Part shown: positions 1 to 64,000 of the stretch, in pieces
How positions within the stretch are numbered: the first letter of the stretch is position 1
How the letters are laid out: every line of letters begins with the position of its first letter
Virus record (IMG/VR): IMGVR_UViG_3300009537_002640
Location: 62,001 to 126,000 of that record
DNA length: 64,000 nt
Direction: 5' to 3' (one strand)
Origin: a virus
The notes under the pieces: generated by a model
Seen by the model: the letters and a program-made list of their open reading frames with translations, nothing else
Database searches by the model: none
What the model was told of the DNA's origin: nothing
Program-made: the position numbers and the translations under genes

Positions 1-93
1 TTTGCGCATCTCAGGATCATTCCTTTGCTCGCGCATCCACTCTACATTGGAAGGGTCTATCTCTTTCAGATATACTTTATCACCAACTATCAT
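1..93 (-). CDS. GNAT-type N-acetyltransferase, N-terminal fragment (cut by window edge)
   Basis: Only the first 31 codons are visible; the frame is open to base 1. It starts with ATG at 93, which overlaps the TGA of the upstream cupin gene by one base. The visible residues carry the pattern LKEIDPSNVEWMREQRNDPE, typical of the first strand and helix of RimJ/RimL-family acetyltransferases, where the QRND motif is characteristic. In a nonulosonic-acid cluster such an enzyme would acetylate an amino sugar (PseH-like role) or a protein. The catalytic acetyl-CoA loop lies outside the window, so the substrate is open. Confidence 0.6.
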   Translation of the reverse strand, partial: MIVGDKVYLKEIDPSNVEWMREQRNDPEMRK

Positions 94-593
94 CAGTTAG
101 TCCTCTTGCTCGTTTTCTTTTTACGAGCGGGCTTCTTAGACGTCTTTTTCTTAGTAGTGGCCTGAGCTATCACCTTATCCTCTTCCGACATAACTATAGC
201 TGGAGCTGTTTGCTCTTGCGGCAAATTCACCACTATAGGAGTTGTGCCCTTGCTTACAACATGAGTATCTTTATTGTCTTCATCTGAACCATATGCGGAA
301 GATGGGTCATTAACAAACTCTATCACTATGCACTCAGTCTCGGCCTCTACTTGATGCATAAAACCTGGAGGAATTGATAGAGATGTTCCTGGTTCAAAAG
401 GAATGCCCTTTATCTGCCCATTCTTAATTACTCTAATGGTAGCTTTTCCGCCCAGAAGATAAAGCACTTTCGTTAGCCTGGTATGAAACACCATGTCGGT
501 TTTCTTACCTGCTTCTATCTTGTGTACGGCACCACCAACATTACGTGCCTTGTCCCAGACAACTGCCCTGGAACCATAACCTATCTCTGACAT
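93..593 (-). CDS. cupin-fold protein with Lys-rich C-terminal tail
   Basis: This 166-aa protein has a single conserved beta-barrel cupin domain at about residues 15-95. It shows a sugar-isomerase-like strand pattern with FHTRLTK near residue 37 and a second cupin motif PGTSLSIPPGFMHQVEAE near 69-86. One His is retained in each motif, but the usual HxH pair of metal-binding cupins is only partly kept. Residues 100-140 are low complexity, and the last 20 residues are strongly basic (repeated KKTSKK). Single-domain cupins commonly accompany NeuB genes, where they are annotated as sugar isomerases or sensors. An AAGGAG ribosome binding site precedes the ATG. The basic tail is odd for an enzyme and might bind nucleic acid or a partner. 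The function is unassigned. Confidence 0.6.
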   Translation of the reverse strand: MSEIGYGSRAVVWDKARNVGGAVHKIEAGKKTDMVFHTRLTKVLYLLGGKATIRVIKNGQIKGIPFEPGTSLSIPPGFMHQVEAETECIVIEFVNDPSSAYGSDEDNKDTHVVSKGTTPIVVNLPQEQTAPAIVMSEEDKVIAQATTKKKTSKKPARKKKTSKRTN

Positions 594-603
594 TGTTTTC
601 TCC

Positions 604-1434
604 TTAATATTTTCTTAGCTTCTCTATGATGGGCTGTTCACTTACATACACAGTCTTAATCCCATCACCCAATATAGTCTCAACCTCACGAGCATCACGG
701 CACAACTTACGTAAACCGGTTGGCTCCAATGATGCTGCCTGGTCACTACCATACATTGTACGGTCTAAAGTAATGTGTCGTTCAACTACGGCTGCACCTA
801 GAGATACAGCGAGCAAAGTTGGTAATAGTCCCTTTTCATGCCCGCTGAAGCCGACGCCCTTTGAATCTGGGTATCTTTCGGTGAGAGTCTTAACAACACG
901 AATATTAGACTCCCTGATGTCGGTTGGGTATGTAGAAGTGCAATGCATAACTGTAAAAGGACACTTGTGCTTCCTAAATATTTCTACTGCATGGTCAACC
1001 TGTTCTAGGGTACTCATACCCGTAGATATATAGGTGTGCTTTCCTTCTTGAGCTACAGTCTCTAATAGCTCATCGTATGTCAAGAGCGCTGAAGCAATCT
1101 TATTAAACTCTAGGTCATACTGCTGTAAGAACTTCTGGCTTTCTAAATCCCAGGCGGATGCGCTCCATGCTATACCTTTCTCTTTACAGTATCTATCTAT
1201 CTCGTCGTATTCTTCTTTGCCAAACTCTAAGCCTTCTTTCTGCTGCCTGTTGATTGTTCCCCAAGGCGATTCGCGAGACTTATCTAGCTCTTCCTTTGTA
1301 TACACTAAATCAATAGTGCGCTTTTGAAACTTAACAGCATCACATCCTGCATCTACTGCCAGGTCGATTAGCTTCTTGGCAATTCCCAAGTCACCATTGT
1401 GATTAATGCCTATCTCGGCTATAATATAAACCAT
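604..1434 (-). CDS. NeuB-family nonulosonic acid synthase (first copy, no SAF domain)
   Basis: NeuB-family enzymes condense phosphoenolpyruvate with a hexosamine to give a 9-carbon nonulosonic acid. Family motifs along this 276-aa protein are AEIGINHNG (6-14), KFQKR, SASAWD, the KIAS-type Lys near residue 113, STGMS, MHCTSTYPT, GFSGHEKG and VVERHITLD. The last two read GYSDHT and VEKHFTLD in typical sialate/legionaminate synthases, so this copy is divergent. The protein ends at the edge of the TIM barrel and lacks the C-terminal antifreeze-like SAF domain of usual (about 340 aa) synthases. A HAD phosphatase and a NeuA lie upstream at 4.5-3.5 kb, so it may work on a 9-phosphate or related substrate (inference). 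It is distinct from the second NeuB at 12.5 kb. Confidence 0.85.
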   Translation of the reverse strand: MVYIIAEIGINHNGDLGIAKKLIDLAVDAGCDAVKFQKRTIDLVYTKEELDKSRESPWGTINRQQKEGLEFGKEEYDEIDRYCKEKGIAWSASAWDLESQKFLQQYDLEFNKIASALLTYDELLETVAQEGKHTYISTGMSTLEQVDHAVEIFRKHKCPFTVMHCTSTYPTDIRESNIRVVKTLTERYPDSKGVGFSGHEKGLLPTLLAVSLGAAVVERHITLDRTMYGSDQAASLEPTGLRKLCRDAREVETILGDGIKTVYVSEQPIIEKLRKY

Positions 1435-1438
1435 AACT

Positions 1439-2320
1439 TTACCCCTTATTACAAACTAAAAAGATTGTATCGTGTTTTCTAATGGTTTTAAGAAATGCGG
1501 AATACGCCGCGTTCATAAAACTCAAGCTCTTAAATTTACCTGGCTTACCTCTTAGCAGCCAATACAAATGATTATCGAATGAATATCTCTGTAACCTTAT
1601 TTCTTTCTCTACTAAAAACCTCTCATTGTTTAGTAATTTGGTCAGCGATTTTGGTGTGAAGTATGAACAATGGGCGTTCTGAAAATAGAAGCTCTTGTAC
1701 TTCTCTAGCCCCACCAAGGCGTCATTGAGATTTGGAACCTCCACTATCAGACGACCATTATGACCTAACACATCATAAATATGATGCAAGAAAGGGGCTG
1801 GCTCAGGAATATGCTCTAATACATGAAAGAGGGTTACTGTATCTACCTCTTCCTTCCAATCAGAAATATTGCATAGCCTAACGTCCAGTCCTCTTTCTTG
1901 TGCGCTTCTAACTCGTGCCTCGCTAATATCTACGCCTATAGCTCCATCAATCAAACCAACAAAGTTAGAATAACCAGTGCCAACATCTAAAAGCTTGAGG
2001 TTTGGGTGTACATATTTATTCACAAGCTTTGCTCTTCTTTTATCATCTCTGGAGATTTTGGCTTGGTATTTTACGCCTGTTTCACCAGCAATAGAGGTAA
2101 CAAACTTCTTTTGCTGGTCATTATCATAAAATCTTTTGTACTCCTCATCAGTCATGACGGGGTTCAAATACACCAAATCACACTGAATACATTGCTCTAC
2201 AAGCGGGGATGGAAATGTTCCAAGGTCCTGATATTCACGAACATACATGTGTCCTCGTCTACCAAACGAATGCGTAACATCAGACTTGCATATAGGACAA
2301 TCTCTTTCTATAACTTCCAT
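1439..2320 (-). CDS. zinc-ribbon class I SAM-dependent methyltransferase
   Basis: The 293-aa protein begins with a four-Cys zinc ribbon (C8, C11, C44, C47). A Rossmann methyltransferase domain follows, with SAM motif I LDVGTGYS at 111-118, GVDIS about ten residues later and the post-motif LFHVLEHIPEP. This architecture is shared with sugar C- or O-methyltransferases of surface-glycan and antibiotic clusters. The start codon overlaps the stop of the pyruvyltransferase-family gene upstream at base 2320, so the two are probably translationally coupled. The likely role is methylation of a sugar or nucleotide sugar made by this cluster; the exact acceptor cannot be read. Confidence 0.8.
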   Translation of the reverse strand: MEVIERDCPICKSDVTHSFGRRGHMYVREYQDLGTFPSPLVEQCIQCDLVYLNPVMTDEEYKRFYDNDQQKKFVTSIAGETGVKYQAKISRDDKRRAKLVNKYVHPNLKLLDVGTGYSNFVGLIDGAIGVDISEARVRSAQERGLDVRLCNISDWKEEVDTVTLFHVLEHIPEPAPFLHHIYDVLGHNGRLIVEVPNLNDALVGLEKYKSFYFQNAHCSYFTPKSLTKLLNNERFLVEKEIRLQRYSFDNHLYWLLRGKPGKFKSLSFMNAAYSAFLKTIRKHDTIFLVCNKG

Positions 2321-3480
2321 TATAGTTCCGCTATCACTTGATCTATAAATGTATCCTTGATTATCTCTAGCTGAGTTTTCTTGGCATCCATATTTGATTT
2401 GTAGGTTGCCAGATTATTTACAACTTCATCAATTGTATTTCTTAGGTCGGCTATATCTCCCTCGGTATCCTTATTTAGTGGGATAATCAAATTACCAAGG
2501 TCTACATCTTCTAGAAACCACTTTACCTTATTATGTTCGCCTATACCAATGGGCGGAGTGTTTTGCCCAAAAGCAATAATATTAGCATGTCCTCGCATAC
2601 CTATCACCAAGTCCATTTGATTATATATGTCTACGAACAGTCCTGCCTTGTAATCAAAGGGTGGATATAGCTCCTCAGCCATACAATCAGATACTACATA
2701 GCCATCGCTACCTAAAACGCTAGTAAATAAATCCCTCATATCTTCTTTGTCGAGCTTATTAGATTCATTGGGCATTAGGTGTTCAATCAAATACACATAA
2801 GCATTATGTTCCTGTGCTTTTTCTTTTAGCACATTGAGAGTGGTATCCAGTTTGGTCTTCGCCAAATTACTATCATTGCTCAAATCAAATCTTTGGTTCC
2901 ACCTATCTGTTGCCCAATTGAACCCTATCTTGAGCCTGTTATTATCTAAACAGCTATGAGTATAGGGATAAGCCTCCGCAAATACCGCTGCATCAGGCAC
3001 TACGGTTACATTGGTCATATCAACACCGAAGGATTCCATGGTTTCATAAGTGCCCATATTGCGCACAGAAAATGCTACGGAGTTGTTCACTACTTCTTTT
3101 ACACTATCCCACATAGACTGCGGGAAGCCCACTTGGTCATGCGGAAATTCATTATAGCCTATTCCATATACGGCTATAGGCACTGTGATACTAGCTATAT
3201 TCTCTGTGTCAATGTTGAATTGCCAACCAGAGTGACTGTTGTCTTGTGGGCGATGAAAAATAAAACCGCCGCCGCCCAGCAATAACATATCGGCCTCTGC
3301 ATTCAACTTAGCAATTATTTGAGGAGAAAAGTAAGTGTTCTGATTATCCACATATACAAAACGCAACTCTGTCCCAGCTGGTGCTCGGTCACGCATTATT
3401 TTAGTGGTGGCTATCTGTAAAGCTCTGTCGCCATAGTTGTTTGACCAGCCGCCTACATGCCATATTGTCTTAACTGTCAT
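2320..3480 (-). CDS. polysaccharide pyruvyl transferase family protein (WcaK/CsaB-like)
   Basis: This 386-aa protein shows the family's N-terminal signature, an Asn-Tyr-Gly-Asp turn at 15-18 (NYGD). It continues with a hydrophobic strand leading into the glycine run LLLGGGGFIFHR at 66-77, AVYGIGYNEFP and VVPDAAVF. The C-terminal half contains DLVIGMRGHANIIAFGQNTPPIGI, the conserved R-x-H region of this fold (shown here only as a landmark). Members transfer pyruvate from PEP to a sugar as a ketal, or act as GT-B-like glycosyltransferases. It overlaps the NeuA gene by 11 nt. Pyruvylation would add a negative charge to a glycan; the acceptor is unknown. Confidence 0.8.
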   Translation of the reverse strand: MTVKTIWHVGGWSNNYGDRALQIATTKIMRDRAPAGTELRFVYVDNQNTYFSPQIIAKLNAEADMLLLGGGGFIFHRPQDNSHSGWQFNIDTENIASITVPIAVYGIGYNEFPHDQVGFPQSMWDSVKEVVNNSVAFSVRNMGTYETMESFGVDMTNVTVVPDAAVFAEAYPYTHSCLDNNRLKIGFNWATDRWNQRFDLSNDSNLAKTKLDTTLNVLKEKAQEHNAYVYLIEHLMPNESNKLDKEDMRDLFTSVLGSDGYVVSDCMAEELYPPFDYKAGLFVDIYNQMDLVIGMRGHANIIAFGQNTPPIGIGEHNKVKWFLEDVDLGNLIIPLNKDTEGDIADLRNTIDEVVNNLATYKSNMDAKKTQLEIIKDTFIDQVIAEL

Positions 3481-4156
3481 GAATTAAAGCCTCCGCCATT
3501 GTCCAGTCTGCAGAATCATTAATGTCTACAGAAAAGTTTTTACCCATCCTGTAAGCATATACCTTTCCTTGATGAAAGCTGTTTGTCTTCTTCAAATGTT
3601 CTGCAGTAGAAACAAAAATAGAACCATTTACTACAAATAATGGTTTCTTTATATCCTGTCTTTGTACCTCAAAATTATCAACCCTAACAATAGTTTGCAT
3701 GACGCCCTCTTCATCTATCCATCGTAAACTACTGATTGGCTTATCAAACCTAGACACACTGATAACAGAATCACAGTCCTTCCTGTCTAAAAGCGTAAAA
3801 GCTGCATCAATATCTAGGTTGGTTCTCAGTGGAGATGTAGCCAATAGCATAGCTACACTCCCTATTATTATACCCTGTTCTTCGTAAAAGTTTAAGCACT
3901 CCAATACAGCGTGGACTGCATGAACATCATCTTGGGCATTCTCTTGAGAGCGCCAATGAATCTCTGCGCCATATTGCTTTGCCACTTCGGCAATCTCAGC
4001 ATCCTCTGTAGACACCACAACCCTATCAACTGTGCGCGCCGTGAGAGCAGACTGAATACTATATGCCACCAAGGGCTTCCCTGCCAACTCTTTAATGTTC
4101 TTTCGCTCGATGGCCTTAGAACCACCACGAGCAGGTATTACACACATGTTTATCAT
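3470..4156 (-). CDS. neuA: CMP-nonulosonate cytidylyltransferase (NeuA/acylneuraminate type)
   Basis: The protein (228 aa) has the diagnostic nucleotide-binding loop PARGGSKAIERKNI at 8-21, followed by GKPLVAYSIQSA, a VVVSTEDAEIA strand and LLATSPLRT with the substrate-contacting region. FVVNGSIFV and DINDSADW occur near the C terminus, as in single-domain CMP-Neu5Ac synthetases. It activates a nonulosonic acid with CTP. The start is ATG at 4156, overlapping the stop of the HAD gene; an internal ATG at 4147 is possible. A second, SpsF-type CMP-transferase sits at 10.9 kb, so the phage carries two activating enzymes. Confidence 0.9.
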   Translation of the reverse strand: MINMCVIPARGGSKAIERKNIKELAGKPLVAYSIQSALTARTVDRVVVSTEDAEIAEVAKQYGAEIHWRSQENAQDDVHAVHAVLECLNFYEEQGIIIGSVAMLLATSPLRTNLDIDAAFTLLDRKDCDSVISVSRFDKPISSLRWIDEEGVMQTIVRVDNFEVQRQDIKKPLFVVNGSIFVSTAEHLKKTNSFHQGKVYAYRMGKNFSVDINDSADWTMAEALIHDS

Positions 4157-4569
4157 GCATCTTTGTCCTCTGGCCCTACTGAGCCTGGCCCTCTCCTAGG
4201 ACTCTCGTAATCTTTCAAGAAGTCTCTAAGGTCTTTCGCACTGCTACCGTCCTCTCTAAGCCTGAAGCCCCTATCATCCACATATATATCTCCTAATATT
4301 TTGCCCAAGTGTAGCTCGTGAAACTTAACTCCCCAGCCCTCTAGTTGTGATTTAGTAAGACAGTACCAATCCTTGTAGGCTAAAGCTCTATTACCATTGT
4401 GCTTACCCATACCTCGTGCTGTGTGAAATATTATGTAATGCCCCGCATCGTACATTTCATTTATCACTGCTATCATGTCTTCATAAGGATATGCATCCTC
4501 ATAATGTCCGTTTGTGTTATTGCAAATAGTTCCGTCGATGTCGAACACTAAACGCCACTTTTGATTCAT
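4153..4569 (-). CDS. small HAD-superfamily phosphatase
   Basis: The HAD core is clear in this 138-aa protein: nucleophile loop DIDGT at 10-14, motif II HTARG at 49-53, and acidic motif IV VDDR at 97-100. There is no large cap domain. It resembles small phosphatases of capsule and nonulosonic-acid clusters and also polynucleotide 3'-phosphatases. It lies between NeuA and a Maf/GT42-like transferase. One inferred role is dephosphorylation of a nonulosonate 9-phosphate made by the NeuB at 0.6-1.4 kb, as known for KDN/Neu5Ac-9-phosphate routes. The C-terminal 20 residues are Pro/Gly/Arg-rich and probably disordered. Confidence 0.75.
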   Translation of the reverse strand: MNQKWRLVFDIDGTICNNTNGHYEDAYPYEDMIAVINEMYDAGHYIIFHTARGMGKHNGNRALAYKDWYCLTKSQLEGWGVKFHELHLGKILGDIYVDDRGFRLREDGSSAKDLRDFLKDYESPRRGPGSVGPEDKDA

Positions 4570-5324
4570 TATCTACTCCTCATAAAATCATCGATATCTA
4601 AACCGATAGCTTTCTTTATCAAACCATGACTAAAATCATAGACCACTATTCCTGCATCAGTAAACTTGGTGTTAATCATTTTGTCTATATACTCTGCACT
4701 TTCTTGAAAAAACTTTGTTGTCTTATATTCTTTACCCTCGTGTGTAATTGTTATGACTGGGCTTCTATTTGCCAGCTTAGTCGTACTTTTGCGATAATGG
4801 CTATCTGGATAATAATGATCAAACTCATCCTTGAACATTAAGTCCGCACCTATGAGATATATTTTCTTTGAACCTATCATTGCGGCAAAATGCATAGCGT
4901 TTAGTGTTACCGTTCCTACCGATAAACCCTTGTGTCCTCTCGGGCCTATAAGAAACCCCTCGTGTTCTTTATGTTTGTATTTACGAATATTAGGCAGCCC
5001 ATCGAAATAAGAACGAGTCGCAGGAACAGCATTAATGTCCTTGGGGAATTTGTTCAAACTTTTGTTATTCAGTATACGAGGCAGGTCTTTTCTATAGGGC
5101 TCTTTCTTCATAGACTCATAGGATTTAATAGGATTCTTCTCCAGTATCATATGATAATCTAACTGCTCTTCGAAATCCTTGGTGGAAAAGTTCAATCCCA
5201 CAATAACATCAAACTTACCCCGCAACTGGTCTTTATACGGAACTAGGGTTTTAGTTGAATGACCCGTACCTATTATAAGCACAGAACTACCAGGGTGTTT
5301 GTTTTCAAAATCACTTGGTGTCAT
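4569..5324 (-). CDS. DUF115/Maf-like or GT42-like glycosyltransferase
   Basis: This 251-aa protein has a Rossmann-type start, LIIGTGHS (16-23), then FDVIVGLN and a His/Asp-rich middle. A helix and strand follow, SVGTVTLNAMHFAAMIG and KIYLIGADLM, at about 135-163. That layout, a nucleotide-binding start and a late LIGxD strand after a small-residue helix, is shared by the DUF115/MptE family (which includes the Maf flagellin nonulosonyl-transferases) and GT42 sialyltransferases such as Cst-II. It sits directly upstream of the HAD, NeuA and NeuB genes. The best inference is a transferase that uses the CMP-nonulosonate made here. A protein acceptor, as for Maf, is possible but unproven. Confidence 0.55.
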   Translation of the reverse strand: MTPSDFENKHPGSSVLIIGTGHSTKTLVPYKDQLRGKFDVIVGLNFSTKDFEEQLDYHMILEKNPIKSYESMKKEPYRKDLPRILNNKSLNKFPKDINAVPATRSYFDGLPNIRKYKHKEHEGFLIGPRGHKGLSVGTVTLNAMHFAAMIGSKKIYLIGADLMFKDEFDHYYPDSHYRKSTTKLANRSPVITITHEGKEYKTTKFFQESAEYIDKMINTKFTDAGIVVYDFSHGLIKKAIGLDIDDFMRSR

Positions 5325-6445
5325 ATTTGTGAAATCCTATTTTGTATTCGTTTATGAGCCTGTCCATCAAATGTTATACCCATCTTGTCTAACAAGGCTT
5401 TCTGTTTCTCTGGCTCATGATATCTTCCATATCTCAGACAATCCCTTAGCTTCTGGTCAAGGTCTTTTAAATCAGTTATCTCTACTGCCGCACCTGACTT
5501 CACAGTATCGTAGGGGTCGTATCCGTGCTGGCTATTCTCTTTGGTGCGCACAACAAACAAAGGCTTGCCCATAGCACATGCCTCTATCTCTACTGTCGAA
5601 CAACCATTCACTACAAAGATGTCAGCAAAGTAATAATCCAGCACATGATTTTGTCTTGGCCCGATATAACTCACTCTGGTCTTCTCGTATGTCTTTCTGT
5701 ACTTGTCTCGTAGTTCTGGTAGTCCGTGCTTTTTGAAATAGCCCATTAGCTTTTCTTTTTCCTGCCTAGGTTTCACATATAACAAAAACCTTTCGCTATG
5801 TGCCAACCTACTTAATTCAACAGTGGTCTTAAAATAATCTTCGTTGTGATTTACGAAATCTATTCTATCCTTGCAGCAGAATCCGAAGAAGGCAACAACC
5901 TTTGCTTCTGGATTTTCTTTGTATGCTGTGGGGAAATCTACTGGTAATCTTTCTTTCCTATTATGCTCTACGCCATTGTAAAGTATGTCTAGTTGGGGCA
6001 AAGCATTCAGTAGTATCTTATCCTCGCCAACTTTAGCCACATGAGTTATCCAATCTGTAAATACATCATCCCAGGCACCACAATAAAGGTCGCAGCCCTT
6101 CCACACTTCGGTCCTAAACGCTGCTGGCTTAATCAAACCCTTCACATGATTTCCTACTAACCCATGACTAACGTAGACCTTCTTACAACCAGCAGGCAGT
6201 CTAACTCCCTCTGCACATGGCAAGGATGCCTGAACATACACATCTGGCTGAAACTCATCCACACACTGTTGTAGCTCTTTGCTATTGGCATAATACTTTA
6301 GTGTATCGATTCCAAAGTTATCAGCATCTCCGGGCTCTGGTTTTCCTGGCAACACCATGCGCTGTTTCATTTCCAAGCTCATGGGAAATGCCTGAAAAGC
6401 CCTCTTGTGTGCTGGGGATGTTGCTACATACAGTACTCGTTTCAT
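5321..6445 (-). CDS. GT-B transferase, CDP-glycerol glycerophosphotransferase-like
   Basis: The 374-aa protein has two Rossmann-like halves. The N-terminal half ends in VYVSHG (about 99-104), and a connecting region around CDLYCGAWDD recalls TagB/TagF enzymes. The C-terminal half has a beta-strand KVVAFFGFC, the helix and strand YYFADIFVVNGCSTVEIEA and GKPLFVV, the usual donor-binding arrangement of this superfamily. It overlaps both neighbours by 4 nt (ATGA), so it is co-translated with the GT-B gene that precedes it. A TagD-like cytidylyltransferase at 10.5 kb could supply a CDP-linked polyol donor (inference). It has no membrane anchor. Confidence 0.6.
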   Translation of the reverse strand: MKRVLYVATSPAHKRAFQAFPMSLEMKQRMVLPGKPEPGDADNFGIDTLKYYANSKELQQCVDEFQPDVYVQASLPCAEGVRLPAGCKKVYVSHGLVGNHVKGLIKPAAFRTEVWKGCDLYCGAWDDVFTDWITHVAKVGEDKILLNALPQLDILYNGVEHNRKERLPVDFPTAYKENPEAKVVAFFGFCCKDRIDFVNHNEDYFKTTVELSRLAHSERFLLYVKPRQEKEKLMGYFKKHGLPELRDKYRKTYEKTRVSYIGPRQNHVLDYYFADIFVVNGCSTVEIEACAMGKPLFVVRTKENSQHGYDPYDTVKSGAAVEITDLKDLDQKLRDCLRYGRYHEPEKQKALLDKMGITFDGQAHKRIQNRISQI

Positions 6446-7515
6446 AGTTCGTTTTTAATCGCCTCACAGATTCTCTTGCACGCTTGATCGTCTACCTTGT
6501 AAAAGTACTTCTCTATAAGCCAATCCATGCTGCCTAATGCCAGATTGCCACTCAAGAGTTTGTGCAAATCATTAGCATCATAAGCAGTAGGCATTTCATT
6601 TTTAAACTCTGGAAGTCCCTGCAATTCTTGAGATTTTCCAAACAAAACAAAGATAGATGGCTTCTTGAGAACGGCGGCTTCTAGCATCATAGTGCTAGCG
6701 AAACCTACTACTATATCCGAAAAAATTAGCAGTTCTTTAGATTCCCGCCCAGAATTCCTTATATCTCCAATGACCTTTAAATAACTCTTAGGCTTCTTGT
6801 AATGGCTTTCCAACAGCCCAGAAACTTCTTTCCCGCTACCTATTTTCTTCCTATAGCACTTAAAGGACATTGGGTGAATCTTAATGACCACCTGATAATC
6901 TCTATTGTGCCTAGCAAACTCTTCTAGAGCCCGTATAGTTTCCTCTCGCTCTGGAAATAGGTCTATCTTAATATCTACGCCATTCTCCTTCATGTAACAA
7001 TATGGTGGGTATGACGGAAAGAAAATAGTCTTCTTGTTAGGGTCTAATCCGAACTTCTTTGCTATGGCCTCTCTACTTGCCCAATTCTTCCTATCTACAT
7101 AATAATCCCATCGAGGGTAGCCAGTAATTACTGTTTTTGTTTTGTCCTTCCATAGTTCAGCATATGCAGGGCTTGGAGCTAATACCACATCTGGCGTGAA
7201 ATAGTACTCGTTATTGAAGAAGAATTTTTCCTGAGAGAACATAGCTTCCTTTAGAATATCTGTTTTCAGAGGCTCTCTTGGCATCAGAAAAACCTTAAGC
7301 CCCTTGTCTCTTAGGTACTGAAGTGTTTTCCTAATAGGAATCTCCCAGACCTCGGAGGCTATGACAAACTCATAATCAGGCTTTACCCCTTGTCTTGGAA
7401 TATGAAATGCATCTGGATGTAAGTCTATACGTAAACCAAACTTTTCAGGGCTCCAGAGTGACGAAGACTGAAAATCTATCTGCCAGGTTCTGGGGTCTAA
7501 GAATAATCCCTTCAT
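6442..7515 (-). CDS. GT-B transferase, CDP-glycerol transferase/surface carbohydrate-type
   Basis: The 357-aa protein is probably a paralogue or analogue of the next gene downstream. The linker between domains contains TVITGYPRWDYY (about 131-142), the G-x-P-R-x-D turn common in CDP-glycerol:glycerophosphotransferases and related capsule enzymes. The C-terminal domain has VVIKIHP, LLIFSDIVVGFASTMMLEA and KPSIFVLFG in the right order for the donor pocket. Starts and stops overlap by 4 nt on both sides. No signal peptide or membrane segment is seen, so it acts in the cytoplasm. The substrate is unknown. Confidence 0.6.
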   Translation of the reverse strand: MKGLFLDPRTWQIDFQSSSLWSPEKFGLRIDLHPDAFHIPRQGVKPDYEFVIASEVWEIPIRKTLQYLRDKGLKVFLMPREPLKTDILKEAMFSQEKFFFNNEYYFTPDVVLAPSPAYAELWKDKTKTVITGYPRWDYYVDRKNWASREAIAKKFGLDPNKKTIFFPSYPPYCYMKENGVDIKIDLFPEREETIRALEEFARHNRDYQVVIKIHPMSFKCYRKKIGSGKEVSGLLESHYKKPKSYLKVIGDIRNSGRESKELLIFSDIVVGFASTMMLEAAVLKKPSIFVLFGKSQELQGLPEFKNEMPTAYDANDLHKLLSGNLALGSMDWLIEKYFYKVDDQACKRICEAIKNEL

Positions 7516-8342
7516 ACAAATGAACCTTCTCCCTCTGGATAAAACTTCACCAGTGGCACATATTCTTTCATAAAGGCTATTTCTGCCTCGTTGTATTTCT
7601 TAGTATAGGTGCGAGTAGTTGTATTAAATATAGTGGCGTCAGTCTCCTGTATGCCATCAAAACTTACAGTCACCACCAACTGCCCATCAAACTCTGGATG
7701 CTTCTCCACAAACTCATTCACTATCTGCCTTAGCTTCATAGCCTTTTGAATGGGGGTCTTTTCGTCAAACTGATGGCCAACCTTATCGGTGATATCCTTA
7801 GCTGGAGAGCCACCATACACATGATTAGGCTCCATATCCTTTGTGATAACTGAGCCCACTAATGCCATACTCTTCTCACCAATCTTAACAGGAGAAACTA
7901 TACAGTGTCCAACAAGCCAGGCGTCTTTACCTATATACATAGGCTTACGGGAATGCCATCTGGGATTAAGCCCCTCAACTAAATCTCCGAACTGAGCGTG
8001 AGTCCATATTTGACTATGGGCACCTATACCTACGCCGTCATCTATTGTTAAGCCCCCAAGAGAATCTAGCACTGTATTCCCGCCAATCCAACAACACCTG
8101 CCTATCTTCATTGGCAAGGAGCCATGAGCAAATGCAAATGCATGAAGTTTAGAATAGTCTCCGAGCCTAAACTCAGGTACTATAATTCTAGATTCTCTGC
8201 CTATATAGCAGAAATCACCAAGCACAACTTTCTCAGCAGGGCCACCTTTGCCCGTGATTACTACGCCTTCCTCTATAACTACTCCGCGCCCTATCTGTAT
8301 GTCCTTGGCATTTATTTTGCCACGGATATCACTCTCAATCAT
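7512..8342 (-). CDS. left-handed beta-helix (hexapeptide repeat) acyltransferase
   Basis: The 276-aa protein has hexapeptide-repeat turns over about residues 12-190, with the pattern [LIV]-G-x4: IQIGRGVVIEEG, VVLGDFCYIG, MKIGRCCWIGGNTVLD, MYIGKDAWLVGHCIVSP and VKIGEKSMALVGSVIT, closing with PNHVYGGSPAK. A helical/beta tail of about 80 residues follows. The PNHVYGGSPAK closure is typical of O-acetyltransferases of the LbetaH family (NeuD, WbbJ, VatD types). It would acylate a sugar hydroxyl or amino group, plausibly a product of the aminotransferase upstream, with which it overlaps by 4 nt. Confidence 0.8.
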   Translation of the reverse strand: MIESDIRGKINAKDIQIGRGVVIEEGVVITGKGGPAEKVVLGDFCYIGRESRIIVPEFRLGDYSKLHAFAFAHGSLPMKIGRCCWIGGNTVLDSLGGLTIDDGVGIGAHSQIWTHAQFGDLVEGLNPRWHSRKPMYIGKDAWLVGHCIVSPVKIGEKSMALVGSVITKDMEPNHVYGGSPAKDITDKVGHQFDEKTPIQKAMKLRQIVNEFVEKHPEFDGQLVVTVSFDGIQETDATIFNTTTRTYTKKYNEAEIAFMKEYVPLVKFYPEGEGSFV

Positions 8343-9637
8343 GTCTTATCTCCAGACATCTCCTTTTTGAAAATGGTCACTGAGCGCTCACCTTCTAGAT
8401 ATTTATCTATAGCGTCTTCTTTTACAGCCTGACCAACAAACTTAAGACTCTCTTTCATAGCATTGATTGTTTGAGTAATGTGTTCTGGTTTATGAGCCCA
8501 AATCACATTTACATTTGTACCCATGAGAATGCCTCGCTTAACCATTTCTTGATGAAACAAATCCTTAACGCCGCCTGGGTCATCAGTCTCGAACTTAGCT
8601 ACTAATCTTGGTCCGATGCCTACCATATGGGCATTGATACCATTCTGCTTGCATAGTTGATTAAATGCCTCTCTAATTGCTGCGCCTTGAGTCCAAAGAT
8701 AAGGATAGATATCATTCTTACCTTCCTTTAGTTCCTTAACAGTCTCTATAGCAGCAGCTATAGAGCAAGCCTCGCCACCAAATGTTGAGGAGAAGAAAAC
8801 ATGGTCTAGCTCTTGCATATACTTCCTCTTGCCCGCAAGAACTGAGATTGGCATCCCATTAGATATCGCCTTACCAAACGTAGCCATATCTGGAACAACC
8901 CCATAGTATTCTTGTGCGCCACCTAATGCCAGCCTAAAACCAGTTATCATTTCATCGAATATTAGAATAGTTTCATACCTGTCACACAGCTCTCTTACGC
9001 CCTCTAAGAATCCTGGCTTAGGAGGGTCTAGAGCAACTGGCTCCATAATAACTGCTGCAAACTTTCCAGTCTTAAGCTTCTCTTCCAAACTGTCCAGATT
9101 GTTATATTCAAATCGTTCTACCAGAGACTTTAGACACTTTGGTAGCCCGTAATCTCTTGGGGTAGCTGCAGCAAAGAAATCTGCCCAACCATGATAATGG
9201 CCTTCTGGACTCAATATATGCTCCTTGCCAGTATGTGCTCTGGCAACACGGACAGCAATAGAAGTCACATCAGAACCATTCTTGCCATACCTAACCTGCT
9301 CAGCACATGGAATTACATCATATAGAAGTTCAGCAAGCTCTACCTCTACAGGGTGCATTAGGGAAAATACGCTGCCTTTCCTAATTTGCTGTTCCACTGC
9401 CTTAACTGTTCTTTTATGCGAGTATCCCAAGATAACAGCACCGAGGCCACATGGATAATCTATATACCAGTTGCCATCTACATCCTTTACCTTACAGCCT
9501 TCACCGCGCTCTAAATAGATTGGATGAACCCCGAAGACATATTGGTCGGGAGCCTTACTCATTGTTTGCGTACCACGAGGCATCAATTCAACTCCTCGCT
9601 TCCACAGTTCTAATGACTTAGTAATTTTTCTTGACAT
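8339..9637 (-). CDS. class III PLP aminotransferase, glutamate-1-semialdehyde aminomutase-like
   Basis: This 432-aa protein closely follows the GSA-aminomutase fold. It has GxGLGAVILGYSH, the GHYHGW loop near 146-151, FDEM with Asp228 for the PLP pyridine nitrogen, and FGKAISNG with Lys256 as the Schiff-base lysine. Heme synthesis is an unlikely role for it. Class III aminotransferases of this type occur beside SpsF cytidylyltransferases and NeuB genes in surface-glycan loci, where they probably aminate a keto-sugar or acyl intermediate. It overlaps the hexapeptide acyltransferase by 4 nt, so an aminate-then-acylate pair is likely (inference). All catalytic residues are present. Confidence 0.85.
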   Translation of the reverse strand: MSRKITKSLELWKRGVELMPRGTQTMSKAPDQYVFGVHPIYLERGEGCKVKDVDGNWYIDYPCGLGAVILGYSHKRTVKAVEQQIRKGSVFSLMHPVEVELAELLYDVIPCAEQVRYGKNGSDVTSIAVRVARAHTGKEHILSPEGHYHGWADFFAAATPRDYGLPKCLKSLVERFEYNNLDSLEEKLKTGKFAAVIMEPVALDPPKPGFLEGVRELCDRYETILIFDEMITGFRLALGGAQEYYGVVPDMATFGKAISNGMPISVLAGKRKYMQELDHVFFSSTFGGEACSIAAAIETVKELKEGKNDIYPYLWTQGAAIREAFNQLCKQNGINAHMVGIGPRLVAKFETDDPGGVKDLFHQEMVKRGILMGTNVNVIWAHKPEHITQTINAMKESLKFVGQAVKEDAIDKYLEGERSVTIFKKEMSGDKT

Positions 9638-9649
9638 GTTAAACTCCTC

Positions 9650-10210
9650 TTATTGCCATTCCTGCAATTTGTAAAAACGGTGGGCTGCTAGATAATCCCC
9701 CTCTAAAAAATACTCTTGTGGGATAACGCAATACTCTTTGAACCCATTTCTATCTAGCACTTTAATAGAGCCTATGTTGCCTTCTACCACACCCGCTTCA
9801 ATCTTATTCATGTTGAGTCTATTGAAGCAATAATCTGAGAGAAGACTCACTACCTCGGTAGCTATACCTGCACCCCAGTAGTTTTCTTCCCCTATCATGT
9901 ATCCAACTTCTGCTCGTCTAGAAATCCAATCAATGCTATTTATAGATGTTGTCCCTATATAGTTGAGATACTCGTTGTCTTGAACTAGTGCATCCTTAAC
10001 TTTATCATAGGACAAATTGGACATCATTGCGAACCTCATTTCCCTTTGTCCATCTGGAATTGTTATTTCCTCTCTACACAAAGGTATGCGACCGGCGAAC
10101 ATATATCTATTAACCCTATGGTCATTAAGCCAATCTATGTATTTAGCAGTCACGTGACGGTCTGTGAATTTTACCAGTCTAACCTTGCTGCCCTTCAAGT
10201 ATTCCATCAC
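9650..10210 (-). CDS. GNAT acetyltransferase, RimJ/RimL type (PseH candidate)
   Basis: The 186-aa protein shows the GNAT order: an N-terminal strand (SKVRLVKFTDRH), a helix around DWLND, IGTTSINSIDW, AEVGYMIGEENYWGAGIATEVVSLLSDY (acetyl-CoA binding motif A, about 105-132) and NIGSIKVLDRNGF (motif B). PseH, which acetylates the 4-amino group of the altrosamine intermediate in pseudaminate synthesis, belongs to this class. The other Pse enzymes nearby make PseH the leading role. A GTG at 10210 or an ATG at 10207 could be the start; both overlap the stop of the 83-aa gene. Confidence 0.75.
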   Translation of the reverse strand: MMEYLKGSKVRLVKFTDRHVTAKYIDWLNDHRVNRYMFAGRIPLCREEITIPDGQREMRFAMMSNLSYDKVKDALVQDNEYLNYIGTTSINSIDWISRRAEVGYMIGEENYWGAGIATEVVSLLSDYCFNRLNMNKIEAGVVEGNIGSIKVLDRNGFKEYCVIPQEYFLEGDYLAAHRFYKLQEWQ

Positions 10211-10458
10211 ATCACCCGCGTGTATTTTATTTCATCCGTATCTTGCCTAAACTCTACAGCGAACTTCTTAATCCTTCGCATATCACTTCCGCGAACCTCG
10301 GTGCGCTTAAATACACCTTGTTTAATAACCTCTCTCCAGCTCACATAAACAACAGTCCACTCTTTGCCAGAGTTTCTAGAGGTGCCATCTTCAGCATACA
10401 ACTTGGCTTCCTTTGTTAATACAGCTTCATATAGCTTTACTATAGCTGGGTCTATCAT
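10207..10458 (-). CDS. small hypothetical protein (83 aa)
   Basis: I do not recognise this protein. It is 83 aa, basic, with no membrane segment or Cys. Its beta-rich middle (WTVVYVSW) precedes an Arg-rich stretch (RRIKKF). It overlaps both neighbours by 4 nt, which supports real translation. The first residues MIDP followed by a Leu-Tyr pair recall the 80-aa protein at 18.3 kb, but the rest does not align convincingly by eye. Confidence 0.6.
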   Translation of the reverse strand: MIDPAIVKLYEAVLTKEAKLYAEDGTSRNSGKEWTVVYVSWREVIKQGVFKRTEVRGSDMRRIKKFAVEFRQDTDEIKYTRVM

Positions 10459-10877
10459 TGTTTACCTCCCAATTGATCCATAGCTCGTGCAACAAGTTCA
10501 CTGGAACTCTGTGCCTTTTCACCACCTAGATTCCATACGAGCTTTATGTCTAGTTCTTCACACAAAGCAACCTCGGGAGTATTTTCATTCTTCCTGTCGC
10601 CACCATTCCCAAAATACATCACACCGGCCCTATGTTCCCTTAGAGCCTCACACACCGTATCGTCGCTGTCGTCAACTGGAACTACATACTCTACGTTTTC
10701 AAGATTCAATAATATCTCGCAGCGTTCTTCCCATGGCATAAACACGTAGCCCTTCTTTCTCTTGAGCCAGGCGTCACTATTGAGGATGATAAGAACTTTG
10801 TCCACTTTAGCAGCATCGTTTATCATCCTCAGGTGCCCAATATGCAACGGGTCAAAACCACCAGACAAAGCTATCAT
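10455..10877 (-). CDS. TagD/HldE-type nucleotidyltransferase (cytidylyltransferase-like)
   Basis: The 140-aa protein carries the complete signature GGFDPLHIGH at 6-15, the HxGH motif of the nucleotidyltransferase alpha/beta-phosphodiesterase family. KVLIILNSDAWLKRKKG and MPWEERCEIL follow, matching the layout of glycerol-3-phosphate cytidylyltransferase and the ADP/CDP-forming domain of HldE. It would activate a phosphorylated polyol or sugar with CTP or ATP. GT-B enzymes resembling CDP-glycerol users at 5.3-7.5 kb and 19.8-20.9 kb are plausible consumers (inference). It overlaps its neighbours by 4 nt on both sides. Confidence 0.8.
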   Translation of the reverse strand: MIALSGGFDPLHIGHLRMINDAAKVDKVLIILNSDAWLKRKKGYVFMPWEERCEILLNLENVEYVVPVDDSDDTVCEALREHRAGVMYFGNGGDRKNENTPEVALCEELDIKLVWNLGGEKAQSSSELVARAMDQLGGKQ

Positions 10878-11587
10878 ACCATTGCATCCTTTATAGCCTT
10901 ATTTAAGTCTCCGTGCTTATCATACTCTCTTGTTAAAGCTACCAACATATCGTAATCTTCTTTAGTATCGAATGAAAAATCTTTGATTTTCTGACTGATT
11001 TGACTATTAGGCCGATTATTTAGAAATGGATAAATATCATACTTGGTGCCTACCCTGTACATATATGGGCTAACGTGCTCTCTCATCTGTTGGTCTTTGG
11101 CATATTTCCATGTTTCAGCCAACATCCAATAAGGAAATATTTCTACATCAGTTCCGTCTGGATATGGATTAGGAGATATCAACCCATTGTTTCCCATAAA
11201 GCCATTGTATCCTCTACTAAGATATTCAATCAACATTTCGTCTATGATATATCCTTGAATGAGAGGACAGTCTGCCGTAACCCTAACTATTAGGTTAATT
11301 CCCACTCTTCTGGCTGCTTGGAAATATCTATCCACTAAATCGTCAGAATCTCCAAAATAAACACTAAACCGGCCGTCCACAACTTCAGTAAACTCACCCT
11401 TGCTGTCTCGCTCTAAAAACTCTTGTTTATCATACTCTGGCATAGCAAGCACAATCCTCTGTGGTACTGCTGCACTCTTAACACCTTCCAAGACTCGCTG
11501 TAATGTATATTTGCCATTGATATCCTGATATGTCTTTCTAGGAAATCTATTAGAACCTGTGCGTGCCTGAATTATAACTCCAATCAT
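10874..11587 (-). CDS. spsF: SpsF-type cytidylyltransferase (CMP-nonulosonate synthetase, PseF candidate)
   Basis: The 237-aa protein starts MIGVIIQARTGSNRFPRK, the QAR-x-GS-x-R-x-P-x-K nucleotide loop of SpsF/NeuA-like enzymes. It continues with GDSDDLVDRYFQAA and RVTADCPL, both diagnostic of SpsF. I place the start at the ATG at 11587 because GGAG lies 6 nt upstream; the frame extends four codons further to a TTG without a better ribosome site. SpsF accompanies SpsE/SpsG in nonulosonate loci such as the B. subtilis sps operon, and PseG and NeuB genes sit directly upstream here. It most likely makes the CMP-sugar of the Pse/Leg branch. Confidence 0.85.
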   Translation of the reverse strand: MIGVIIQARTGSNRFPRKTYQDINGKYTLQRVLEGVKSAAVPQRIVLAMPEYDKQEFLERDSKGEFTEVVDGRFSVYFGDSDDLVDRYFQAARRVGINLIVRVTADCPLIQGYIIDEMLIEYLSRGYNGFMGNNGLISPNPYPDGTDVEIFPYWMLAETWKYAKDQQMREHVSPYMYRVGTKYDIYPFLNNRPNSQISQKIKDFSFDTKEDYDMLVALTREYDKHGDLNKAIKDAMV

Positions 11588-11632
11588 TCTACACTCCAAC
11601 TTATAAAAGCTTTCGCACCTACCCCCTAAGAT

Positions 11633-11660
11633 ATTATGGTAAGTGCCCGAATAAACACAA
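11633..11660 (-). promoter_or_regulatory. weak candidate internal promoter ahead of the spsF gene
   Basis: The 88-nt gap between pseG and spsF is one of the few long gaps in this operon. On the minus strand it contains TTGTGT (11660-11655), a 16-bp spacer and CATAAT (11638-11633). The -10 matches five of six consensus bases and the -35 only three. A leader of about 45 nt would follow. AT-rich DNA gives such matches by chance, so confidence is low. Confidence 0.25.
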
Positions 11661-11675
11661 TATTACCTGCTTAGT

Positions 11676-12527
11676 TTAACTGCTTGTTTTGACATTATTT
11701 AAATCCTCGATAATGCTACATATTCTAGCAGAACCCCTGCCATCAATATAGCTCTTAGCGAATCTACTCAAAGACTCTCTTTTGTAACTACTCTCTAACA
11801 ATTCCTCCACATGGCCCTTAAGACGCAACATATCACTCTCTATACATCCCTCTGGAAACATTTTTATGTTAGTGAGCTGATGTTCATACTGAGGAATTGC
11901 GATTGTGGGTAGCCCGAAACACATAGCTTGTATCAGAGTAAGCCCACCGTTAGTTATTCCTATCATACAGTCTTGCATGGCGTTATAGTAGTCATCCTCA
12001 GTTAAAACCTCTACGTTCTTAAAAAACATCTTGAAATTAGAATGGTTTATACTCCTAGCCACTATCACTGGCACATCCATAGATTCTAGCATTCTGACTA
12101 CTCTGTATGCCAAATTATTAGCGTCAAAGCCTCCCATGGCAACAAATGCTGTTTTAGACTTAGTGTCCAGTCTATATGTTTCGCTATAAGAGGGCTTCGG
12201 TATAGCAAAGTACTTCGCGCCCTGATACTGTGCAAGTGGATTATAAATAGCGCTAACGCTTGCGTCTACCAACTCTACATCTTCTTCGGCACCATCTATA
12301 AGCACAACCTTTACTCCCGCAGCTTTCGCCTTAAGTATCAAGTCCCTTTGGGTGTGTATATGGTCAACTACAAGAACCTTTGCTTCTGGATTACATTCCC
12401 TATTCTGAACCCAAGATGTAACATGACCTCTGGAGGATAGTTCGCGTGCAATTTCCAATAATCTGTATAAATGCCCGGTACCTATTTCACGCTTCTCTCC
12501 ATGTTCACAAAACAAAGAAACATGCAT
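11676..12527 (-). CDS. pseG: PseG/SpsG-like UDP-sugar hydrolase
   Basis: PseG removes UDP from the 2,4-diacetamido-trideoxy sugar to release the NeuB substrate. This 283-aa protein has the catalytic region GTGHLYRLLEIARELSSRGH, with His19 in the G-x-GH-x-x-R loop of PseG. The GT-B C-terminal half contains VAMGGFDANN, GITNGGLTLIQAM and GLPTIAIPQ, matching the UDP-binding glycine-rich turns of PseG and MurG relatives. Its start codon shares a base with the stop of the NeuB gene upstream (TAATG), so the two are coupled. It provides the fourth step of the Pse pathway in this cluster. Confidence 0.85.
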   Translation of the reverse strand: MHVSLFCEHGEKREIGTGHLYRLLEIARELSSRGHVTSWVQNRECNPEAKVLVVDHIHTQRDLILKAKAAGVKVVLIDGAEEDVELVDASVSAIYNPLAQYQGAKYFAIPKPSYSETYRLDTKSKTAFVAMGGFDANNLAYRVVRMLESMDVPVIVARSINHSNFKMFFKNVEVLTEDDYYNAMQDCMIGITNGGLTLIQAMCFGLPTIAIPQYEHQLTNIKMFPEGCIESDMLRLKGHVEELLESSYKRESLSRFAKSYIDGRGSARICSIIEDLNNVKTSS

Positions 12528-13351
12528 TATGAATATCTCCTATAAGGCACTGACCCTTGTTCTATATCCTGCAACCCTATCGTACCATCTCCAAGCATTG
12601 ACTCATGTTCGCGTATGGCATCTATCATGTCTCTCATCATTCTTGGGTCAGCTGATACAGCATTATCTGGAGAGCCATCATTCAAGTCAAGCGTAAAGTG
12701 CTTTTCTACAACTGTAGCTCCCATAAATACAGATAGGGATGGGACTAAAATATCATTAGTGTGGTCACTATACCCAACCTCTATCCTTCCGTGCAATAAC
12801 CTGCGTAAAGTTTTAATTGCACTCAGGTTTACCTCATGTTCTGGTGTTGGATAAGAAGAAACGCAATGCAACACGGCCAGTGAATTTACGTCTGGCAAGC
12901 ATGTGAGTGCGCTAGAAAGCTCAGCCGGGTTAGCCATTCCAGTAGACATCACTACCTTTAGTGCCGCATATCTTTTTGCACACTCGTTAATTAGAACCAA
13001 TTGAATGCGGTTTGTTAAGTCCATAGATGCTATCTTAACCCTTCTAACCCCCAGGTCTTCAACTAAGAATGCTAAAGAGTGCTCGTCAAACGGAGTGGAA
13101 AAAAATTCAATGCCAACTTTATCAGCGTGCCACTTAACATCAGCCGTTTGCTCATAGGACAGCTCGCACCTCTTTAGAATCTCGTATGCCCCTTGAGATG
13201 GATTAGACCTAAGGTCCGCCTGATAAGTTTGAAACTTAATGGCGTCTGCCCCGGCCTCTTTGGCTGCTTCGACAAGAGCCATTGCTTTTCCAACATCACC
13301 GCCATGATTTATTCCAGCTTCTGCAATTATAAACGCTTCTTTCTGATACAT
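12527..13351 (-). CDS. NeuB/PseI/SpsE-family nonulosonic acid synthase (second copy, no SAF domain)
   Basis: The 274-aa protein has all barrel motifs of PseI/SpsE: AEAGINHGG, KFQTYQ, FFSTPFD, KIASMD, STGMA, LHCVSSYPTP, GYSDHT and VVEKHFTLD. Unlike the copy at 0.6 kb these are near-consensus. It stops at VPYRRYS, exactly where the SAF domain normally begins. I chose the ATG at 13351 because an AGAGGAG site lies directly upstream; a longer frame would run into the glmS coding region. The gene order glmS-neuB-pseG-spsF makes it the synthase of the main pathway, using PEP and the PseG product. Confidence 0.9.
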   Translation of the reverse strand: MYQKEAFIIAEAGINHGGDVGKAMALVEAAKEAGADAIKFQTYQADLRSNPSQGAYEILKRCELSYEQTADVKWHADKVGIEFFSTPFDEHSLAFLVEDLGVRRVKIASMDLTNRIQLVLINECAKRYAALKVVMSTGMANPAELSSALTCLPDVNSLAVLHCVSSYPTPEHEVNLSAIKTLRRLLHGRIEVGYSDHTNDILVPSLSVFMGATVVEKHFTLDLNDGSPDNAVSADPRMMRDMIDAIREHESMLGDGTIGLQDIEQGSVPYRRYS

Positions 13352-13362
13352 CTTCTCTCCTC

Positions 13363-15111
13363 TTACTCCACAGTTACACTTTTGGCCAAATTTCTTGGCT
13401 TGTCTATATTGCACCCGCGCAAATCAGCTACATGATATGCCAATAACTGAAGCACCACTGACGCTGTAAATACCGTGGCACTTTCGTGGTGTTCTGGTAT
13501 CTTAATGACTTTATCCACAATATGTTCTGCCAACTCATCGTTTTCGCCTACCACTGCAATTGTAAAAGCACCCCGAGCCTTTACTTCTTCAATATTGGAT
13601 AATACCTTTGGATACACATTACTGTATCTATCTGCTATAAAAATACATGGCACGTTGTGATGTATCAAAGCTATGGGGCCATGCTTTAGTTCACCAGCCG
13701 GATAAGCTTCGGCATGCACATATGAAATCTCTTTTAGTTTCAGGGCTCCCTCTTGAGCAATCGGCACTCCATAGCCCCTACCTAAAAAAAACATAGAGTT
13801 TGCATGATAGATATTTTTTGCTGCTTGCGCAATATTTTGTTCCTGTTGTAACACTTGCTCCATCAATTCTGGAACCCTATATACCCAATCCGGCAAATCC
13901 ACTAATGCATTTGCCAACATAAACAACACGGCCACTTGAGCAGTAAAAGACTTGGTTGAGGCCACACTAATCTCAGGACCAGCCCATGTACAAATACTGG
14001 CGTCAGCCTCTCGTGTCATTGTAGAACCAAGGCGATTAATTACAGTCAGAACATATACATTTTTTTCTTTTGCGAGCTTGATAGCCTCTAGAGTATCAGC
14101 GGTCTCTCCTGATTGACTTACTGCGACCATCACTACATCATCATCCAGAACTCTATTATAGTATCTAAGCTCTGATGCTAATCTAACATCACAATCTATC
14201 CCTTTCGATTCAAAATATATTTGGGCGGTTAGGCAAGCATGATAGCTGGTACCGCATGCAGTGAGCAGGATTTTCTTGTTCTGAAATTGATTCTTCTCAA
14301 CCAGTTCCATAATAGGAACCAGATTTCTTTCCCAGCATTCCCTGATAACTTCTGGTTGTTCAAAAATCTCTTTGTGCATATAGGTATCATGATTTTGATG
14401 CCCCAAGACACCAAACACATCACTCATAATACTAATCGTTTCTGCTCTTGTCTCGTTGCCATTTGCATCGTATAGTTTAATAGAGCCTGATGCAAGTTCA
14501 GCTGTTTGACCATCTTTCATCACTATAGCCTCACTGGCATGACCAATAAGCGCATAGATATCAGACGCCACCGCTGCACCTTTCTCGCAAACACCAATTA
14601 CCAGTGGAGATTGTTTACACGCCAACACTATTTTATCTGGCTCATTTGGAGACATTGCTACGAACGCATAAGAACCCTTGAGCAGTGGAAGGGTCTGTTG
14701 GAGCCGCATAAGTAATGTTCCATCGAAGCTATTAATAACACCAGCGGCTATTTCGGTGTCTGTTTGGGATACTGGATTATACCCCTCGGACAATTCTTTG
14801 TAGTTCTCTATTATCCCATTGTGTACCAATATTACATCACCCACCATATGCGGATGTGCATTAGTTTCATTCGGCTCCCCATGCGTGGCCCATCGTGTAT
14901 GACCAATAGCTATAGAAGATTTAACTGCTGTATCTAGCTTTTTGAAAAGATTAGATACCTCGCCCTTGGCTTTGATTAAGCTCACGCCATCCTCAAGCAA
15001 GTACGCTATACCCGCTGAATCATAGCCCCTATACTCCAAGGTTTTAAGCCCGTGCTTAACATTATGAATCGCATTCTTAGCGTCACTAATGAAGCCTACT
15101 ATTCCACACAT
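13363..15111 (-). CDS. glmS: glutamine:fructose-6-phosphate aminotransferase (isomerizing)
   Basis: The complete 582-aa enzyme starts MCGIVGF, with the N-terminal Cys2 nucleophile of the glutaminase domain (about 1-220) and RGYDSAG and GHTRWATHG motifs. Two SIS isomerase domains follow, with ACGTSYHA, VSQSGETADT and STKSFTAQ, and it ends with the classical DKPRNLAKSVTVE tail that closes the active site. It makes glucosamine-6-phosphate, precursor of UDP-GlcNAc, the substrate of PseB. A phage copy would lift the precursor pool during infection. Length is slightly below the E. coli 609 aa. A GAGGT site precedes the ATG. Confidence 0.95.
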   Translation of the reverse strand: MCGIVGFISDAKNAIHNVKHGLKTLEYRGYDSAGIAYLLEDGVSLIKAKGEVSNLFKKLDTAVKSSIAIGHTRWATHGEPNETNAHPHMVGDVILVHNGIIENYKELSEGYNPVSQTDTEIAAGVINSFDGTLLMRLQQTLPLLKGSYAFVAMSPNEPDKIVLACKQSPLVIGVCEKGAAVASDIYALIGHASEAIVMKDGQTAELASGSIKLYDANGNETRAETISIMSDVFGVLGHQNHDTYMHKEIFEQPEVIRECWERNLVPIMELVEKNQFQNKKILLTACGTSYHACLTAQIYFESKGIDCDVRLASELRYYNRVLDDDVVMVAVSQSGETADTLEAIKLAKEKNVYVLTVINRLGSTMTREADASICTWAGPEISVASTKSFTAQVAVLFMLANALVDLPDWVYRVPELMEQVLQQEQNIAQAAKNIYHANSMFFLGRGYGVPIAQEGALKLKEISYVHAEAYPAGELKHGPIALIHHNVPCIFIADRYSNVYPKVLSNIEEVKARGAFTIAVVGENDELAEHIVDKVIKIPEHHESATVFTASVVLQLLAYHVADLRGCNIDKPRNLAKSVTVE

Positions 15112-15119
15112 TTATTACC

Positions 15120-15833
15120 TCACCATGCACTTAGTCCACCGTCTACTACTAAATTCTGTCCCGTAATATAACTAGAGAGTGGGCTGAGCAAAAATAGAAT
15201 TGCATTCACAATTTCTTCAGGCTGTGCCATTCTTTGCATAGGCACTCGGTCTGAATATAGAAAATCGAATTGGGCATCATGGTTCTGCTGGATGCCGCCA
15301 GGACTCACTGCATTAACTCTAACACCCCTGGAAGCTAACAATACAGCTTGATATTTGGTTAACTGTATTACTCCTGCCTTAGATGCGCCATAAGCTACAG
15401 CATTGAATTCTTTTTCATCTCCCATATAAATACGAAAATCAGGACTGAGACATCCATATATACTAGCAACATTAACTATGCTAGCATTTTTGAGAGATTT
15501 GCTAAACCAATATATACAACTATTGGTTCCTGAAACATTAACGGAGAGCGTCTTTTCGAACTCATCTCTAGTAACATGTTTATCTGTACCTTTACATCCA
15601 ATCGCAGCGTTGTTAACCAAACCATCCAGGTACCCATATTTTGCGGTCACCCTGTGAAATAATTGAGATATAGAATGCTCATCAGACAAGTCCAAATCAT
15701 AATCGGCGTCATGTAAATCTGCACCTATGGGATTTGCTCCCTCTACGGTTAAGGCTCTCATAATATGCTGACCCAGAAATCCAGCCGAACCAGTCACCAA
15801 TATATTCTTGTCTTTAAGTTGGAATGTACACAT
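15120..15833 (-). CDS. short-chain dehydrogenase/reductase (SDR)
   Basis: The 237-aa classical SDR has TGSAGFLG at 14-21 (cofactor loop), NNAA at 74-77 and a catalytic Ser124-Tyr148-Lys152 triad (YGASK). It ends with TGQNLVVDGG, the usual C-terminal motif. SDRs of this kind are found in nonulosonic-acid clusters (PtmA of Campylobacter is one) and as sugar oxidoreductases. It lies between glmS and the aminotransferase. The substrate cannot be deduced. The glycine loop reads G-S-A-G-F-L-G rather than the more usual pattern, which suggests a slightly extended-SDR-like cofactor site. Confidence 0.85.
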   Translation of the reverse strand: MCTFQLKDKNILVTGSAGFLGQHIMRALTVEGANPIGADLHDADYDLDLSDEHSISQLFHRVTAKYGYLDGLVNNAAIGCKGTDKHVTRDEFEKTLSVNVSGTNSCIYWFSKSLKNASIVNVASIYGCLSPDFRIYMGDEKEFNAVAYGASKAGVIQLTKYQAVLLASRGVRVNAVSPGGIQQNHDAQFDFLYSDRVPMQRMAQPEEIVNAILFLLSPLSSYITGQNLVVDGGLSAW

Positions 15834-15834
15834 A

Positions 15835-16140
15835 TCAATACTCTATATACTGAATCATATTTCCTATAAAATCTGCCAGGTTTCCCTCATCTATCTCTAT
15901 ATTTTCTTCTCTGATATTAAGCCCGCCATCTTTACTCATGAACTTAGATATAACCCTGTTGTCTCTAAGGGCCATCTTGTAAAAAGTCTTAGCTGCCCCT
16001 TTAACAGAATCATCAGAGTTGTTCAAAGTAATATTACAATTGGAAACAACCACCTTGAGATTCTTCTCTCGTATGTTATCCAGAGTCTTATCGAACTCTC
16101 CCATGTCACATGTAATATTACAATTAGTTATACTTAGCAT
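15835..16140 (-). CDS. hypothetical protein (101 aa) with repeated NCNIT motif
   Basis: This protein is not recognised. It is acidic, with no membrane segment. The tetrapeptide-plus pattern NCNIT occurs twice, at about residues 6-10 and 34-38, each on a predicted beta-strand, hinting at a small internal duplication. It sits 1 nt from the SDR start region and 1 nt from the aminotransferase stop, so it is part of the operon. It could be a small accessory factor for one of the two enzymes. Confidence 0.6.
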   Translation of the reverse strand: MLSITNCNITCDMGEFDKTLDNIREKNLKVVVSNCNITLNNSDDSVKGAAKTFYKMALRDNRVISKFMSKDGGLNIREENIEIDEGNLADFIGNMIQYIEY

Positions 16141-16141
16141 C

Positions 16142-17368
16142 TTATCTCCTGTAAAACTTCAGAACTTTCCTTACTGCTTCTATTACATCTGTCACGTCCT
16201 GGTCAGTTAATTTAGAGGACAGTGGTAACGAGATTGTTCTGTCTGAAACCCATTGTGCATTGGGGAAATCTTTTGCTGTCCAACCATAAGTCTTAGTATA
16301 ATAAGGGTGCGTGTGAATTGCCTGATAATGAACCCCTACACCAATACCCTCTTCTTTTAGTGCACCTAGGACAAAATCTCTATTAACCCTAAGTTGGTCT
16401 AACTTCAACTCAATAGTATATAGATGGTGCCCATGCTTAATGTTAGAGGGGTATTCGGCTGGAGTATATAGTGGTAATCCAGACAGCTGCTCGTTGTATT
16501 GTCTCCATATATGATTTCTGCGTTGCCACGACGCTTCGATGCGTTGTAACTGGCAAACACCTATTGACGCCACCAAGTCCATCATATTGTACTTAAAACC
16601 AGGAGCCAGCACTTTGTAGTGTTGGAAACCTTCTGCACCATAACGATTATGGGCATTCCTAGATAACCCATGTAGAGACATCATTCTGACTTCTTTCTCA
16701 ATCTCCTCGTTATCTGTAATCAGCATTCCTCCCTCGCCACAAGAGATGTTCTTAGTGACATAGAAAGAGAACGCACCAACATCTCCAAACGTACCGGCAT
16801 GTTTTCCGTCTATAGTGGTCTCTATGGCATGAGCACAATCCTCTATAACATACAGACTGTATCGTTTGGCTATCTCTGTTATTGGCTCCATATCACATGG
16901 CATCCCACACATGTGAACTGGAATGATAGCCTTGGTGCGTGGAGTTATCTTAGATTCGATTTGCTTCCAATCAATGTTCTGTGTCTTGCGACTAATATCA
17001 CAAAGCACAGGCTTCAACCCACTGTGAACGATAGAAGATATGGTCGCAGTGAATGTAAGGTCTGTGCTTATTACCTCATCGCCAGGTTGAAGGCCCAGTG
17101 ACACAAGAGCAAGATGTAGCGCAGCAGTACAAGAGGAGGTTCCGACTGCATACTTACTTCCTTTGTATGCAGAGAACAGCTTCTCAAATGCTATGGTTTT
17201 TGGACCAGTACTTAACCATCCCGACTTTAATGTGTTAACCACTTCATCGATTTCCGGCTGTTGTATATCAGGGCTACCAAAGACTAGAAAATTCTGTCTA
17301 ACTGGTGTCCCGCCCTCAACGGCTGGAATACTATTGGTCACTGTTTTCGGTGCTACGCTAAAACTCAT
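16142..17368 (-). CDS. DegT/DnrJ/EryC1/StrS sugar aminotransferase (PseC-like)
   Basis: The 408-aa protein has the sugar aminotransferase signature: GTSSCTAALHLAL for phosphate binding, IEDCAHA with Asp177 for the PLP ring, and SFYVTKNISCGEGGM with Lys206 as the PLP lysine. The end is FPNAQWVSDRTISLPLS, common to DegT/ArnB/PseC. It would aminate the C4 keto group of the PseB product, giving the 4-amino sugar acetylated by the PseH candidate. The residues distinguishing PseC from LegC or ArnB cannot be read by eye. It lies 1-2 nt from both neighbours. Confidence 0.85.
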   Translation of the reverse strand: MSFSVAPKTVTNSIPAVEGGTPVRQNFLVFGSPDIQQPEIDEVVNTLKSGWLSTGPKTIAFEKLFSAYKGSKYAVGTSSCTAALHLALVSLGLQPGDEVISTDLTFTATISSIVHSGLKPVLCDISRKTQNIDWKQIESKITPRTKAIIPVHMCGMPCDMEPITEIAKRYSLYVIEDCAHAIETTIDGKHAGTFGDVGAFSFYVTKNISCGEGGMLITDNEEIEKEVRMMSLHGLSRNAHNRYGAEGFQHYKVLAPGFKYNMMDLVASIGVCQLQRIEASWQRRNHIWRQYNEQLSGLPLYTPAEYPSNIKHGHHLYTIELKLDQLRVNRDFVLGALKEEGIGVGVHYQAIHTHPYYTKTYGWTAKDFPNAQWVSDRTISLPLSSKLTDQDVTDVIEAVRKVLKFYRR

Positions 17369-17369
17369 C

Positions 17370-18314
17370 TTACTTTATATACTCCGCATAATGTGTTAGG
17401 AACGATCCTACGTTCTCATGTTTTTTGATAACTAAAGGAAAGAGCAAAGATTCAGCTTCATCCATAGTAAGGTTTCTTTCAAACTTAACTCTTCTTCCGT
17501 AGCCGCCTGGTTTAATCTGCTTCTTCCAATGACTAAACCTATAGTAAGCCGAAAAGAATGCCCACCTGTCTTCTGGTGAGATTGCCCTAATGTCACTCAC
17601 CTTAAACTCCACAGGCTCAACTAAGCGTTTCGCCAAGTCTGAGTTTCTTACTATCTTTCTCAGCAAGCCTCTTCGCCTGCTACTATTTTGCAAATCTTTA
17701 GCACTATATCCAAGACAACTATACTTATCAGTGTCTCTTAGTACAGCCTTAAGCTTTTCATTCTTAAGTCCTTGTGGGACAAAGCCAACAAACTCTCTAA
17801 GTATTGGTGGTGCTATAACATCTGCAGAATATTGAATCAGCTTCAATGGGTCTACTCTACCTGCCGCAAGATGCTTCTTGACCATCTTCTTATAGGTAGT
17901 CTTGGTAAAATATTTCTGGTCGCCGTATCTTGATCCATACTTATACGTGTGGCTCCATTGCCTATCGCTCTTACTATATGCGCATGAAAAAGATTTGATG
18001 AGCATATCGCCGAATTTCTTTTGCACAGACTTTGGAAACTTATCAATGATAGCATCTGTAAAGATGATATTCGAGTCTCCCATGCCATATGTTTTATTCT
18101 CGCTGTCGCTTAGCATTTTCTCCATTCTAGATGTAAGCAAATCGAACAGCTGCTCTTTGTCTTTTTTTCGTGCGCCTTCATAAAGCGCTAACCACTCTTG
18201 GTTGCTAAAACTAATATCGCTTTCATATGCAGATATGAAGTCCATAAAAACCTGTGGTGATTTCTTATACATCTTAACCAGGGATTGTGTTCCCCCTTGA
18301 AAATCAAAACTCAT
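17370..18314 (-). CDS. hypothetical protein (314 aa)
   Basis: I do not recognise this protein. It is basic, mostly helical by appearance, with an Arg/Ser-rich middle (SSRRRGLLRKIVR near 210) and many Tyr/Lys pairs around 125-150. No signal peptide, membrane segment or nucleotide loop is visible. It is embedded between pseC-like and pseB-fusion genes, so it probably serves the same pathway or is an acceptor/virion-linked protein made in the same operon. Two base pairs separate it from the aminotransferase. Confidence 0.55.
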   Translation of the reverse strand: MSFDFQGGTQSLVKMYKKSPQVFMDFISAYESDISFSNQEWLALYEGARKKDKEQLFDLLTSRMEKMLSDSENKTYGMGDSNIIFTDAIIDKFPKSVQKKFGDMLIKSFSCAYSKSDRQWSHTYKYGSRYGDQKYFTKTTYKKMVKKHLAAGRVDPLKLIQYSADVIAPPILREFVGFVPQGLKNEKLKAVLRDTDKYSCLGYSAKDLQNSSRRRGLLRKIVRNSDLAKRLVEPVEFKVSDIRAISPEDRWAFFSAYYRFSHWKKQIKPGGYGRRVKFERNLTMDEAESLLFPLVIKKHENVGSFLTHYAEYIK

Positions 18315-18327
18315 TATAAGCCTTTCG

Positions 18328-18570
18328 TTATATCTTATATTTATCTATGAATGAATTAGTGTCTTTCGTTTCTAGACAACTGCTACCTCTAGTCCAGTTG
18401 CCATCTCCCGTATATATGTTTATACCCCAAATGTCCTCGCCACTTAAAGCGTCAACCACTTTATTGGAGCGATAAATATAAGTAATTTTTCCATTACCAT
18501 CATTCTGCCCACCAGTAATAGGCGGCTTTAGTGTCCACTGATAAAGAAACTGAAGAACCGGGTCAATCAT
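18328..18570 (-). CDS. small hypothetical protein (80 aa)
   Basis: This 80-aa protein is not recognised. It is aromatic- and Gly/Asn-rich in the middle (GGQNDGNGK, YTGDGNW). Its start ATG overlaps the stop of the MerR-PseB fusion gene by 4 nt, supporting translation. Like the 83-aa gene at 10.2 kb it begins with MIDP, and both lie directly downstream of a sugar-nucleotide enzyme, but the similarity is too short to call them paralogues. Confidence 0.55.
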   Translation of the reverse strand: MIDPVLQFLYQWTLKPPITGGQNDGNGKITYIYRSNKVVDALSGEDIWGINIYTGDGNWTRGSSCLETKDTNSFIDKYKI

Positions 18571-19715
18571 TCGTCAAACCCTCTAAGTTCATCTGCGGTA
18601 AATTGCTCAACATTGTCAGATGTATATTCGAATGATTCTACCTTTGGCTCATCAGGATAGCTAATATCCCACCCAAGACTTCTGTCAGTAACTCCTGGCG
18701 GAACAATCTTGTAATACTTGCCACAGTCTACGGTGTACAATACCTCTGTCTTTGATATCAGGTCTTCATGTATCTTCTCGTAACCCCTCAGCCCAATGAA
18801 CTCTACAGGGATGCCGGGAGCAAATGTTTCAGCAAACGCCATAATGCTTGTGGCTTTAAGCTTGGGTATGAATATCTCGCCGCCTATTGTGTTGTTAAGG
18901 GCAAACAGATTTAGATTAACCGCTTCATCCATTGACATAAAGAATCTGGTCATATCTTTGTGCGTAACTTTAACTTCGCCTTCTTTAGCCTGCTGTTCAA
19001 ACAATTGTCTCACAGAACCATTGGAACCATAAACGTTTCCATATCTTGTGCAAGTAAAGACTGTCCCATTTTTGCCAGAATAATTGTTGCCGTTGATAAA
19101 TACTTGTTCAGCAACAAACTTTGTTCCACCATACAAGGTGGCTGGCGCACAGGCTTTATCTGTAGAAACCAGAAGCGCCTTACCTACGTTGTTCTCTATA
19201 CAGGACTCTAAAACATTCACGCTTCCTATTACATTGCTCTTCACAGCTTCAATTGGATTATAAGTGCAGGTTTCCACTCGCTTCATACAGGCAGCATGAA
19301 TACAAACATCCACACCACGCAAAGCTCGCTCTAATCTTTTCCTATCCCTTATATCACCTATCAAATATCGTATGTTTATCTTGTCGGAAAACTTGGCTCT
19401 CATTCTTGCCTGCTTTAATTCACAGCGACTAAAGATGATAACCTTCTTAGCCACGTCAACTATACGCTCTGTTAAAGCATGTCCAAGAGAACCCGTGCCA
19501 CCAGTGATAAGCACAACTTTCCCACGAACGGCGTCTAGATCAGAACCGTCTCGTTTGTATTTAGTCTTTCCTGACATTTCAAGGAACTGGTCATGCGTAT
19601 AGAACATACGCCCAGAAGGTTTGCGTTGGGCTACAAGTTTGCCTTCCTTGTCCCAGTTTCGCAAGGTTTGAACAGAAACCCCAAGTTTTTCAGCCATTTC
19701 AGTTGTCGAATACAC
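18567..19715 (-). CDS. pseB: MerR-type HTH fused to PseB-like UDP-GlcNAc 4,6-dehydratase
   Basis: The 382-aa protein has two parts. Residues 1-47 are a MerR-family winged helix (TTEMAEKLGVSVQTLRNWD, then GKL and a wing ending FYTHDQF). Residues 66-382 are a complete inverting 4,6-dehydratase with cofactor loop TGGTGSLG (71-78), CIHAACMKRV, YNPIEA, and catalytic Asp186-Lys187 with Tyr195-xxx-Lys199. RYGNVYGS and an FEYTSDNVEQF tail match Campylobacter PseB. The first step of pseudaminate synthesis is therefore tied to a DNA-binding module. The start is GTG at 19715, six bases after AGGAGG. A MerR-style promoter lies just upstream, suggesting autoregulation (inference). No frameshift separates the domains. 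Confidence 0.85.
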   Translation of the reverse strand: MYSTTEMAEKLGVSVQTLRNWDKEGKLVAQRKPSGRMFYTHDQFLEMSGKTKYKRDGSDLDAVRGKVVLITGGTGSLGHALTERIVDVAKKVIIFSRCELKQARMRAKFSDKINIRYLIGDIRDRKRLERALRGVDVCIHAACMKRVETCTYNPIEAVKSNVIGSVNVLESCIENNVGKALLVSTDKACAPATLYGGTKFVAEQVFINGNNYSGKNGTVFTCTRYGNVYGSNGSVRQLFEQQAKEGEVKVTHKDMTRFFMSMDEAVNLNLFALNNTIGGEIFIPKLKATSIMAFAETFAPGIPVEFIGLRGYEKIHEDLISKTEVLYTVDCGKYYKIVPPGVTDRSLGWDISYPDEPKVESFEYTSDNVEQFTADELRGFDE

Positions 19716-19730
19716 GGATGTCCTCCTATA

Positions 19731-19748
19731 TAATATGCCATCATATTA
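19731..19748. repeat. inverted repeat in the leader of the MerR-PseB gene
   Basis: TAATATG (19731-19737), a 4-nt spacer CCAT and CATATTA (19742-19748) form a perfect 7-bp inverted repeat. It lies between the predicted transcription start and the ribosome binding site of the MerR-PseB gene. It could be an operator or, in RNA, a short AU hairpin next to the AGGAGG site. Confidence 0.45.
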
Positions 19749-19774
19749 GTAGATTTTACGGTGTTTGGGGTTAT

Positions 19775-19805
19775 ATTATGACACAAATGTATAAAAATGT
19801 GTTAA
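19775..19805 (-). promoter_or_regulatory. candidate MerR-type promoter of the MerR-PseB gene
   Basis: On the minus strand, -35 TTAACA (19805-19800) and -10 CATAAT (19780-19775) are separated by 19 bp. That long spacer is typical of MerR-activated promoters rather than the usual 17 bp. The spacer holds a dyad with ACACA and TGTGT arms (19781-19785 and 19798-19802; 8 of 11 base pairs match). The -35 overlaps the stop codon of the preceding glycosyltransferase gene. Support is sequence pattern only. Confidence 0.5.
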
Positions 19806-20893
19806 GATAGAATGTCTTTTACTATAGCCTGAGAGCTGTTGGGGGGAGTCATTCCGACATATTGAGACAACCAGTCTTCTATTGCTAGACCGTCTGGCTG
19901 GGGCGGGATTAGTTGAAAGTCCGGAGATAGTGCTTCTTCTTGACTCACACTCCAGACGGCCTCTCTAAAGTTATACACTGGGCTTTCAAAGTAATCTTTC
20001 ATCTTCTTCTTATCATGAGACCAGCGCTTGAGGTTCAGAGGGATATTCACCACATGTTTACCTGCTACCATACACTCATAGATACCCGAGCTATAGAACA
20101 TGACTACACAATGAGTTTCAGCAAAGGCTCCAGAAATTGACGGCGGATACATTTTGTCGCCGTCATCTATTATCAAAGCACCATACTTCTTTAGCTCATC
20201 CGGCATCCATTGTTTCTTGCGCGTTTTGAATATTAGATGGTGCTCGTTACCTCTGCAGATATTATCCATCATCTTTAGGAAATTGTCTTTTCCCCCAAAA
20301 GCAATCTGGACATGCTCTGCTAAAAGATTCGGCAGCAATACTAATAGCCCTGGCCTTGGAACAATATCTGACCTAAGCCCGTCATAAATAGGGGAGCCTA
20401 ACCACTTATCACGCTTCGGGTCTAGCTTTAGCCCGAGCATATCAAGGTGCAGATTCATTAGATGTTGAGATGAATAATAGACACGATCACATGACGTGAT
20501 ATTTTTAGGGTCGGGAGTCCACAAAGAATCCGTAAGGTAAAGGATATTGTAAATCCCAATATTGTTTTTCTTCAGTTCGTTTATGTAGTCTTTGGCCCAC
20601 AAGTAAACCTCAAGACTTACCAGTTTAGTTATCTTATCATGAACCAATTGTTTGAGGAGTTGATTATCATTACCAAACGCTTTTACTTTAGCGGCATTGG
20701 CAACAACCCCTGGGGACGATAGTTTTAGCTTAGCCAAACTTGCTCGATTGTATTCTTTACTGCCTCGCGGAGCATCAAAGTGGTATAGGACATAGGGTGC
20801 ACCTGTCCTGTGAAGTTCCTCCATTATAGGATGGAGAACCTTTAGAAATGTTAATTCTCTAACTACTACTCCGATCATCGGCTGTGTATCCAT
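19802..20893 (-). CDS. GT-B-like transferase of the CDP-glycerol transferase type
   Basis: The 363-aa protein has an N-terminal alpha/beta domain and a C-terminal donor-binding half. The latter shows HLIFKTRKKQW, LIIDDGDKMYPP, VVMFYSSGIYECMVAGKHVVNIPL, an arrangement like the GT-B capsule and teichoic-type enzymes at 5.3-7.5 kb. Family assignment is by layout only. It is the last glycosyltransferase before the sugar-synthesis operon. Its stop codon overlaps the predicted -35 of the MerR-PseB promoter. No membrane anchor is present. Confidence 0.5.
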   Translation of the reverse strand: MDTQPMIGVVVRELTFLKVLHPIMEELHRTGAPYVLYHFDAPRGSKEYNRASLAKLKLSSPGVVANAAKVKAFGNDNQLLKQLVHDKITKLVSLEVYLWAKDYINELKKNNIGIYNILYLTDSLWTPDPKNITSCDRVYYSSQHLMNLHLDMLGLKLDPKRDKWLGSPIYDGLRSDIVPRPGLLVLLPNLLAEHVQIAFGGKDNFLKMMDNICRGNEHHLIFKTRKKQWMPDELKKYGALIIDDGDKMYPPSISGAFAETHCVVMFYSSGIYECMVAGKHVVNIPLNLKRWSHDKKKMKDYFESPVYNFREAVWSVSQEEALSPDFQLIPPQPDGLAIEDWLSQYVGMTPPNSSQAIVKDILS

Positions 20894-21020
20894 ATTTCAG
20901 AAACCCTGCATATATAATTCCTATGTCATAGGGTTTGTATTTTTTCTTCTTCAGTGAATCGTAAAACATCCAATGAAATGTTGGGCCATAAACACCGGGC
21001 TGCACAAAATATTTAGCCAT
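20859..21020 (-). CDS. micro-protein (53 aa), member of a tandem small-protein group
   Basis: A 53-aa frame fills what would otherwise be a 119-nt gap. Its ATG at 21020 overlaps the stop of the next small gene (ATGGCTAA), and it ends at TAG 20859 inside the start of the GT-B gene. The C-terminal half has DIGIIYAGFLKYG, matching DIYSAYTFILKYG in the neighbouring 65-aa protein. That agreement is the main argument that it is a real gene. Confidence 0.5.
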   Translation of the reverse strand: MAKYFVQPGVYGPTFHWMFYDSLKKKKYKPYDIGIIYAGFLKYGYTADDRSSS

Positions 21021-21210
21021 CTACATGCCATCCGTATTTCAATATAAAGGTATATGCCGAATAGATATCATCTTGGCTACACGTACCCTTATTAATTCTA
21101 TCTATAACATCATGTTTCCATAGATGCTTGAGAAATGTCATATCTTCTCTAAACTGAATATCTCTTATGGCTTTACGCTGAGCCGCTGCAACTAAATCTA
21201 TCACATCCAC
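21013..21210 (-). CDS. small protein (65 aa) of the tandem group
   Basis: This 65-aa helical protein is unrecognised. Its C-terminal third, DIYSAYTFILKYGW, resembles the end of the 53-aa micro-protein just downstream and, more loosely, DIRELYIGALKSKG of the 44-aa frame at 21.5 kb. It overlaps both adjacent small genes. No enzymatic motif is visible. Confidence 0.55.
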   Translation of the reverse strand: MDVIDLVAAAQRKAIRDIQFREDMTFLKHLWKHDVIDRINKGTCSQDDIYSAYTFILKYGWHVDG

Positions 21211-21488
21211 ACCACATGCCTATTGTAATCTACCAATCTATCATCAATGTGTGCGGGTCTACGACGGGCAACCTTTCCACACTTATTACATATTACATCT
21301 GTTTGAGCAAAACCATATTCCATATAACCAGAAGGGATAACTTCAAAACAGTGCCAATCATGCCAGCACAAAAACTTTCCACGCTCTATCCTGTGCTTTT
21401 TGTGATATTCCACTGCCCACCTCAAATCAGCTGGCTTTATTTTACCTTGACATAGAAAGTACTTATATAGTATTATTTTGTTAAGCAT
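21201..21488 (-). CDS. small putative zinc-binding protein (95 aa)
   Basis: The 95-aa basic protein carries one clear Cys pair, CNKCGK (about 68-73), and further His/Cys candidates (CWHDWHC near 41-47) that could complete a zinc site. Such zinc-ribbon micro-proteins are common in large phages. It overlaps the 65-aa gene downstream by 10 nt. The function is unknown. Confidence 0.55.
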   Translation of the reverse strand: MLNKIILYKYFLCQGKIKPADLRWAVEYHKKHRIERGKFLCWHDWHCFEVIPSGYMEYGFAQTDVICNKCGKVARRRPAHIDDRLVDYNRHVVWM

Positions 21489-21607
21489 GTTATCTTGCCT
21501 TTTGACTTAAGTGCCCCAATATACAATTCTCGTATGTCACTAAAACTTACATCATCCATACACTCTGCCATCAACAAACATAAGTACGCATGTTTGAACA
21601 AAACATT
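21473..21607 (-). CDS. micro-protein (44 aa), possible third member of the tandem group
   Basis: A 44-aa frame occupies the 129-nt gap between the GT-A gene and the 95-aa gene. The ATG at 21607 has only a weak GGGTGAT site upstream. Its residues DVSFSDIRELYIGALKSKG resemble the DI-x-x-x-Y-x-x-x-[IL]-K motif of the other two small proteins. It overlaps the start of the 95-aa gene by 16 nt. Confidence 0.35.
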   Translation of the reverse strand, partial: NVLFKHAYLCLLMAECMDDVSFSDIRELYIGALKSKGKITCLTK

Positions 21608-21617
21608 ATACTGTATA

Positions 21618-22367
21618 TCACCCAGCATCTAACACGCCTCTAGCTACCTTCTTCCACTCTTCCAATTGTTCTGCTGGGTGCTTAAAGCCTTTACGGATTG
21701 CTTTACCGCCTAGATTGCTACCTCTACCAAAGTGAGCTAACACAGGTTCACCATCTACCCAAAACTCATCTGACTGAAATCTTGAATCGAAATATGCACC
21801 GTCGCCAGTTTTGCAATCTACGAATTCCATAGGCTTAACTTGGTCAGGTCTTACATAGTTGCGCAACTGCCAGCCTACATCCTCGTGTGCTTTGTATGGC
21901 CTGTTGGAACGATTCTTATCCTTACCTGGACGAAAATCAATGGTAGTTCCATGACGCAACAGGCGCGAACTGCCTACCAAAAAACAAACATGATAAAAAG
22001 GTTGTCCTGCTAAATCTCCCTTTTTAGCTGCCAGAAGCTTGTGCTTAGAGAAATCTAAATCACCCCAGCCTTTCTTTAAGATGATACAATCGGACTCTAT
22101 TATGGCAAACTTAGGGGTGGTAACAAAATCGAAAGCCGCGTTGAGACCTTCGCCATGACGATTACTCCCACCATGCAGTGCGGGTTCATGTGAAAATATC
22201 ATAATGTTTGGATCATTAGCATACTTATCCAACACATCTTTATTATTGCCATTGTCACATATAACAAAGTGGGGACACGGATCGGTAAACTTTTTGACCG
22301 ATTCAATCATCAGGTCTATTAGTCCAGCATCATTCTCTACAACGGTTACTACTGTTAGGTCTGTCAT
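21618..22367 (-). CDS. GT-A glycosyltransferase
   Basis: The 249-aa protein begins TVVTVVENDAGLIDLMIESV, the GT2/GT-A opening strand and helix. FVICDNGNN follows, and IIESDCIILKKGWGDLDF near residue 90 has ESD in the place of the metal-binding DxD motif. A late EDVGW (about 167-171) could supply the catalytic base. It is soluble and shorter than the other GT2 members here. The acceptor is unknown. Confidence 0.7.
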   Translation of the reverse strand: MTDLTVVTVVENDAGLIDLMIESVKKFTDPCPHFVICDNGNNKDVLDKYANDPNIMIFSHEPALHGGSNRHGEGLNAAFDFVTTPKFAIIESDCIILKKGWGDLDFSKHKLLAAKKGDLAGQPFYHVCFLVGSSRLLRHGTTIDFRPGKDKNRSNRPYKAHEDVGWQLRNYVRPDQVKPMEFVDCKTGDGAYFDSRFQSDEFWVDGEPVLAHFGRGSNLGGKAIRKGFKHPAEQLEEWKKVARGVLDAG

Positions 22368-22368
22368 A

Positions 22369-22671
22369 TTACACCTTGTCTGCTAGCTCTGCCAGAATAT
22401 CACCATGACAGGGCGCATCTGGATTAGCCTTTGTCTTGCACCAGCAGCCTAGCACCTTTCCTTTAAGCTCTGGCAATCTTTCTAATAGGTCTGGCCTGGA
22501 CATGATATACTCTCGGTATTTGTCAACCGCCTCTTCCACACTGGCTACTTTTTGCTTAGCCCATGTTCCATCTTTATGAGTATATGGATTTCCCCATACA
22601 CTACCTCTACCTCGCCCAATATAAACATCATACTCTTCCTGCATACAGTGAACTACTTTAGTCTTACTCAT
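22369..22671 (-). CDS. DUF4326-family protein
   Basis: The 100-aa protein matches the DUF4326 pattern: DVYIGRGRGSVWGNPY near 15-30, then a helical middle (YREYIM), then LKGKVLGCWCKTKANPDAPCHGD with the conserved CWC and CHGD. The family is widespread in phages and its function is unknown; the Cys/His set suggests metal or nucleotide binding. It overlaps the next upstream gene by 8 nt. Confidence 0.85.
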   Translation of the reverse strand: MSKTKVVHCMQEEYDVYIGRGRGSVWGNPYTHKDGTWAKQKVASVEEAVDKYREYIMSRPDLLERLPELKGKVLGCWCKTKANPDAPCHGDILAELADKV

Positions 22672-22915
22672 TTCCTACTCCCGACAGTTCTTTTACTAGT
22701 ACTTCTTTTTTACAGTCTTCTAGGTGTTTACTTAAACCATCTATAATGAATTTAAGTGCCTCTATCTTTTCTTGTGCGGTCATATATCGATTTTGATTAT
22801 TGGACGTGAGAATAGCAGAAACCATAAATGTCCCAACATCATCATCAAGTCTACCTTTAGTACAACTCAATTCCAAGGCATATGTGTTATAATACTTCTT
22901 TTCACTTAATGTCAT
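22664..22915 (-). CDS. small hypothetical protein (83 aa)
   Basis: This protein is not recognised. The start is ATG at 22915: a GGGG site lies 6 nt upstream, and the ATGA overlap with the 69-aa gene's stop supports it over a TTG four codons earlier. It is mostly helical, with no membrane segment, and lies between the DUF4326 gene and a Lys/Arg-rich small gene. Confidence 0.55.
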   Translation of the reverse strand: MTLSEKKYYNTYALELSCTKGRLDDDVGTFMVSAILTSNNQNRYMTAQEKIEALKFIIDGLSKHLEDCKKEVLVKELSGVGNE

Positions 22916-23121
22916 CGTCTTCCCCAATACTTAGCCATCTCTTTTTGAAAAGCATCTGGGCCTGCATACCGCTTACAGCGTCGCTTAAGGTCTCCATAAA
23001 AATACTTCCTAGCTATTTTTCTAGTTTTAGGGCTTGTCTTACACACGGCACCTAATGGCACCCAATCATCACCAAGCAAAGCATAATACAATATTCTAGT
23101 TAGTGTTAGTGGTATTGTCAT
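22912..23121 (-). CDS. small basic hypothetical protein (69 aa)
   Basis: The 69-aa protein is strongly basic in its second half (KTRKIARKYFYGDLKRRCKR). It overlaps both neighbours by 4 nt. A nucleic-acid or polyanion contact is possible but nothing more can be claimed. Confidence 0.5.
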   Translation of the reverse strand: MTIPLTLTRILYYALLGDDWVPLGAVCKTSPKTRKIARKYFYGDLKRRCKRYAGPDAFQKEMAKYWGRR

Positions 23122-24113
23122 AACCCCAAAGCCTTTAGATATTTATCCGTCATCTTCTCGATTGATAGTTCATTAATAGCGTGTTTACGAGCTGCTGCAC
23201 TCATCACGCTTAAATCTTGCTTGATTATTTCTTCAGTTCCATCTGCCAGTTTCTGTATATACTCTGCTCCATAATCCCAATGCCCGGTAGGAACTATAAT
23301 CCCTGTTTCTTTGTCTTTCACCATATCCGTGTTGCCGCCCCAAGATGGGATGACAACCGGCAGCCCACAAGCCTGAGCCTCTGCTATCACATTATCAGAA
23401 CTAGAACCCTGTCGAGGTCCAAGGAAAATATCCCCGTGCCCATACAGAGCAGTAAGTTTGGTATTAGGTGATGCGCCCAGATACCTTACGTTGCGATCAT
23501 TACTATACGGACTAAGCACCTTAGCACAGTGCCCGTCCATAGTTCCAGCTAAAATCAGAGCAACTTTATGCCCTCGGTTCTTAAGTTCATTATACACTCC
23601 TACAAGGGATTCCATCAAGTAAGAATCGCGCATTTTTCCTACATGCATTAAATTGATGAAACCATCTGATGGGCGGTCTAAAGGCTTGAATAGATTGGTA
23701 TCTACGCCATTATGTATGACCGACCAATTAGAATCTTCTCTGGGGCAAATCTCTTCATCTATTCTTTCTTTCGACCAATTAGATTGATAAACTACATGAT
23801 GAACATTAGGTATATCACTGGCGAGCTTTGTATGAAGAGCAGTCATATCAGGGCGAATGGGTCTGTTAAACTTCTTATTATACTCCTGGTTATATATACC
23901 ATCTATACGCAATAATAGTTTTGTCTTAGCATCTTTACAATATCTGCGAAACTTTCCTGTTTCAATAATACATATGGCGGCGTCAGCTCGTTGTGGCTTG
24001 TCATAAACCACAGTATGCCCGCGCTTCTGCAGCTCTCGTGCCGTCTTATAAACAAAAGTAACAGGGCCTCCGCCACCTGTGCTACCTGGATGATTGAAAC
24101 AAATAATTGCCAT
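23118..24113 (-). CDS. GT4-family glycosyltransferase
   Basis: The 331-aa GT-B enzyme starts with a glycine-rich loop STGGGGPVTFVYKTARELQKRGH (shown as a landmark). It has VIHNGVDTNLFKP between domains. The C-terminal donor site is GSSSDNVIAEAQACGLPVVIP (about 238-258), where Glu246 starts the E-x7-E-like GT4 motif. It is a retaining-type transferase by family. It overlaps the small basic gene by 4 nt. No membrane anchor is present. Confidence 0.8.
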   Translation of the reverse strand: MAIICFNHPGSTGGGGPVTFVYKTARELQKRGHTVVYDKPQRADAAICIIETGKFRRYCKDAKTKLLLRIDGIYNQEYNKKFNRPIRPDMTALHTKLASDIPNVHHVVYQSNWSKERIDEEICPREDSNWSVIHNGVDTNLFKPLDRPSDGFINLMHVGKMRDSYLMESLVGVYNELKNRGHKVALILAGTMDGHCAKVLSPYSNDRNVRYLGASPNTKLTALYGHGDIFLGPRQGSSSDNVIAEAQACGLPVVIPSWGGNTDMVKDKETGIIVPTGHWDYGAEYIQKLADGTEEIIKQDLSVMSAAARKHAINELSIEKMTDKYLKALGL

Positions 24114-24118
24114 AGTTC

Positions 24119-24322
24119 TTACCTCGGAAGTAAATCCTTTCCCTTTTCATCGCACCTTTTTATGAAGTCCGCCACAGAATCCTTTTCGGTACTATACTTA
24201 TTAAAATACAGTCTTCCCATTCTCTTGCTTAGAAAATTGTATATCCACTGAAGCCTAAACCCCATATCCTTACCTAAGTAACACCTATAAACATAATCTG
24301 TGTCATTTAGTTTTCTTGCCAT
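24119..24322 (-). CDS. small hypothetical protein (67 aa)
   Basis: This unrecognised 67-aa basic protein is rich in aromatic residues. A strong AAGGAGGGG site four bases before the ATG at 24322 makes it real despite a 20-nt overlap with the end of the GT2 gene upstream. Confidence 0.6.
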   Translation of the reverse strand: MARKLNDTDYVYRCYLGKDMGFRLQWIYNFLSKRMGRLYFNKYSTEKDSVADFIKRCDEKGKDLLPR

Positions 24323-25106
24323 CTTGCCCCTCCTTTTTCAGAATAGGAGCGGTGATAACATCATCAAAGTGCTGTGTTACTATCTTAGGCTCTTTGTATG
24401 GTATGTACACTTTATTAGTTCTCTTGTACTTAAGCTCGTTATCTCCTACCTTCTGATATGCCTTTGATTTTGCTGAGTGACTAAACCTCTTTAGTGCCTC
24501 GTATGCCTTGTTCGATCTTGGGTCTATGTGTTTACCCATTGGCTCTATATACATACTTCTTAGTCTCAATCTCTTGATGCGGATGTACATATCACAATCT
24601 TCGCCGCCATATACAAAGTCTGGAGAATAAAATCCTACTTGGTCAAATACATCGCGGCGCATAAATAAGCAGCCACCGCCAAGATTACCAGACTTAATCT
24701 GCATCTTAACGCCATCTACTTCTTTAACAGGATAGCGTTTGCTCTCAACATTAATGCCAGTTATGCCCAGCCTCTCAATCTTAGTGCAAGCTTCAATTAG
24801 CTTTACGTCGTATTCGTCAGGAACCAAAATGTCATCGTCTATGGTCATCAAGTAATCGCCAGTAGCTTCTTTCAACCCGCTGTTCCTTCCACCAGCCACT
24901 CCGAAGTTACTTTTGTTGAACACCTTAATAACACGCTTTGTATTAGCATTGCCTGTTACGGTTTCTAGATATTCACGAGTACCATCTATGGAGCCATTAT
25001 CAACCAAGATAAGCTCATGTGGCACAGTGGTTTTCAGCTTTAGATGGTGAATTGTCTTCTTGCTCAACTCCCTTCTATTGTAATTGAGAACGATAATTGA
25101 CAGCAT
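24303..25106 (-). CDS. GT2 glycosyltransferase (paralogue of the gene at 26.6-27.4 kb)
   Basis: The 267-aa GT-A enzyme has SIIVLNYNR, LILVDNGSIDGT, GVAGGRNSGL and TIDDDILVPDE, with DDD as the metal site (about 93-95). GNLGGGCLFMRRDVF and GGEDCDMYIRIK (Glu-Asp catalytic region) follow, then a basic tail of about 60 residues. It aligns along nearly its full length with the GT2 gene at 26.6 kb, indicating a tandem duplication. It may act on a related sugar linkage in the same glycan. Confidence 0.85.
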   Translation of the reverse strand: MLSIIVLNYNRRELSKKTIHHLKLKTTVPHELILVDNGSIDGTREYLETVTGNANTKRVIKVFNKSNFGVAGGRNSGLKEATGDYLMTIDDDILVPDEYDVKLIEACTKIERLGITGINVESKRYPVKEVDGVKMQIKSGNLGGGCLFMRRDVFDQVGFYSPDFVYGGEDCDMYIRIKRLRLRSMYIEPMGKHIDPRSNKAYEALKRFSHSAKSKAYQKVGDNELKYKRTNKVYIPYKEPKIVTQHFDDVITAPILKKEGQDGKKTK

Positions 25107-25110
25107 AACA

Positions 25111-25878
25111 TTATACGAGACCCGCTTGGGTAAACAACCTCCGAAATTCTTTCTGCATGTCTTGCCAGTCTTTCGTTTGTTGTGGACTGTGTTGACGCTC
25201 TACCTGTGTATCATGCTGTCTCCAGTGATATAGAACTTTGTCTATTTTCACAACTGGATATTTCATTAGCATTCGTCCAGCAATATTGTAGTCTGTAGAG
25301 TATTGATAGTTGGTATTGAAGCCACCTATATCTCTTAAGCAGCTAATTCTAAATGCCCTAAGGTGCCCTATAGGATTAGCTTTCAAGAATATCTTGCGTA
25401 GAACCTTTTGTCCTTCGGGTGTAAATTGATTGGGAACCATCTTTGCTTTAGGGTGATTCTTGTGTTTTACGCCGCCTGTTTTGTTGACGATATTAAAGCC
25501 GGAATATGTTTGCCCTACCTCTGGGTGTTCGGTAAACATCTTTAATACTTCTTCCAAGGCATTGGCTGCTAACATATCATCGCTATCAAGCACTACCATT
25601 ACTTCAGCTTCGGGAAAGTTTTGAGGTATCCATTCATCCAGAACATAGTTGTATGCTTTCTGTTGCCCGAGATTTTCACTCTTACGAACAAAGTGCATAT
25701 GGTCAAATTTTTTCTCATATGTCTCAGCAATCTTATCTGCCCCGTCCGTGCTTGCATTATCTAACACTAGGTGCACCCACTTATCCTTGGGGAGCGTTTG
25801 TGCCAAGGCTGACTGCAAGGCCGCTGGTAATAGATGCTTTCGGTTGTGTACCAATGTCACCAATACAATATCTGTCAT
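25111..25878 (-). CDS. GT2 glycosyltransferase
   Basis: The 255-aa protein has the classical GT2 order: VLVTLVHNRKHLLPAALQSAL, LVLDNASTDGA, MVVLDSDDML with the SDD metal motif near 93-97, and FRISCLRDIGGF. The end is helical. It is not closely related to the duplicated pair that flanks it. A 58-nt gap containing a stem-loop separates it from the small membrane-protein gene upstream. Confidence 0.85.
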   Translation of the reverse strand: MTDIVLVTLVHNRKHLLPAALQSALAQTLPKDKWVHLVLDNASTDGADKIAETYEKKFDHMHFVRKSENLGQQKAYNYVLDEWIPQNFPEAEVMVVLDSDDMLAANALEEVLKMFTEHPEVGQTYSGFNIVNKTGGVKHKNHPKAKMVPNQFTPEGQKVLRKIFLKANPIGHLRAFRISCLRDIGGFNTNYQYSTDYNIAGRMLMKYPVVKIDKVLYHWRQHDTQVERQHSPQQTKDWQDMQKEFRRLFTQAGLV

Positions 25879-25899
25879 TTCTTCTCCTCAAAACTAAAT

Positions 25900-25928
25900 G
25901 GGTGCGCCTCTGTAAAGAGAACGCACCC
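25900..25928 (-). terminator. two-tier stem-loop between membrane-protein and GT2 genes
   Basis: GGGTGCG (25900-25906) pairs perfectly with CGCACCC (25922-25928), enclosing a second stem CTCT/AGAG with a GTAA loop. On the transcribed strand the following bases are ATTTAGTTTT, a broken T-run, so it would be at best a weak or partial terminator. It could instead stabilise an mRNA end or modulate the next ribosome site (GAGGAG) just downstream. Confidence 0.5.
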
Positions 25929-25936
25929 GCACTATA

Positions 25937-26125
25937 TTAGTCTTTCAATTTCTTAGCAACAAGGACATAAGCCAAGCCAGCTGCACAGCCAGCTAGAACT
26001 GCCCAACGATCTCCAACTAGGAAACCGCCACCACAGCCACCAGCTGCAACAACCACTGCCTCATTTAGGTTGTTCTTAACCAGCTTATAGCCTGCCTTCA
26101 AATAGCCTTTTAGTTTATCCAACAT
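25937..26125 (-). CDS. small Gly-rich membrane protein (62 aa), holin-like size
   Basis: The 62-aa protein has an amphipathic Lys-rich start (about 1-20), then two hydrophobic Gly/Ala-rich stretches (VVVAAGGCGGGFLV and VLAGCAAGLAYVLVA, about 25-56) and ends KKLKD. It carries the best ribosome site in the area (AAGGAGGT, six bases from the ATG) and is followed by a strong hairpin, suggesting high expression. Size and topology would allow a holin, antiholin or membrane-associated factor. No lysis gene is adjacent, so this is undecided. Confidence 0.5.
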   Translation of the reverse strand: MLDKLKGYLKAGYKLVKNNLNEAVVVAAGGCGGGFLVGDRWAVLAGCAAGLAYVLVAKKLKD

Positions 26126-26136
26126 GTTAGACCTCC

Positions 26137-26571
26137 TTAGATTTTAGCTAATCTAATAATCATTAGCTCTTCCCTAAGCTCTTGCGCTTTTTTGTTGGCC
26201 GCGCTAGCTTCTTGCTTACGGCCCAACACTTTACACGTTCCAGCATAGTGATGCCAGAAACGAAAGGAATCTATAGTACGGAATTGAATCTTATCCCATC
26301 CATGATTTTCGAACATTTTCTTAAACCATTCGGGTGGTTCATTGCCTATCCTAGACTCTTTTTTCCAATTGATTAGCTCAGTTACAATAATATAAAGCAT
26401 TATTCCTGAGACTGCAAAAACACCCGGCACAGTAAATAGAGATGGGATTACTTTGTTTTCGTCTGGTCGCTCGTTAAAGAGCAACATAGACCACGCTGCT
26501 ATCGGAACTTGCCACCATCTCCATATGCGTCGAGGCAGGCTAATCACCGGCTCTGCCTTTTTTATCGACAT
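26137..26571 (-). CDS. predicted single-pass membrane protein (144 aa)
   Basis: The protein begins with a basic, Trp-rich segment, has a hydrophobic stretch about 45-66 (FTVPGVFAVSGIMLYIIVTEL) and then a soluble helical C-terminal part ending ELMIIRLAKI. It lies directly beside the 62-aa membrane protein, and the two may form a functional pair at the inner membrane. The function is unrecognised. Confidence 0.5.
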   Translation of the reverse strand: MSIKKAEPVISLPRRIWRWWQVPIAAWSMLLFNERPDENKVIPSLFTVPGVFAVSGIMLYIIVTELINWKKESRIGNEPPEWFKKMFENHGWDKIQFRTIDSFRFWHHYAGTCKVLGRKQEASAANKKAQELREELMIIRLAKI

Positions 26572-26573
26572 TC

Positions 26574-27368
26574 TTATTCCTTTCTACCATCCAATATAAG
26601 GCCAGTGTCAAACTTAATCACACCCTCGGGGTCTTTATCGGGGTCATATGGAATATAGGGAACGTATACATTGCCCGTCTTTGCTATCATTGCTCGAAAT
26701 TGAGCAAGGCCAGATAATTCCTTAGAGCCCTTCTTGTGAACTTTATTCTTAGCCACTCGATATTCTTTGTCCTTATCTACGTCCAAATGGATTCCCTTTG
26801 GCTCAATATAGGCTCCCATTAGTCCAAGATGCCTTAGACGCCAATACATTGCCGCATCTTCATGACCATATTGACCAAAGGTATTATAGTAGCCCACACG
26901 TTTGAACACTCTCTTTGGCAAGCATAAACAAGCGCCGCCGAGATTTCCGTTCTTGGGTCTAACTCGAACACCATTTATTTCTTGAACAGGAAACTTGAAA
27001 GGCTCTACATTAACACCTGTAATTCCTAATGCGGGAATCTTATCGCACGCATCTGCCATCAATATATCCCACTTATCTGGCACCAACACATCGTCATCAA
27101 TGGTTACAAGATAATCGCCCTGAGCATGAACCAGCCCAGAGTTCCTACCGCCAGCAACACCAAGGTTCTTATCATTAAATACGTAAGTAACTTTTTCGGC
27201 ATTAGTCTTAACCTCTTTAAGATATTCTCTAGTGCCATCAGCAGAGCCATTGTCCACAAATATGAATTCATGTGGTATGGTAGTTTTCTTAATTAGACAC
27301 TCTATAGTTTGTTTCGAATAATGGCACCTATTCCAATTAAGTACCACTATCGACATTAACTTGGTCAT
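26574..27368 (-). CDS. GT2 glycosyltransferase (paralogue of the gene at 24.3-25.1 kb)
   Basis: The 264-aa enzyme has MSIVVLNWNR, IFVDNGSADGT, GVAGGRNSGL, TIDDDVLVPD and GNLGGACLCL, nearly colinear with the paralogue two genes downstream. The start is ATG at 27368, because GGAGG stands six bases upstream; the frame can be extended eleven codons to a TTG without support. A C-terminal extension (about 60 aa) differs from the paralogue, so acceptor choice has probably diverged. It overlaps the 74-aa gene by 32 nt. Confidence 0.85.
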   Translation of the reverse strand: MTKLMSIVVLNWNRCHYSKQTIECLIKKTTIPHEFIFVDNGSADGTREYLKEVKTNAEKVTYVFNDKNLGVAGGRNSGLVHAQGDYLVTIDDDVLVPDKWDILMADACDKIPALGITGVNVEPFKFPVQEINGVRVRPKNGNLGGACLCLPKRVFKRVGYYNTFGQYGHEDAAMYWRLRHLGLMGAYIEPKGIHLDVDKDKEYRVAKNKVHKKGSKELSGLAQFRAMIAKTGNVYVPYIPYDPDKDPEGVIKFDTGLILDGRKE

Positions 27369-27561
27369 GTACTTCCTCCGTGTCTTCTGTTCTAATGTCA
27401 AGATTGCCCATCACAAAGTTACTTGTAATCAACAAGTACTTGGCTCGCGGATACACAACACCAGACAAAGTTATATTCGTTATGACAGCTAAGTCTTCTC
27501 CTGAAAGCAGCTTTATCAGCTTAACCCTCAAGCTATACAGAAACTTCTGCCATTTGCTCAT
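27337..27561 (-). CDS. small hypothetical protein (74 aa)
   Basis: This 74-aa protein is unrecognised. An N-terminal basic helix is followed by beta-rich hydrophobic residues and an acidic tail (TEDTEEVHDQVNVD). It overlaps the double-GT gene upstream by 4 nt (ATGA), which supports translation. Confidence 0.5.
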   Translation of the reverse strand: MSKWQKFLYSLRVKLIKLLSGEDLAVITNITLSGVVYPRAKYLLITSNFVMGNLDIRTEDTEEVHDQVNVDSGT

Positions 27562-29693
27562 TTCTTTCTAAACCTCACAAAGGTTCTAACAGAGCGTCGT
27601 CTCACAACCGAGGTGGGCGTTCTAATGTGTGAAAACTTCGGACGCCATTTCCTTGCAAGATTATTCAATAGCCGCATAAACTCTTTCTTCCCTGAAACCA
27701 AACTTCCAGACCTAGAGTCATGAACAAGCGGACACAGAATACCATAGTTCTTAAATCCATTGCTTAGAGCATTAAGGCAAATATCTGGCCCATAGAAATG
27801 GAAACCGTCAAAGTTTCTTTCGTCAAACCTTAATCCGCTGCTCTTACGAATAATCATGCAGTGCTCGTCAACGGTCTGTACTGGGAAAACCTTTGCACGT
27901 TTTGTCGCCTGCCATTGCAAAGAACCCTTAATACTATGCACCACGCCTGCAGTATCATCTCGCTTTGTTATACCAGCTGTTCCTAATACGCCCCACTTCT
28001 TTCTGTCTGGTAAAGCTTCTATTTCCTCTATACGGTCGAATAGCATATCCACCCAACCCTCATAGAAAAGCACGTCCTGGTGACAGAGAACAACCACATC
28101 TGCTTTTGCCTTCTCTATTCCTATATTCAGTGCTTGAGCTGCTGAATAAGGATTGCCGAAGTTCATGACTGGAATGACTTCATAGTTCCGCTGGGTGTCG
28201 TTCTTAAACAGAGAGCCAACTATGTAATTTCTGTATTGCGATAGGTTGTTCACGCAAGTCACAAAAGACACCTTGACTGGGTACATTCCCTTGGCCGAAT
28301 TTCGTTGATAGGCACCAAAGTCTTTATCTACCTTTGGCAACCACCTACTCTTAAATGCCTGAATGCCCTTTTGTTGTTTTTCTCCAGCAGTCTTATGCTT
28401 ACGTTGTGTTACGCTTTCCGCATGAATAACTTCTGCCCTAGAAGCATATAGAACCTTCTTGTTAAGCCTCTCTCTAACCTTAAGGCATAAGTCTACATCT
28501 TCATAGCAGAAATAGTACACGGGGTCAAAGCCCTCTACTGCCCTAAAGTCCTTTTCTCTAATCAACAAACATGCGCCTGTGACCGCCTGGAAAAATCTAT
28601 CTTCCTCAGCAAACCCCTTAGGGAATGAACCAAGCACAGCCTTACCTAAGTTAGCTGGCCCTTGAGGAATAAAGGCGATACCCGCATGCTGTATACGATT
28701 CTCAGAATATAGTAACTTTGCTCCAACTATACCAATCTCGGGGTGCCTATGAATCTTAGACATCATTTCATATAACCAGAATGGCTGAGGCTCCGTGTCA
28801 TCATTTAAGAACAGCAAATATTCGCCTGTAGCAAACTTAGTTAGCTCGTTGTTTATAGATGAGAATGAACCTTCTGTGGTACCTCTCTCTACTAACTTAA
28901 TCCTCGGGTCTTGTAATTGCTTAATGAATTCAGCTGTGCCGTCTGTAGATACACTATCTCCTACTATCCACTCCCAGTTAGGATACCCTGTATTTTTATC
29001 AAGCGCAGCATAGCACTTTTTAATGTTCTCGATACCATCTCTGGTAGGAGTTATGATGCTAACCTTAGGCACATCACTGGGCTTTCTAATGAGCACCTTG
29101 TCAACCATAGTAGTGCTTCGGGATTGCTTGTAGGGTTTAAACTTCATTGTTTGGTCTTCCTTCACCGTAACTATTACCGGAGGCTTCGGCTTGAGCTTAG
29201 CCTTTAGACTTGCACGTTTATTATCCTTAGTTACCTTGCTTTTTGCCTGTGGTATTGTAGGTAACTTAGGCTCACGAGGTATATTGGGCTTTCCGCTTAT
29301 AATCTGATACCTAATCGTATTTATGAAAACATTACCAGTAGCGTCGTTTGGTCTCCATACCCTAAGATACACAGGAAGATTACCAGGAAACTTAGGCACA
29401 GGCACAGATACCGTGTAGTCTTTTGTTTCGCTACCGGTCACAAATACTGATATATGGTCTCCGTCGTAATTCTTTCCTCCGAAAAAATTTACTAACAGTG
29501 CGCCGTTGCCACTATTTTTAGAGGCAGATATCGTAACCTTATAATGCGAGTTTGGAGCTACTCCTACTGGCACCATAATAATAGAATCTTTTCGCGGCAT
29601 TGTTACGCATGTTGCATTGTCTTTTCTTATTGTGCGTATTGCTCTACCACGCCAGCGGTAGCCATTTCCACCAATTACTGTAGGAGCTGCCAT
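27558..29693 (-). CDS. beta-sandwich domain fused to two GT2/GT-A domains
   Basis: The 711-aa protein has three parts. Residues 1-132 look like a jelly-roll/beta-sandwich with alternating strands and no catalytic motif (YKVTISASKNSGNGALLVNF). Residues 135-205 are a Pro/Lys-rich linker. Residues about 209-445 are a GT-A domain (VSIITPTRDG, FLNDDTEP, VTGACLLI, CYEDVDLCLKV), and about 460-690 a second one (VSFVTCVNN, LCHQDVLFYEGWVD, DEHCMIIRK). Double-GT2 proteins exist in O-antigen and S-layer glycan loci (WsaE class), but a sugar-binding-like sandwich at the N terminus is unusual. It may anchor the enzyme to its acceptor (inference). The first GT domain resembles the next gene. Confidence 0.8.
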   Translation of the reverse strand: MAAPTVIGGNGYRWRGRAIRTIRKDNATCVTMPRKDSIIMVPVGVAPNSHYKVTISASKNSGNGALLVNFFGGKNYDGDHISVFVTGSETKDYTVSVPVPKFPGNLPVYLRVWRPNDATGNVFINTIRYQIISGKPNIPREPKLPTIPQAKSKVTKDNKRASLKAKLKPKPPVIVTVKEDQTMKFKPYKQSRSTTMVDKVLIRKPSDVPKVSIITPTRDGIENIKKCYAALDKNTGYPNWEWIVGDSVSTDGTAEFIKQLQDPRIKLVERGTTEGSFSSINNELTKFATGEYLLFLNDDTEPQPFWLYEMMSKIHRHPEIGIVGAKLLYSENRIQHAGIAFIPQGPANLGKAVLGSFPKGFAEEDRFFQAVTGACLLIREKDFRAVEGFDPVYYFCYEDVDLCLKVRERLNKKVLYASRAEVIHAESVTQRKHKTAGEKQQKGIQAFKSRWLPKVDKDFGAYQRNSAKGMYPVKVSFVTCVNNLSQYRNYIVGSLFKNDTQRNYEVIPVMNFGNPYSAAQALNIGIEKAKADVVVLCHQDVLFYEGWVDMLFDRIEEIEALPDRKKWGVLGTAGITKRDDTAGVVHSIKGSLQWQATKRAKVFPVQTVDEHCMIIRKSSGLRFDERNFDGFHFYGPDICLNALSNGFKNYGILCPLVHDSRSGSLVSGKKEFMRLLNNLARKWRPKFSHIRTPTSVVRRRSVRTFVRFRKK

Positions 29694-29710
29694 TGCATCT
29701 CACCCTCCTG

Positions 29711-30562
29711 TTATTCGTCATCTTGTGTAACTATAGGTTGCTTGTTCTTGTAAACCATATAGTTAGGGTTCTGCAAATACAACTGGTGGTCATTAAATAT
29801 CTTTCCGCTCCATTTCTCTCGAAACAACTTCATATTTGTCTTAAGATGTGGGTGCTGTTTAAATGTCCCTGACACACCTTCGTGATGTATAAGTTGAGCT
29901 GCTGCACAATATACAGAGCTTTTTTTCAACTCATGCCTCAGTCTCAAGCAGTAATCTATATCTTCATATCCGTAAATATATCCTTCATCAAACCCGCCTA
30001 AAGTCTCAAAGTCTTCTCTGCGAACTAAAAGACATGCGCCTGTCACTGCTTGATAATATCTACTTGATGCCATAAATTGTGTTGGCGGTTGTTTGTAGTA
30101 AATATGATAAGGTAATCCGTTGGTTCTCTCATCAAACATTACTCCGCAATGCTGCACTTGTTTCTTATTTGGGTACAACAATAACGCTCCAACCGCCCCC
30201 ACTTTTGGGTCAGTATCAAGCACCGTGGTCATTCCAACCAACCATGACTCGTTAACTGGCTCTATGTCGTCATTCATGAACAGTATATATTCAGAGTCGC
30301 CTTCGGCTGCAGCTTCATTATTGTTAGATGAAAACGAGCCATCATTACTGTCATTGTAAATAGGTTCTATACGATCGTTAAACAAAATGTCATCTATATA
30401 CATGGCGTCATGTATAGCCTGCTTAACTTCATCGTTAGGGTCATTAGCCCATATGTACCATCTGTAATCCACAAACTTAGTGCGCTCTGTAATAGTCTCT
30501 AAGCATATCTTGAACTTATCTACACTTCGATATGTGGTAGTAACAATATCAACCTTAGCCAT
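29711..30562 (-). CDS. GT2 glycosyltransferase (rhamnosyltransferase-like)
   Basis: The 283-aa GT-A protein begins VDIVTTTYRSVDKF and has NDGSFSSNNNEAA, ILFMNDDIEP (metal motif), VQHCGV, VTGACLLVRREDF and YGYEDIDYCLRLRH. These also occur in order in the first GT-A domain of the 711-aa protein, so the two share recent ancestry. Family members transfer rhamnose or related deoxysugars, but the donor cannot be assigned here. It is soluble. Confidence 0.85.
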   Translation of the reverse strand: MAKVDIVTTTYRSVDKFKICLETITERTKFVDYRWYIWANDPNDEVKQAIHDAMYIDDILFNDRIEPIYNDSNDGSFSSNNNEAAAEGDSEYILFMNDDIEPVNESWLVGMTTVLDTDPKVGAVGALLLYPNKKQVQHCGVMFDERTNGLPYHIYYKQPPTQFMASSRYYQAVTGACLLVRREDFETLGGFDEGYIYGYEDIDYCLRLRHELKKSSVYCAAAQLIHHEGVSGTFKQHPHLKTNMKLFREKWSGKIFNDHQLYLQNPNYMVYKNKQPIVTQDDE

Positions 30563-30569
30563 ACTAACC

Positions 30570-30830
30570 TCAACGATCCCACATCCAATGCTTGGTAATA
30601 GGACTCCATCTCAATTTCTTATCATTCACAAGAGAGTGGAAATGTCCTTCAATAATTCTATACAGCTTATGAGTACATCTTTCCCTCTTGTCCATTGTTT
30701 GCACTTTCGCCTGCAACTTATGAGCTATGTCTTCTTGCAAATCATATGGCAAACTATCTTCGAATGTCACCGTAACATCTCCGTTAGTTCCCCAATCTTC
30801 ATCTATAGTAAACTTAGGAATCACTTGCAT
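30570..30830 (-). CDS. small hypothetical protein (86 aa)
   Basis: I chose ATG 30830 with an AAGGA site; the open frame extends further upstream only into the GT2 gene. The 86-aa product is helical and basic after an acidic first 20 residues. It is unrecognised and sits between two GT2 genes. Confidence 0.55.
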   Translation of the reverse strand: MQVIPKFTIDEDWGTNGDVTVTFEDSLPYDLQEDIAHKLQAKVQTMDKRERCTHKLYRIIEGHFHSLVNDKKLRWSPITKHWMWDR

Positions 30831-30831
30831 G

Positions 30832-31506
30832 TCATCCTTCCTTTCTGATAATGTCGAGAAAAATCTCCCTTTTTTTATTATATTCTTCAGCCAAGTTAAA
30901 ACCCTCAGCTTTGAATGTCGTGTGGTAAAGGTGCTGGACGTTCGTGCCTTCCGTAATTCCCAGCTTGAACCCGGCCCCCTTTGCCCTATGCGAAAATAAA
31001 ACATCCTCAAAAAACCCACGCCCAAAATTTTCTGGCATGAGACCTACTTTATCAAACACCTCGCGTTTAACTAACAGACACCAGCCTACCAGATATGAAA
31101 ATCTTTCTGCCCGCGTCTTTGCTTCGCCAGGTTGATAATTCCAATTGCTATCCATTCGTCCGCCAGCAGGAGCAGTCATATCGAATTCATCCATAGACTG
31201 AACCATAGTGCTAAGCCACTTGGGATTTGGTAATCGGATATCATTGTTGAGTAAGCATATGAGATTATGCTGCGCCTCTCTTATACCCCGATTGACTGTC
31301 TTTGCGAAACCTAAATTTTTCTCATTCGTAAGTACCTTGACTTGTGGGAACAATTTAGGTATAGCTTTTGATATGGGTTCCTTAGAGCCGTCGTCTACAA
31401 CAATAATCTCAGTCTCTACACCGTATGTCTTAACCAAATCTCTTAAGCAATCTATCGTTACTTTCATCTGGTTGTATACTGGAATAACTATACTAACCTT
31501 CTTCAT
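30832..31506 (-). CDS. GT2 glycosyltransferase
   Basis: The 224-aa GT-A protein starts VSIVIPVYNQMKVTIDCL. IIVVDDGSKEP and GFAKTVNRGIREA follow, then LLNNDI with the NND metal motif (about 88-91), and GWCLLVKREVFDKVG leading to FFEDVLFSHRAK. Short and soluble, it is a core GT2 domain without extra parts. It is one of several inverting-type enzymes of the island. Confidence 0.85.
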   Translation of the reverse strand: MKKVSIVIPVYNQMKVTIDCLRDLVKTYGVETEIIVVDDGSKEPISKAIPKLFPQVKVLTNEKNLGFAKTVNRGIREAQHNLICLLNNDIRLPNPKWLSTMVQSMDEFDMTAPAGGRMDSNWNYQPGEAKTRAERFSYLVGWCLLVKREVFDKVGLMPENFGRGFFEDVLFSHRAKGAGFKLGITEGTNVQHLYHTTFKAEGFNLAEEYNKKREIFLDIIRKEG

Positions 31507-31507
31507 C

Positions 31508-31771
31508 TTACCAGCTCCCGTTGCTAAAATAGTCTAGAAAAATACCCATTCCTTCTGCTTGAGTTAAAGCTCTATCTGTCGTTGCCCAACCCGGTGACAG
31601 TTTATAGTCGCCTATAGGGGTGCCATACTTAAGATGACCTATATAAAACGACCTTGTTATCTGTTCCATTATCATCTCAAAGGTTATACCAAATGGCATA
31701 CGACCTTCTATGTGTTTAGAAAACTCATCATACATTTGGTCAGCGCGGGAGTTTGTAAGTTCCTGGCTCAT
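31508..31771 (-). CDS. small hypothetical protein (87 aa)
   Basis: This unrecognised protein is predominantly helical. It overlaps the GT4 gene by 32 nt. The start at 31771 has a GGAAGG site about 10 nt upstream; an ATG 12 codons later has no ribosome site. The position in the operon is the main support. Confidence 0.45.
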   Translation of the reverse strand: MSQELTNSRADQMYDEFSKHIEGRMPFGITFEMIMEQITRSFYIGHLKYGTPIGDYKLSPGWATTDRALTQAEGMGIFLDYFSNGSW

Positions 31772-32945
31772 AATGCGGAATCCTTCCTTCTACAGCATCA
31801 ATTATCTTTTGGGACGCAGCAGTCCAACTAAACCCATTAACCACGCGCTCCATCTCTGGCTTAAACTTTTTCATAAGCTCGTCGTACTCATTAACAGCTT
31901 TGTGCATAAGCTCTTTTGTATGCTCCTTATTAGCCTCGCCTATTTTTGACTTAGGGTTAAATGTCCAATAAGACTCTACTGGCTTAGCATGTCGCATACT
32001 AGTTTTAATCAGCAGAGAATTATCTTCGTTCATAAAGTCTAACTGCCCACTATAGTTTGGGGCTATACTCAACAACCCGCAAGCCATAGACTCTAGCAAT
32101 GGCATTCCAAAGCCCTCTGCTCCTGTAGTAGTTATGTGACAATCGCAAGCATTATAGATGCTAGACACATTATCTACATGGCCACTTAGCAACTCTATCT
32201 CCGGAATATCCTTACCAAACTTTTGATGCAGCTTCTTAAAGACATCACCCAGGACTATTTCAAATGCCTTTCGGCCCTTAGGATTTTTCTTCATGTCGTA
32301 CTGACCATCACTATGCTTATACACTTTGGTCTTCAGTACCAAGCACACATCATCTTTAGCAGTGAATGCTTCACAATAGGCATTTAGTAGTAGCTCTATG
32401 TTCTTTCTATAGTGAGGTGCTACTACCGATACAAACTTAAACTTCTTCTTGGTGTTAAGTTTGACTTTCGGTATATCTGGATTAAATACCTTTGTATCTA
32501 TACCGTGTGGTATTACAAAAGTTTTTTCTGGCGGCACCCCATTAATAGCAAAAACCTCAGCTGAAAAGTTCGAACTTGGGAAGTAATAATCCACAAAGTG
32601 ATAGAACTTTTTCCACTGAGGATGCCAATAGGTTATTTCGTAGTTATATATTGCACACTTATATCTGCTGTTTGCTAAAAACCGCTGAGGAAAATTCTGT
32701 GGAACCGTATAGGTTATATCTATATCAATAGGCTTCTTGCCCGGCCCGAACTCTAAAAGCTTCAGGGCCGATTCTGCAAGCCTATCTTTTTCTCTATCAG
32801 CGTTGTTTGCTAACCCATTTGTGGATGCAACATAGACATTATGCCCCATTTCTTCAAAGGCATTCATCAAGCGGTCCATCACATATGCCCAGCTCAAACC
32901 GCCTTGCATCCAGGTATAGGTGCGAATATTCAAAGGTTTTTCCAT
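31740..32945 (-). CDS. GT4-family glycosyltransferase, first gene of the glycosylation island
   Basis: The 401-aa GT-B enzyme has a glycine-containing start (MQGGLSWAYVMDRL), VIPHGIDTKVFNP between domains and TTGAEGFGMPLLESMACG (about 274-291), the E-x7-E donor motif of GT4. It is full length and soluble. It follows directly after the predicted strong promoter, so it is probably the first product of the glycan operon. An AAGGATGG ribosome site precedes it. Confidence 0.85.
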   Translation of the reverse strand: MEKPLNIRTYTWMQGGLSWAYVMDRLMNAFEEMGHNVYVASTNGLANNADREKDRLAESALKLLEFGPGKKPIDIDITYTVPQNFPQRFLANSRYKCAIYNYEITYWHPQWKKFYHFVDYYFPSSNFSAEVFAINGVPPEKTFVIPHGIDTKVFNPDIPKVKLNTKKKFKFVSVVAPHYRKNIELLLNAYCEAFTAKDDVCLVLKTKVYKHSDGQYDMKKNPKGRKAFEIVLGDVFKKLHQKFGKDIPEIELLSGHVDNVSSIYNACDCHITTTGAEGFGMPLLESMACGLLSIAPNYSGQLDFMNEDNSLLIKTSMRHAKPVESYWTFNPKSKIGEANKEHTKELMHKAVNEYDELMKKFKPEMERVVNGFSWTAASQKIIDAVEGRIPHYEPGTYKLPR

Positions 32946-32979
32946 TCTTCCATCCTTACAATAAAGAGTCCTTGATTAC

Positions 32980-33009
32980 ATTATACACCAAAAGTTAGAC
33001 CGCTGTTAA
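32980..33009 (-). promoter_or_regulatory. strong sigma70-type promoter before the glycosylation island
   Basis: On the minus strand TTAACA (33009-33004, five of six consensus bases) and TATAAT (32985-32980, perfect) are separated by 18 bp. The -35 lies in the last codons of the 940-aa tail gene and the -10 in the gap before the first glycosyltransferase. Only this and the MerR-PseB promoter show such quality in the window. Confidence 0.6.
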
Positions 33010-35817
33010 CAATTCTTGCAATCTAGAGCTGGTTACCTGGACTTCCTCATTATTAAACCCTGCCTTTTTAAGATAAACAGTAAGCACTATTTTTGTTCTC
33101 AATTCTGGTCGTGTTACAATATTACGAATATTGTTTGCTCTTATACGCAATATTCCTGATTCTTGCGTATACAACACAGCTATGGTTTCATCAATCGCAG
33201 CGTATCCGTCTACACTCTGGAAGTCATATCCGTCAGTGTCTTTGACAAAGGACTTAACAGATGCTGTTACTTTGACACGGTTATTTGCTAATGCTGTACC
33301 TGTAACCAACGAACCATCTGAATATGTCATTTGATTACGTATGAAGTTATTGAAGATATCCACCTCGCCTTGGGTCGACCCCTCTGGCAAATCTATAACT
33401 ATAGTGTTCACTTCTAGGTCTATAGAGTATGGATTTCCATCTACGTCTAGGAGATTACCATCTAGAAGGACATCTCCCGGAATAAATGTAATATTGGTTC
33501 CGCCATTTTGTGGTGACCCAGTAATATCCTCTTCAGTAAGTTCAGTGAATGTCTTAGGTATGAATCTCCTAAGGTCGCTAAGAACTAGATTCTCTGGCTG
33601 CCACAATGGCACGAAGTCTATTCTGAATTCAATCGGCACAAACGGAACATCGTTAAATGCAGAGTTGGTGCCTATGATATCAGGTGTAGTAGTCAAAGGA
33701 TTAGTAAGATTCTCTACAGTAAGAACCACTCTCTTAAATGAGCTACCTGCATTAAATGCTGTCCCTAACGCAATGTTCTGTTGGATTGATTGAGGGTCAA
33801 AAATGTTTAGAACGCCATCATTGGTAACATCGGCACGAATGATTTCCTCAATTGTTACAGTGCGATTTACGATTGCTGCTTTTTGATCTGAAGATGCAAG
33901 CGAACCACTCTCTAGATTTTTAGAGTATCCGTCAAGGTCGTTTGCTCGTGCTACATCATTAAGGTCTACTACACCATCAGCATTAACGTCACCGTATGCA
34001 TCATCAAATTCCTCTACCTTAATAATACGATACTTAAAATCTGGTTCATCGACATCGGGAATTAGAATCGAACCCACCAGGTTGTTTAATAGAATATCCG
34101 AGTTAGGCTGTATTATTGTAAATGTACTTTCTCTAACCAAACCAGGAAACTCTGTTCTACCCTCAATGGACGGATTATCAACAGGGTTAGTGTCTGTCGC
34201 TGCACCGAGAATGATGTTTTCATTACCCGCGTTTATCAGTGTAATAAGAGTATCTTCTGATACTACAGCAACATCTGGCACATCCTCTATTCTGGTAAAC
34301 ACAGGATTACCGGTAGAAGGATGTGGCACAGCAGTAGTAAAATTATCTTTCTGCTGAACTATCACATAGTTCTTGGCACTTTGCGAAACATCAACCAAGC
34401 TATGATGCCCTTCTACATATGGCGAAGTAATTCCCAAACCATCTTCTTTTGTCTTGGGAGATGTTATTTGACGGCCATTATCAAACGCCGTACCCGAGGT
34501 GATTCTCAGGGCGTTTGTGTAAATCTTAAACCAAAGGTCGCTCTCTGGCACATCTGTCCAGGTATTTTGTGAAAATACGGACATGCGCATTGGGTCTACT
34601 TCATTGGGTTGCGCATTAGTATTTGCTGCTTCCTGTAGAACTATTGTGCCCTTACTGACATTACCAGTTCTCCTGATAGTAAGCATGTAATAGCGACCAG
34701 GTACAATGCTGGGTTCAAGATTAGGATTAGCCAACAGAGATTGAGTGAAAATGAAATCCACTATCTGGGGCGTTCCTGTTAATGCTACACCAAGCTCTTC
34801 TAATTGCTGTTGGTCAAAAGACACTTCTGCAATAGGGGCTGGTTCAGGATCAAACTCAATATCTGTATCTGGTACCGTATCAGTAGGACAACTAGTAGTA
34901 GTCTGTAGTCTACGAATCGCAACTACCAAATCTCCAGACCAATCAAACTCTTCACCGGGTAGGGCTAGAGTGTTCTCTTCTACAGAGAGTAGTAATGATA
35001 TCTTCTGGATGTTATTTGTTGTTGCTTGAAACTTCTGACCTATGATTAAACCTGTACTATCATTTGGCGGCAATTCTCTTTGGTCTGTCGCCGTCACATT
35101 TATACGCAAGTCATTTGGATTGAGAGTTGCTGAGTCTGCAATTTCGTTCAAGAGAATATCTAATGTCTTTGATAGGGTTGCTGGCTTAAAGTTAACATAA
35201 TCCATGTTTGGCTCTATTGCCTGCTCTACCATAATCACATCTCTAGCTAAAGTCATAGGGAGAGATTCTAAGATGCGAATACGGCCACCGTTATCTGCGC
35301 TTGCTATACCAGTAATAGTAGTGTTTTGATTGCCACGAAAATCTTGAGTCATCAAAGCCACTATCTGTGTATAATAGTTTCTTGTTATTTGAGATTCGTT
35401 CGTTTCGAATGTTAGTACTTCCTGAACAAATTCACCTCCAAAGATGAGACCAAATATGTATATCTTCATCTTGGGCGAGCCATCAAGTTCGGCCCCTGAC
35501 ACATTTACTTCGAGCTGAACACCCTCAAATGAATCTGACGGCTGCAGATAAACAGTTTGATTGAATGAGTCAATTGGATATATTGGCTCCCCGTCGAAGT
35601 TTGTTGTATCTATTAATGTTTGAATTGAAGCAGGCACATCATCTGAATCAAAAAGAAGACGCTGGGTAGAGAATTCCTTCTCTACGCCGCTGCCTGCCAA
35701 AAAGTCCACTGCGTTCGCGGTCGTTTCTAACCACGCAGTTTGTTCGACATCAAGGTCAGTCTCTGATATCTGCTGACCGTCGAAGAAATTATTTCGTGGC
35801 AATATTGGACGAGTCAT
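32995..35817 (-). CDS. virion/tail protein with dockerin-like calcium-binding repeats
   Basis: The 940-aa protein begins LPRNNFFDGQQISETDLD, typical of phage tail-fibre/baseplate proteins, and is a chain of beta-rich modules. Near residues 607-630 and 660-682 are two loops, DVNADGVVDLND and DVTNDGVLNIFD. They match the D-x-N-x-D-G-x5-D calcium-binding dockerin/EF-hand loop and are about 50 residues apart, somewhat more than in the classical type I module. It lies just downstream of the giant LamG protein and is probably a tail adhesin or baseplate attachment. Calcium-dependent folding would be expected. No catalytic motif is seen. Confidence 0.75.
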   Translation of the reverse strand: MTRPILPRNNFFDGQQISETDLDVEQTAWLETTANAVDFLAGSGVEKEFSTQRLLFDSDDVPASIQTLIDTTNFDGEPIYPIDSFNQTVYLQPSDSFEGVQLEVNVSGAELDGSPKMKIYIFGLIFGGEFVQEVLTFETNESQITRNYYTQIVALMTQDFRGNQNTTITGIASADNGGRIRILESLPMTLARDVIMVEQAIEPNMDYVNFKPATLSKTLDILLNEIADSATLNPNDLRINVTATDQRELPPNDSTGLIIGQKFQATTNNIQKISLLLSVEENTLALPGEEFDWSGDLVVAIRRLQTTTSCPTDTVPDTDIEFDPEPAPIAEVSFDQQQLEELGVALTGTPQIVDFIFTQSLLANPNLEPSIVPGRYYMLTIRRTGNVSKGTIVLQEAANTNAQPNEVDPMRMSVFSQNTWTDVPESDLWFKIYTNALRITSGTAFDNGRQITSPKTKEDGLGITSPYVEGHHSLVDVSQSAKNYVIVQQKDNFTTAVPHPSTGNPVFTRIEDVPDVAVVSEDTLITLINAGNENIILGAATDTNPVDNPSIEGRTEFPGLVRESTFTIIQPNSDILLNNLVGSILIPDVDEPDFKYRIIKVEEFDDAYGDVNADGVVDLNDVARANDLDGYSKNLESGSLASSDQKAAIVNRTVTIEEIIRADVTNDGVLNIFDPQSIQQNIALGTAFNAGSSFKRVVLTVENLTNPLTTTPDIIGTNSAFNDVPFVPIEFRIDFVPLWQPENLVLSDLRRFIPKTFTELTEEDITGSPQNGGTNITFIPGDVLLDGNLLDVDGNPYSIDLEVNTIVIDLPEGSTQGEVDIFNNFIRNQMTYSDGSLVTGTALANNRVKVTASVKSFVKDTDGYDFQSVDGYAAIDETIAVLYTQESGILRIRANNIRNIVTRPELRTKIVLTVYLKKAGFNNEEVQVTSSRLQELLTAV

Positions 35818-35921
35818 AAGATTTTCTCCCTATTTTTACTTTTTCTCTTGACAAATTTCTGAAACTCGCGCATACAGATCACTGTCGTCTGTACCGGGTT
35901 CCCTTTATATACTTCACCCAT
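35814..35921 (-). CDS. candidate micro-protein (35 aa)
   Basis: In the 134-nt gap between the two tail-fibre genes an ATG at 35921, preceded by a G-rich site, opens 35 codons. They end in a TGA that overlaps the next start as TTATGA. The product is basic (KRKSKNREK) and lacks hydrophobic segments. The overlap with the next start favours a real, translationally coupled gene. Confidence 0.4.
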   Translation of the reverse strand: MGEVYKGNPVQTTVICMREFQKFVKRKSKNREKIL

Positions 35922-35951
35922 TACCCCACCCCATTAAAGAAATGAAGTAAC

Positions 35952-38900
35952 TTACTCAACAAATGTCACTATAGCTTCTGTGTGAGCAGGTTTAATGACA
36001 TTTATCAATTCCTCTAGCAATTCTTCCAATTGCGTATTTCCTATCACTTTATCGAATGAATCTATCACTTCGACTTCGAATCTAAATATTCCTCTCTCAG
36101 CATTGATTATCGTAGCTAAGAACTCTACAGCTTCAGCAACATCATTAGCGTTTATTAGCCTTGTGGTGAACACATCCTCAACCACAGGTATAGCCGAATC
36201 TGTATTCGCACTATAATTGATATCTATGGTATCATTAGTAGTCACCTTGATTCCCTGCAATCTTTGAATCTCTGAGAACCTAATATTATCCATTCTTGCT
36301 CTAGCACTCTTACTAGCTAGAACATCAGAGCCTATATATATCTTGGAAAAGGTATCGGTCATATCTATGTTATCTACTAAGAACCTATTGACACCGGGAC
36401 GCACTTCAGCCTGCCCGTAAATTATTCCTGTTCCGTATATCAAACCTGTACCGTATCTGATAGTTCCGCGTTCACTTCCATCTACAAATAACCTTAATCT
36501 ATCCTGATTATCTGTGGAGTTCATCTTCCACATGACCATAACCCTATGCCATTCGTGACGATGCCAATCTACGTGAACTGTAATCAGGTGCTCTATTCCT
36601 GATGCTTTAACGAAGAAATTTACGAATCCTTGCGGGTCCCTAAATATACTAACTCTATCTCCCTGAGCACTCAGCGGCACATAAGTTACAACCACAGCTA
36701 TATTCTGTCCGGGTAGTGGAGTGCCTAATGTAATAGTTCGTCTATCAACATTAGATAAGCTTCCTCCAATAGCATAATTAGTCCCAGTCTCATATATATC
36801 AGTGGCTAATCTAACGCTTGTTATTTCTCTAGCCCGCTGAGATATTATGACAGATACACTTGTAGACGATTCCAAACTTTCAGTAACAGTAGATGACATA
36901 TCTACATAGTAATGAAAGTTAGGGTCACCTTTTGTATCATCTAATGGACTAACCCAAAACTCTATCGTTCCTTCGTTGGGTGTAAATACAGAGCCCGCAT
37001 TACTTAGTATTAACGGATCAGTTCCATCAAATAATGCTGCTGTTCCAAATTCCGAGTTTACGCTTGCTGCTGTTAAAACTCCAGCATTAAATCTGTCATA
37101 GAATACAGAGTCATCCTCTGTGTCGTCATCAAAATGAGCAAGAAACAAAGTATTAGAGTTTGCGGTAAATGGGTTATCTGTATTGTAATCAGTGGTTATT
37201 GAGCGCTCTCCTGTCTCTAACTCCTCACCTACGCGAGTATCTTCGGACAAATAATCTAACACCCTAAACTCATCTATAACTCCATCGAATTGAGCAGCGC
37301 CGCTCATGTTGGTTCCTATCTGGAATGTGTCAGGTGTGCCGTCAAATCCTATTCTCAAAAACGTAGGATAGTCAATCTCGTATAAACATGACCTTAATTC
37401 ATAGTCAGAGCCGCCCGTACCATAGGTTTCTAATCTAATCAACCCATTGGAGTAATCTACCACCTCAGCAAAATCCCCGTTATTTTCAGAGATAGTTATT
37501 GGATTATTCTCTTTTATTTCCACTATACCTACAGGTTGTGTTGCGTCAATAGGAATCACTGATACTACTATGGAATCGATGGTTGTCCAATATTCACTGG
37601 TGACATTGATGCCATTTTCTGTAAACAGAAGCGTTTCTTGTGTAGCGCCAGAGTATGTCGTGCCCGTTATTATAATTTGGTTACCAGGAATATCATAATT
37701 GATATTGTCCCCCGACAAACAAATTGCTAGTTTTCTACCAGCCGAATTGTTGCTTGGTTGGCAAGGGTCAGCAAAGTACGACTGAAGTAAGGTTACAAGC
37801 TGAGCACCTATTACGGTACCTATAAGTCCGAAGCCACCACCAGTGCTAATCAAGGTTCTAGGCAATATGATAGAAGTGATTTTTACGTCATCAAGAGATA
37901 CTGGGGCAGAAGCATTTACTCTCAATGTGTTACTCATGCCGTATGAAAACACTCGTTCTCTGCAGCGCTTAAATATCAAACCTAGGGGCTTAACTATTAC
38001 AGCCTCTCCTAAACCTACGCCGTTGTTTATGGTTATTACGTGTGTATGGTCATTTCCTCTACGGACAGCATAATCTGGCACCTCAGCATCAATACCCTGT
38101 AATTCTGTTTCATTACCATCCGCATCAATTGCGAACACGGCAACGTCTTGGAAGTTAACCTCTGTAGTTATTGTAGCTGTTACTGAGTTAACACTGTATG
38201 TTAGATTTCCAAGAGTTAATGTGAACGCTCTATCTACGGTTAGAGTATTGCCGCCTACACCAGTAACTGTGTATGGTAGCCCAAAGTTAGGGTCACCTGT
38301 ACCGTCTGGAGTCTCATCTAATAGGCTTAGAGTATCACCAACCTCTATACCTAACGCCTCAAAGTCCGTATCGAGTGAACGGAAAAGAGTATCACCGGCC
38401 TCAGTGTTACCATCAATTCCTCCAACTATAGGTCGTATTGCTGAAGATATAATAGTCTCTTCTGCTACATCTCCAAAGTCGAACAAATCACTGGCCTTAG
38501 GGTTGCCACCATATTTGAATAGATTTGGAACCTCAGCACCATCTACAAACAAGTGCATTTCATCTCTTTCATAAGGCGAATTGAACACCCACGATACAGC
38601 AACATGGTGTAGCTCATTAGGCTCCCAATCTCGAATATTGTGAGATATATTATAGAACCCGGCATCGTATCCGCGAGTAACCTGGTTATCATACACTTGG
38701 AAGTTTAGATAGCCAGTACCGTCTTTAAAGATGGACATACGATTAGCATCTGGTCTAATACCCATATCAAAGATGTAGTGTTCATCACCGGAGGCAAAAG
38801 CTAACCCATCTAATGCGTAAGTCGTAGTGTTAGATAATGCATCGTATCCATCTATAAATGCTTCAAATCGTATCTCTTGAATAGAGCTTGTGATAACATC

Positions 38901-41900
38901 TGTAATCTCATTTATCTCATAACCATCAGGGCCAACAGGTTTGACTACATTGAAGAACTCTCCGGTGCTAGTTATTCTTCCGGCAAATTCATGAACCTCG
39001 TTTCTATTTTCACGCCACCTGAGTTGCCAAGAGTCATTTGTTTCGTCGAACCATATGAAGAATCCCGTATCGGAGTCTATGTTGTTAGGCTCTCCTATTA
39101 CAGATATGTCTTCACTCTCAGTACTTAAATCGAATGGTATTGCGCTTGGATTAGTCGCAGCAAATCCTATGAATACTTTATTAGGGTCGGTGTAGCCATC
39201 TATCTCTAAGTCTTGAAACGTAAGTGTGGCATCATTAGATAATCCCTTCCAACCTGGCCTAACCCAAGTTTCTATTGTCCCTTCGTTCACTCTAATGTGA
39301 GCTAATGCTGGAACATCAACCCTATCACCATTGTCTACTGTGATACCATTGTCGAACTTACCCAAGTCGAATGTCTCGGTGCCATTTGTCTCTACACCAC
39401 GCAAGTGTAAGTAGTCTCTCCCCAGAACCCAATTTTGAAAAGCTGATTCAATAATGTTAGGTGTTACATCAGTAAATGCTTCTACCAATCTTTCAATAGA
39501 CGGAATAGTGGGCCCTTCAAGGAATGACTGCAGGGTTCCAGACAGAATATCTCTGTACAACTCTCTGTTCAAATTAGGAGAGAAGTTAGTCAACTGATTT
39601 ATCTGAGTTAATGAACCGAAGTTTGTTAATAACGAATCCCTAAGCGCACCATATTTGTATGTAACATAGTACTCATCTCCTCGGGTAAGAGCGCTGCTTA
39701 TACTCCAATCCAAAGCATTGTTTCCATACTCATACGACACCACAAGATTATCTCTAAGGTAAGTATAGTCTACGAATACGTCTCCGTAGTTATAGCTTAC
39801 AATAACCGCATCGCCAACTTGCAACGGATTAGTGCTTCCAAGTGTTATTACGTTTCCTGTTACAGAATCTCTATTGATATCAAAGTAGCCATCTAGGTCG
39901 GCAGCAGGCTCAGTTCCTAATTGAGTTACGCTAAAAATGTTGTTTACAGCTCGAACGTTGTTTTCAACAGTGATTGTTTTTGGGGAGTCTTCAGATAAAT
40001 CCAATACAGTCCATACACGCCCTGTACCAGTATATGTTGCAGCTGGTGTTATCAATACTTCATGTTCGCTTATTATAGCTGTAACTGTGACATCTTCTAC
40101 CGGAGGCTTATTAGAAGACCCTATTCTGATTGTTCTACCTATGTCGGACTCAGTGAATATTGCACTATTAGATATGAATGACGCATCTCCACTGGTGGTT
40201 ATTCCATCCTCTCCGCTTTGATAAGTTCCTACTATCAATGGCCTGGTGCTATTGCTGTTTACAAATCGCTCGCCCACCTGTTCTAATCCAATAACATTAA
40301 CCGTTGTTGGCTCAATGTCTCCCGCGCGATATGTTCGTATGTTTGGGTCCAGAGAACTCTGACTTCTGTATATGTCGTTAACAAGAAGTATGTTTGCATA
40401 GCGAGTCTGTATGCTCTGATGTTGATAACTTATGTCACCCAGGTCTGTATCCTGAGATGAACTGACTGCTATATATACTATGCCATTGAAGTAATTTATA
40501 CAATAATCTCCTACCTGAGCGAGCCTATTTAAGTTTTGTGCTTCGGTAGCAAGCACTGAGTCATAAAAGAACTCTCTAATAAATAAATCACTCCTGGAAA
40601 ATAATACAGAAGTATCAAAGTTTGCTCCTATAAATCTTCCCTGGCTCCCTATCAGCCCACTGTTAGCAAGATTAATCTTCAATATGCGTAGGGAAGTATC
40701 ATTGGTTAATTCATCTGACACCAGCAGAACTTCCTGCGGCACACGAGAAAAGAATGCTCGCTCACGCTCAGCATCTCTTTGTGCCGGTGCCCTTCTACCA
40801 GTAAATGTTATAGAGGTGTCATTAAACCTTACCGGAGTATACAATTCCCCTGTAGTCTCGTTTAGTATTCTGAATACATTAGTTACAGGAAAGTTTAGTG
40901 TCTCTAACTTAAACTCTCCAACCAGTCTGTTTTCAATCCGTTCATTAAGAGCCTCTACGTGAGATAGTAGCCTGAAGTCTTCTCCATCGGCAAAAGTATC
41001 TTCGTAATCAAAGGTTATCTTAGCATCTATACCAGGAATGTTACGAGTAGAGTTTGCTGCAAACTCATCAGTATCACTGTTAAAAGTAAAGTCCAAATCT
41101 GGCACGTAGACCTTTCGATATGTGTAGTTTGCTACCGGGGGGCTAACTCCAGTGCCATCGTTATCTGCATCAACTCCGAATACAAAGACTTCACCAGTCT
41201 CATAGTTAATAGAATACTCCCCTGGTTGAGCTGGCAATCTAAGAATATCGTATCGTAACTCTCGTCTAAAAGCAGGATGTATGGTAGAAAACGCCGGTTC
41301 GCCATCAGCAGATTGTGTATTTAAGAACTCTACGCCGCCCCGAAAAGATATCTCATCTAGTGAGTTAACAATAGGAGAATTGTCTAACGTAAACCTATTG
41401 ATGATAGCAGGAACACTTTCTCGTATAGCCTGACGCACAGATGAAAGTTGCACAGAGTCAGGGTCTACATCTCTACCTAATCGCTTATATACATACGATA
41501 TTCTTATCTCATCCGAAGCAGAAGGTATCTCAAACCCTCCAGCTTGTCCAGTCAAAGAGCTAGTGGACAACTCAACCTCATCATCCCTTAGGTTAACATT
41601 GATTGATGCTGTATCTGTATCGTACCTATTGTCTCTTAGTGTGTAACCAAACGTCTCTATGTCGTATGGTATTTCTTCCGCCCCACGAACTAAAGTAACA
41701 GATATAACCTGAGCTATAGGTCTGTTGGCAACCCTTATCTTAAGTCCATCAAAAAAGTTAGCTTCATCGGTATTGCTGCTTACACTCTCGCCTATGACAT
41801 CAACAGACTGTAAACTAATCGGGTCAGACGATATAGTTTCCAAAATACTATTTGTAATAGTGGAGCTATCTACTTTGAAGCTCGCTCTACGTCCAGCGTC

Positions 41901-42509
41901 AAACTCTAGAGTTGTAGTTATATTGCTGCCAGTAGGGGTGCTAGCTACCCTGAGTATCTCAAACGCTCCGCCGTTAACAAGCTTATCTATAGGGCCATCT
42001 CCGCGCTCATGTCTTTCATCAGTAACATCAATTGATAGATAGTTGGCAGACCTTGCTGTTGATATCTCATCCCCAGCCTTTTGTAGCTGGTCGGCTGCAA
42101 CAGTAATTAGATTTCGTATAGTGCTCGGTTCATCTACAGGGTATATTTCAGGTGCTGCTCTGAACATAGCCTCCCTGATTTCGTTTTGAATCTCGCCAGG
42201 GCTTGCTATGAAGAAGCTGTTCCTATTCCCATCTTCTGATATTCTGTCTCCATTTACTGTCTGAAATGGCTGAGAATCTGTGCTGAAAAAAGTAACCTTG
42301 TACTGAACATTGGGAAATAAAGGGCTAAATGATAGGCTTACAGTAGAGTCCTCCACGTCCACTGACCTTACAGTGATAGATGGAATACTATCAAACTGCG
42401 GGACAATAGAAACGTTGGTCACCATTGTGTTAGTGTCTACATCATCATTAAACAACACTTGCATTTCTGATGTAGATAAACTCAATACTCTAACAAATGC
42501 AAAAGCCAT
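35952..42509 (-). CDS. giant baseplate/fibre protein with two LamG-like lectin folds
   Basis: The 2185-aa protein starts with an Ig-like segment (FVRVLSLSTSEMQVLF) and runs as repeated beta modules. Two concanavalin/LamG-type domains are clear. One is at about 1045-1335 (EGTIETWVRPGW, then HHVAVSWVF and HLFVDGAEV). The other is at about 1787-2015 (FLAHFDDDTED, EGTIEFWVSPLDD, HRVMVMWKM, LRLFVDGSE). The helical end (LINVIKPAHTEA) resembles the end of baseplate tail-protein-I types, which may fix it to the baseplate. LamG folds bind carbohydrate, so receptor recognition is likely. The start shares a base with the stop of the J gene. Confidence 0.8.
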   Translation of the reverse strand: MAFAFVRVLSLSTSEMQVLFNDDVDTNTMVTNVSIVPQFDSIPSITVRSVDVEDSTVSLSFSPLFPNVQYKVTFFSTDSQPFQTVNGDRISEDGNRNSFFIASPGEIQNEIREAMFRAAPEIYPVDEPSTIRNLITVAADQLQKAGDEISTARSANYLSIDVTDERHERGDGPIDKLVNGGAFEILRVASTPTGSNITTTLEFDAGRRASFKVDSSTITNSILETISSDPISLQSVDVIGESVSSNTDEANFFDGLKIRVANRPIAQVISVTLVRGAEEIPYDIETFGYTLRDNRYDTDTASINVNLRDDEVELSTSSLTGQAGGFEIPSASDEIRISYVYKRLGRDVDPDSVQLSSVRQAIRESVPAIINRFTLDNSPIVNSLDEISFRGGVEFLNTQSADGEPAFSTIHPAFRRELRYDILRLPAQPGEYSINYETGEVFVFGVDADNDGTGVSPPVANYTYRKVYVPDLDFTFNSDTDEFAANSTRNIPGIDAKITFDYEDTFADGEDFRLLSHVEALNERIENRLVGEFKLETLNFPVTNVFRILNETTGELYTPVRFNDTSITFTGRRAPAQRDAERERAFFSRVPQEVLLVSDELTNDTSLRILKINLANSGLIGSQGRFIGANFDTSVLFSRSDLFIREFFYDSVLATEAQNLNRLAQVGDYCINYFNGIVYIAVSSSQDTDLGDISYQHQSIQTRYANILLVNDIYRSQSSLDPNIRTYRAGDIEPTTVNVIGLEQVGERFVNSNSTRPLIVGTYQSGEDGITTSGDASFISNSAIFTESDIGRTIRIGSSNKPPVEDVTVTAIISEHEVLITPAATYTGTGRVWTVLDLSEDSPKTITVENNVRAVNNIFSVTQLGTEPAADLDGYFDINRDSVTGNVITLGSTNPLQVGDAVIVSYNYGDVFVDYTYLRDNLVVSYEYGNNALDWSISSALTRGDEYYVTYKYGALRDSLLTNFGSLTQINQLTNFSPNLNRELYRDILSGTLQSFLEGPTIPSIERLVEAFTDVTPNIIESAFQNWVLGRDYLHLRGVETNGTETFDLGKFDNGITVDNGDRVDVPALAHIRVNEGTIETWVRPGWKGLSNDATLTFQDLEIDGYTDPNKVFIGFAATNPSAIPFDLSTESEDISVIGEPNNIDSDTGFFIWFDETNDSWQLRWRENRNEVHEFAGRITSTGEFFNVVKPVGPDGYEINEITDVITSSIQEIRFEAFIDGYDALSNTTTYALDGLAFASGDEHYIFDMGIRPDANRMSIFKDGTGYLNFQVYDNQVTRGYDAGFYNISHNIRDWEPNELHHVAVSWVFNSPYERDEMHLFVDGAEVPNLFKYGGNPKASDLFDFGDVAEETIISSAIRPIVGGIDGNTEAGDTLFRSLDTDFEALGIEVGDTLSLLDETPDGTGDPNFGLPYTVTGVGGNTLTVDRAFTLTLGNLTYSVNSVTATITTEVNFQDVAVFAIDADGNETELQGIDAEVPDYAVRRGNDHTHVITINNGVGLGEAVIVKPLGLIFKRCRERVFSYGMSNTLRVNASAPVSLDDVKITSIILPRTLISTGGGFGLIGTVIGAQLVTLLQSYFADPCQPSNNSAGRKLAICLSGDNINYDIPGNQIIITGTTYSGATQETLLFTENGINVTSEYWTTIDSIVVSVIPIDATQPVGIVEIKENNPITISENNGDFAEVVDYSNGLIRLETYGTGGSDYELRSCLYEIDYPTFLRIGFDGTPDTFQIGTNMSGAAQFDGVIDEFRVLDYLSEDTRVGEELETGERSITTDYNTDNPFTANSNTLFLAHFDDDTEDDSVFYDRFNAGVLTAASVNSEFGTAALFDGTDPLILSNAGSVFTPNEGTIEFWVSPLDDTKGDPNFHYYVDMSSTVTESLESSTSVSVIISQRAREITSVRLATDIYETGTNYAIGGSLSNVDRRTITLGTPLPGQNIAVVVTYVPLSAQGDRVSIFRDPQGFVNFFVKASGIEHLITVHVDWHRHEWHRVMVMWKMNSTDNQDRLRLFVDGSERGTIRYGTGLIYGTGIIYGQAEVRPGVNRFLVDNIDMTDTFSKIYIGSDVLASKSARARMDNIRFSEIQRLQGIKVTTNDTIDINYSANTDSAIPVVEDVFTTRLINANDVAEAVEFLATIINAERGIFRFEVEVIDSFDKVIGNTQLEELLEELINVIKPAHTEAIVTFVE

Positions 42510-45500
42510 TATCGCTCCTCAACAACAATATCCACTACGCCTGCATCAAGGTATTCATTCCTTTCAGCAGTTATGCTTAATTTATTACCACTATCTTCTG
42601 TGCTAAAGTTCAATACTCTAACTCTATCTATGCCATTAACTGTATAGAGAGTGTTTACAATATCTGACGCATCCACTGTTGTCCCTAAGCTATTAGCAGT
42701 TAAGAAAGACGACACTGCATCAACAGAATCCTGGACTACAGTTTGTTCTTGGTCTTCAAACTCAGGCAATAACACAATGCGAATAGTGACATCTATCGAG
42801 AGTGCCTTAGCCTCTTTCATCAACACGTCAGCGGTTATTGGTCTCACAACCTCAATAGCTGTGGTTGCGTCATTGATTAATCTATTGTGATTATAGGTTA
42901 CGGTTATACGCTCATTCTCTTTTGGAGCAACGTAATCGTAGTCCACAGAATATGCCGTGTTGTTTGTAGGCTGGTTAAAGTTGCTAAGGACTATAGTGCC
43001 CTCTAGCTCTCCAGCCGGATCCTTGAACCCAGAACCTATAGACACTCTAGATATTTCTTGGAATACCTTGTCCGTAACTCTGGTCCCATTTCTTGAAAAG
43101 AACAGCAATTCAGAGTCATCAGTGTCTATGTAATAAAATGTAACTCTGACGATATCAGCTGTATTTAGCTGAGCCTCTACGTTATCTGTGGTCTCTGGTA
43201 ACACAATCTTTGTGTAATTGATAGACTCATCCTTCAGGGCAACTTCTAAATCATAGGAATTGTCACGCAGCTTGTAATTCACTATATCATATTCATTATC
43301 TACTGAGGTTACAACACCAGAGCTATTTACGTTTACTCGCTCAAACTTAACCAATTTAGTAAGTTTGATATCAGATGGTAGGGATGACACCCCTAAGTCT
43401 TTTTTAATAGCAGATTGCAAATCAACCTCAAATCCAGACCCAGAGGTTACTACAACCAGAGCATCTACTACTTTGTGTCTAGTTGTACCTGAAACAACTA
43501 TGCTGCCATTGCTAGAGGTCCCGTCTATCAGAACTCGTATGTTTGAGGCAGCTCTTCTCAAGTTGGTTGATATATCACCATCGTCGTTTAATAAATTAGA
43601 GGTAGGTTGCTCTCCTAATACGGTTGTACCTATAGAGAATTGATTGAAATTCTTCAAAGCAGGCAAGTCTGAAAGTTCAGTTTCAGAAAGCAAGGTGGAT
43701 ACGTTTGCAATGTATGTAGCCAAAACTGGTGTTCCGCCATTAGATACACTTGGGTCCAGTGTTACGACTTTTCCATCAAATGTACCTTCATCGTAACCAT
43801 CTGGAGAGAACACGTCTGCGGCATTAAACCTTACGGTTACTATGTCACCATCCTCTGCCAATGTATCTGTGGGAAGAATGATAGCGCTAGTTCCAGATAA
43901 AGTTCCATCAAACCTATCTGTGTTAAATAACTCAGAACCATCACTTACGCGCTTCATGTCAATTATATTAGTTACCGTTTCGTTCACAGCAATAGCCCCG
44001 CTGTTAACAGTGGCTATGTCGGTGTCAAAGCTATCTATACTTAGTATTTTGAATACCGGGTGACTAAGTGTTACAGTAAGTACCCCATATCCATCATCCA
44101 CTACAGTAGCTGGCTCTCTAACAACTCTATTTCCGAAACCCCAATCTATAGAATCTTGCACGGTTCTAAAGGTATTAATGTCGCTAAGGTTATCAAAGTC
44201 AAACACTCTATCAAAAGGCTTTCTCCATATATAGTCTACCTGTAAGACATCTGTTCCCACAGGAAGAGTACTGCCGCTAATGAGAATTTTGCCAGTTGAG
44301 TTCACCTCATCATCTATTTCCCCATCAGGATTTGGGTCCTCAACTATGTATCGTTCGCCTGTGGTAACATTGACAATTCGACTAACACTCACAACAGGAG
44401 TGTGCTTCAAATACACCTCTTTTCGATTGGATATGTTAACAGTAGAGTTTTCATTGGTAACAAGGAAATCTTGTGTGATGTTACTTATGTCATTAACATC
44501 AGTGAAGCTAAGAGAGTCAGTTCCATTAAACGTGCCCTTAGTTGCCTCCTCGTCCTCTAATTCAATCTGATTAGATGTCCACCTTATCTTATCAAAACCA
44601 AAAGGACTACCTCCGAAATCTCCAGAGTCCTTTAGCAAGATGTAGTTACCCCTTACGCGCCCCTGGTCATCTGTAAATTGCTCTACAAAGTTAGGCCCAG
44701 AGGAACTACCTACCACTGTGATTATGTCATCTACTGGTTGTAGAGGAAGATTATCGATTAGCTCTACCCTACGTTGAGCTGCATTTAAGGTAGAATCTTC
44801 ACCCTGCTGCCCAAGTATATAGTCGTTATCAGGGTCTGTTGGATCATTCCTTCCACTAAGGTCATTGAATATAAATGAGTCTATTTGGCTCTCTAACTGT
44901 GAGCCTAATACATATATGTCTACTTTGCCACCAGAGCCAGGTTCAGATACTACAAGATTACCATCCGTATCTTCAACCACCTGTGTACCATCCCTAATCA
45001 ACAATGGGTCGCCAGGTACAACTACCAAAGAGTCAGTCACTCCATCAAGTACTTCTATTGCGTTAGTATATCCAAGTGCCGTACCAGTATTGCTGCCTGC
45101 AAAAATACTAAGTATCCTGGTTCTAAATTCATCATCTGTTTCTGGATTAGAGCCACCCGAAAAAGTTTGTGTGTTTGTAATACCAGTGATACCGGAAACA
45201 TTCTGTGTTACCAATCCAAATCTACCAATGTTGCCAGAGCTTCCAGAGGTCAATGCCTGTACAGTCACTTCAACCGCAAATGGGTCGGTGATTGTAGCAA
45301 GCTCTAAATCTGTTCTAAGCCTGGTTGCGTTAGCTCGATATACGTTTGGGGTAGAGGATGACATAATAGTGCTGGTGGTTGTTTGAAATGTTATTCCGTT
45401 GCTGGCAGTTACTACAGTGCCCTGCGGAATCAAAATATCCACATCTAGATTGTTGGTAGTAAAAACAGCTACACCTGCTGCACTGGTTCCTTGTCTTCGG

Positions 45501-45736
45501 CTAGCACCAAAGTTTGAGGCAAGGCGATTTAGGTCAGTACCAGAAGAAGCGAAGAGAGACTGAAGCGATGATATATTGCGGAGCTGTATGTATAGATTTG
45601 CCAACTGTTGAGATGGTAAATCAACAAACAAGTCCCTTGAAACTGTTCCTGGTTTGGTGTCTAGATTAGGCTGCGCAATTCTTAATGCCTCTATCGCAGC
45701 TATAACTAGATCATTGAAGGATCGAAAAACCGCCAT
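42509..45736 (-). CDS. baseplate J-like protein
   Basis: The 1075-aa protein has the J-family N-terminal half: LDTKPGTVSRDLFVDLPSQ, LASNFGASRRQGTSAAG, IPQGTVVTASNG, SGSSGNIG and GGSNPETDDEFRTRILS with the conserved ETD-[ED]-E-x-R motif near 198-204. Long beta-rich modules are inserted after about residue 400, making it two to three times longer than J of phage P2. The end (ADIVNTLYTVNGIDRVRVLNF region) returns to J-like sequence. It forms the baseplate wedge next to gp25/W, its immediate upstream neighbour. Confidence 0.9.
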   Translation of the reverse strand: MAVFRSFNDLVIAAIEALRIAQPNLDTKPGTVSRDLFVDLPSQQLANLYIQLRNISSLQSLFASSGTDLNRLASNFGASRRQGTSAAGVAVFTTNNLDVDILIPQGTVVTASNGITFQTTTSTIMSSSTPNVYRANATRLRTDLELATITDPFAVEVTVQALTSGSSGNIGRFGLVTQNVSGITGITNTQTFSGGSNPETDDEFRTRILSIFAGSNTGTALGYTNAIEVLDGVTDSLVVVPGDPLLIRDGTQVVEDTDGNLVVSEPGSGGKVDIYVLGSQLESQIDSFIFNDLSGRNDPTDPDNDYILGQQGEDSTLNAAQRRVELIDNLPLQPVDDIITVVGSSSGPNFVEQFTDDQGRVRGNYILLKDSGDFGGSPFGFDKIRWTSNQIELEDEEATKGTFNGTDSLSFTDVNDISNITQDFLVTNENSTVNISNRKEVYLKHTPVVSVSRIVNVTTGERYIVEDPNPDGEIDDEVNSTGKILISGSTLPVGTDVLQVDYIWRKPFDRVFDFDNLSDINTFRTVQDSIDWGFGNRVVREPATVVDDGYGVLTVTLSHPVFKILSIDSFDTDIATVNSGAIAVNETVTNIIDMKRVSDGSELFNTDRFDGTLSGTSAIILPTDTLAEDGDIVTVRFNAADVFSPDGYDEGTFDGKVVTLDPSVSNGGTPVLATYIANVSTLLSETELSDLPALKNFNQFSIGTTVLGEQPTSNLLNDDGDISTNLRRAASNIRVLIDGTSSNGSIVVSGTTRHKVVDALVVVTSGSGFEVDLQSAIKKDLGVSSLPSDIKLTKLVKFERVNVNSSGVVTSVDNEYDIVNYKLRDNSYDLEVALKDESINYTKIVLPETTDNVEAQLNTADIVRVTFYYIDTDDSELLFFSRNGTRVTDKVFQEISRVSIGSGFKDPAGELEGTIVLSNFNQPTNNTAYSVDYDYVAPKENERITVTYNHNRLINDATTAIEVVRPITADVLMKEAKALSIDVTIRIVLLPEFEDQEQTVVQDSVDAVSSFLTANSLGTTVDASDIVNTLYTVNGIDRVRVLNFSTEDSGNKLSITAERNEYLDAGVVDIVVEER

Positions 45737-45748
45737 CGCTATTCTCCA

Positions 45749-46177
45749 TTATGAAATGATTTGAAATATCTCTTCTACCTTAGTTAATCTTTTGGTTGTG
45801 ACCGCAACCCTTACGTTTATTTGCCTTAGGTCTATAGGATTACGATTAATGCTAATCGGACCTATAGATGTTATTAGCTCTCCTAGGGTTACCTGCTGTG
45901 TAGTAGATTGAGCTAATTGTAATTGTCTCAAACGCTCCAAGCTTTGTTGAATAGATGTTTGAGCTTCTACCTCTATCAAGTTATCTGGATAATTTCGTCC
46001 TATGAGATTTTCGCTTATCGAGCATCCATACCACGGATGAAACTTATTTGACCCCAGGGGAGTAAGTATCATCTTGAGCACGTCCTGTCTTAATTTAGGA
46101 GTATCTGTAACTGTGCGCACAGAGCCATCCGATTTGATGCTTATATCTCCATCCACCAATGCTAAGTCAAAAGACAT
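45749..46177 (-). CDS. gp25/W-like baseplate wedge protein
   Basis: The 142-aa protein has the gp25-like arrangement: a beta-hairpin start (LALVDGDISIKSDGSVRTVTDTPKLRQDV), then LTPLGSNKFHPWYGCSI, the P-x-G-x-x-x-x-P-x-[YF]-G motif of sheath-initiating gp25 (about 40-51). A helix and a beta-strand pair follow. It anchors the sheath to the wedge. The gene is directly upstream of J, as in most myophages. Confidence 0.85.
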   Translation of the reverse strand: MSFDLALVDGDISIKSDGSVRTVTDTPKLRQDVLKMILTPLGSNKFHPWYGCSISENLIGRNYPDNLIEVEAQTSIQQSLERLRQLQLAQSTTQQVTLGELITSIGPISINRNPIDLRQINVRVAVTTKRLTKVEEIFQIIS

Positions 46178-46178
46178 G

Positions 46179-47504
46179 TTATTCCTCCGGTTCCTCGTTT
46201 ATCATCTGCTCGTCGTAATTCATAGGCTTGGTTAATTGTCCATCCATCTCATCATATAAGGCTGTCACTTTTTGTTCAAGAACCATTAATGACGATTTGA
46301 CACTGGTGCCCTGATAAGCAATATCACCCTTGATTTTTGCTAGTCTATCCTTGGCTTCTTGGTTTAATAGCCCAATCAGTTGATCTACATCCATCTCAAT
46401 GAGTGCGGTAATAACAACAAGAATATCTACTCCAGATATTCCTGTAAAGCTGCCCAATATAAGAGACAGGGTTTTGTAAGACCCCTTAAGAGTTTGTTCC
46501 GCAGAGGCTTTCTTCATTTCTACCTCTTTCCTATTTTCTTCCTCTGCTCCATCTTCCTCCACAGTGGTGCTACCCAACAACACTTCTGACGCTAATAATC
46601 CTGCCTTCATGTTATTAACACCGTCATCAAACGTATCATCAAATTCAAATAAGCCTATCAGCGATTCTTTCACAGCCCTATTTAACTGTAGATTAATATC
46701 CTGTTGGTCTATGTCCCCCAAATCCTCTTCATCATCTTCCCTAAGCTCTGTCACAGGATTCTGTTCAGCTATAGGGCCAGTTTGTATATTTTGCTTCGTG
46801 CTGGTTTGCGTACCACCTACTTCCGTGGCAGCATCATATAACAGCTCTGGAATGGCTCTTAGGGAGGATTTTAAACTACCCACTAATAGCTCAGTGAGAG
46901 TGCCTAAATCACCAGTAACCCCTGGTAGAACCTGACTTTGTTCTGAAGAGTTTACTACTCCAATACCCTTTAACTTCATTAGTATTATGGTTTCCAGTAA
47001 TGGCCGTTTGTATTTAGACCCACTCTTCTCCAACTCTCTCTCTTTCAAAAAAGCTCCGGCAACCCTTCGACTTTGCGGAAATATCTCCAAGTTTCCATTA
47101 ACCACAAATGGTTTTAGTGGAAGCCTAACCCCCAATGTCTCTCCATCTTTTAGGCCACTGTTTAGTTTTTCAGTAGTTTCTAGTAGAAATTTTTTCTCGT
47201 CTTCCACCTTAACTGTAGCAGTAGCTCTCATTTGTCTCGTGCTTAAATCTTGTTCGTAAGTTCTAAAAGACAACTCGCTCTCGGGAAATATGTTAGCCAC
47301 GCTGTTTTGATCTCTTGGAGGCGCCTTAGGATTTGTCTCAGACTTTATCACTGCCGGTAACCCTACGGCTCTGTAGAAAGCATTAATCCTAGATTCAGCT
47401 GGTATTATATTTCCAAACTTACTTCTAGACCTAATGGAGTCAATAACCTGCATAGCTTTGACAGATACCTGTTCAAAGTTGAAATCAGTATTCTTGTCAG
47501 CCAT
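46179..47504 (-). CDS. unidentified baseplate-region protein (441 aa)
   Basis: This protein is not recognised. It is largely helical, acidic in the middle (EDDEEDLGDIDQQD) and has a hydrophobic run about 355-380 (LSLILGSFTGISGVDILVVITALIEMDVD). The position between W and the hydrophobic Ig-like protein indicates a structural or assembly role. It overlaps its neighbours by about 1 nt. Confidence 0.55.
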   Translation of the reverse strand: MADKNTDFNFEQVSVKAMQVIDSIRSRSKFGNIIPAESRINAFYRAVGLPAVIKSETNPKAPPRDQNSVANIFPESELSFRTYEQDLSTRQMRATATVKVEDEKKFLLETTEKLNSGLKDGETLGVRLPLKPFVVNGNLEIFPQSRRVAGAFLKERELEKSGSKYKRPLLETIILMKLKGIGVVNSSEQSQVLPGVTGDLGTLTELLVGSLKSSLRAIPELLYDAATEVGGTQTSTKQNIQTGPIAEQNPVTELREDDEEDLGDIDQQDINLQLNRAVKESLIGLFEFDDTFDDGVNNMKAGLLASEVLLGSTTVEEDGAEEENRKEVEMKKASAEQTLKGSYKTLSLILGSFTGISGVDILVVITALIEMDVDQLIGLLNQEAKDRLAKIKGDIAYQGTSVKSSLMVLEQKVTALYDEMDGQLTKPMNYDEQMINEEPEE

Positions 47505-49447
47505 TAACGACCTCCAGGCTCTCTATCTGAACTAGAGCCGGTAGCAGACTTAGTTGTCTGTCCCACACGCGAAACCTTGCGACGTTTTGGTAGGATAGAA
47601 TCAGCAATGAACTGTACCTCTAATTCTTTCACCACCTCAGTATTGCCATCAAACGTAGTTATGAAGTCTTGATTGACCTTTGCTGAAATAGTAGCAACCC
47701 CAGGAAATGGTGAACTTAACTCGGCAGTAATTTGTCCTGTTGCATTGTTACGCTGTTGATTAGCCAAAGTTCCAAAGTCGGTAAATATATCAACAGCGAC
47801 ATCAACCCCGTCTGGAATGTTTTTAGCTATAGTTGCTCCCGTAAAATCTCTAGGTGTAACTATAACTGTGGCTATATTATCACCGCCGCCTGCCTTGACT
47901 ATATTTTTATCTACAGCCAGTTCACTAGTCACCCTGTCTGTAGACCTTGCAATAACAGCGTTCATAATGGTCTTTAGGTCGTTCTGAAAGCCAAACAACC
48001 TATTGATTAAAAAGTCCTGTTCTTCTTGAAATCCAGATATAACTGTGTCGATAGGTATCGCAGGATTGGGCAAATCATTATTGTTTAAAGTCCTAAGCCT
48101 CGCAATAGAACCATCCAGGTCATCATTAAGGTCATTAACATCACCTAATAAATTGGCCGCCTCAGGGTTTTTATCTAAAGCAGAAAGCTCTGTATCGCCC
48201 ATGCGTGCTTGAAGTTGAGAAATAACTGCCTCAACATCTGGATGACACCCTACCCCTATAATATTTCTTCCAACTAGCATAGGATAGTTTGGCACAATTT
48301 TGTAATCAACCAAGCCTATCTTTGTAATTAAAATAGGGTTAATGGTTACTATAACATTCCCATATGTTTTAGCTATCGGTGATGTTATAGTATTGCCCCT
48401 CTTATCTGTAATTTCCAGATTAAAGTGAGCAGTGTTTCCATCCCCACCAAATGGAGATGCTTCATCTACAGGCTCATCTAGCTGCGGGTCTAACTGAGAT
48501 TTAAAATCCTGCAAGAACGGACGTATTTCAGGTATTCGAGCATTCCCATCCAATGTTATCACCAGATACGCAAAGAAGGGGATAGAGTCACCAAAAAAGG
48601 ATGGTATCAGTATAGCCGAACCTTGCGGAGGATCCTTTAGCACCTGAGGACATTCATTTGTTGTGTCGCTCTCATCACAAGGATAATTTTCATCTCCACC
48701 ACGTGGTAAGCTTCCACGAGAACAATCGGAACGTTTACCACCAGAACACGGAAAGCCAGTAACTAGTCCCAGCAATAAGAATATAAGTTCTAGTAGCGGC
48801 AACAGTAAAGCTAGAATGCCAAACCTGTTCGCTAAATCGGTGATTACTTTTTCAATCATCTGCTGGCAATTTTGTATAATGGCCTGTCTTTCTTCTATAC
48901 TTGCACTAGCAGGTATGCCACTTAGTTCTTTTATGCACGAAATTATCAGCTGAACAGTTGGAACTATCTCTGTCATTATGAAAAACACTATAGCCAAGAT
49001 AGCCTTAATTGTGCTCAGGATAATAATGATGCCAGCAAACGGTGGGAACAGGGAAATAAAAGGAGGTATCCATTTTACAAACAATCTAATTACTGCAGCA
49101 ATAACAGCAAATGGATTCATCATAGCACACATAATTTCTATCAGTCCACGAATAACACCTAAGATAGGTAATATGAGTCCATATGCAGAGATGAATGGCG
49201 CGACCACAGCAAGCATACTATTGATAGCACTACCCATATTTTGCGATGACGCAGGCTCTGCATAACCTTTTAGTTCACTTCCACCCGGAAGCTGATACTG
49301 AATTAAGGTTTCGTTATTACGCTCATTAGCATTGTTAGGCTGAGTATCAGAATCATATGGGGCATTATAGTTAGGCCCAGCTAATTCTAAGATAGTCTGT
49401 ATGATGCTAAGTGCTGTTGGATCCTCTATGAAATGAATATTAACCAT
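47504..49447 (-). CDS. hydrophobic, Cys-rich baseplate protein with Ig-like (Big-1) domain
   Basis: This 647-aa protein has a remarkable composition. Residues about 72-175 and 205-232 form a nearly continuous hydrophobic zone, apparently five to six membrane-type segments (for example IIIILSTIKAILAIVFFIM). A Gly/Cys-rich insert follows, with four cysteines at about 234-262. Residues about 525-630 resemble a bacterial Ig-like (invasin, Big-1) domain (VIVTPRDFTGATIA). In the baseplate module it could insert into the host membrane at injection or cap the hub (inference). I know no close classical counterpart. The start follows the spike stop by 14 nt. Confidence 0.6.
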   Translation of the reverse strand: MVNIHFIEDPTALSIIQTILELAGPNYNAPYDSDTQPNNANERNNETLIQYQLPGGSELKGYAEPASSQNMGSAINSMLAVVAPFISAYGLILPILGVIRGLIEIMCAMMNPFAVIAAVIRLFVKWIPPFISLFPPFAGIIIILSTIKAILAIVFFIMTEIVPTVQLIISCIKELSGIPASASIEERQAIIQNCQQMIEKVITDLANRFGILALLLPLLELIFLLLGLVTGFPCSGGKRSDCSRGSLPRGGDENYPCDESDTTNECPQVLKDPPQGSAILIPSFFGDSIPFFAYLVITLDGNARIPEIRPFLQDFKSQLDPQLDEPVDEASPFGGDGNTAHFNLEITDKRGNTITSPIAKTYGNVIVTINPILITKIGLVDYKIVPNYPMLVGRNIIGVGCHPDVEAVISQLQARMGDTELSALDKNPEAANLLGDVNDLNDDLDGSIARLRTLNNNDLPNPAIPIDTVISGFQEEQDFLINRLFGFQNDLKTIMNAVIARSTDRVTSELAVDKNIVKAGGGDNIATVIVTPRDFTGATIAKNIPDGVDVAVDIFTDFGTLANQQRNNATGQITAELSSPFPGVATISAKVNQDFITTFDGNTEVVKELEVQFIADSILPKRRKVSRVGQTTKSATGSSSDREPGGR

Positions 49448-49461
49448 GTTTGTCTTACTCC

Positions 49462-51420
49462 TTAAATTACTATATTACCGTTTGGTAGTACAAATCTTTT
49501 TCCTGGTTTCGCTGCCCGAGTTCCTGCCACGGCTTCATCAGCTCCACCACCAAGCCAAATTGTTGTGCCTTCTAATACCAATTGACCTTTAGCCACTATG
49601 GAAAAATCGCCCTTACTGGTAAATAAAGTGTTCCCCTCTATTGCAACTGTTATGCCGGTTTCATCTATGATTATCTTTTGCGGTTCACCACCACTGCGTG
49701 CAAGGTGTATCTCTAATCTTCCTGGTCGCGAGTCGTCGCCAATCTGCATTATTACGTCTCCGTCAGATTGATGAGTTATACTCCTACCCTGTTTATTTCG
49801 GCCAAAATGTGATATCAAACCACCAGCTAAATCCATAACCAACGACTTATTGTCAACACTGTCGGCGCCGATTGATATCTCTGCGCTACCGTCTAAGTTT
49901 ACATTTAGGCTTCTACCACCAGCATTTGCCCCGCCTCCCTCTATAGAGTTATTCAAGGAGGTGGTCATAACCTCACCAGACCCATGCTTACCCTTGCTAA
50001 AAATAGATGAAGCTGTGGTGGTAAGGTCGTGATGAGCAGTACCAGCAGTTATCGTACCAGAACCATCCACTGGCGGCTTATAGGTAGAATTGCTTATCGT
50101 AGGACCTCCTTTGGAAAAAGGAAGCATTTTAACGTCTACTTTGCCAGAATCTCTATAAGTGCCGCTAGACGGATTTTCGTCATCTCTGGTATTAACATAT
50201 CTACCTAATACAGGAATATTACCAGTTTCAGAGCTGGCCGGTATATTAATCTTGGTTAAACCCTCGCCATCAATGTCTATGCTAAAACGGCTGAAATCCT
50301 TACCATTATTGTCACCAGTAGAGCTTTTTGAGGGCTCATTTCCAGACAGCTTCTTGCGAGAGTTTATCTCGTAATGCATCTTTACAGAGCGTCTTAAATA
50401 GGCGTATATGTTGTTTAGGCCCGATTTAGCAGCCGAAGCGTTGCCAGTCTTGATACTATCTGCGTTAGGTACAGGTATAATGTTTCGATTAATGTCCAAA
50501 ACATTACCATATATATCTACAAGTGTTCCCTCTACTTTCTCTATAAGATGATTGTAGTTGTTCAAATTTAGATTTAGAACATCTGTTCGGCGCTCTTGTC
50601 TCGCCGACCTATTTCTGGTTATGTTTTTGAATCCCTTGCCAGGCTGATTTTTGTCACCAGACTCCATAGCAGAGGCTTCATTTTCAAGATTGGTGACGTT
50701 GTAACTCTCAGCGTACTCATAAACAATAGAGCGTTTCTCTACCAAACTGGGATTCCTGATAAGAGGAGCAGATAAGGTTGTAGTCCTGTATGATATGCCG
50801 CTCTTAGGTGAACGTCCTATAGTTCTCAATATCCTATCGTACGCCTCGCCATCTAAGAAATTGAAAGTATTGGTTTCCTGTTCGCGCTCGCCTCTTGCTA
50901 CATTACGTCGGATAACTCCCTCTACACTTCTACCAGCCTCAGTAAACTTAAAGGTGTTGTTCACTCTTGTGAATAATCCTTTAGATACTGTAGATAGTTC
51001 TAAGTTAGAACTCTTCTTGCCAATGTTGGCGCTGAAACTTATATTGCCCTTTCTAAATAAATCTAGTCGAGAACCAGATGGGCCCTTAACACAAATCTCT
51101 CCAGGCTTCATATTCTGAGGATAGGGAGTAGTGTTAATAGATGTATTCTCTACACCCTCAGTATTGAAGTATAGTTCTCTCTCAGGAATACCCTGAACTA
51201 TAAAGGGCTTCTCCATTGGGCCGCGTGCTATAAGAACCGCCTGCCCTACCTCTGGACAAAAGAATATACCACCACCCGACTGTCCTGCCGATGGATGCGG
51301 CATAGGACATCTTATCGTTGGCTCACCGCGTCTATCTGTGAACTCACAATCTACGAAGGTTTTTCCTACCTTTCGTATTATAGCTCGGCGAACATTAAAG
51401 TTTGGTAAACGTCCAGACAT
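49462..51420 (-). CDS. baseplate spike/assembly protein V-like
   Basis: The 652-aa protein opens with RRAIIRKVGKTFVDCEFTDRRGEP. An OB-fold-type segment follows, PHPSAGQSGGGIFFCPEVGQAVLIARG, similar to gpV/gp45 of P2 and Mu. The C terminus (about 480-650) has short repeated beta-turns (SAEISIGAD, DVIMQIGDD, GDFSIVAKGQLVLEG), as expected for a beta-helical needle. It would form the tail tip that pierces the outer membrane. No lysozyme motif is seen. It lies between the hub and the hydrophobic baseplate protein. Confidence 0.8.
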   Translation of the reverse strand: MSGRLPNFNVRRAIIRKVGKTFVDCEFTDRRGEPTIRCPMPHPSAGQSGGGIFFCPEVGQAVLIARGPMEKPFIVQGIPERELYFNTEGVENTSINTTPYPQNMKPGEICVKGPSGSRLDLFRKGNISFSANIGKKSSNLELSTVSKGLFTRVNNTFKFTEAGRSVEGVIRRNVARGEREQETNTFNFLDGEAYDRILRTIGRSPKSGISYRTTTLSAPLIRNPSLVEKRSIVYEYAESYNVTNLENEASAMESGDKNQPGKGFKNITRNRSARQERRTDVLNLNLNNYNHLIEKVEGTLVDIYGNVLDINRNIIPVPNADSIKTGNASAAKSGLNNIYAYLRRSVKMHYEINSRKKLSGNEPSKSSTGDNNGKDFSRFSIDIDGEGLTKINIPASSETGNIPVLGRYVNTRDDENPSSGTYRDSGKVDVKMLPFSKGGPTISNSTYKPPVDGSGTITAGTAHHDLTTTASSIFSKGKHGSGEVMTTSLNNSIEGGGANAGGRSLNVNLDGSAEISIGADSVDNKSLVMDLAGGLISHFGRNKQGRSITHQSDGDVIMQIGDDSRPGRLEIHLARSGGEPQKIIIDETGITVAIEGNTLFTSKGDFSIVAKGQLVLEGTTIWLGGGADEAVAGTRAAKPGKRFVLPNGNIVI

Positions 51421-51426
51421 ATACGA

Positions 51427-54400
51427 TTACTCCTGCACCAACACGGCCTCGATGATATTATTTAGCCCAACTATAGAAGCTGCACTAAAGACCTCATCTC
51501 TAGGATATCTGGATTCAGCTATATTGTGTTCATTAGGATTGATGACATCAATAGGATCATTGTTGCTACTGATAGCTCTAATTTGTCGCTCTGTCAGCGC
51601 CTGGTCATCAAAACTATCCTTATCTAATTTGATAAATTCCTGTTTAGTCTCGATGTACCTGCCACGAGGAGATTTAAACCATGTCCTCATAGCTTCCATT
51701 CTGCGTTTTATCTTATTTGCTTGAGTAGAATCAGTATAATATCCCCGTATCTCTACTTTTGGGAAACCATCTGCAGTGTCAGGACCAATATGAGCAACAG
51801 CCTTAAGCAAAGCATTTTTTAACTGAGTTACATTGTGCAGGGCATACTGTCCATGCAACATATCTATCATTGCAGAATCCCCCTCTTGGTCACCAAATAT
51901 AGCTAGCCCTAAATGTACAACCGGCTTAGCACTTGGAACAGTCTGTCTAATAGTCTTGGTCTTGTTAAATTCTTTTTGTGTTTTGATAAGCGCCTTACCC
52001 ATTACATCTAAAGGAGTAGGTATATACTCTCCCAATGGATGTCCATATTTGAGTTCTAAGGTAGTTTGAAAGCTACCAGAGCCATAATCGAAAGACTGGT
52101 CTACTCTGGTGACATAGTAAAGCATATCACGAGAATTTACATATACCACATCTCCTAGTTGATAAAATTCATTTCCGTAAATGGTTATAGTGCCCCGTAC
52201 AACATTTCTACGCTGCCGTGTAAGCAGCATTAACGCATACGGGGCACATTGGGATTCCGCATCCTTAAAGAAGGGCTTGTTAACCGAGCCCATAGTTCTC
52301 CAACCATATTGTCGCCATAGGTCGAAGTCCGTCGCACCCGCCCACAATACTGGAACTTGTCCGATGTTTCCAGGCTTATCGCCCAGCAAATCTATTTCTC
52401 CAGCAACGTCTATTCTAGTGTACTCTACATTTTCGTCCGATTCTACGAAGTTAGAGGAGATTATTTGGTCATCATATATAATGAATCTCTTAGAGGAACC
52501 TGGCCCCAAGAAATCATTAAAGTCATCCTCTATTATGTCTCTAAAGGGCTCTAAAGCTTCCTCTCTTTCGCTCTTGCTCATATTTGTAGAAAATCTAGAC
52601 GTACCATCACGACCAGAAAATTTATCTTCCTGCTCAGATACTTTAGACAAAGTAGCAGCTAACTGCTGCCTTCGACTAACCAATTGTGAAGTTTTATCAG
52701 TTAAAGCCAACCTCTTAGAGTTTACGTTGGCCGAGCCTGGGCTGTTTAGCTCCTCTATCTCATCTCTTATCTCCTGCTCTTCTGCAGAATTTTCTTGTAT
52801 AGACTCGCCGCCATTACGACTCCTGAGTATATTCATAAACTCCACTACGGTCTTAACTGCGTTCTCTACGCTACCTGATGTGGTTGCTGCACTAGACTTT
52901 ATAGGCTGAAGTTCGAATGCACCAGGACTACTATTATCATCAGTGATCCTTTCCTCTGTGATACGATTTATTTGGTCAAAATTTCCGCCTAGCTTTGTTA
53001 TATTCACAGCTATTTCAGTATCTATGTTCTCCAATTGTTCCTTTAAGGTTTTGGATTTTAGGTTGAACAAAGACCTTAGGAAATCCGGATATAATTGTTT
53101 ACCTTCTCTCTCATCTAGCATAAACAATTTTAGCAACAATGATAGTGGTGTTTTATTGTAACGTGGGGGACGAAAATGTATATGTCCCTGAGTATCACAA
53201 AAGAATTCAAAGTCAAGCGTCTTAGCTACATTTTGACAAATCTCTATAGGAGTTTTGAAACCACTCTCCCACAAGGGCGGTTCTTGTGAATTCAATGACT
53301 GCAGAACAAATGCCTGAATGTCTAAGTCTTTGTCATATTCATCGCCAACTATAAACAGATTCTCATCGTTGTTAAACTTGCATCGAATTTGTGGGCGCAT
53401 TTGTATGAGAGTGTTTCGTAATCTAACAGACCTATCGGATTCTTTTCTGGCCTCAGATTCGCTCTCGGCTGTTTCAGCAGCTACTGTTGTAGCGGTAGGA
53501 TCATTCCCATATATTCTAAGACCCAATGCTTCGCCCTCTTTTGCATGCTGTTTAAACTCTGCCTGTTTCTGGTCTAATCTTTGCTGAACAATTGCTATAG
53601 CATCCTTTAATGCATTCTCTGCTCGCGCTCTATTAGGGTCCGCAGCATCCTTAAATCTAGCACCACCAATGGTATCTAATTGGTCCTGTAATCTCGCCAA
53701 CTCCGAACGAAGATTCCTAATCTCCTTAGAGTCCTGGGTAAGGAAACCCTGTATGTTTACACGCTTATGTAAACTTTTTTGATTTACGTTGATTACTTTG
53801 TAGGGTTGGAAATTTCCCAAAGCCTTGCGGGTGGACTTTTGAATATCAAAAAATGAGTGAAAGTAACTTTCTGCAGAGTTATTTTGTCCGGGAGTATAAA
53901 CTCCTACAGACTTGGCATTTTCAAAGAAAGACTCATAATTGTGAGGAACACCAGTAACCAACAAACTTACTATGTCAGCGGCATCTAAACTGGCAAATGG
54001 CCCACTTTCATTAGAGCCAGTCGTTACAGTAATGCCGTAATCTCTAGCTAGCTTATTGCTCTGGTCATCACTACCATCTAGAGGGCGCTTAAGATTTACA
54101 TCACGAGTTACCGATATGATTCCTTCTTTCCATCTGTATATCATACCTGGCGCATGCTGTTGTATTTCTTGTGCAGTGCCGTCGCCATTATCAGAATAGT
54201 CTTGCACTAAATTCTGTTCAGTAACCTTCTGCCCCTTACGAGAACTAGAATCATCAAAGTGAAGCAAGCCGTCACTTATTCTCTGCTTGTTGGCTTGAAG
54301 CAACTCCTTGCCCTCTATTAAGCCAGTTCCTTCTTGTATTTTAAATGTGTATGGAGTAAGCGGGTCTTCAAGTATTCCCTCTGCCTGGTCTAAACTTGGC

Positions 54401-56172
54401 CTAACATTAATACGAGACATAGCTAACCATTTCATGTTGCTTTGCCCGCTAATATTTAGTGTATATGAGCCACTATTGGCATTATAGTTTTCTGTAACGT
54501 TTGATATCAACCCGCCAAAAGTATGTACCCCTGCATTCCTTAGGAAAGAACTTGTGCGCAATAGTTTGTACAAATCTACCGATATACCTATTTTATCGAT
54601 ACCAAACTGTCGCATCTCTTCTTCTATCATATCATCAGATATATCTCTATCGGTAGCAAACTGTTGAACAAAGTTTGTGCCTGACAACAAGGCATCTAGC
54701 GGGCCAACACCCTCACCGTCTTTGATAGTTTTGCTTCTTATGTAAACATGAATACCATCCATAGGCTGAACTATAGACTTACCAAGATAAAACTTTCGAA
54801 GCTGCCTACGAGCATACTTTACACTGTCCTGGGTATTGACAGCCTTATTGCGTTCATTCATAGCTTGCACAGTTGTGACATACTCATCTAAAAGCTCAAA
54901 TATCTCTACAACTAAACGGTCCTCGGTGATATCCAACTGTTCCAATATAGGTAACTGTAAAAGAACTATTCTAAAATTGTCTTTATTGAAAGTTTCTGGT
55001 AGGTTAGTTATAGTTGCAGTAACCTTGTTTGACGAATAAGACGTTGGGTTTATTTCAAAAACTATCTCTGGAAAATCAGCGTTATTGAGAGGACCAGCGC
55101 TTCCTGCCCCCAGACCAAAGGAGTTAGCTATGCGCTCCTTTCTATGCCTTCTAAGTTCCTCTTCTTTTCTTCGCGCCTCCTCTAATATTTGAACTGGACC
55201 TCTATTTACCTGGCCGCTTAATGCCTCTGGAGAAATACCCTCTTGCAACATCTGCTTTAGAGCTATATCTTCACTATAAGCAAATGTTATAGCCGCATCA
55301 ATATCGTCAGACGTAATTTTCATTATGTTATATGGATCCTGAACACTAAAACTTATAGAGCCAAGCCCTCCGTCTAATGATAATGACGAGCGCAAGTCTG
55401 TAATAGTTGTAAGTTCTATTACGCCTGCGCCGCGTCCTGTGTTAATGGCGTCTGTATCATCAGTATCAACGACCCACGTTGTATTTGTTGCATGCCTAAG
55501 CTTTTCATTTGTTTTTGCTAAGTCCTCCAGGTTCTCAAGAATGTCGTTGTATTTCTTCATTTCCTCTTCAAAGACTTGAACTATATCTAAGAGAAATGCA
55601 GTATTGTTAGGGTCAGTGGCCACAGAAGCCTCTAGGTCTGCGTTTAGTGCATCGAAATTTATACTACGAAGGATATCTATAAGTTGATTTATACGATTGC
55701 TATCAAGCTCTACTTCTTCACTGATTAAGGAAGATGCCTTGGTTAGGGCCTCATATGCTGCAACCTGATTGCACTTTCGCTCAAACAGTAGCTTTGTGGC
55801 GCGCATAAACAGACGCTCTGAGTCATCCATAAATCTGGGATCATACTCGTTCCTTAGCGACCAGAATTGGCGCTTCTTAACATAAACTGTAAGTATTGGT
55901 TCTTGGGTAGTATGGCGCCTGGTTTGAATGTCATCAATATTATCGATGCCAGTGCCAAGAAAAGATGTGCCCGGAACGTTTGTAAAACCACTATCTACAA
56001 ATACGCTCTCTTTGGGCGGAGGTTTGCCTAGACCAATCGGTTGGCCAGTAAGTCTGCTAAAGTTATCTAATATGCCTGAGCTAATGTTACTTAGGTCTTG
56101 GGTAATTTGTGCTACATAATTACCAAAGTGGTCTTCGCGAACACCAGCGTCAGACCCAAAAATGATTGCCAT
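51427..56172 (-). CDS. giant tail hub protein (gpD/gp27-type region)
   Basis: At 1581 aa this is much larger than usual hub proteins. A region at about 1015-1055 with FKTPIEICQNVAKTLDFEFFCDTQGHIHFRPP is characteristic of late-control-D/hub domains. It is flanked by long helical segments (about 850-960 and 1060-1250) that may be coiled coil. The C-terminal 150 residues form an additional alpha/beta unit. It sits between the spike and a small tail protein. Its size suggests an elaborated hub. Confidence 0.65.
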   Translation of the reverse strand: MAIIFGSDAGVREDHFGNYVAQITQDLSNISSGILDNFSRLTGQPIGLGKPPPKESVFVDSGFTNVPGTSFLGTGIDNIDDIQTRRHTTQEPILTVYVKKRQFWSLRNEYDPRFMDDSERLFMRATKLLFERKCNQVAAYEALTKASSLISEEVELDSNRINQLIDILRSINFDALNADLEASVATDPNNTAFLLDIVQVFEEEMKKYNDILENLEDLAKTNEKLRHATNTTWVVDTDDTDAINTGRGAGVIELTTITDLRSSLSLDGGLGSISFSVQDPYNIMKITSDDIDAAITFAYSEDIALKQMLQEGISPEALSGQVNRGPVQILEEARRKEEELRRHRKERIANSFGLGAGSAGPLNNADFPEIVFEINPTSYSSNKVTATITNLPETFNKDNFRIVLLQLPILEQLDITEDRLVVEIFELLDEYVTTVQAMNERNKAVNTQDSVKYARRQLRKFYLGKSIVQPMDGIHVYIRSKTIKDGEGVGPLDALLSGTNFVQQFATDRDISDDMIEEEMRQFGIDKIGISVDLYKLLRTSSFLRNAGVHTFGGLISNVTENYNANSGSYTLNISGQSNMKWLAMSRINVRPSLDQAEGILEDPLTPYTFKIQEGTGLIEGKELLQANKQRISDGLLHFDDSSSRKGQKVTEQNLVQDYSDNGDGTAQEIQQHAPGMIYRWKEGIISVTRDVNLKRPLDGSDDQSNKLARDYGITVTTGSNESGPFASLDAADIVSLLVTGVPHNYESFFENAKSVGVYTPGQNNSAESYFHSFFDIQKSTRKALGNFQPYKVINVNQKSLHKRVNIQGFLTQDSKEIRNLRSELARLQDQLDTIGGARFKDAADPNRARAENALKDAIAIVQQRLDQKQAEFKQHAKEGEALGLRIYGNDPTATTVAAETAESESEARKESDRSVRLRNTLIQMRPQIRCKFNNDENLFIVGDEYDKDLDIQAFVLQSLNSQEPPLWESGFKTPIEICQNVAKTLDFEFFCDTQGHIHFRPPRYNKTPLSLLLKLFMLDEREGKQLYPDFLRSLFNLKSKTLKEQLENIDTEIAVNITKLGGNFDQINRITEERITDDNSSPGAFELQPIKSSAATTSGSVENAVKTVVEFMNILRSRNGGESIQENSAEEQEIRDEIEELNSPGSANVNSKRLALTDKTSQLVSRRQQLAATLSKVSEQEDKFSGRDGTSRFSTNMSKSEREEALEPFRDIIEDDFNDFLGPGSSKRFIIYDDQIISSNFVESDENVEYTRIDVAGEIDLLGDKPGNIGQVPVLWAGATDFDLWRQYGWRTMGSVNKPFFKDAESQCAPYALMLLTRQRRNVVRGTITIYGNEFYQLGDVVYVNSRDMLYYVTRVDQSFDYGSGSFQTTLELKYGHPLGEYIPTPLDVMGKALIKTQKEFNKTKTIRQTVPSAKPVVHLGLAIFGDQEGDSAMIDMLHGQYALHNVTQLKNALLKAVAHIGPDTADGFPKVEIRGYYTDSTQANKIKRRMEAMRTWFKSPRGRYIETKQEFIKLDKDSFDDQALTERQIRAISSNNDPIDVINPNEHNIAESRYPRDEVFSAASIVGLNNIIEAVLVQE

Positions 56173-56181
56173 ATCTCAACC

Positions 56182-57090
56182 TTATATCAGTAATCCGCCT
56201 TCGGTTCTAACTGTAGAGAATCCGTTTAGGGTTCCAGTAGTATTAACACCAAAGTCTGCTGCCAGAGAGCTTCCACCAAATGTAAATGGGGCATTTTCTG
56301 GATGGAATTGCTGCGGCGCTTGTTGGTCAAGTCCAACTAAGGACCTGAGCGCATTGCCAATCCCGTTTATTAATTGTCCCGCAAGATCATCTGCTAATGG
56401 TTCTTTATGCCATGCCATGAAGTTCTTACGATTACCACGTGTCTCTGTAACCATAAAGGTCATGTTGTAATCAAAGAGTCCGAGTTTGCTTATACTTTCA
56501 GTCATAGAGAATTCTGTGAAGAATCCCCTGTATTGTACTCCTTGATAAAATAACATAACACTAAGTGCCAGAGATGCTAGAGAGGGTCTAAGAATGAAAT
56601 TCCTCTCTGACAATTTCTCACTAACAGTTCGTAATGCGTCGCCCGCCGTGTTTAGGTCAAAACCATTTTGAATTGCATCTACTAAGTCTCGTGTTTGAGT
56701 TATGGCCACAAGCTCAAATGCTTTATTTTCCGCACGATAAATATCTCGCAAGGCTTGTATACCTCTTATACCAGAGGAACCAGTAGTGCCACTTAATGTG
56801 AGTTGAGTAAGATTATCTCCCCAGTATTGCATAACAAATCCGCCTTTGGTACGAACACTGCTTATTTGCTTACTCTCTCGAACCTGAAAATTTTCAGGGT
56901 TGATATACATTTGAACACTAGAACCATTAGGCAATCTCCAAGTCATAATCTGTCTATTACGATTAGTGATACCTTGAGCAAGTCTAAAGTTAGGGCCAGG
57001 GGAAAGAGCACGTAATGCTCCACCTACAGCATCGGTTACTTCACCGGCTGTAGATACAAATTCTGATACTCCATCCTTAAAAGTTCCCAT
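56182..57090 (-). CDS. tail protein, hub/tape-measure-proximal type
   Basis: The 302-aa protein contains VQMYINPENFQVRESKQISSVRTKGGFVMQYWG, the conserved INPE and GG-x-x-x-x-YWG region seen in phage tail proteins placed directly after the tape measure. These are often linked to LysM or hub assembly; LysM itself is not visible here. The gene lies between the tape measure and the hub, as expected. The last 60 residues are low-complexity. Confidence 0.7.
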   Translation of the reverse strand: MGTFKDGVSEFVSTAGEVTDAVGGALRALSPGPNFRLAQGITNRNRQIMTWRLPNGSSVQMYINPENFQVRESKQISSVRTKGGFVMQYWGDNLTQLTLSGTTGSSGIRGIQALRDIYRAENKAFELVAITQTRDLVDAIQNGFDLNTAGDALRTVSEKLSERNFILRPSLASLALSVMLFYQGVQYRGFFTEFSMTESISKLGLFDYNMTFMVTETRGNRKNFMAWHKEPLADDLAGQLINGIGNALRSLVGLDQQAPQQFHPENAPFTFGGSSLAADFGVNTTGTLNGFSTVRTEGGLLI

Positions 57091-57100
57091 AGGTTACTCC

Positions 57101-59620
57101 TTAGTTTTCGGCCCCGCCAGCCTCAACTTCCCTGATTACTTTTTTGATATGCTCGTCATCTACACTAATAGATACTGATTCCTTATCAGCTACTACCTTA
57201 AGCTTTATCTCTTGCTCTACAGGTTCAGACTTAAACTTCAGCCTAATTTGTTCCTGTTGCCTTCTTATTCCCCCGGCTCTTTCTGCAGTTTCCCTTACTG
57301 GAGCCTGTGGACGTTGGCCTCTTCCTACTAATGCATTAAGCTGTTCTCTCTGTTCTTGTGGACGCCTTGCTTGTCGCTCTGTGGTTTCTTCCCCTCTACC
57401 TTGAAGTTGTTGTAGTGCTGCTCTTCCGCGCTGTTGCTCTCGCCTATCTTGAGGACGACGCTCTAACCTACCTGAGCGCATTTCTTTTGCAGACACCTCG
57501 TCTATAGTGCGGCCTGTTGTTGCCCTTTCCGCAGCATTAATAAACTGCTGCAATGATGCCTTCTCTCTTTCTTCAGCATCTGTTGGGCCACCTTCTCGTT
57601 TACCAGCCCTACCAAGTTGATTTAATCTGTCTCGTAAAGGCTCCAAGGTTCTTTGTATAGCGGCCATTGCACCAGGGCTAGAAGTATCTCTGCCCCTAGC
57701 CTGCATGCGAGATAGTTGCTGAGCCAACCTATTATTAGCAGCAACCATGAGATTTCTACCCTCTCCCGGTTGCGCCTGAACAGCAGTTTGCCTCATGGCT
57801 TGTGCACCAGCGTTTCTTTGAATGTTATTTAGAACACTATCTATATCTGGAACCTGTCCTTTTGCTCCGACGTTTTGCATCATTTCTTGTTCACGACGTT
57901 GCTGTACTCTTTGTGGGACACCAGCTTGAGCGACCTGCTCTCTAAACTGATGGCGTTGGTCAGCAGTCATATCTTCTGATTCACCAGTCCCCAAGGTTGC
58001 CAGTGTAGTATTCATAGCCTCTACAGCTTGAGTAATGCCAAGGCCACGTGATAAGTCTCTAATAGCTCCTATGACTAACTTACCTGATGACATCACTGCT
58101 CTTTCTTGGTCACGACTAGCATTATCTATAGCCGACACTGTTGCATTTTTAGTACTCTCACCAGATTTCATAAGGTCATTTAAGGTTTCCTGTGTATCAC
58201 CACCAACAGTCATTCCATTCTTATCTACGTCTTTAAGAATACCTAACATTTGATTTGCTGAAGCTTGATCAACCCCAAGCATTTGTTGTAGCAATTGTCT
58301 TTGTACTATGAAATTTCTTTCCAGTGCAGGGTCAGCCATAGCTTCTTCTCTTGTTATTACACCTTGGCCACCACCAAATTGATTTAGGGCTTGAATTAAG
58401 TTAGCACTTACTTTTTCCATACCTTCACCGGTTTCTAAGGCTGCTTCCATCTGTAGTCCTGCACCTATAGCAGTTCCACCGCCTCCAGCACCGCCTGCCA
58501 TACCCCCTATAGTTCCTAATAGGGCACGTGTACTAAGCCCCATCTTCTGAAGTCCGCCAACATATTGGTTCATTAAATCAGTAGCCAGTCCTTTTCTGCC
58601 TTCACCTAATGAAGCTACAAAAGATTTAAAAACAGGGGTAACTGATGCTATTGTTCCGCCCCACATTTTAAGAGCGCCAGCAGAACTCATTACCGCCTGA
58701 GATACTTGGTTAAAAGTTAGTTCGGAGTCTTTTGCAGCGTCAGCAATTAGTGCTATTGAGTTTCCAGCATCCTGTACCTTTTCTCCCAGCTCCAAATGGG
58801 CTTTACCAAGAATATTAGCCATTTGAGAAGCTTCCATGCCAGTAGCAGCCGCTGTTAATAATGCTAAATTTGTAAGATTCATAGCGCTTTGAACCCCAGC
58901 GCTTGCTTCGGTCAAATTGTTTAGATTGCCTACCATTTCTGTAGTGTCGAACGCAGCAGCTAATGCTTCTCGTACCTGTAGAACTTCTTGAGCAGAAGCC
59001 CTAGTGGTTTGAATGGAGTCTGCCAAAGTGCTCTTAAATATTTCTGTACTTTGTGCAGCGGCGTCAAAGCTTTTACCAAATGCTTGCCCAGCTTTCAAGG
59101 CAGCAGCATCGGCAGCCTTCAAGTCTTTCTCTATAGTAAAAACCCCTACGCCTAATACTTTACTGCTAAGATCATCAAGAGTCTTTATCCCAGATTTCCC
59201 TAGACCAGTCATAGCTATATCTGCAGCGCCTATTGCTGCAGGCACAGTTCCACCAAATACTTCTTTTACATGTTCCCCGGCACTCTTTATGGAATCTCTA
59301 ACCATAGTTACAGCTGTGGCTACAGTTCCGGCCCCTATACTACTAGCATCTAACTTCTCAAACATCTGCCCAAAATCTACCAATGAGCTTTGTGCATTCT
59401 CAGCAGTAGTGCCCATGTTTGATAATGAAGATATAACTGTTTGTATTACAGCACTAGACGCTCCCATCTTCATGAGAGTTTCTATAAGAGATTTGGCCTT
59501 AGCACTAACACCTTCAAGCTTGGCACTCATGTCGCCAAGACTATTATTGGTGCCCTCTACTTGACCTGTTTCTAGAGGGGGCTGCTGTCCCTCAGCTGGC
59601 TGTTGGGTTTCCTCAGGCAT
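57101..59620 (-). CDS. tail tape measure protein
   Basis: The 839-aa protein has a long helical body with Ala/Gly/Ser-rich heptads and hydrophobic segments. The Gln/Arg-rich second half (about 550-790) contains many RQ and QR pairs. Position right after the G-T chaperone gene is diagnostic. At about 1.5 angstrom per residue it would specify a tail of about 125 nm (inference). No peptidase motif is visible. Confidence 0.85.
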   Translation of the reverse strand: MPEETQQPAEGQQPPLETGQVEGTNNSLGDMSAKLEGVSAKAKSLIETLMKMGASSAVIQTVISSLSNMGTTAENAQSSLVDFGQMFEKLDASSIGAGTVATAVTMVRDSIKSAGEHVKEVFGGTVPAAIGAADIAMTGLGKSGIKTLDDLSSKVLGVGVFTIEKDLKAADAAALKAGQAFGKSFDAAAQSTEIFKSTLADSIQTTRASAQEVLQVREALAAAFDTTEMVGNLNNLTEASAGVQSAMNLTNLALLTAAATGMEASQMANILGKAHLELGEKVQDAGNSIALIADAAKDSELTFNQVSQAVMSSAGALKMWGGTIASVTPVFKSFVASLGEGRKGLATDLMNQYVGGLQKMGLSTRALLGTIGGMAGGAGGGGTAIGAGLQMEAALETGEGMEKVSANLIQALNQFGGGQGVITREEAMADPALERNFIVQRQLLQQMLGVDQASANQMLGILKDVDKNGMTVGGDTQETLNDLMKSGESTKNATVSAIDNASRDQERAVMSSGKLVIGAIRDLSRGLGITQAVEAMNTTLATLGTGESEDMTADQRHQFREQVAQAGVPQRVQQRREQEMMQNVGAKGQVPDIDSVLNNIQRNAGAQAMRQTAVQAQPGEGRNLMVAANNRLAQQLSRMQARGRDTSSPGAMAAIQRTLEPLRDRLNQLGRAGKREGGPTDAEEREKASLQQFINAAERATTGRTIDEVSAKEMRSGRLERRPQDRREQQRGRAALQQLQGRGEETTERQARRPQEQREQLNALVGRGQRPQAPVRETAERAGGIRRQQEQIRLKFKSEPVEQEIKLKVVADKESVSISVDDEHIKKVIREVEAGGAEN

Positions 59621-59623
59621 TCA

Positions 59624-60690
59624 TTACTCCAGGTCTAAATTCATCCAATCCTTGTAAGTTGTTTTTGAAGTTTCTGGCGCGGTAGTTATCGCCTTGTAAT
59701 GTTGCATTGCTGCTTTGGGGTCAACAGAGTGTATCTTACCATCTGCTTTCTTAACACTACCAAGGTCAATATCTCTACCACCAATACTCTTGATAGCACT
59801 TCGTAGATTGTCATCTGTAACTTCAACTGCGCGATCTCTAGCCGATACTATTTGTCTCACTGCTTCTGGCTCTATGAAACTAGCTAGATACTCAGTCATG
59901 TTCCTTCTACTTTCGAAATCTTCCTTATCGTCCTGCATGAAGTTATAGTGGTACCATAGCCACTGTGCATCATTCAGTCGCTCAAATAGGCTGTGGTCCA
60001 TAGGCACGTGCCACAATTTGCAAAGCTTCCAGCGGAGCCTGTGCCAAGGCTCCTTTATGAGTTTTTTAAATCTTCACCTTGAACAAGCTTCTGACTCTCC
60101 TCTACCATGTCAGAATAAAGCTCATACATCTTTTCCACTACTGTAAGCTGAAGATTATCAACTATCTCCTTCCGTCTATACAAATCGCTATCAAATGTTC
60201 CATCTACCTCTATTTCATTTAAGCTGACGCCGTTTATAGACTTAAGAGCTAGAGCCATTGTTAGTGTTTTGATTATGAGCACGTCTGTGGAATCTCCAAG
60301 GCCATATAGCTCTTTAACAACCATATTATGCTCTTTATTTGTCAGAGTAGATAATTCGTATTTATTGCCAGCTAACACAAACTCTTTTTGCACCCTGCCC
60401 GCAAATAGCAAATCTTCCAATGTCTTCTTGGACATTTTGCTTTTAACTGTGGTATTAGAGTATGGTGCTGGAGTTGATGGCTGACTATAACTCTTCTGAG
60501 CACCTGTTTCAAATTGTCTTAATCGTTCCTCTAGCGGATCCACTTCTTCATCAACATCCTCCTGCTGAAAAACCTGAGACTCTTCCATCTCAGGGTCGCC
60601 ACTGACGTCTTCAACAACAAATGTTTCTGGTGGATTTTGGACGGAGGTATCCCGTCCCTTCCGCATTGAGGGATGTGTAATCTTAACCAT
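59624..60690 (-). CDS. tail-assembly chaperone G-T fusion made by -1 frameshift
   Basis: The first 210 residues are those of G. At heptamer A-AAA-AAC (60067-60061) ribosomes slip back one base and continue in the frame ending at 59624, adding about 145 residues for a product of about 355. The T part begins LIKEPWHRLRWKLCKLWHVP and includes HSLFERLNDAQWLWYHYNF. Its frame is open through the whole G stop region, and no ribosome site initiates T alone, so T is best explained as this extension. G and G-T help load the tape measure. The interval includes the whole coding path of both frames. Confidence 0.85.
60034..60067 (-). promoter_or_regulatory. programmed -1 ribosomal frameshift signal
   Basis: The heptamer AAAAAAC (60067-60061) lies in the zero frame as X-XXY-YYZ. 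Seven bases downstream a 7-bp stem GGAGCCT/AGGCTCC (60053-60047 and 60040-60034) with a 6-nt loop is perfectly paired. AAGGTG at 60080-60075 may serve as an SD-like stimulator. This is the standard layout for such sites. Confidence 0.9.
60055..60690 (-). CDS. tail-assembly chaperone G (zero frame)
   Basis: The 211-aa acidic protein has an N-terminal disordered part (about 1-85) and a helical domain (about 85-200) rich in Leu, Val and Glu (TLEDLLFAG, VVKELYGLG, LTMALALKSI). Its TAA at 60057-60055 follows the slippery heptamer by only three bases, allowing read-around by frameshift. An AGGAGG site precedes the ATG. It is the major unshifted product and directly precedes the tape measure, as in lambda-type tail modules. 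Confidence 0.85.
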   Translation of the reverse strand: MVKITHPSMRKGRDTSVQNPPETFVVEDVSGDPEMEESQVFQQEDVDEEVDPLEERLRQFETGAQKSYSQPSTPAPYSNTTVKSKMSKKTLEDLLFAGRVQKEFVLAGNKYELSTLTNKEHNMVVKELYGLGDSTDVLIIKTLTMALALKSINGVSLNEIEVDGTFDSDLYRRKEIVDNLQLTVVEKMYELYSDMVEESQKLVQGEDLKNS

Positions 60691-60745
60691 ATCTTCCTCC
60701 TATGTGATTATACGGGTAAAAGGTGAAAGGTGGGTAACCTATCAT
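60683..60745 (-). CDS. possible 20-aa leader peptide before the chaperone gene
   Basis: In the 91-nt gap before G, an ATG at 60745 with AAGGA six bases upstream opens 20 codons rich in Tyr, Pro and Gly (GYPPFTFYPYN). It ends in a TAA that overlaps the start of G. It would couple translation into G. There is no homology evidence, so confidence is low. Confidence 0.3.
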   Translation of the reverse strand: MIGYPPFTFYPYNHIGGRYG

Positions 60746-60781
60746 TTGTGATCCTTACTTTATAAAAACAAATAATGGTTA

Positions 60782-61453
60782 TTACTCTGCAAAGAATGAA
60801 TTGACTAGTCCAGCCGCACTTAGAGAACCTAGACGTGCACCTGTGTTAACCTCACGTTCAACTCCACCACCATCAGTTTGGGCCTCGATACCACGTAGTC
60901 CGCCAGAAGCCGGGATGTCTGCACCCTGACCTAAGCCGCTACCGATAAACGCACTCTCTGCCCAAATATTGGCAGTTTCTGTAATGATGTAGTTGTCTGC
61001 TGCATAAGGAGTCTCATAAGTTTGGAACCAGCAATTCTTGTATGTCATAGTAATAACATTTGCGTCACTTGCAGGATCATCACCCAACCTGGCATTTTCA
61101 TCCGCATTAGTGATATCGAACACTTCGATATCGAACGGTACACGCTGGGAAGCTATGAAACGGAAACCACGAGAAAATGCTTCGGGCAAACGAAGCAAGT
61201 CAAACACAACACGCTCAACTCTCAATTCATAAGTGGTCGCACCATTAGGTACGATTTCAATAACGCCGTCAGTTCCAATTTCTTGGATACGCTGCAACGG
61301 ACGATTTTGCGTAACGCTCAATCGCTGAAGTGCACCGACAGGGTTGTTACCAACCTTGATGATAATCTGAGTTGATAGTGTTGAAGCAGTTCGTGGACTA
61401 CCATTATTGGCATCCAAAGTTGTGCCCGTATTAAGTGGTAAAAGATCTGCCAT
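60782..61453 (-). CDS. tail tube protein
   Basis: The 223-aa protein lies between the sheath and chaperone genes and is predominantly beta. Distinct elements are IIIKVGNNPVGALQRLSVTQN, RIQEIGTDGVIEIVPNG and YELRVERVVFDLLRLPEA. Tube proteins of myophages from large genomes share the pattern of a VGxxxVG-type start, IGTDG and an Arg-Val beta-hairpin. It should form the inner tube through which DNA passes. An AGGAGAT site precedes it. Confidence 0.8.
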   Translation of the reverse strand: MADLLPLNTGTTLDANNGSPRTASTLSTQIIIKVGNNPVGALQRLSVTQNRPLQRIQEIGTDGVIEIVPNGATTYELRVERVVFDLLRLPEAFSRGFRFIASQRVPFDIEVFDITNADENARLGDDPASDANVITMTYKNCWFQTYETPYAADNYIITETANIWAESAFIGSGLGQGADIPASGGLRGIEAQTDGGGVEREVNTGARLGSLSAAGLVNSFFAE

Positions 61454-61481
61454 TGTTGATATCTCCTATTAGATATATAGT

Positions 61482-64000
61482 TTATAGTAAGCCAACGCTA
61501 ATGTCTACAAATATCCAGTTGACTGGGAAGGTCGGCTGAACTTCTACACTTACATTCCACTGTCTTGGCTCAACCTCGTCACGCTGTACGTTTAGATTTT
61601 GATATGCCGTGATGAGACCTTGAGCGTTCATAGCTTGCAACGCTTTAGTAACTGTAGTTGTGATAGATGCTGTCAAGGTTGGATCTTCGGGAATACCGAT
61701 GAAGCCTCTTAGCACGCTTCGAAGAACCGTAGCAACACGGTCTCGAATGAACACAACTGAAATTTCTTCTTCTTCTGGTGCGCCACTTGCTACGGTTGTT
61801 CTACCGAATAGAACCTGTCCGCCGCCTGTGACTGGTTGCACCACTGTAGCACCAGCATTACCAAGCTCATTACGTAGCTGCGGTGAAAGCAACTTATCAC
61901 GTAGAATGGTAAAGCCAGTTAAAATCTTACGGGTTAGCGGTATTGCAATATTTGGTTGTGCTGCCATATAACCTGCTGCAGCTGCCGCCATGTAAAAACC
62001 ATGAATGAATGTTCTGGTTCCATTAATCGGTCGAACAATTTGATCCGGCCAGAAGTAAACAGTACGGAAGCTTGTTCCATAATTGGTAGTTATGTTGTAA
62101 TCCTGGAGGTCTTCAATGTTACCAGCCAATACTTCTTCTGGGTCATCACCTTGAACACCTTCGATTACACCAACATCTTCTGCTGCAACCAATTCTCGTC
62201 CAACCAAAGCTGCGTTGGTAACGCCTGCTTGCGCACCGATAAACAATATACGCTCACGCTGATTAGCTGTATTACTCATTAGCTCAACGTGACTACGACC
62301 TGCTTGCTGAATTGCACTGAAGGCCAAGTTTGGTAGAGGGACAACAATCTGGCAATCAATAGCCTCAAGAGCTTCATATGCAGAAGCCCAGTTGTTATCA
62401 AAGAAATCAGCATCATCTATATCAATGTAAGATGCTCTGATACCATCTCTACGACGGATAGCTCCGCTGGTTACCAAGTCCTTAGTGAACAGTACCCTGG
62501 CAGACTGGTCAGCATTATCTACTAACTCCCATCTCAAGTTAGATAGGCTTGCAGTGAAAGGCAATGTGCCACCAGCACTTGGGTTGGTAAGAGTAACTAT
62601 AGTATCATCACCACTTCCGTCTCCGACAGAGGCAATATCATAAACACCTGCAACATCACTTGCATCATTACCGAATTTATCTCTACTTAGAATTCTAATG
62701 GATTTTAGAGTGTCGGCTTCGCCTGCTTCGATATTGAAAGATGAGAATGAAGCAGAGTCGGCTGAAAAGGTACTTCCACCAACAGTAGTGACACCATCAT
62801 CACCCTCGTCCTCAACTTCACCATCAAGAATTACAGTGTAACTATAGGTGTAGTCTGGACTGTCTACAAAGTTATTGAACGGGTCAGCAGTAATAACTGA
62901 ATCGTAGAAACCAACTTTTGTTGGGAACAGCTGAGTCTCTTCTCCAGAATCTCTATCAATCACGAAGAGATTAACCGCAGTATCAGTATCTGGTCTGCCA
63001 TTATCCAGAGTGTAACGGAAAGCATCTAAGTCATCAGATGCGACCGGAGTTCCAACTGGTGGGAAACCTTCCTGCTCATCTGAAAGAGGATCGTCTCTCT
63101 CAATCACCACTTCGCTTGTACGACGTGGTAGGGGTGGTCTTGCCTGAAGCGCAATCAAACCGAATGCGCCGTTCTCAAATGCCATAGCTGCACCGAGTGA
63201 AAGTGTATTATCCTCAGATGGCTGTCCGTGTTTTGCAAACAATGCGTTTGCATCTACGAAGAACTCTGGGTCATACAAATCTTGTGCCGCTATGTATCGT
63301 GCTTCTAGAGTATCTCCTTGCTGCAGAACACCGCTTGCTACACGAATAGTATAGCGGTCCCCACGCTCATAAGGAGTTACGCCCTCTGTAATAGCGATTC
63401 TTAGAATGCCGTTATCTCTCACAACACCGTCGCTTATAAATACAACTGGTGCGCCATAGGCATCGGTAGGTTGGCCAGACTCTGAACCGACTGCGGTAAA
63501 TACAGCATTACCAGAAACAGGGTCACCGTATGCATCGCGAATTACGCTTGTTACACGAAGGGTCCATGTTTCTGTGGGGGCATTTGCATCAATTAGCTCT
63601 AATGTGGAAACAGAACCGTCACCTACATTACTTGAGCCTGGTGCAGCAAATACACCTCCCTGATCTACCAAAGCAGCCCTTTGCAACTCAAATCGTCCTG
63701 TGGTTGGCTCAAGACGTGCGTCGAACCGTCCATCGAATGCATCAAGGTCAATAGTGTCCTCAAGAATCCTTAGTGGGATTCCGTTCTTTAACAGTGATGT
63801 TCTTCGTGGGGTCAAGCTAGTCTTTGATAAGACAAAGTGACGTCCGTCTGGGGCATTCGCTGCCTGATAATTGGGATTTACACCGTCTGCTCCGCCACCT
63901 TCGGCTTCTAGCACGACGGTTTCTTGGGCTTCACCCAATCCGACAATTGCAGCAATACGAAGTCCACCCGGGATGGAAACTGCTCTGCGGATTGTTCGAA
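61482..64000 (-). CDS. tail sheath protein, 5' end beyond the window
   Basis: The open reading frame continues past base 64000. Its visible start has RRAVSIPGGLRIAAIVGLGE, the N-terminal sheath signature, so the real start is further on. About 839 residues are visible. The middle carries long beta-rich insertions (about 120-470). The C-terminal 350 residues (ERILFIGAQAG, TFIHGFYMAAAAAGYMA, PLTRKILTGF, RTVASGAP-like) match contractile tail sheath proteins. It polymerises around the tube and contracts at infection. It is the first gene of the tail module seen here. Confidence 0.9.
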   Translation of the reverse strand, partial: RTIRRAVSIPGGLRIAAIVGLGEAQETVVLEAEGGGADGVNPNYQAANAPDGRHFVLSKTSLTPRRTSLLKNGIPLRILEDTIDLDAFDGRFDARLEPTTGRFELQRAALVDQGGVFAAPGSSNVGDGSVSTLELIDANAPTETWTLRVTSVIRDAYGDPVSGNAVFTAVGSESGQPTDAYGAPVVFISDGVVRDNGILRIAITEGVTPYERGDRYTIRVASGVLQQGDTLEARYIAAQDLYDPEFFVDANALFAKHGQPSEDNTLSLGAAMAFENGAFGLIALQARPPLPRRTSEVVIERDDPLSDEQEGFPPVGTPVASDDLDAFRYTLDNGRPDTDTAVNLFVIDRDSGEETQLFPTKVGFYDSVITADPFNNFVDSPDYTYSYTVILDGEVEDEGDDGVTTVGGSTFSADSASFSSFNIEAGEADTLKSIRILSRDKFGNDASDVAGVYDIASVGDGSGDDTIVTLTNPSAGGTLPFTASLSNLRWELVDNADQSARVLFTKDLVTSGAIRRRDGIRASYIDIDDADFFDNNWASAYEALEAIDCQIVVPLPNLAFSAIQQAGRSHVELMSNTANQRERILFIGAQAGVTNAALVGRELVAAEDVGVIEGVQGDDPEEVLAGNIEDLQDYNITTNYGTSFRTVYFWPDQIVRPINGTRTFIHGFYMAAAAAGYMAAQPNIAIPLTRKILTGFTILRDKLLSPQLRNELGNAGATVVQPVTGGGQVLFGRTTVASGAPEEEEISVVFIRDRVATVLRSVLRGFIGIPEDPTLTASITTTVTKALQAMNAQGLITAYQNLNVQRDEVEPRQWNVSVEVQPTFPVNWIFVDISVGLL

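Follow-up and report, generated by a model that had tools for sequence, protein, structure and literature searches.

Why would a phage sugar-nucleotide dehydratase carry a DNA-binding domain at its N-terminus? The question is raised by IMG/VR record IMGVR_UViG_3300009537_002640, which comes from a large, uncultured tailed phage, and specifically by the window analysed here, a stretch of 64,000 nucleotides covering positions 62,001 to 126,000 of that record. The original prediction described a gene in this window as a MerR-type winged helix (residues 1-47) joined to a complete PseB dehydratase (residues 66-382). We find that the fusion is real at the sequence level. What is new here is that its DNA-binding domain, judged by its relatives, is of the type that IS607-family transposases carry at their N-terminus.

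The reading frame and its domains

The features of the gene, all on the minus strand, are as follows.

18567..19715, minus: gene for the HTH-PseB fusion of 382 aa, starting at GTG (ORF listing, genome search; Pfam, PHROGs, NCBIfam)
19722..19727, minus: Shine-Dalgarno AGGAGG, 6 nt 5' of the GTG (sequence)
19572..19715, minus: residues 1-48, MerR-superfamily winged helix of IS607 TnpA type (PF00376; 48-56% identity to IS607 TnpA HTHs; fold match)
19524..19571, minus: linker, residues 49-64, partly of low confidence, with 51-54 below pLDDT 50 (AlphaFold2)
18576..19523, minus: residues 65-380, PseB/FlaA1-type UDP-GlcNAc 4,6-dehydratase with T185-D186-K187, Y195 and K199 (PF02719, TIGR03589, 2gn4, conservation)

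The domain limits, 1-48 and 65-380, agree with those first proposed. Both domains lie in one frame that runs without a break from 19715 to 18567 (ORF listing, genome search), while the plus strand of the same interval has many stops. The HTH thus shares the frame of the enzyme; a separate frame would have counted against the original prediction. Translation of both as one protein is very probable, since AGGAGG precedes the GTG and no Shine-Dalgarno-like site accompanies either of the internal ATGs by the domain boundary (M37 and M47).

These observations also bear on whether an assembly chimera or a mis-called start has joined two unrelated pieces. Such an artefact would account for the fusion being seen in one record only, bearing in mind that the searches may omit very near records. 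We think it most improbable, given the single open frame with its ribosome-binding site ahead of the HTH, the similar GC content of the HTH part (45%) against the enzyme part and the window (42% each), and the lack of any IS607 element elsewhere in the record with which to mis-join.

A DNA-binding domain of the IS607 kind

Pfam MerR (PF00376) matches residues 4-39 over its cut-off (E=3e-10), and structure prediction agrees in giving a winged helix. The AlphaFold2 model of the whole protein, built from 37 sequences (mean pLDDT 88.7), has helices at 4-11 and 15-23, a wing, a helix at 41-47 and then the Rossmann enzyme. Modelled alone, the HTH (pLDDT 81.9) has the HiNmlR-DNA and RacA-DNA complexes as its top fold matches (E about 4e-4 to 1e-3). 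In the AlphaFold2 model a linker, partly of low confidence, leads from the HTH into the Rossmann domain, with no sign of an intervening MerR-type dimerisation helix.

The nearest relatives of residues 1-57 in three collections are largely the N-termini of IS607-family transposases: at 56% and 48% identity in IMG/VR, at 52% among phage records, and at 55% among plasmids. By this measure the domain is closer to the HTHs of IS607 transposases than to ligand-sensing MerR regulators, so that the MerR assignment stands for the fold but not for the classical regulator class. The DNA-binding domain of IS607 is itself described as a member of the MerR family, a winged helix that has a short linker (PMC4058570). 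The likeness to the IS607-family TnpA N-terminal domain extends over 48 residues, the winged-helix layout and the linker to an alpha/beta enzyme domain. The fusion differs in that Pfam detects no serine-recombinase domain in it and its wing arginine is replaced; in addition, no TnpB C-terminal domain, serine recombinase or other MerR domain is found in the 206-kb record. With the classical MerR regulators (MerR, SoxR, BmrR, HiNmlR) it shares the HTH fold and perhaps, if the candidate described below is one, a 19-bp-spaced promoter with a dyad, but it has neither their antiparallel coiled-coil dimerisation helix nor that family's effector domain.

The recognition-helix stretch, TLRNWDKEGKL, is identical in two IS607 transposases, and the DNA-contacting residues therefore look maintained. 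The wing is less orthodox, as the conserved arginine (GxRxY) is absent: position 37 is methionine where 15 of 20 IS607 HTHs have arginine, and position 36 is arginine. The lost wing arginine could be taken to mean that the HTH serves oligomerisation or protein contacts and not DNA, a role that the identity of its recognition helix to that of the transposases makes very unlikely.

As for the donor, the same HTH module turned up in a wider scan at 31 phage loci that were inspected. About 18 of these are transposases, and the others are HTH proteins standing alone or HTHs followed by a short C-terminus of unknown type; in none of the 31 was an SDR enzyme joined to it. Most likely, then, the donor was either an IS607 transposase or a stand-alone HTH mini-protein of the same type carried by phages, two sources that a module of only 48 residues does not distinguish. 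Transposases are not its only setting: three phage contigs (L208, L209 and L210, at 2501) encode the same IS607-type HTH joined to a short C-terminal domain of unknown type. A further locus, L170 (G041:C7:25913-26476), has an IS607-type match within a 782-codon open frame and may be a larger fusion.

To our knowledge no HTH-PseB fusion has been described, a statement that draws on sequence searches rather than on a literature search. Other such fusions were looked for with a bridging DNA pattern, running from W[DE]xxGx[hydrophobic] to GGTG[ST]xG with 104-164 bases between them. Its HTH half recognises 14 of 20 IS607 HTHs and its PseB half 77 of 82 phage PseBs, which puts its sensitivity at roughly 66% for linkers within range. 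In the window its one match is the fusion gene. Over IMG/VR it gave 5 matches, all by chance, and a slightly stricter form gave 38 matches in 84,980 genomes with no real fusion among them, in collections that may omit records very close to the one analysed here. One candidate, L023, proved to be a MerR protein without PseB.

Protein-level searches agree. None of the 80 closest phage PseBs has an N-terminal HTH, the top 50 of a viral fold search include no comparable HTH-dehydratase, and when genomes of two phyla, 300 and 399 in number, were searched by protein (one search covering matches at E<=1e-70 only), no open-frame match extended into residues 1-28. A genome match extending to residue 9 is interrupted by four stops; phage matches H3 and H4, which start at residue 6, are full-length CapD-type proteins of 605 aa and not HTH fusions; and matches from residue 29-31 (L072, L074 and L077) have a start codon just ahead of the Rossmann domain, with non-HTH read-through upstream. 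Incomplete fragments of related phages, recognised by a sheath-like protein 41-73% identical, have neither the MerR domain nor a PseB of the fusion's type. The architecture thus appears to be a singleton.

This rarity is one ground for the main rival to a regulatory role, namely a neutral or recent domain capture in which recombination spliced the HTH onto a PseB, leaving a normal enzyme and an HTH with no regulatory part to play. The lost wing arginine fits such a capture, as does the phage contig L002, which has a similar short cluster (GNAT-PseB-DegT-NeuB-SpsF) whose PseB has no HTH. Against it, the recognition helix is intact in a module that Pfam still recognises as MerR, and the gene start and ribosome-binding site precede the HTH. 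We regard neutral capture as possible, if rather doubtful.

The dehydratase and its pathway

Is the other half still an enzyme? Pfam Polysacc_synt_2 (PF02719) matches residues 68-337 at E=5e-80, and the best NCBIfam match is PseB (TIGR03589), in which residues 65-375 span profile positions 4-317 of 324; its 337.9 bits lie below the curated cut-off of 407.75, which makes the domain PseB-like but divergent. The FnlA profile scores lower, at 227 bits. The solved homologue FlaA1 (2gn4), an inverting UDP-GlcNAc 4,6-dehydratase, matches residues 65-372 by sequence (E=2.5e-74) and the predicted fold at TM 0.89. The GGTGxxG NAD(P) motif is present (G72-G78).

The claim that all catalytic residues are present holds for S184, T185, D186, K187, Y195 and K199, but the surrounding conservation is less complete than it implied. 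Substitutions occur at PseB columns conserved at >=95% (A143C, E151T, T160S and G312Y), a number of departures with which the fusion protein ties for the most in a set of 76 homologues that takes in FlaA1 and CapE, and position 232 is asparagine where 33 of 34 relatives have arginine. The dehydratase is thus likely to be active, possibly with different substrate details, although changes at several near-invariant PseB residues keep activity from being certain. Measured against PseB/FlaA1, the domain is alike in sequence, fold, T-D-K/Y/K set and pathway context, and the protein is unlike in its N-terminal HTH, its sub-cut-off score and its five unusual substitutions.

Those five changes would also suit a DNA-binding protein with other targets in host or phage DNA, or a sensor whose enzyme half is inactive in the manner of Rex or NmrA. 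Rex has a winged helix N-terminal to a Rossmann NAD(H)-sensing domain, an arrangement that the fusion resembles in placing its winged helix ahead of a Rossmann nucleotide-binding domain, but Rex is unrelated to PseB and does not act as an enzyme. Both versions are improbable in our view, as the catalytic T-D-K, Y and K are retained and the other steps of the pathway require a PseB, for which the 206-kb record offers no strong match besides the fusion gene.

That pathway is laid out downstream. After an 86-bp gap comes a tight run headed by the fusion gene, in which the genes that follow, as far as 11676, overlap or stand <=13 bp apart. The run contains a PseC-like aminotransferase, an SDR, GlmS, NeuB and a PseG-like protein; beyond it lie a CMP transferase, a GNAT, a PseF-like protein and a second NeuB. 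The assigned genes are these.

16142..17368, minus: DegT/PseC-like sugar-nucleotide aminotransferase (PF01041 1e-122; PseC TIGR03588 342 bits)
13363..15111, minus: GlmS, glutamine--fructose-6-phosphate transaminase (above cut-off, NCBIfam)
12527..13414, minus: NeuB/PseI-like nonulosonate synthase 1 (PF03102, TIGR03569/TIGR03586)
11676..12527, minus: PseG-like UDP-sugar hydrolase (TIGR03590 3e-14, below cut-off)
9650..10210, minus: GNAT acetyltransferase, candidate PseH (PF13302)
3470..4156, minus: PseF-like CMP-pseudaminic acid cytidylyltransferase (TIGR03584 148 bits, below cut-off)
604..1434, minus: NeuB/PseI-like nonulosonate synthase 2 (Pfam/TIGRFAM-type profiles)

Across 604-20893 of the window the Pse-type enzymes score under their curated cut-offs and GlmS over its own. 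From these matches, the phage looks as if it encodes a nearly complete pathway for pseudaminic or a related nonulosonic acid, one that includes a GlmS of its own and a pair of NeuB-like synthases. The neighbours at 17370-18314 and 16142-17368 have no kin that we found in IMG/VR. Within the run, the proteins of 17370-18314 and 18328-18570 have no family match.

Possible autoregulation and the upstream gap

The reading that we tentatively favour, while holding it somewhat short of probable, is that the protein is a trigger enzyme, an active dehydratase that would also autoregulate its operon. The HTH would have been gained from one of the two donors named above. The enzyme half would make the first committed intermediate, converting UDP-GlcNAc to a UDP-4-keto-6-deoxy sugar. 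FlaA1 is oligomeric, and PseB-type oligomerisation would pair two HTHs and so replace the missing MerR dimerisation helix. The paired HTHs would bind dyads in the 86-bp gap 5' of their own start and repress or activate the operon, and occupancy by UDP-sugar or NADP(H) could possibly shift their spacing. The fuller proposal is that, through the captured transposase-type domain, the first pathway enzyme itself switches transcription of the pathway in response to its occupancy by nucleotide-sugar or NADP(H). As it stands, this seems to us rather unlikely.

BirA is a precedent for a trigger enzyme, combining a winged helix with a biotin ligase. It is similar in having an N-terminal DNA-binding domain on a pathway enzyme, beside genes to be controlled; its enzyme and HTH families are unrelated to those of the fusion, for which regulation is inferred only.

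The gap contains two candidate sites.

19731..19748, no strand assigned: dyad TAATATG-N4-CATATTA, just upstream of the ribosome-binding site, possible operator (single occurrence in the 204 kb read)
19775..19805, minus: MerR-like promoter candidate TTAACA - 19 bp - CATAAT, with an ACACA-N12-TGTGT dyad centred at 14.5 (sequence, shuffles)

A dyad as good as the first arises in 436 of 3000 shuffles of the gap (14.5%). The second dyad likewise occurs once in the 204 kb read, and it partly overlaps the stop codon of the upstream gene. Known MerR-type promoters have a dyad centred within a promoter of 19-20 bp spacing, and the candidate's combination of promoter and dyad arose in 90 of 100000 mononucleotide shuffles (0.09%), by a criterion chosen after the site was seen, which makes it a lead and not a result. 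A comparable dyad accompanies 2 of the 21 N19 sites in the record, the candidate being one of the two. A sigma-70 scan of the region gave fewer promoter-like sites than shuffles did, and no Rfam family was found near the fusion gene. As regulatory sites for the fusion protein, the dyads and the N19 promoter are suggestive. The position of the gene, first in a tight run after a gap with dyads, fits autoregulation, which we consider the most natural reading, unproven and with neutral capture close behind. The original interpretation is in this way partly supported, in the architecture, in its apparent absence elsewhere and in this fit; the sensing of UDP-GlcNAc or NAD(P) that it also put forward is a possibility.

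Should the protein bind the DNA upstream of its gene, we would know of no earlier sugar-nucleotide dehydratase that doubles as a transcription factor. It would also be a clear example of a metabolic enzyme in a phage that has taken up a DNA-binding domain of the mobile-element type, and would point to a way for phages to control a costly glycan pathway. Failing DNA binding, the fusion documents the ready shuffling of such modules in phages.

Beyond the gap, many glycosyltransferase-like genes lie between the tail genes and the sugar operon (19802-31506), and 19802-20893 and 21618-22367 have no Pfam match. The protein encoded at 61482-63938, which we read as sheath-like, is without a match in 50,697 phage records; its relatives, 41-73% identical, are found in 8 IMG/VR contigs, one of them of 406,470 bases.
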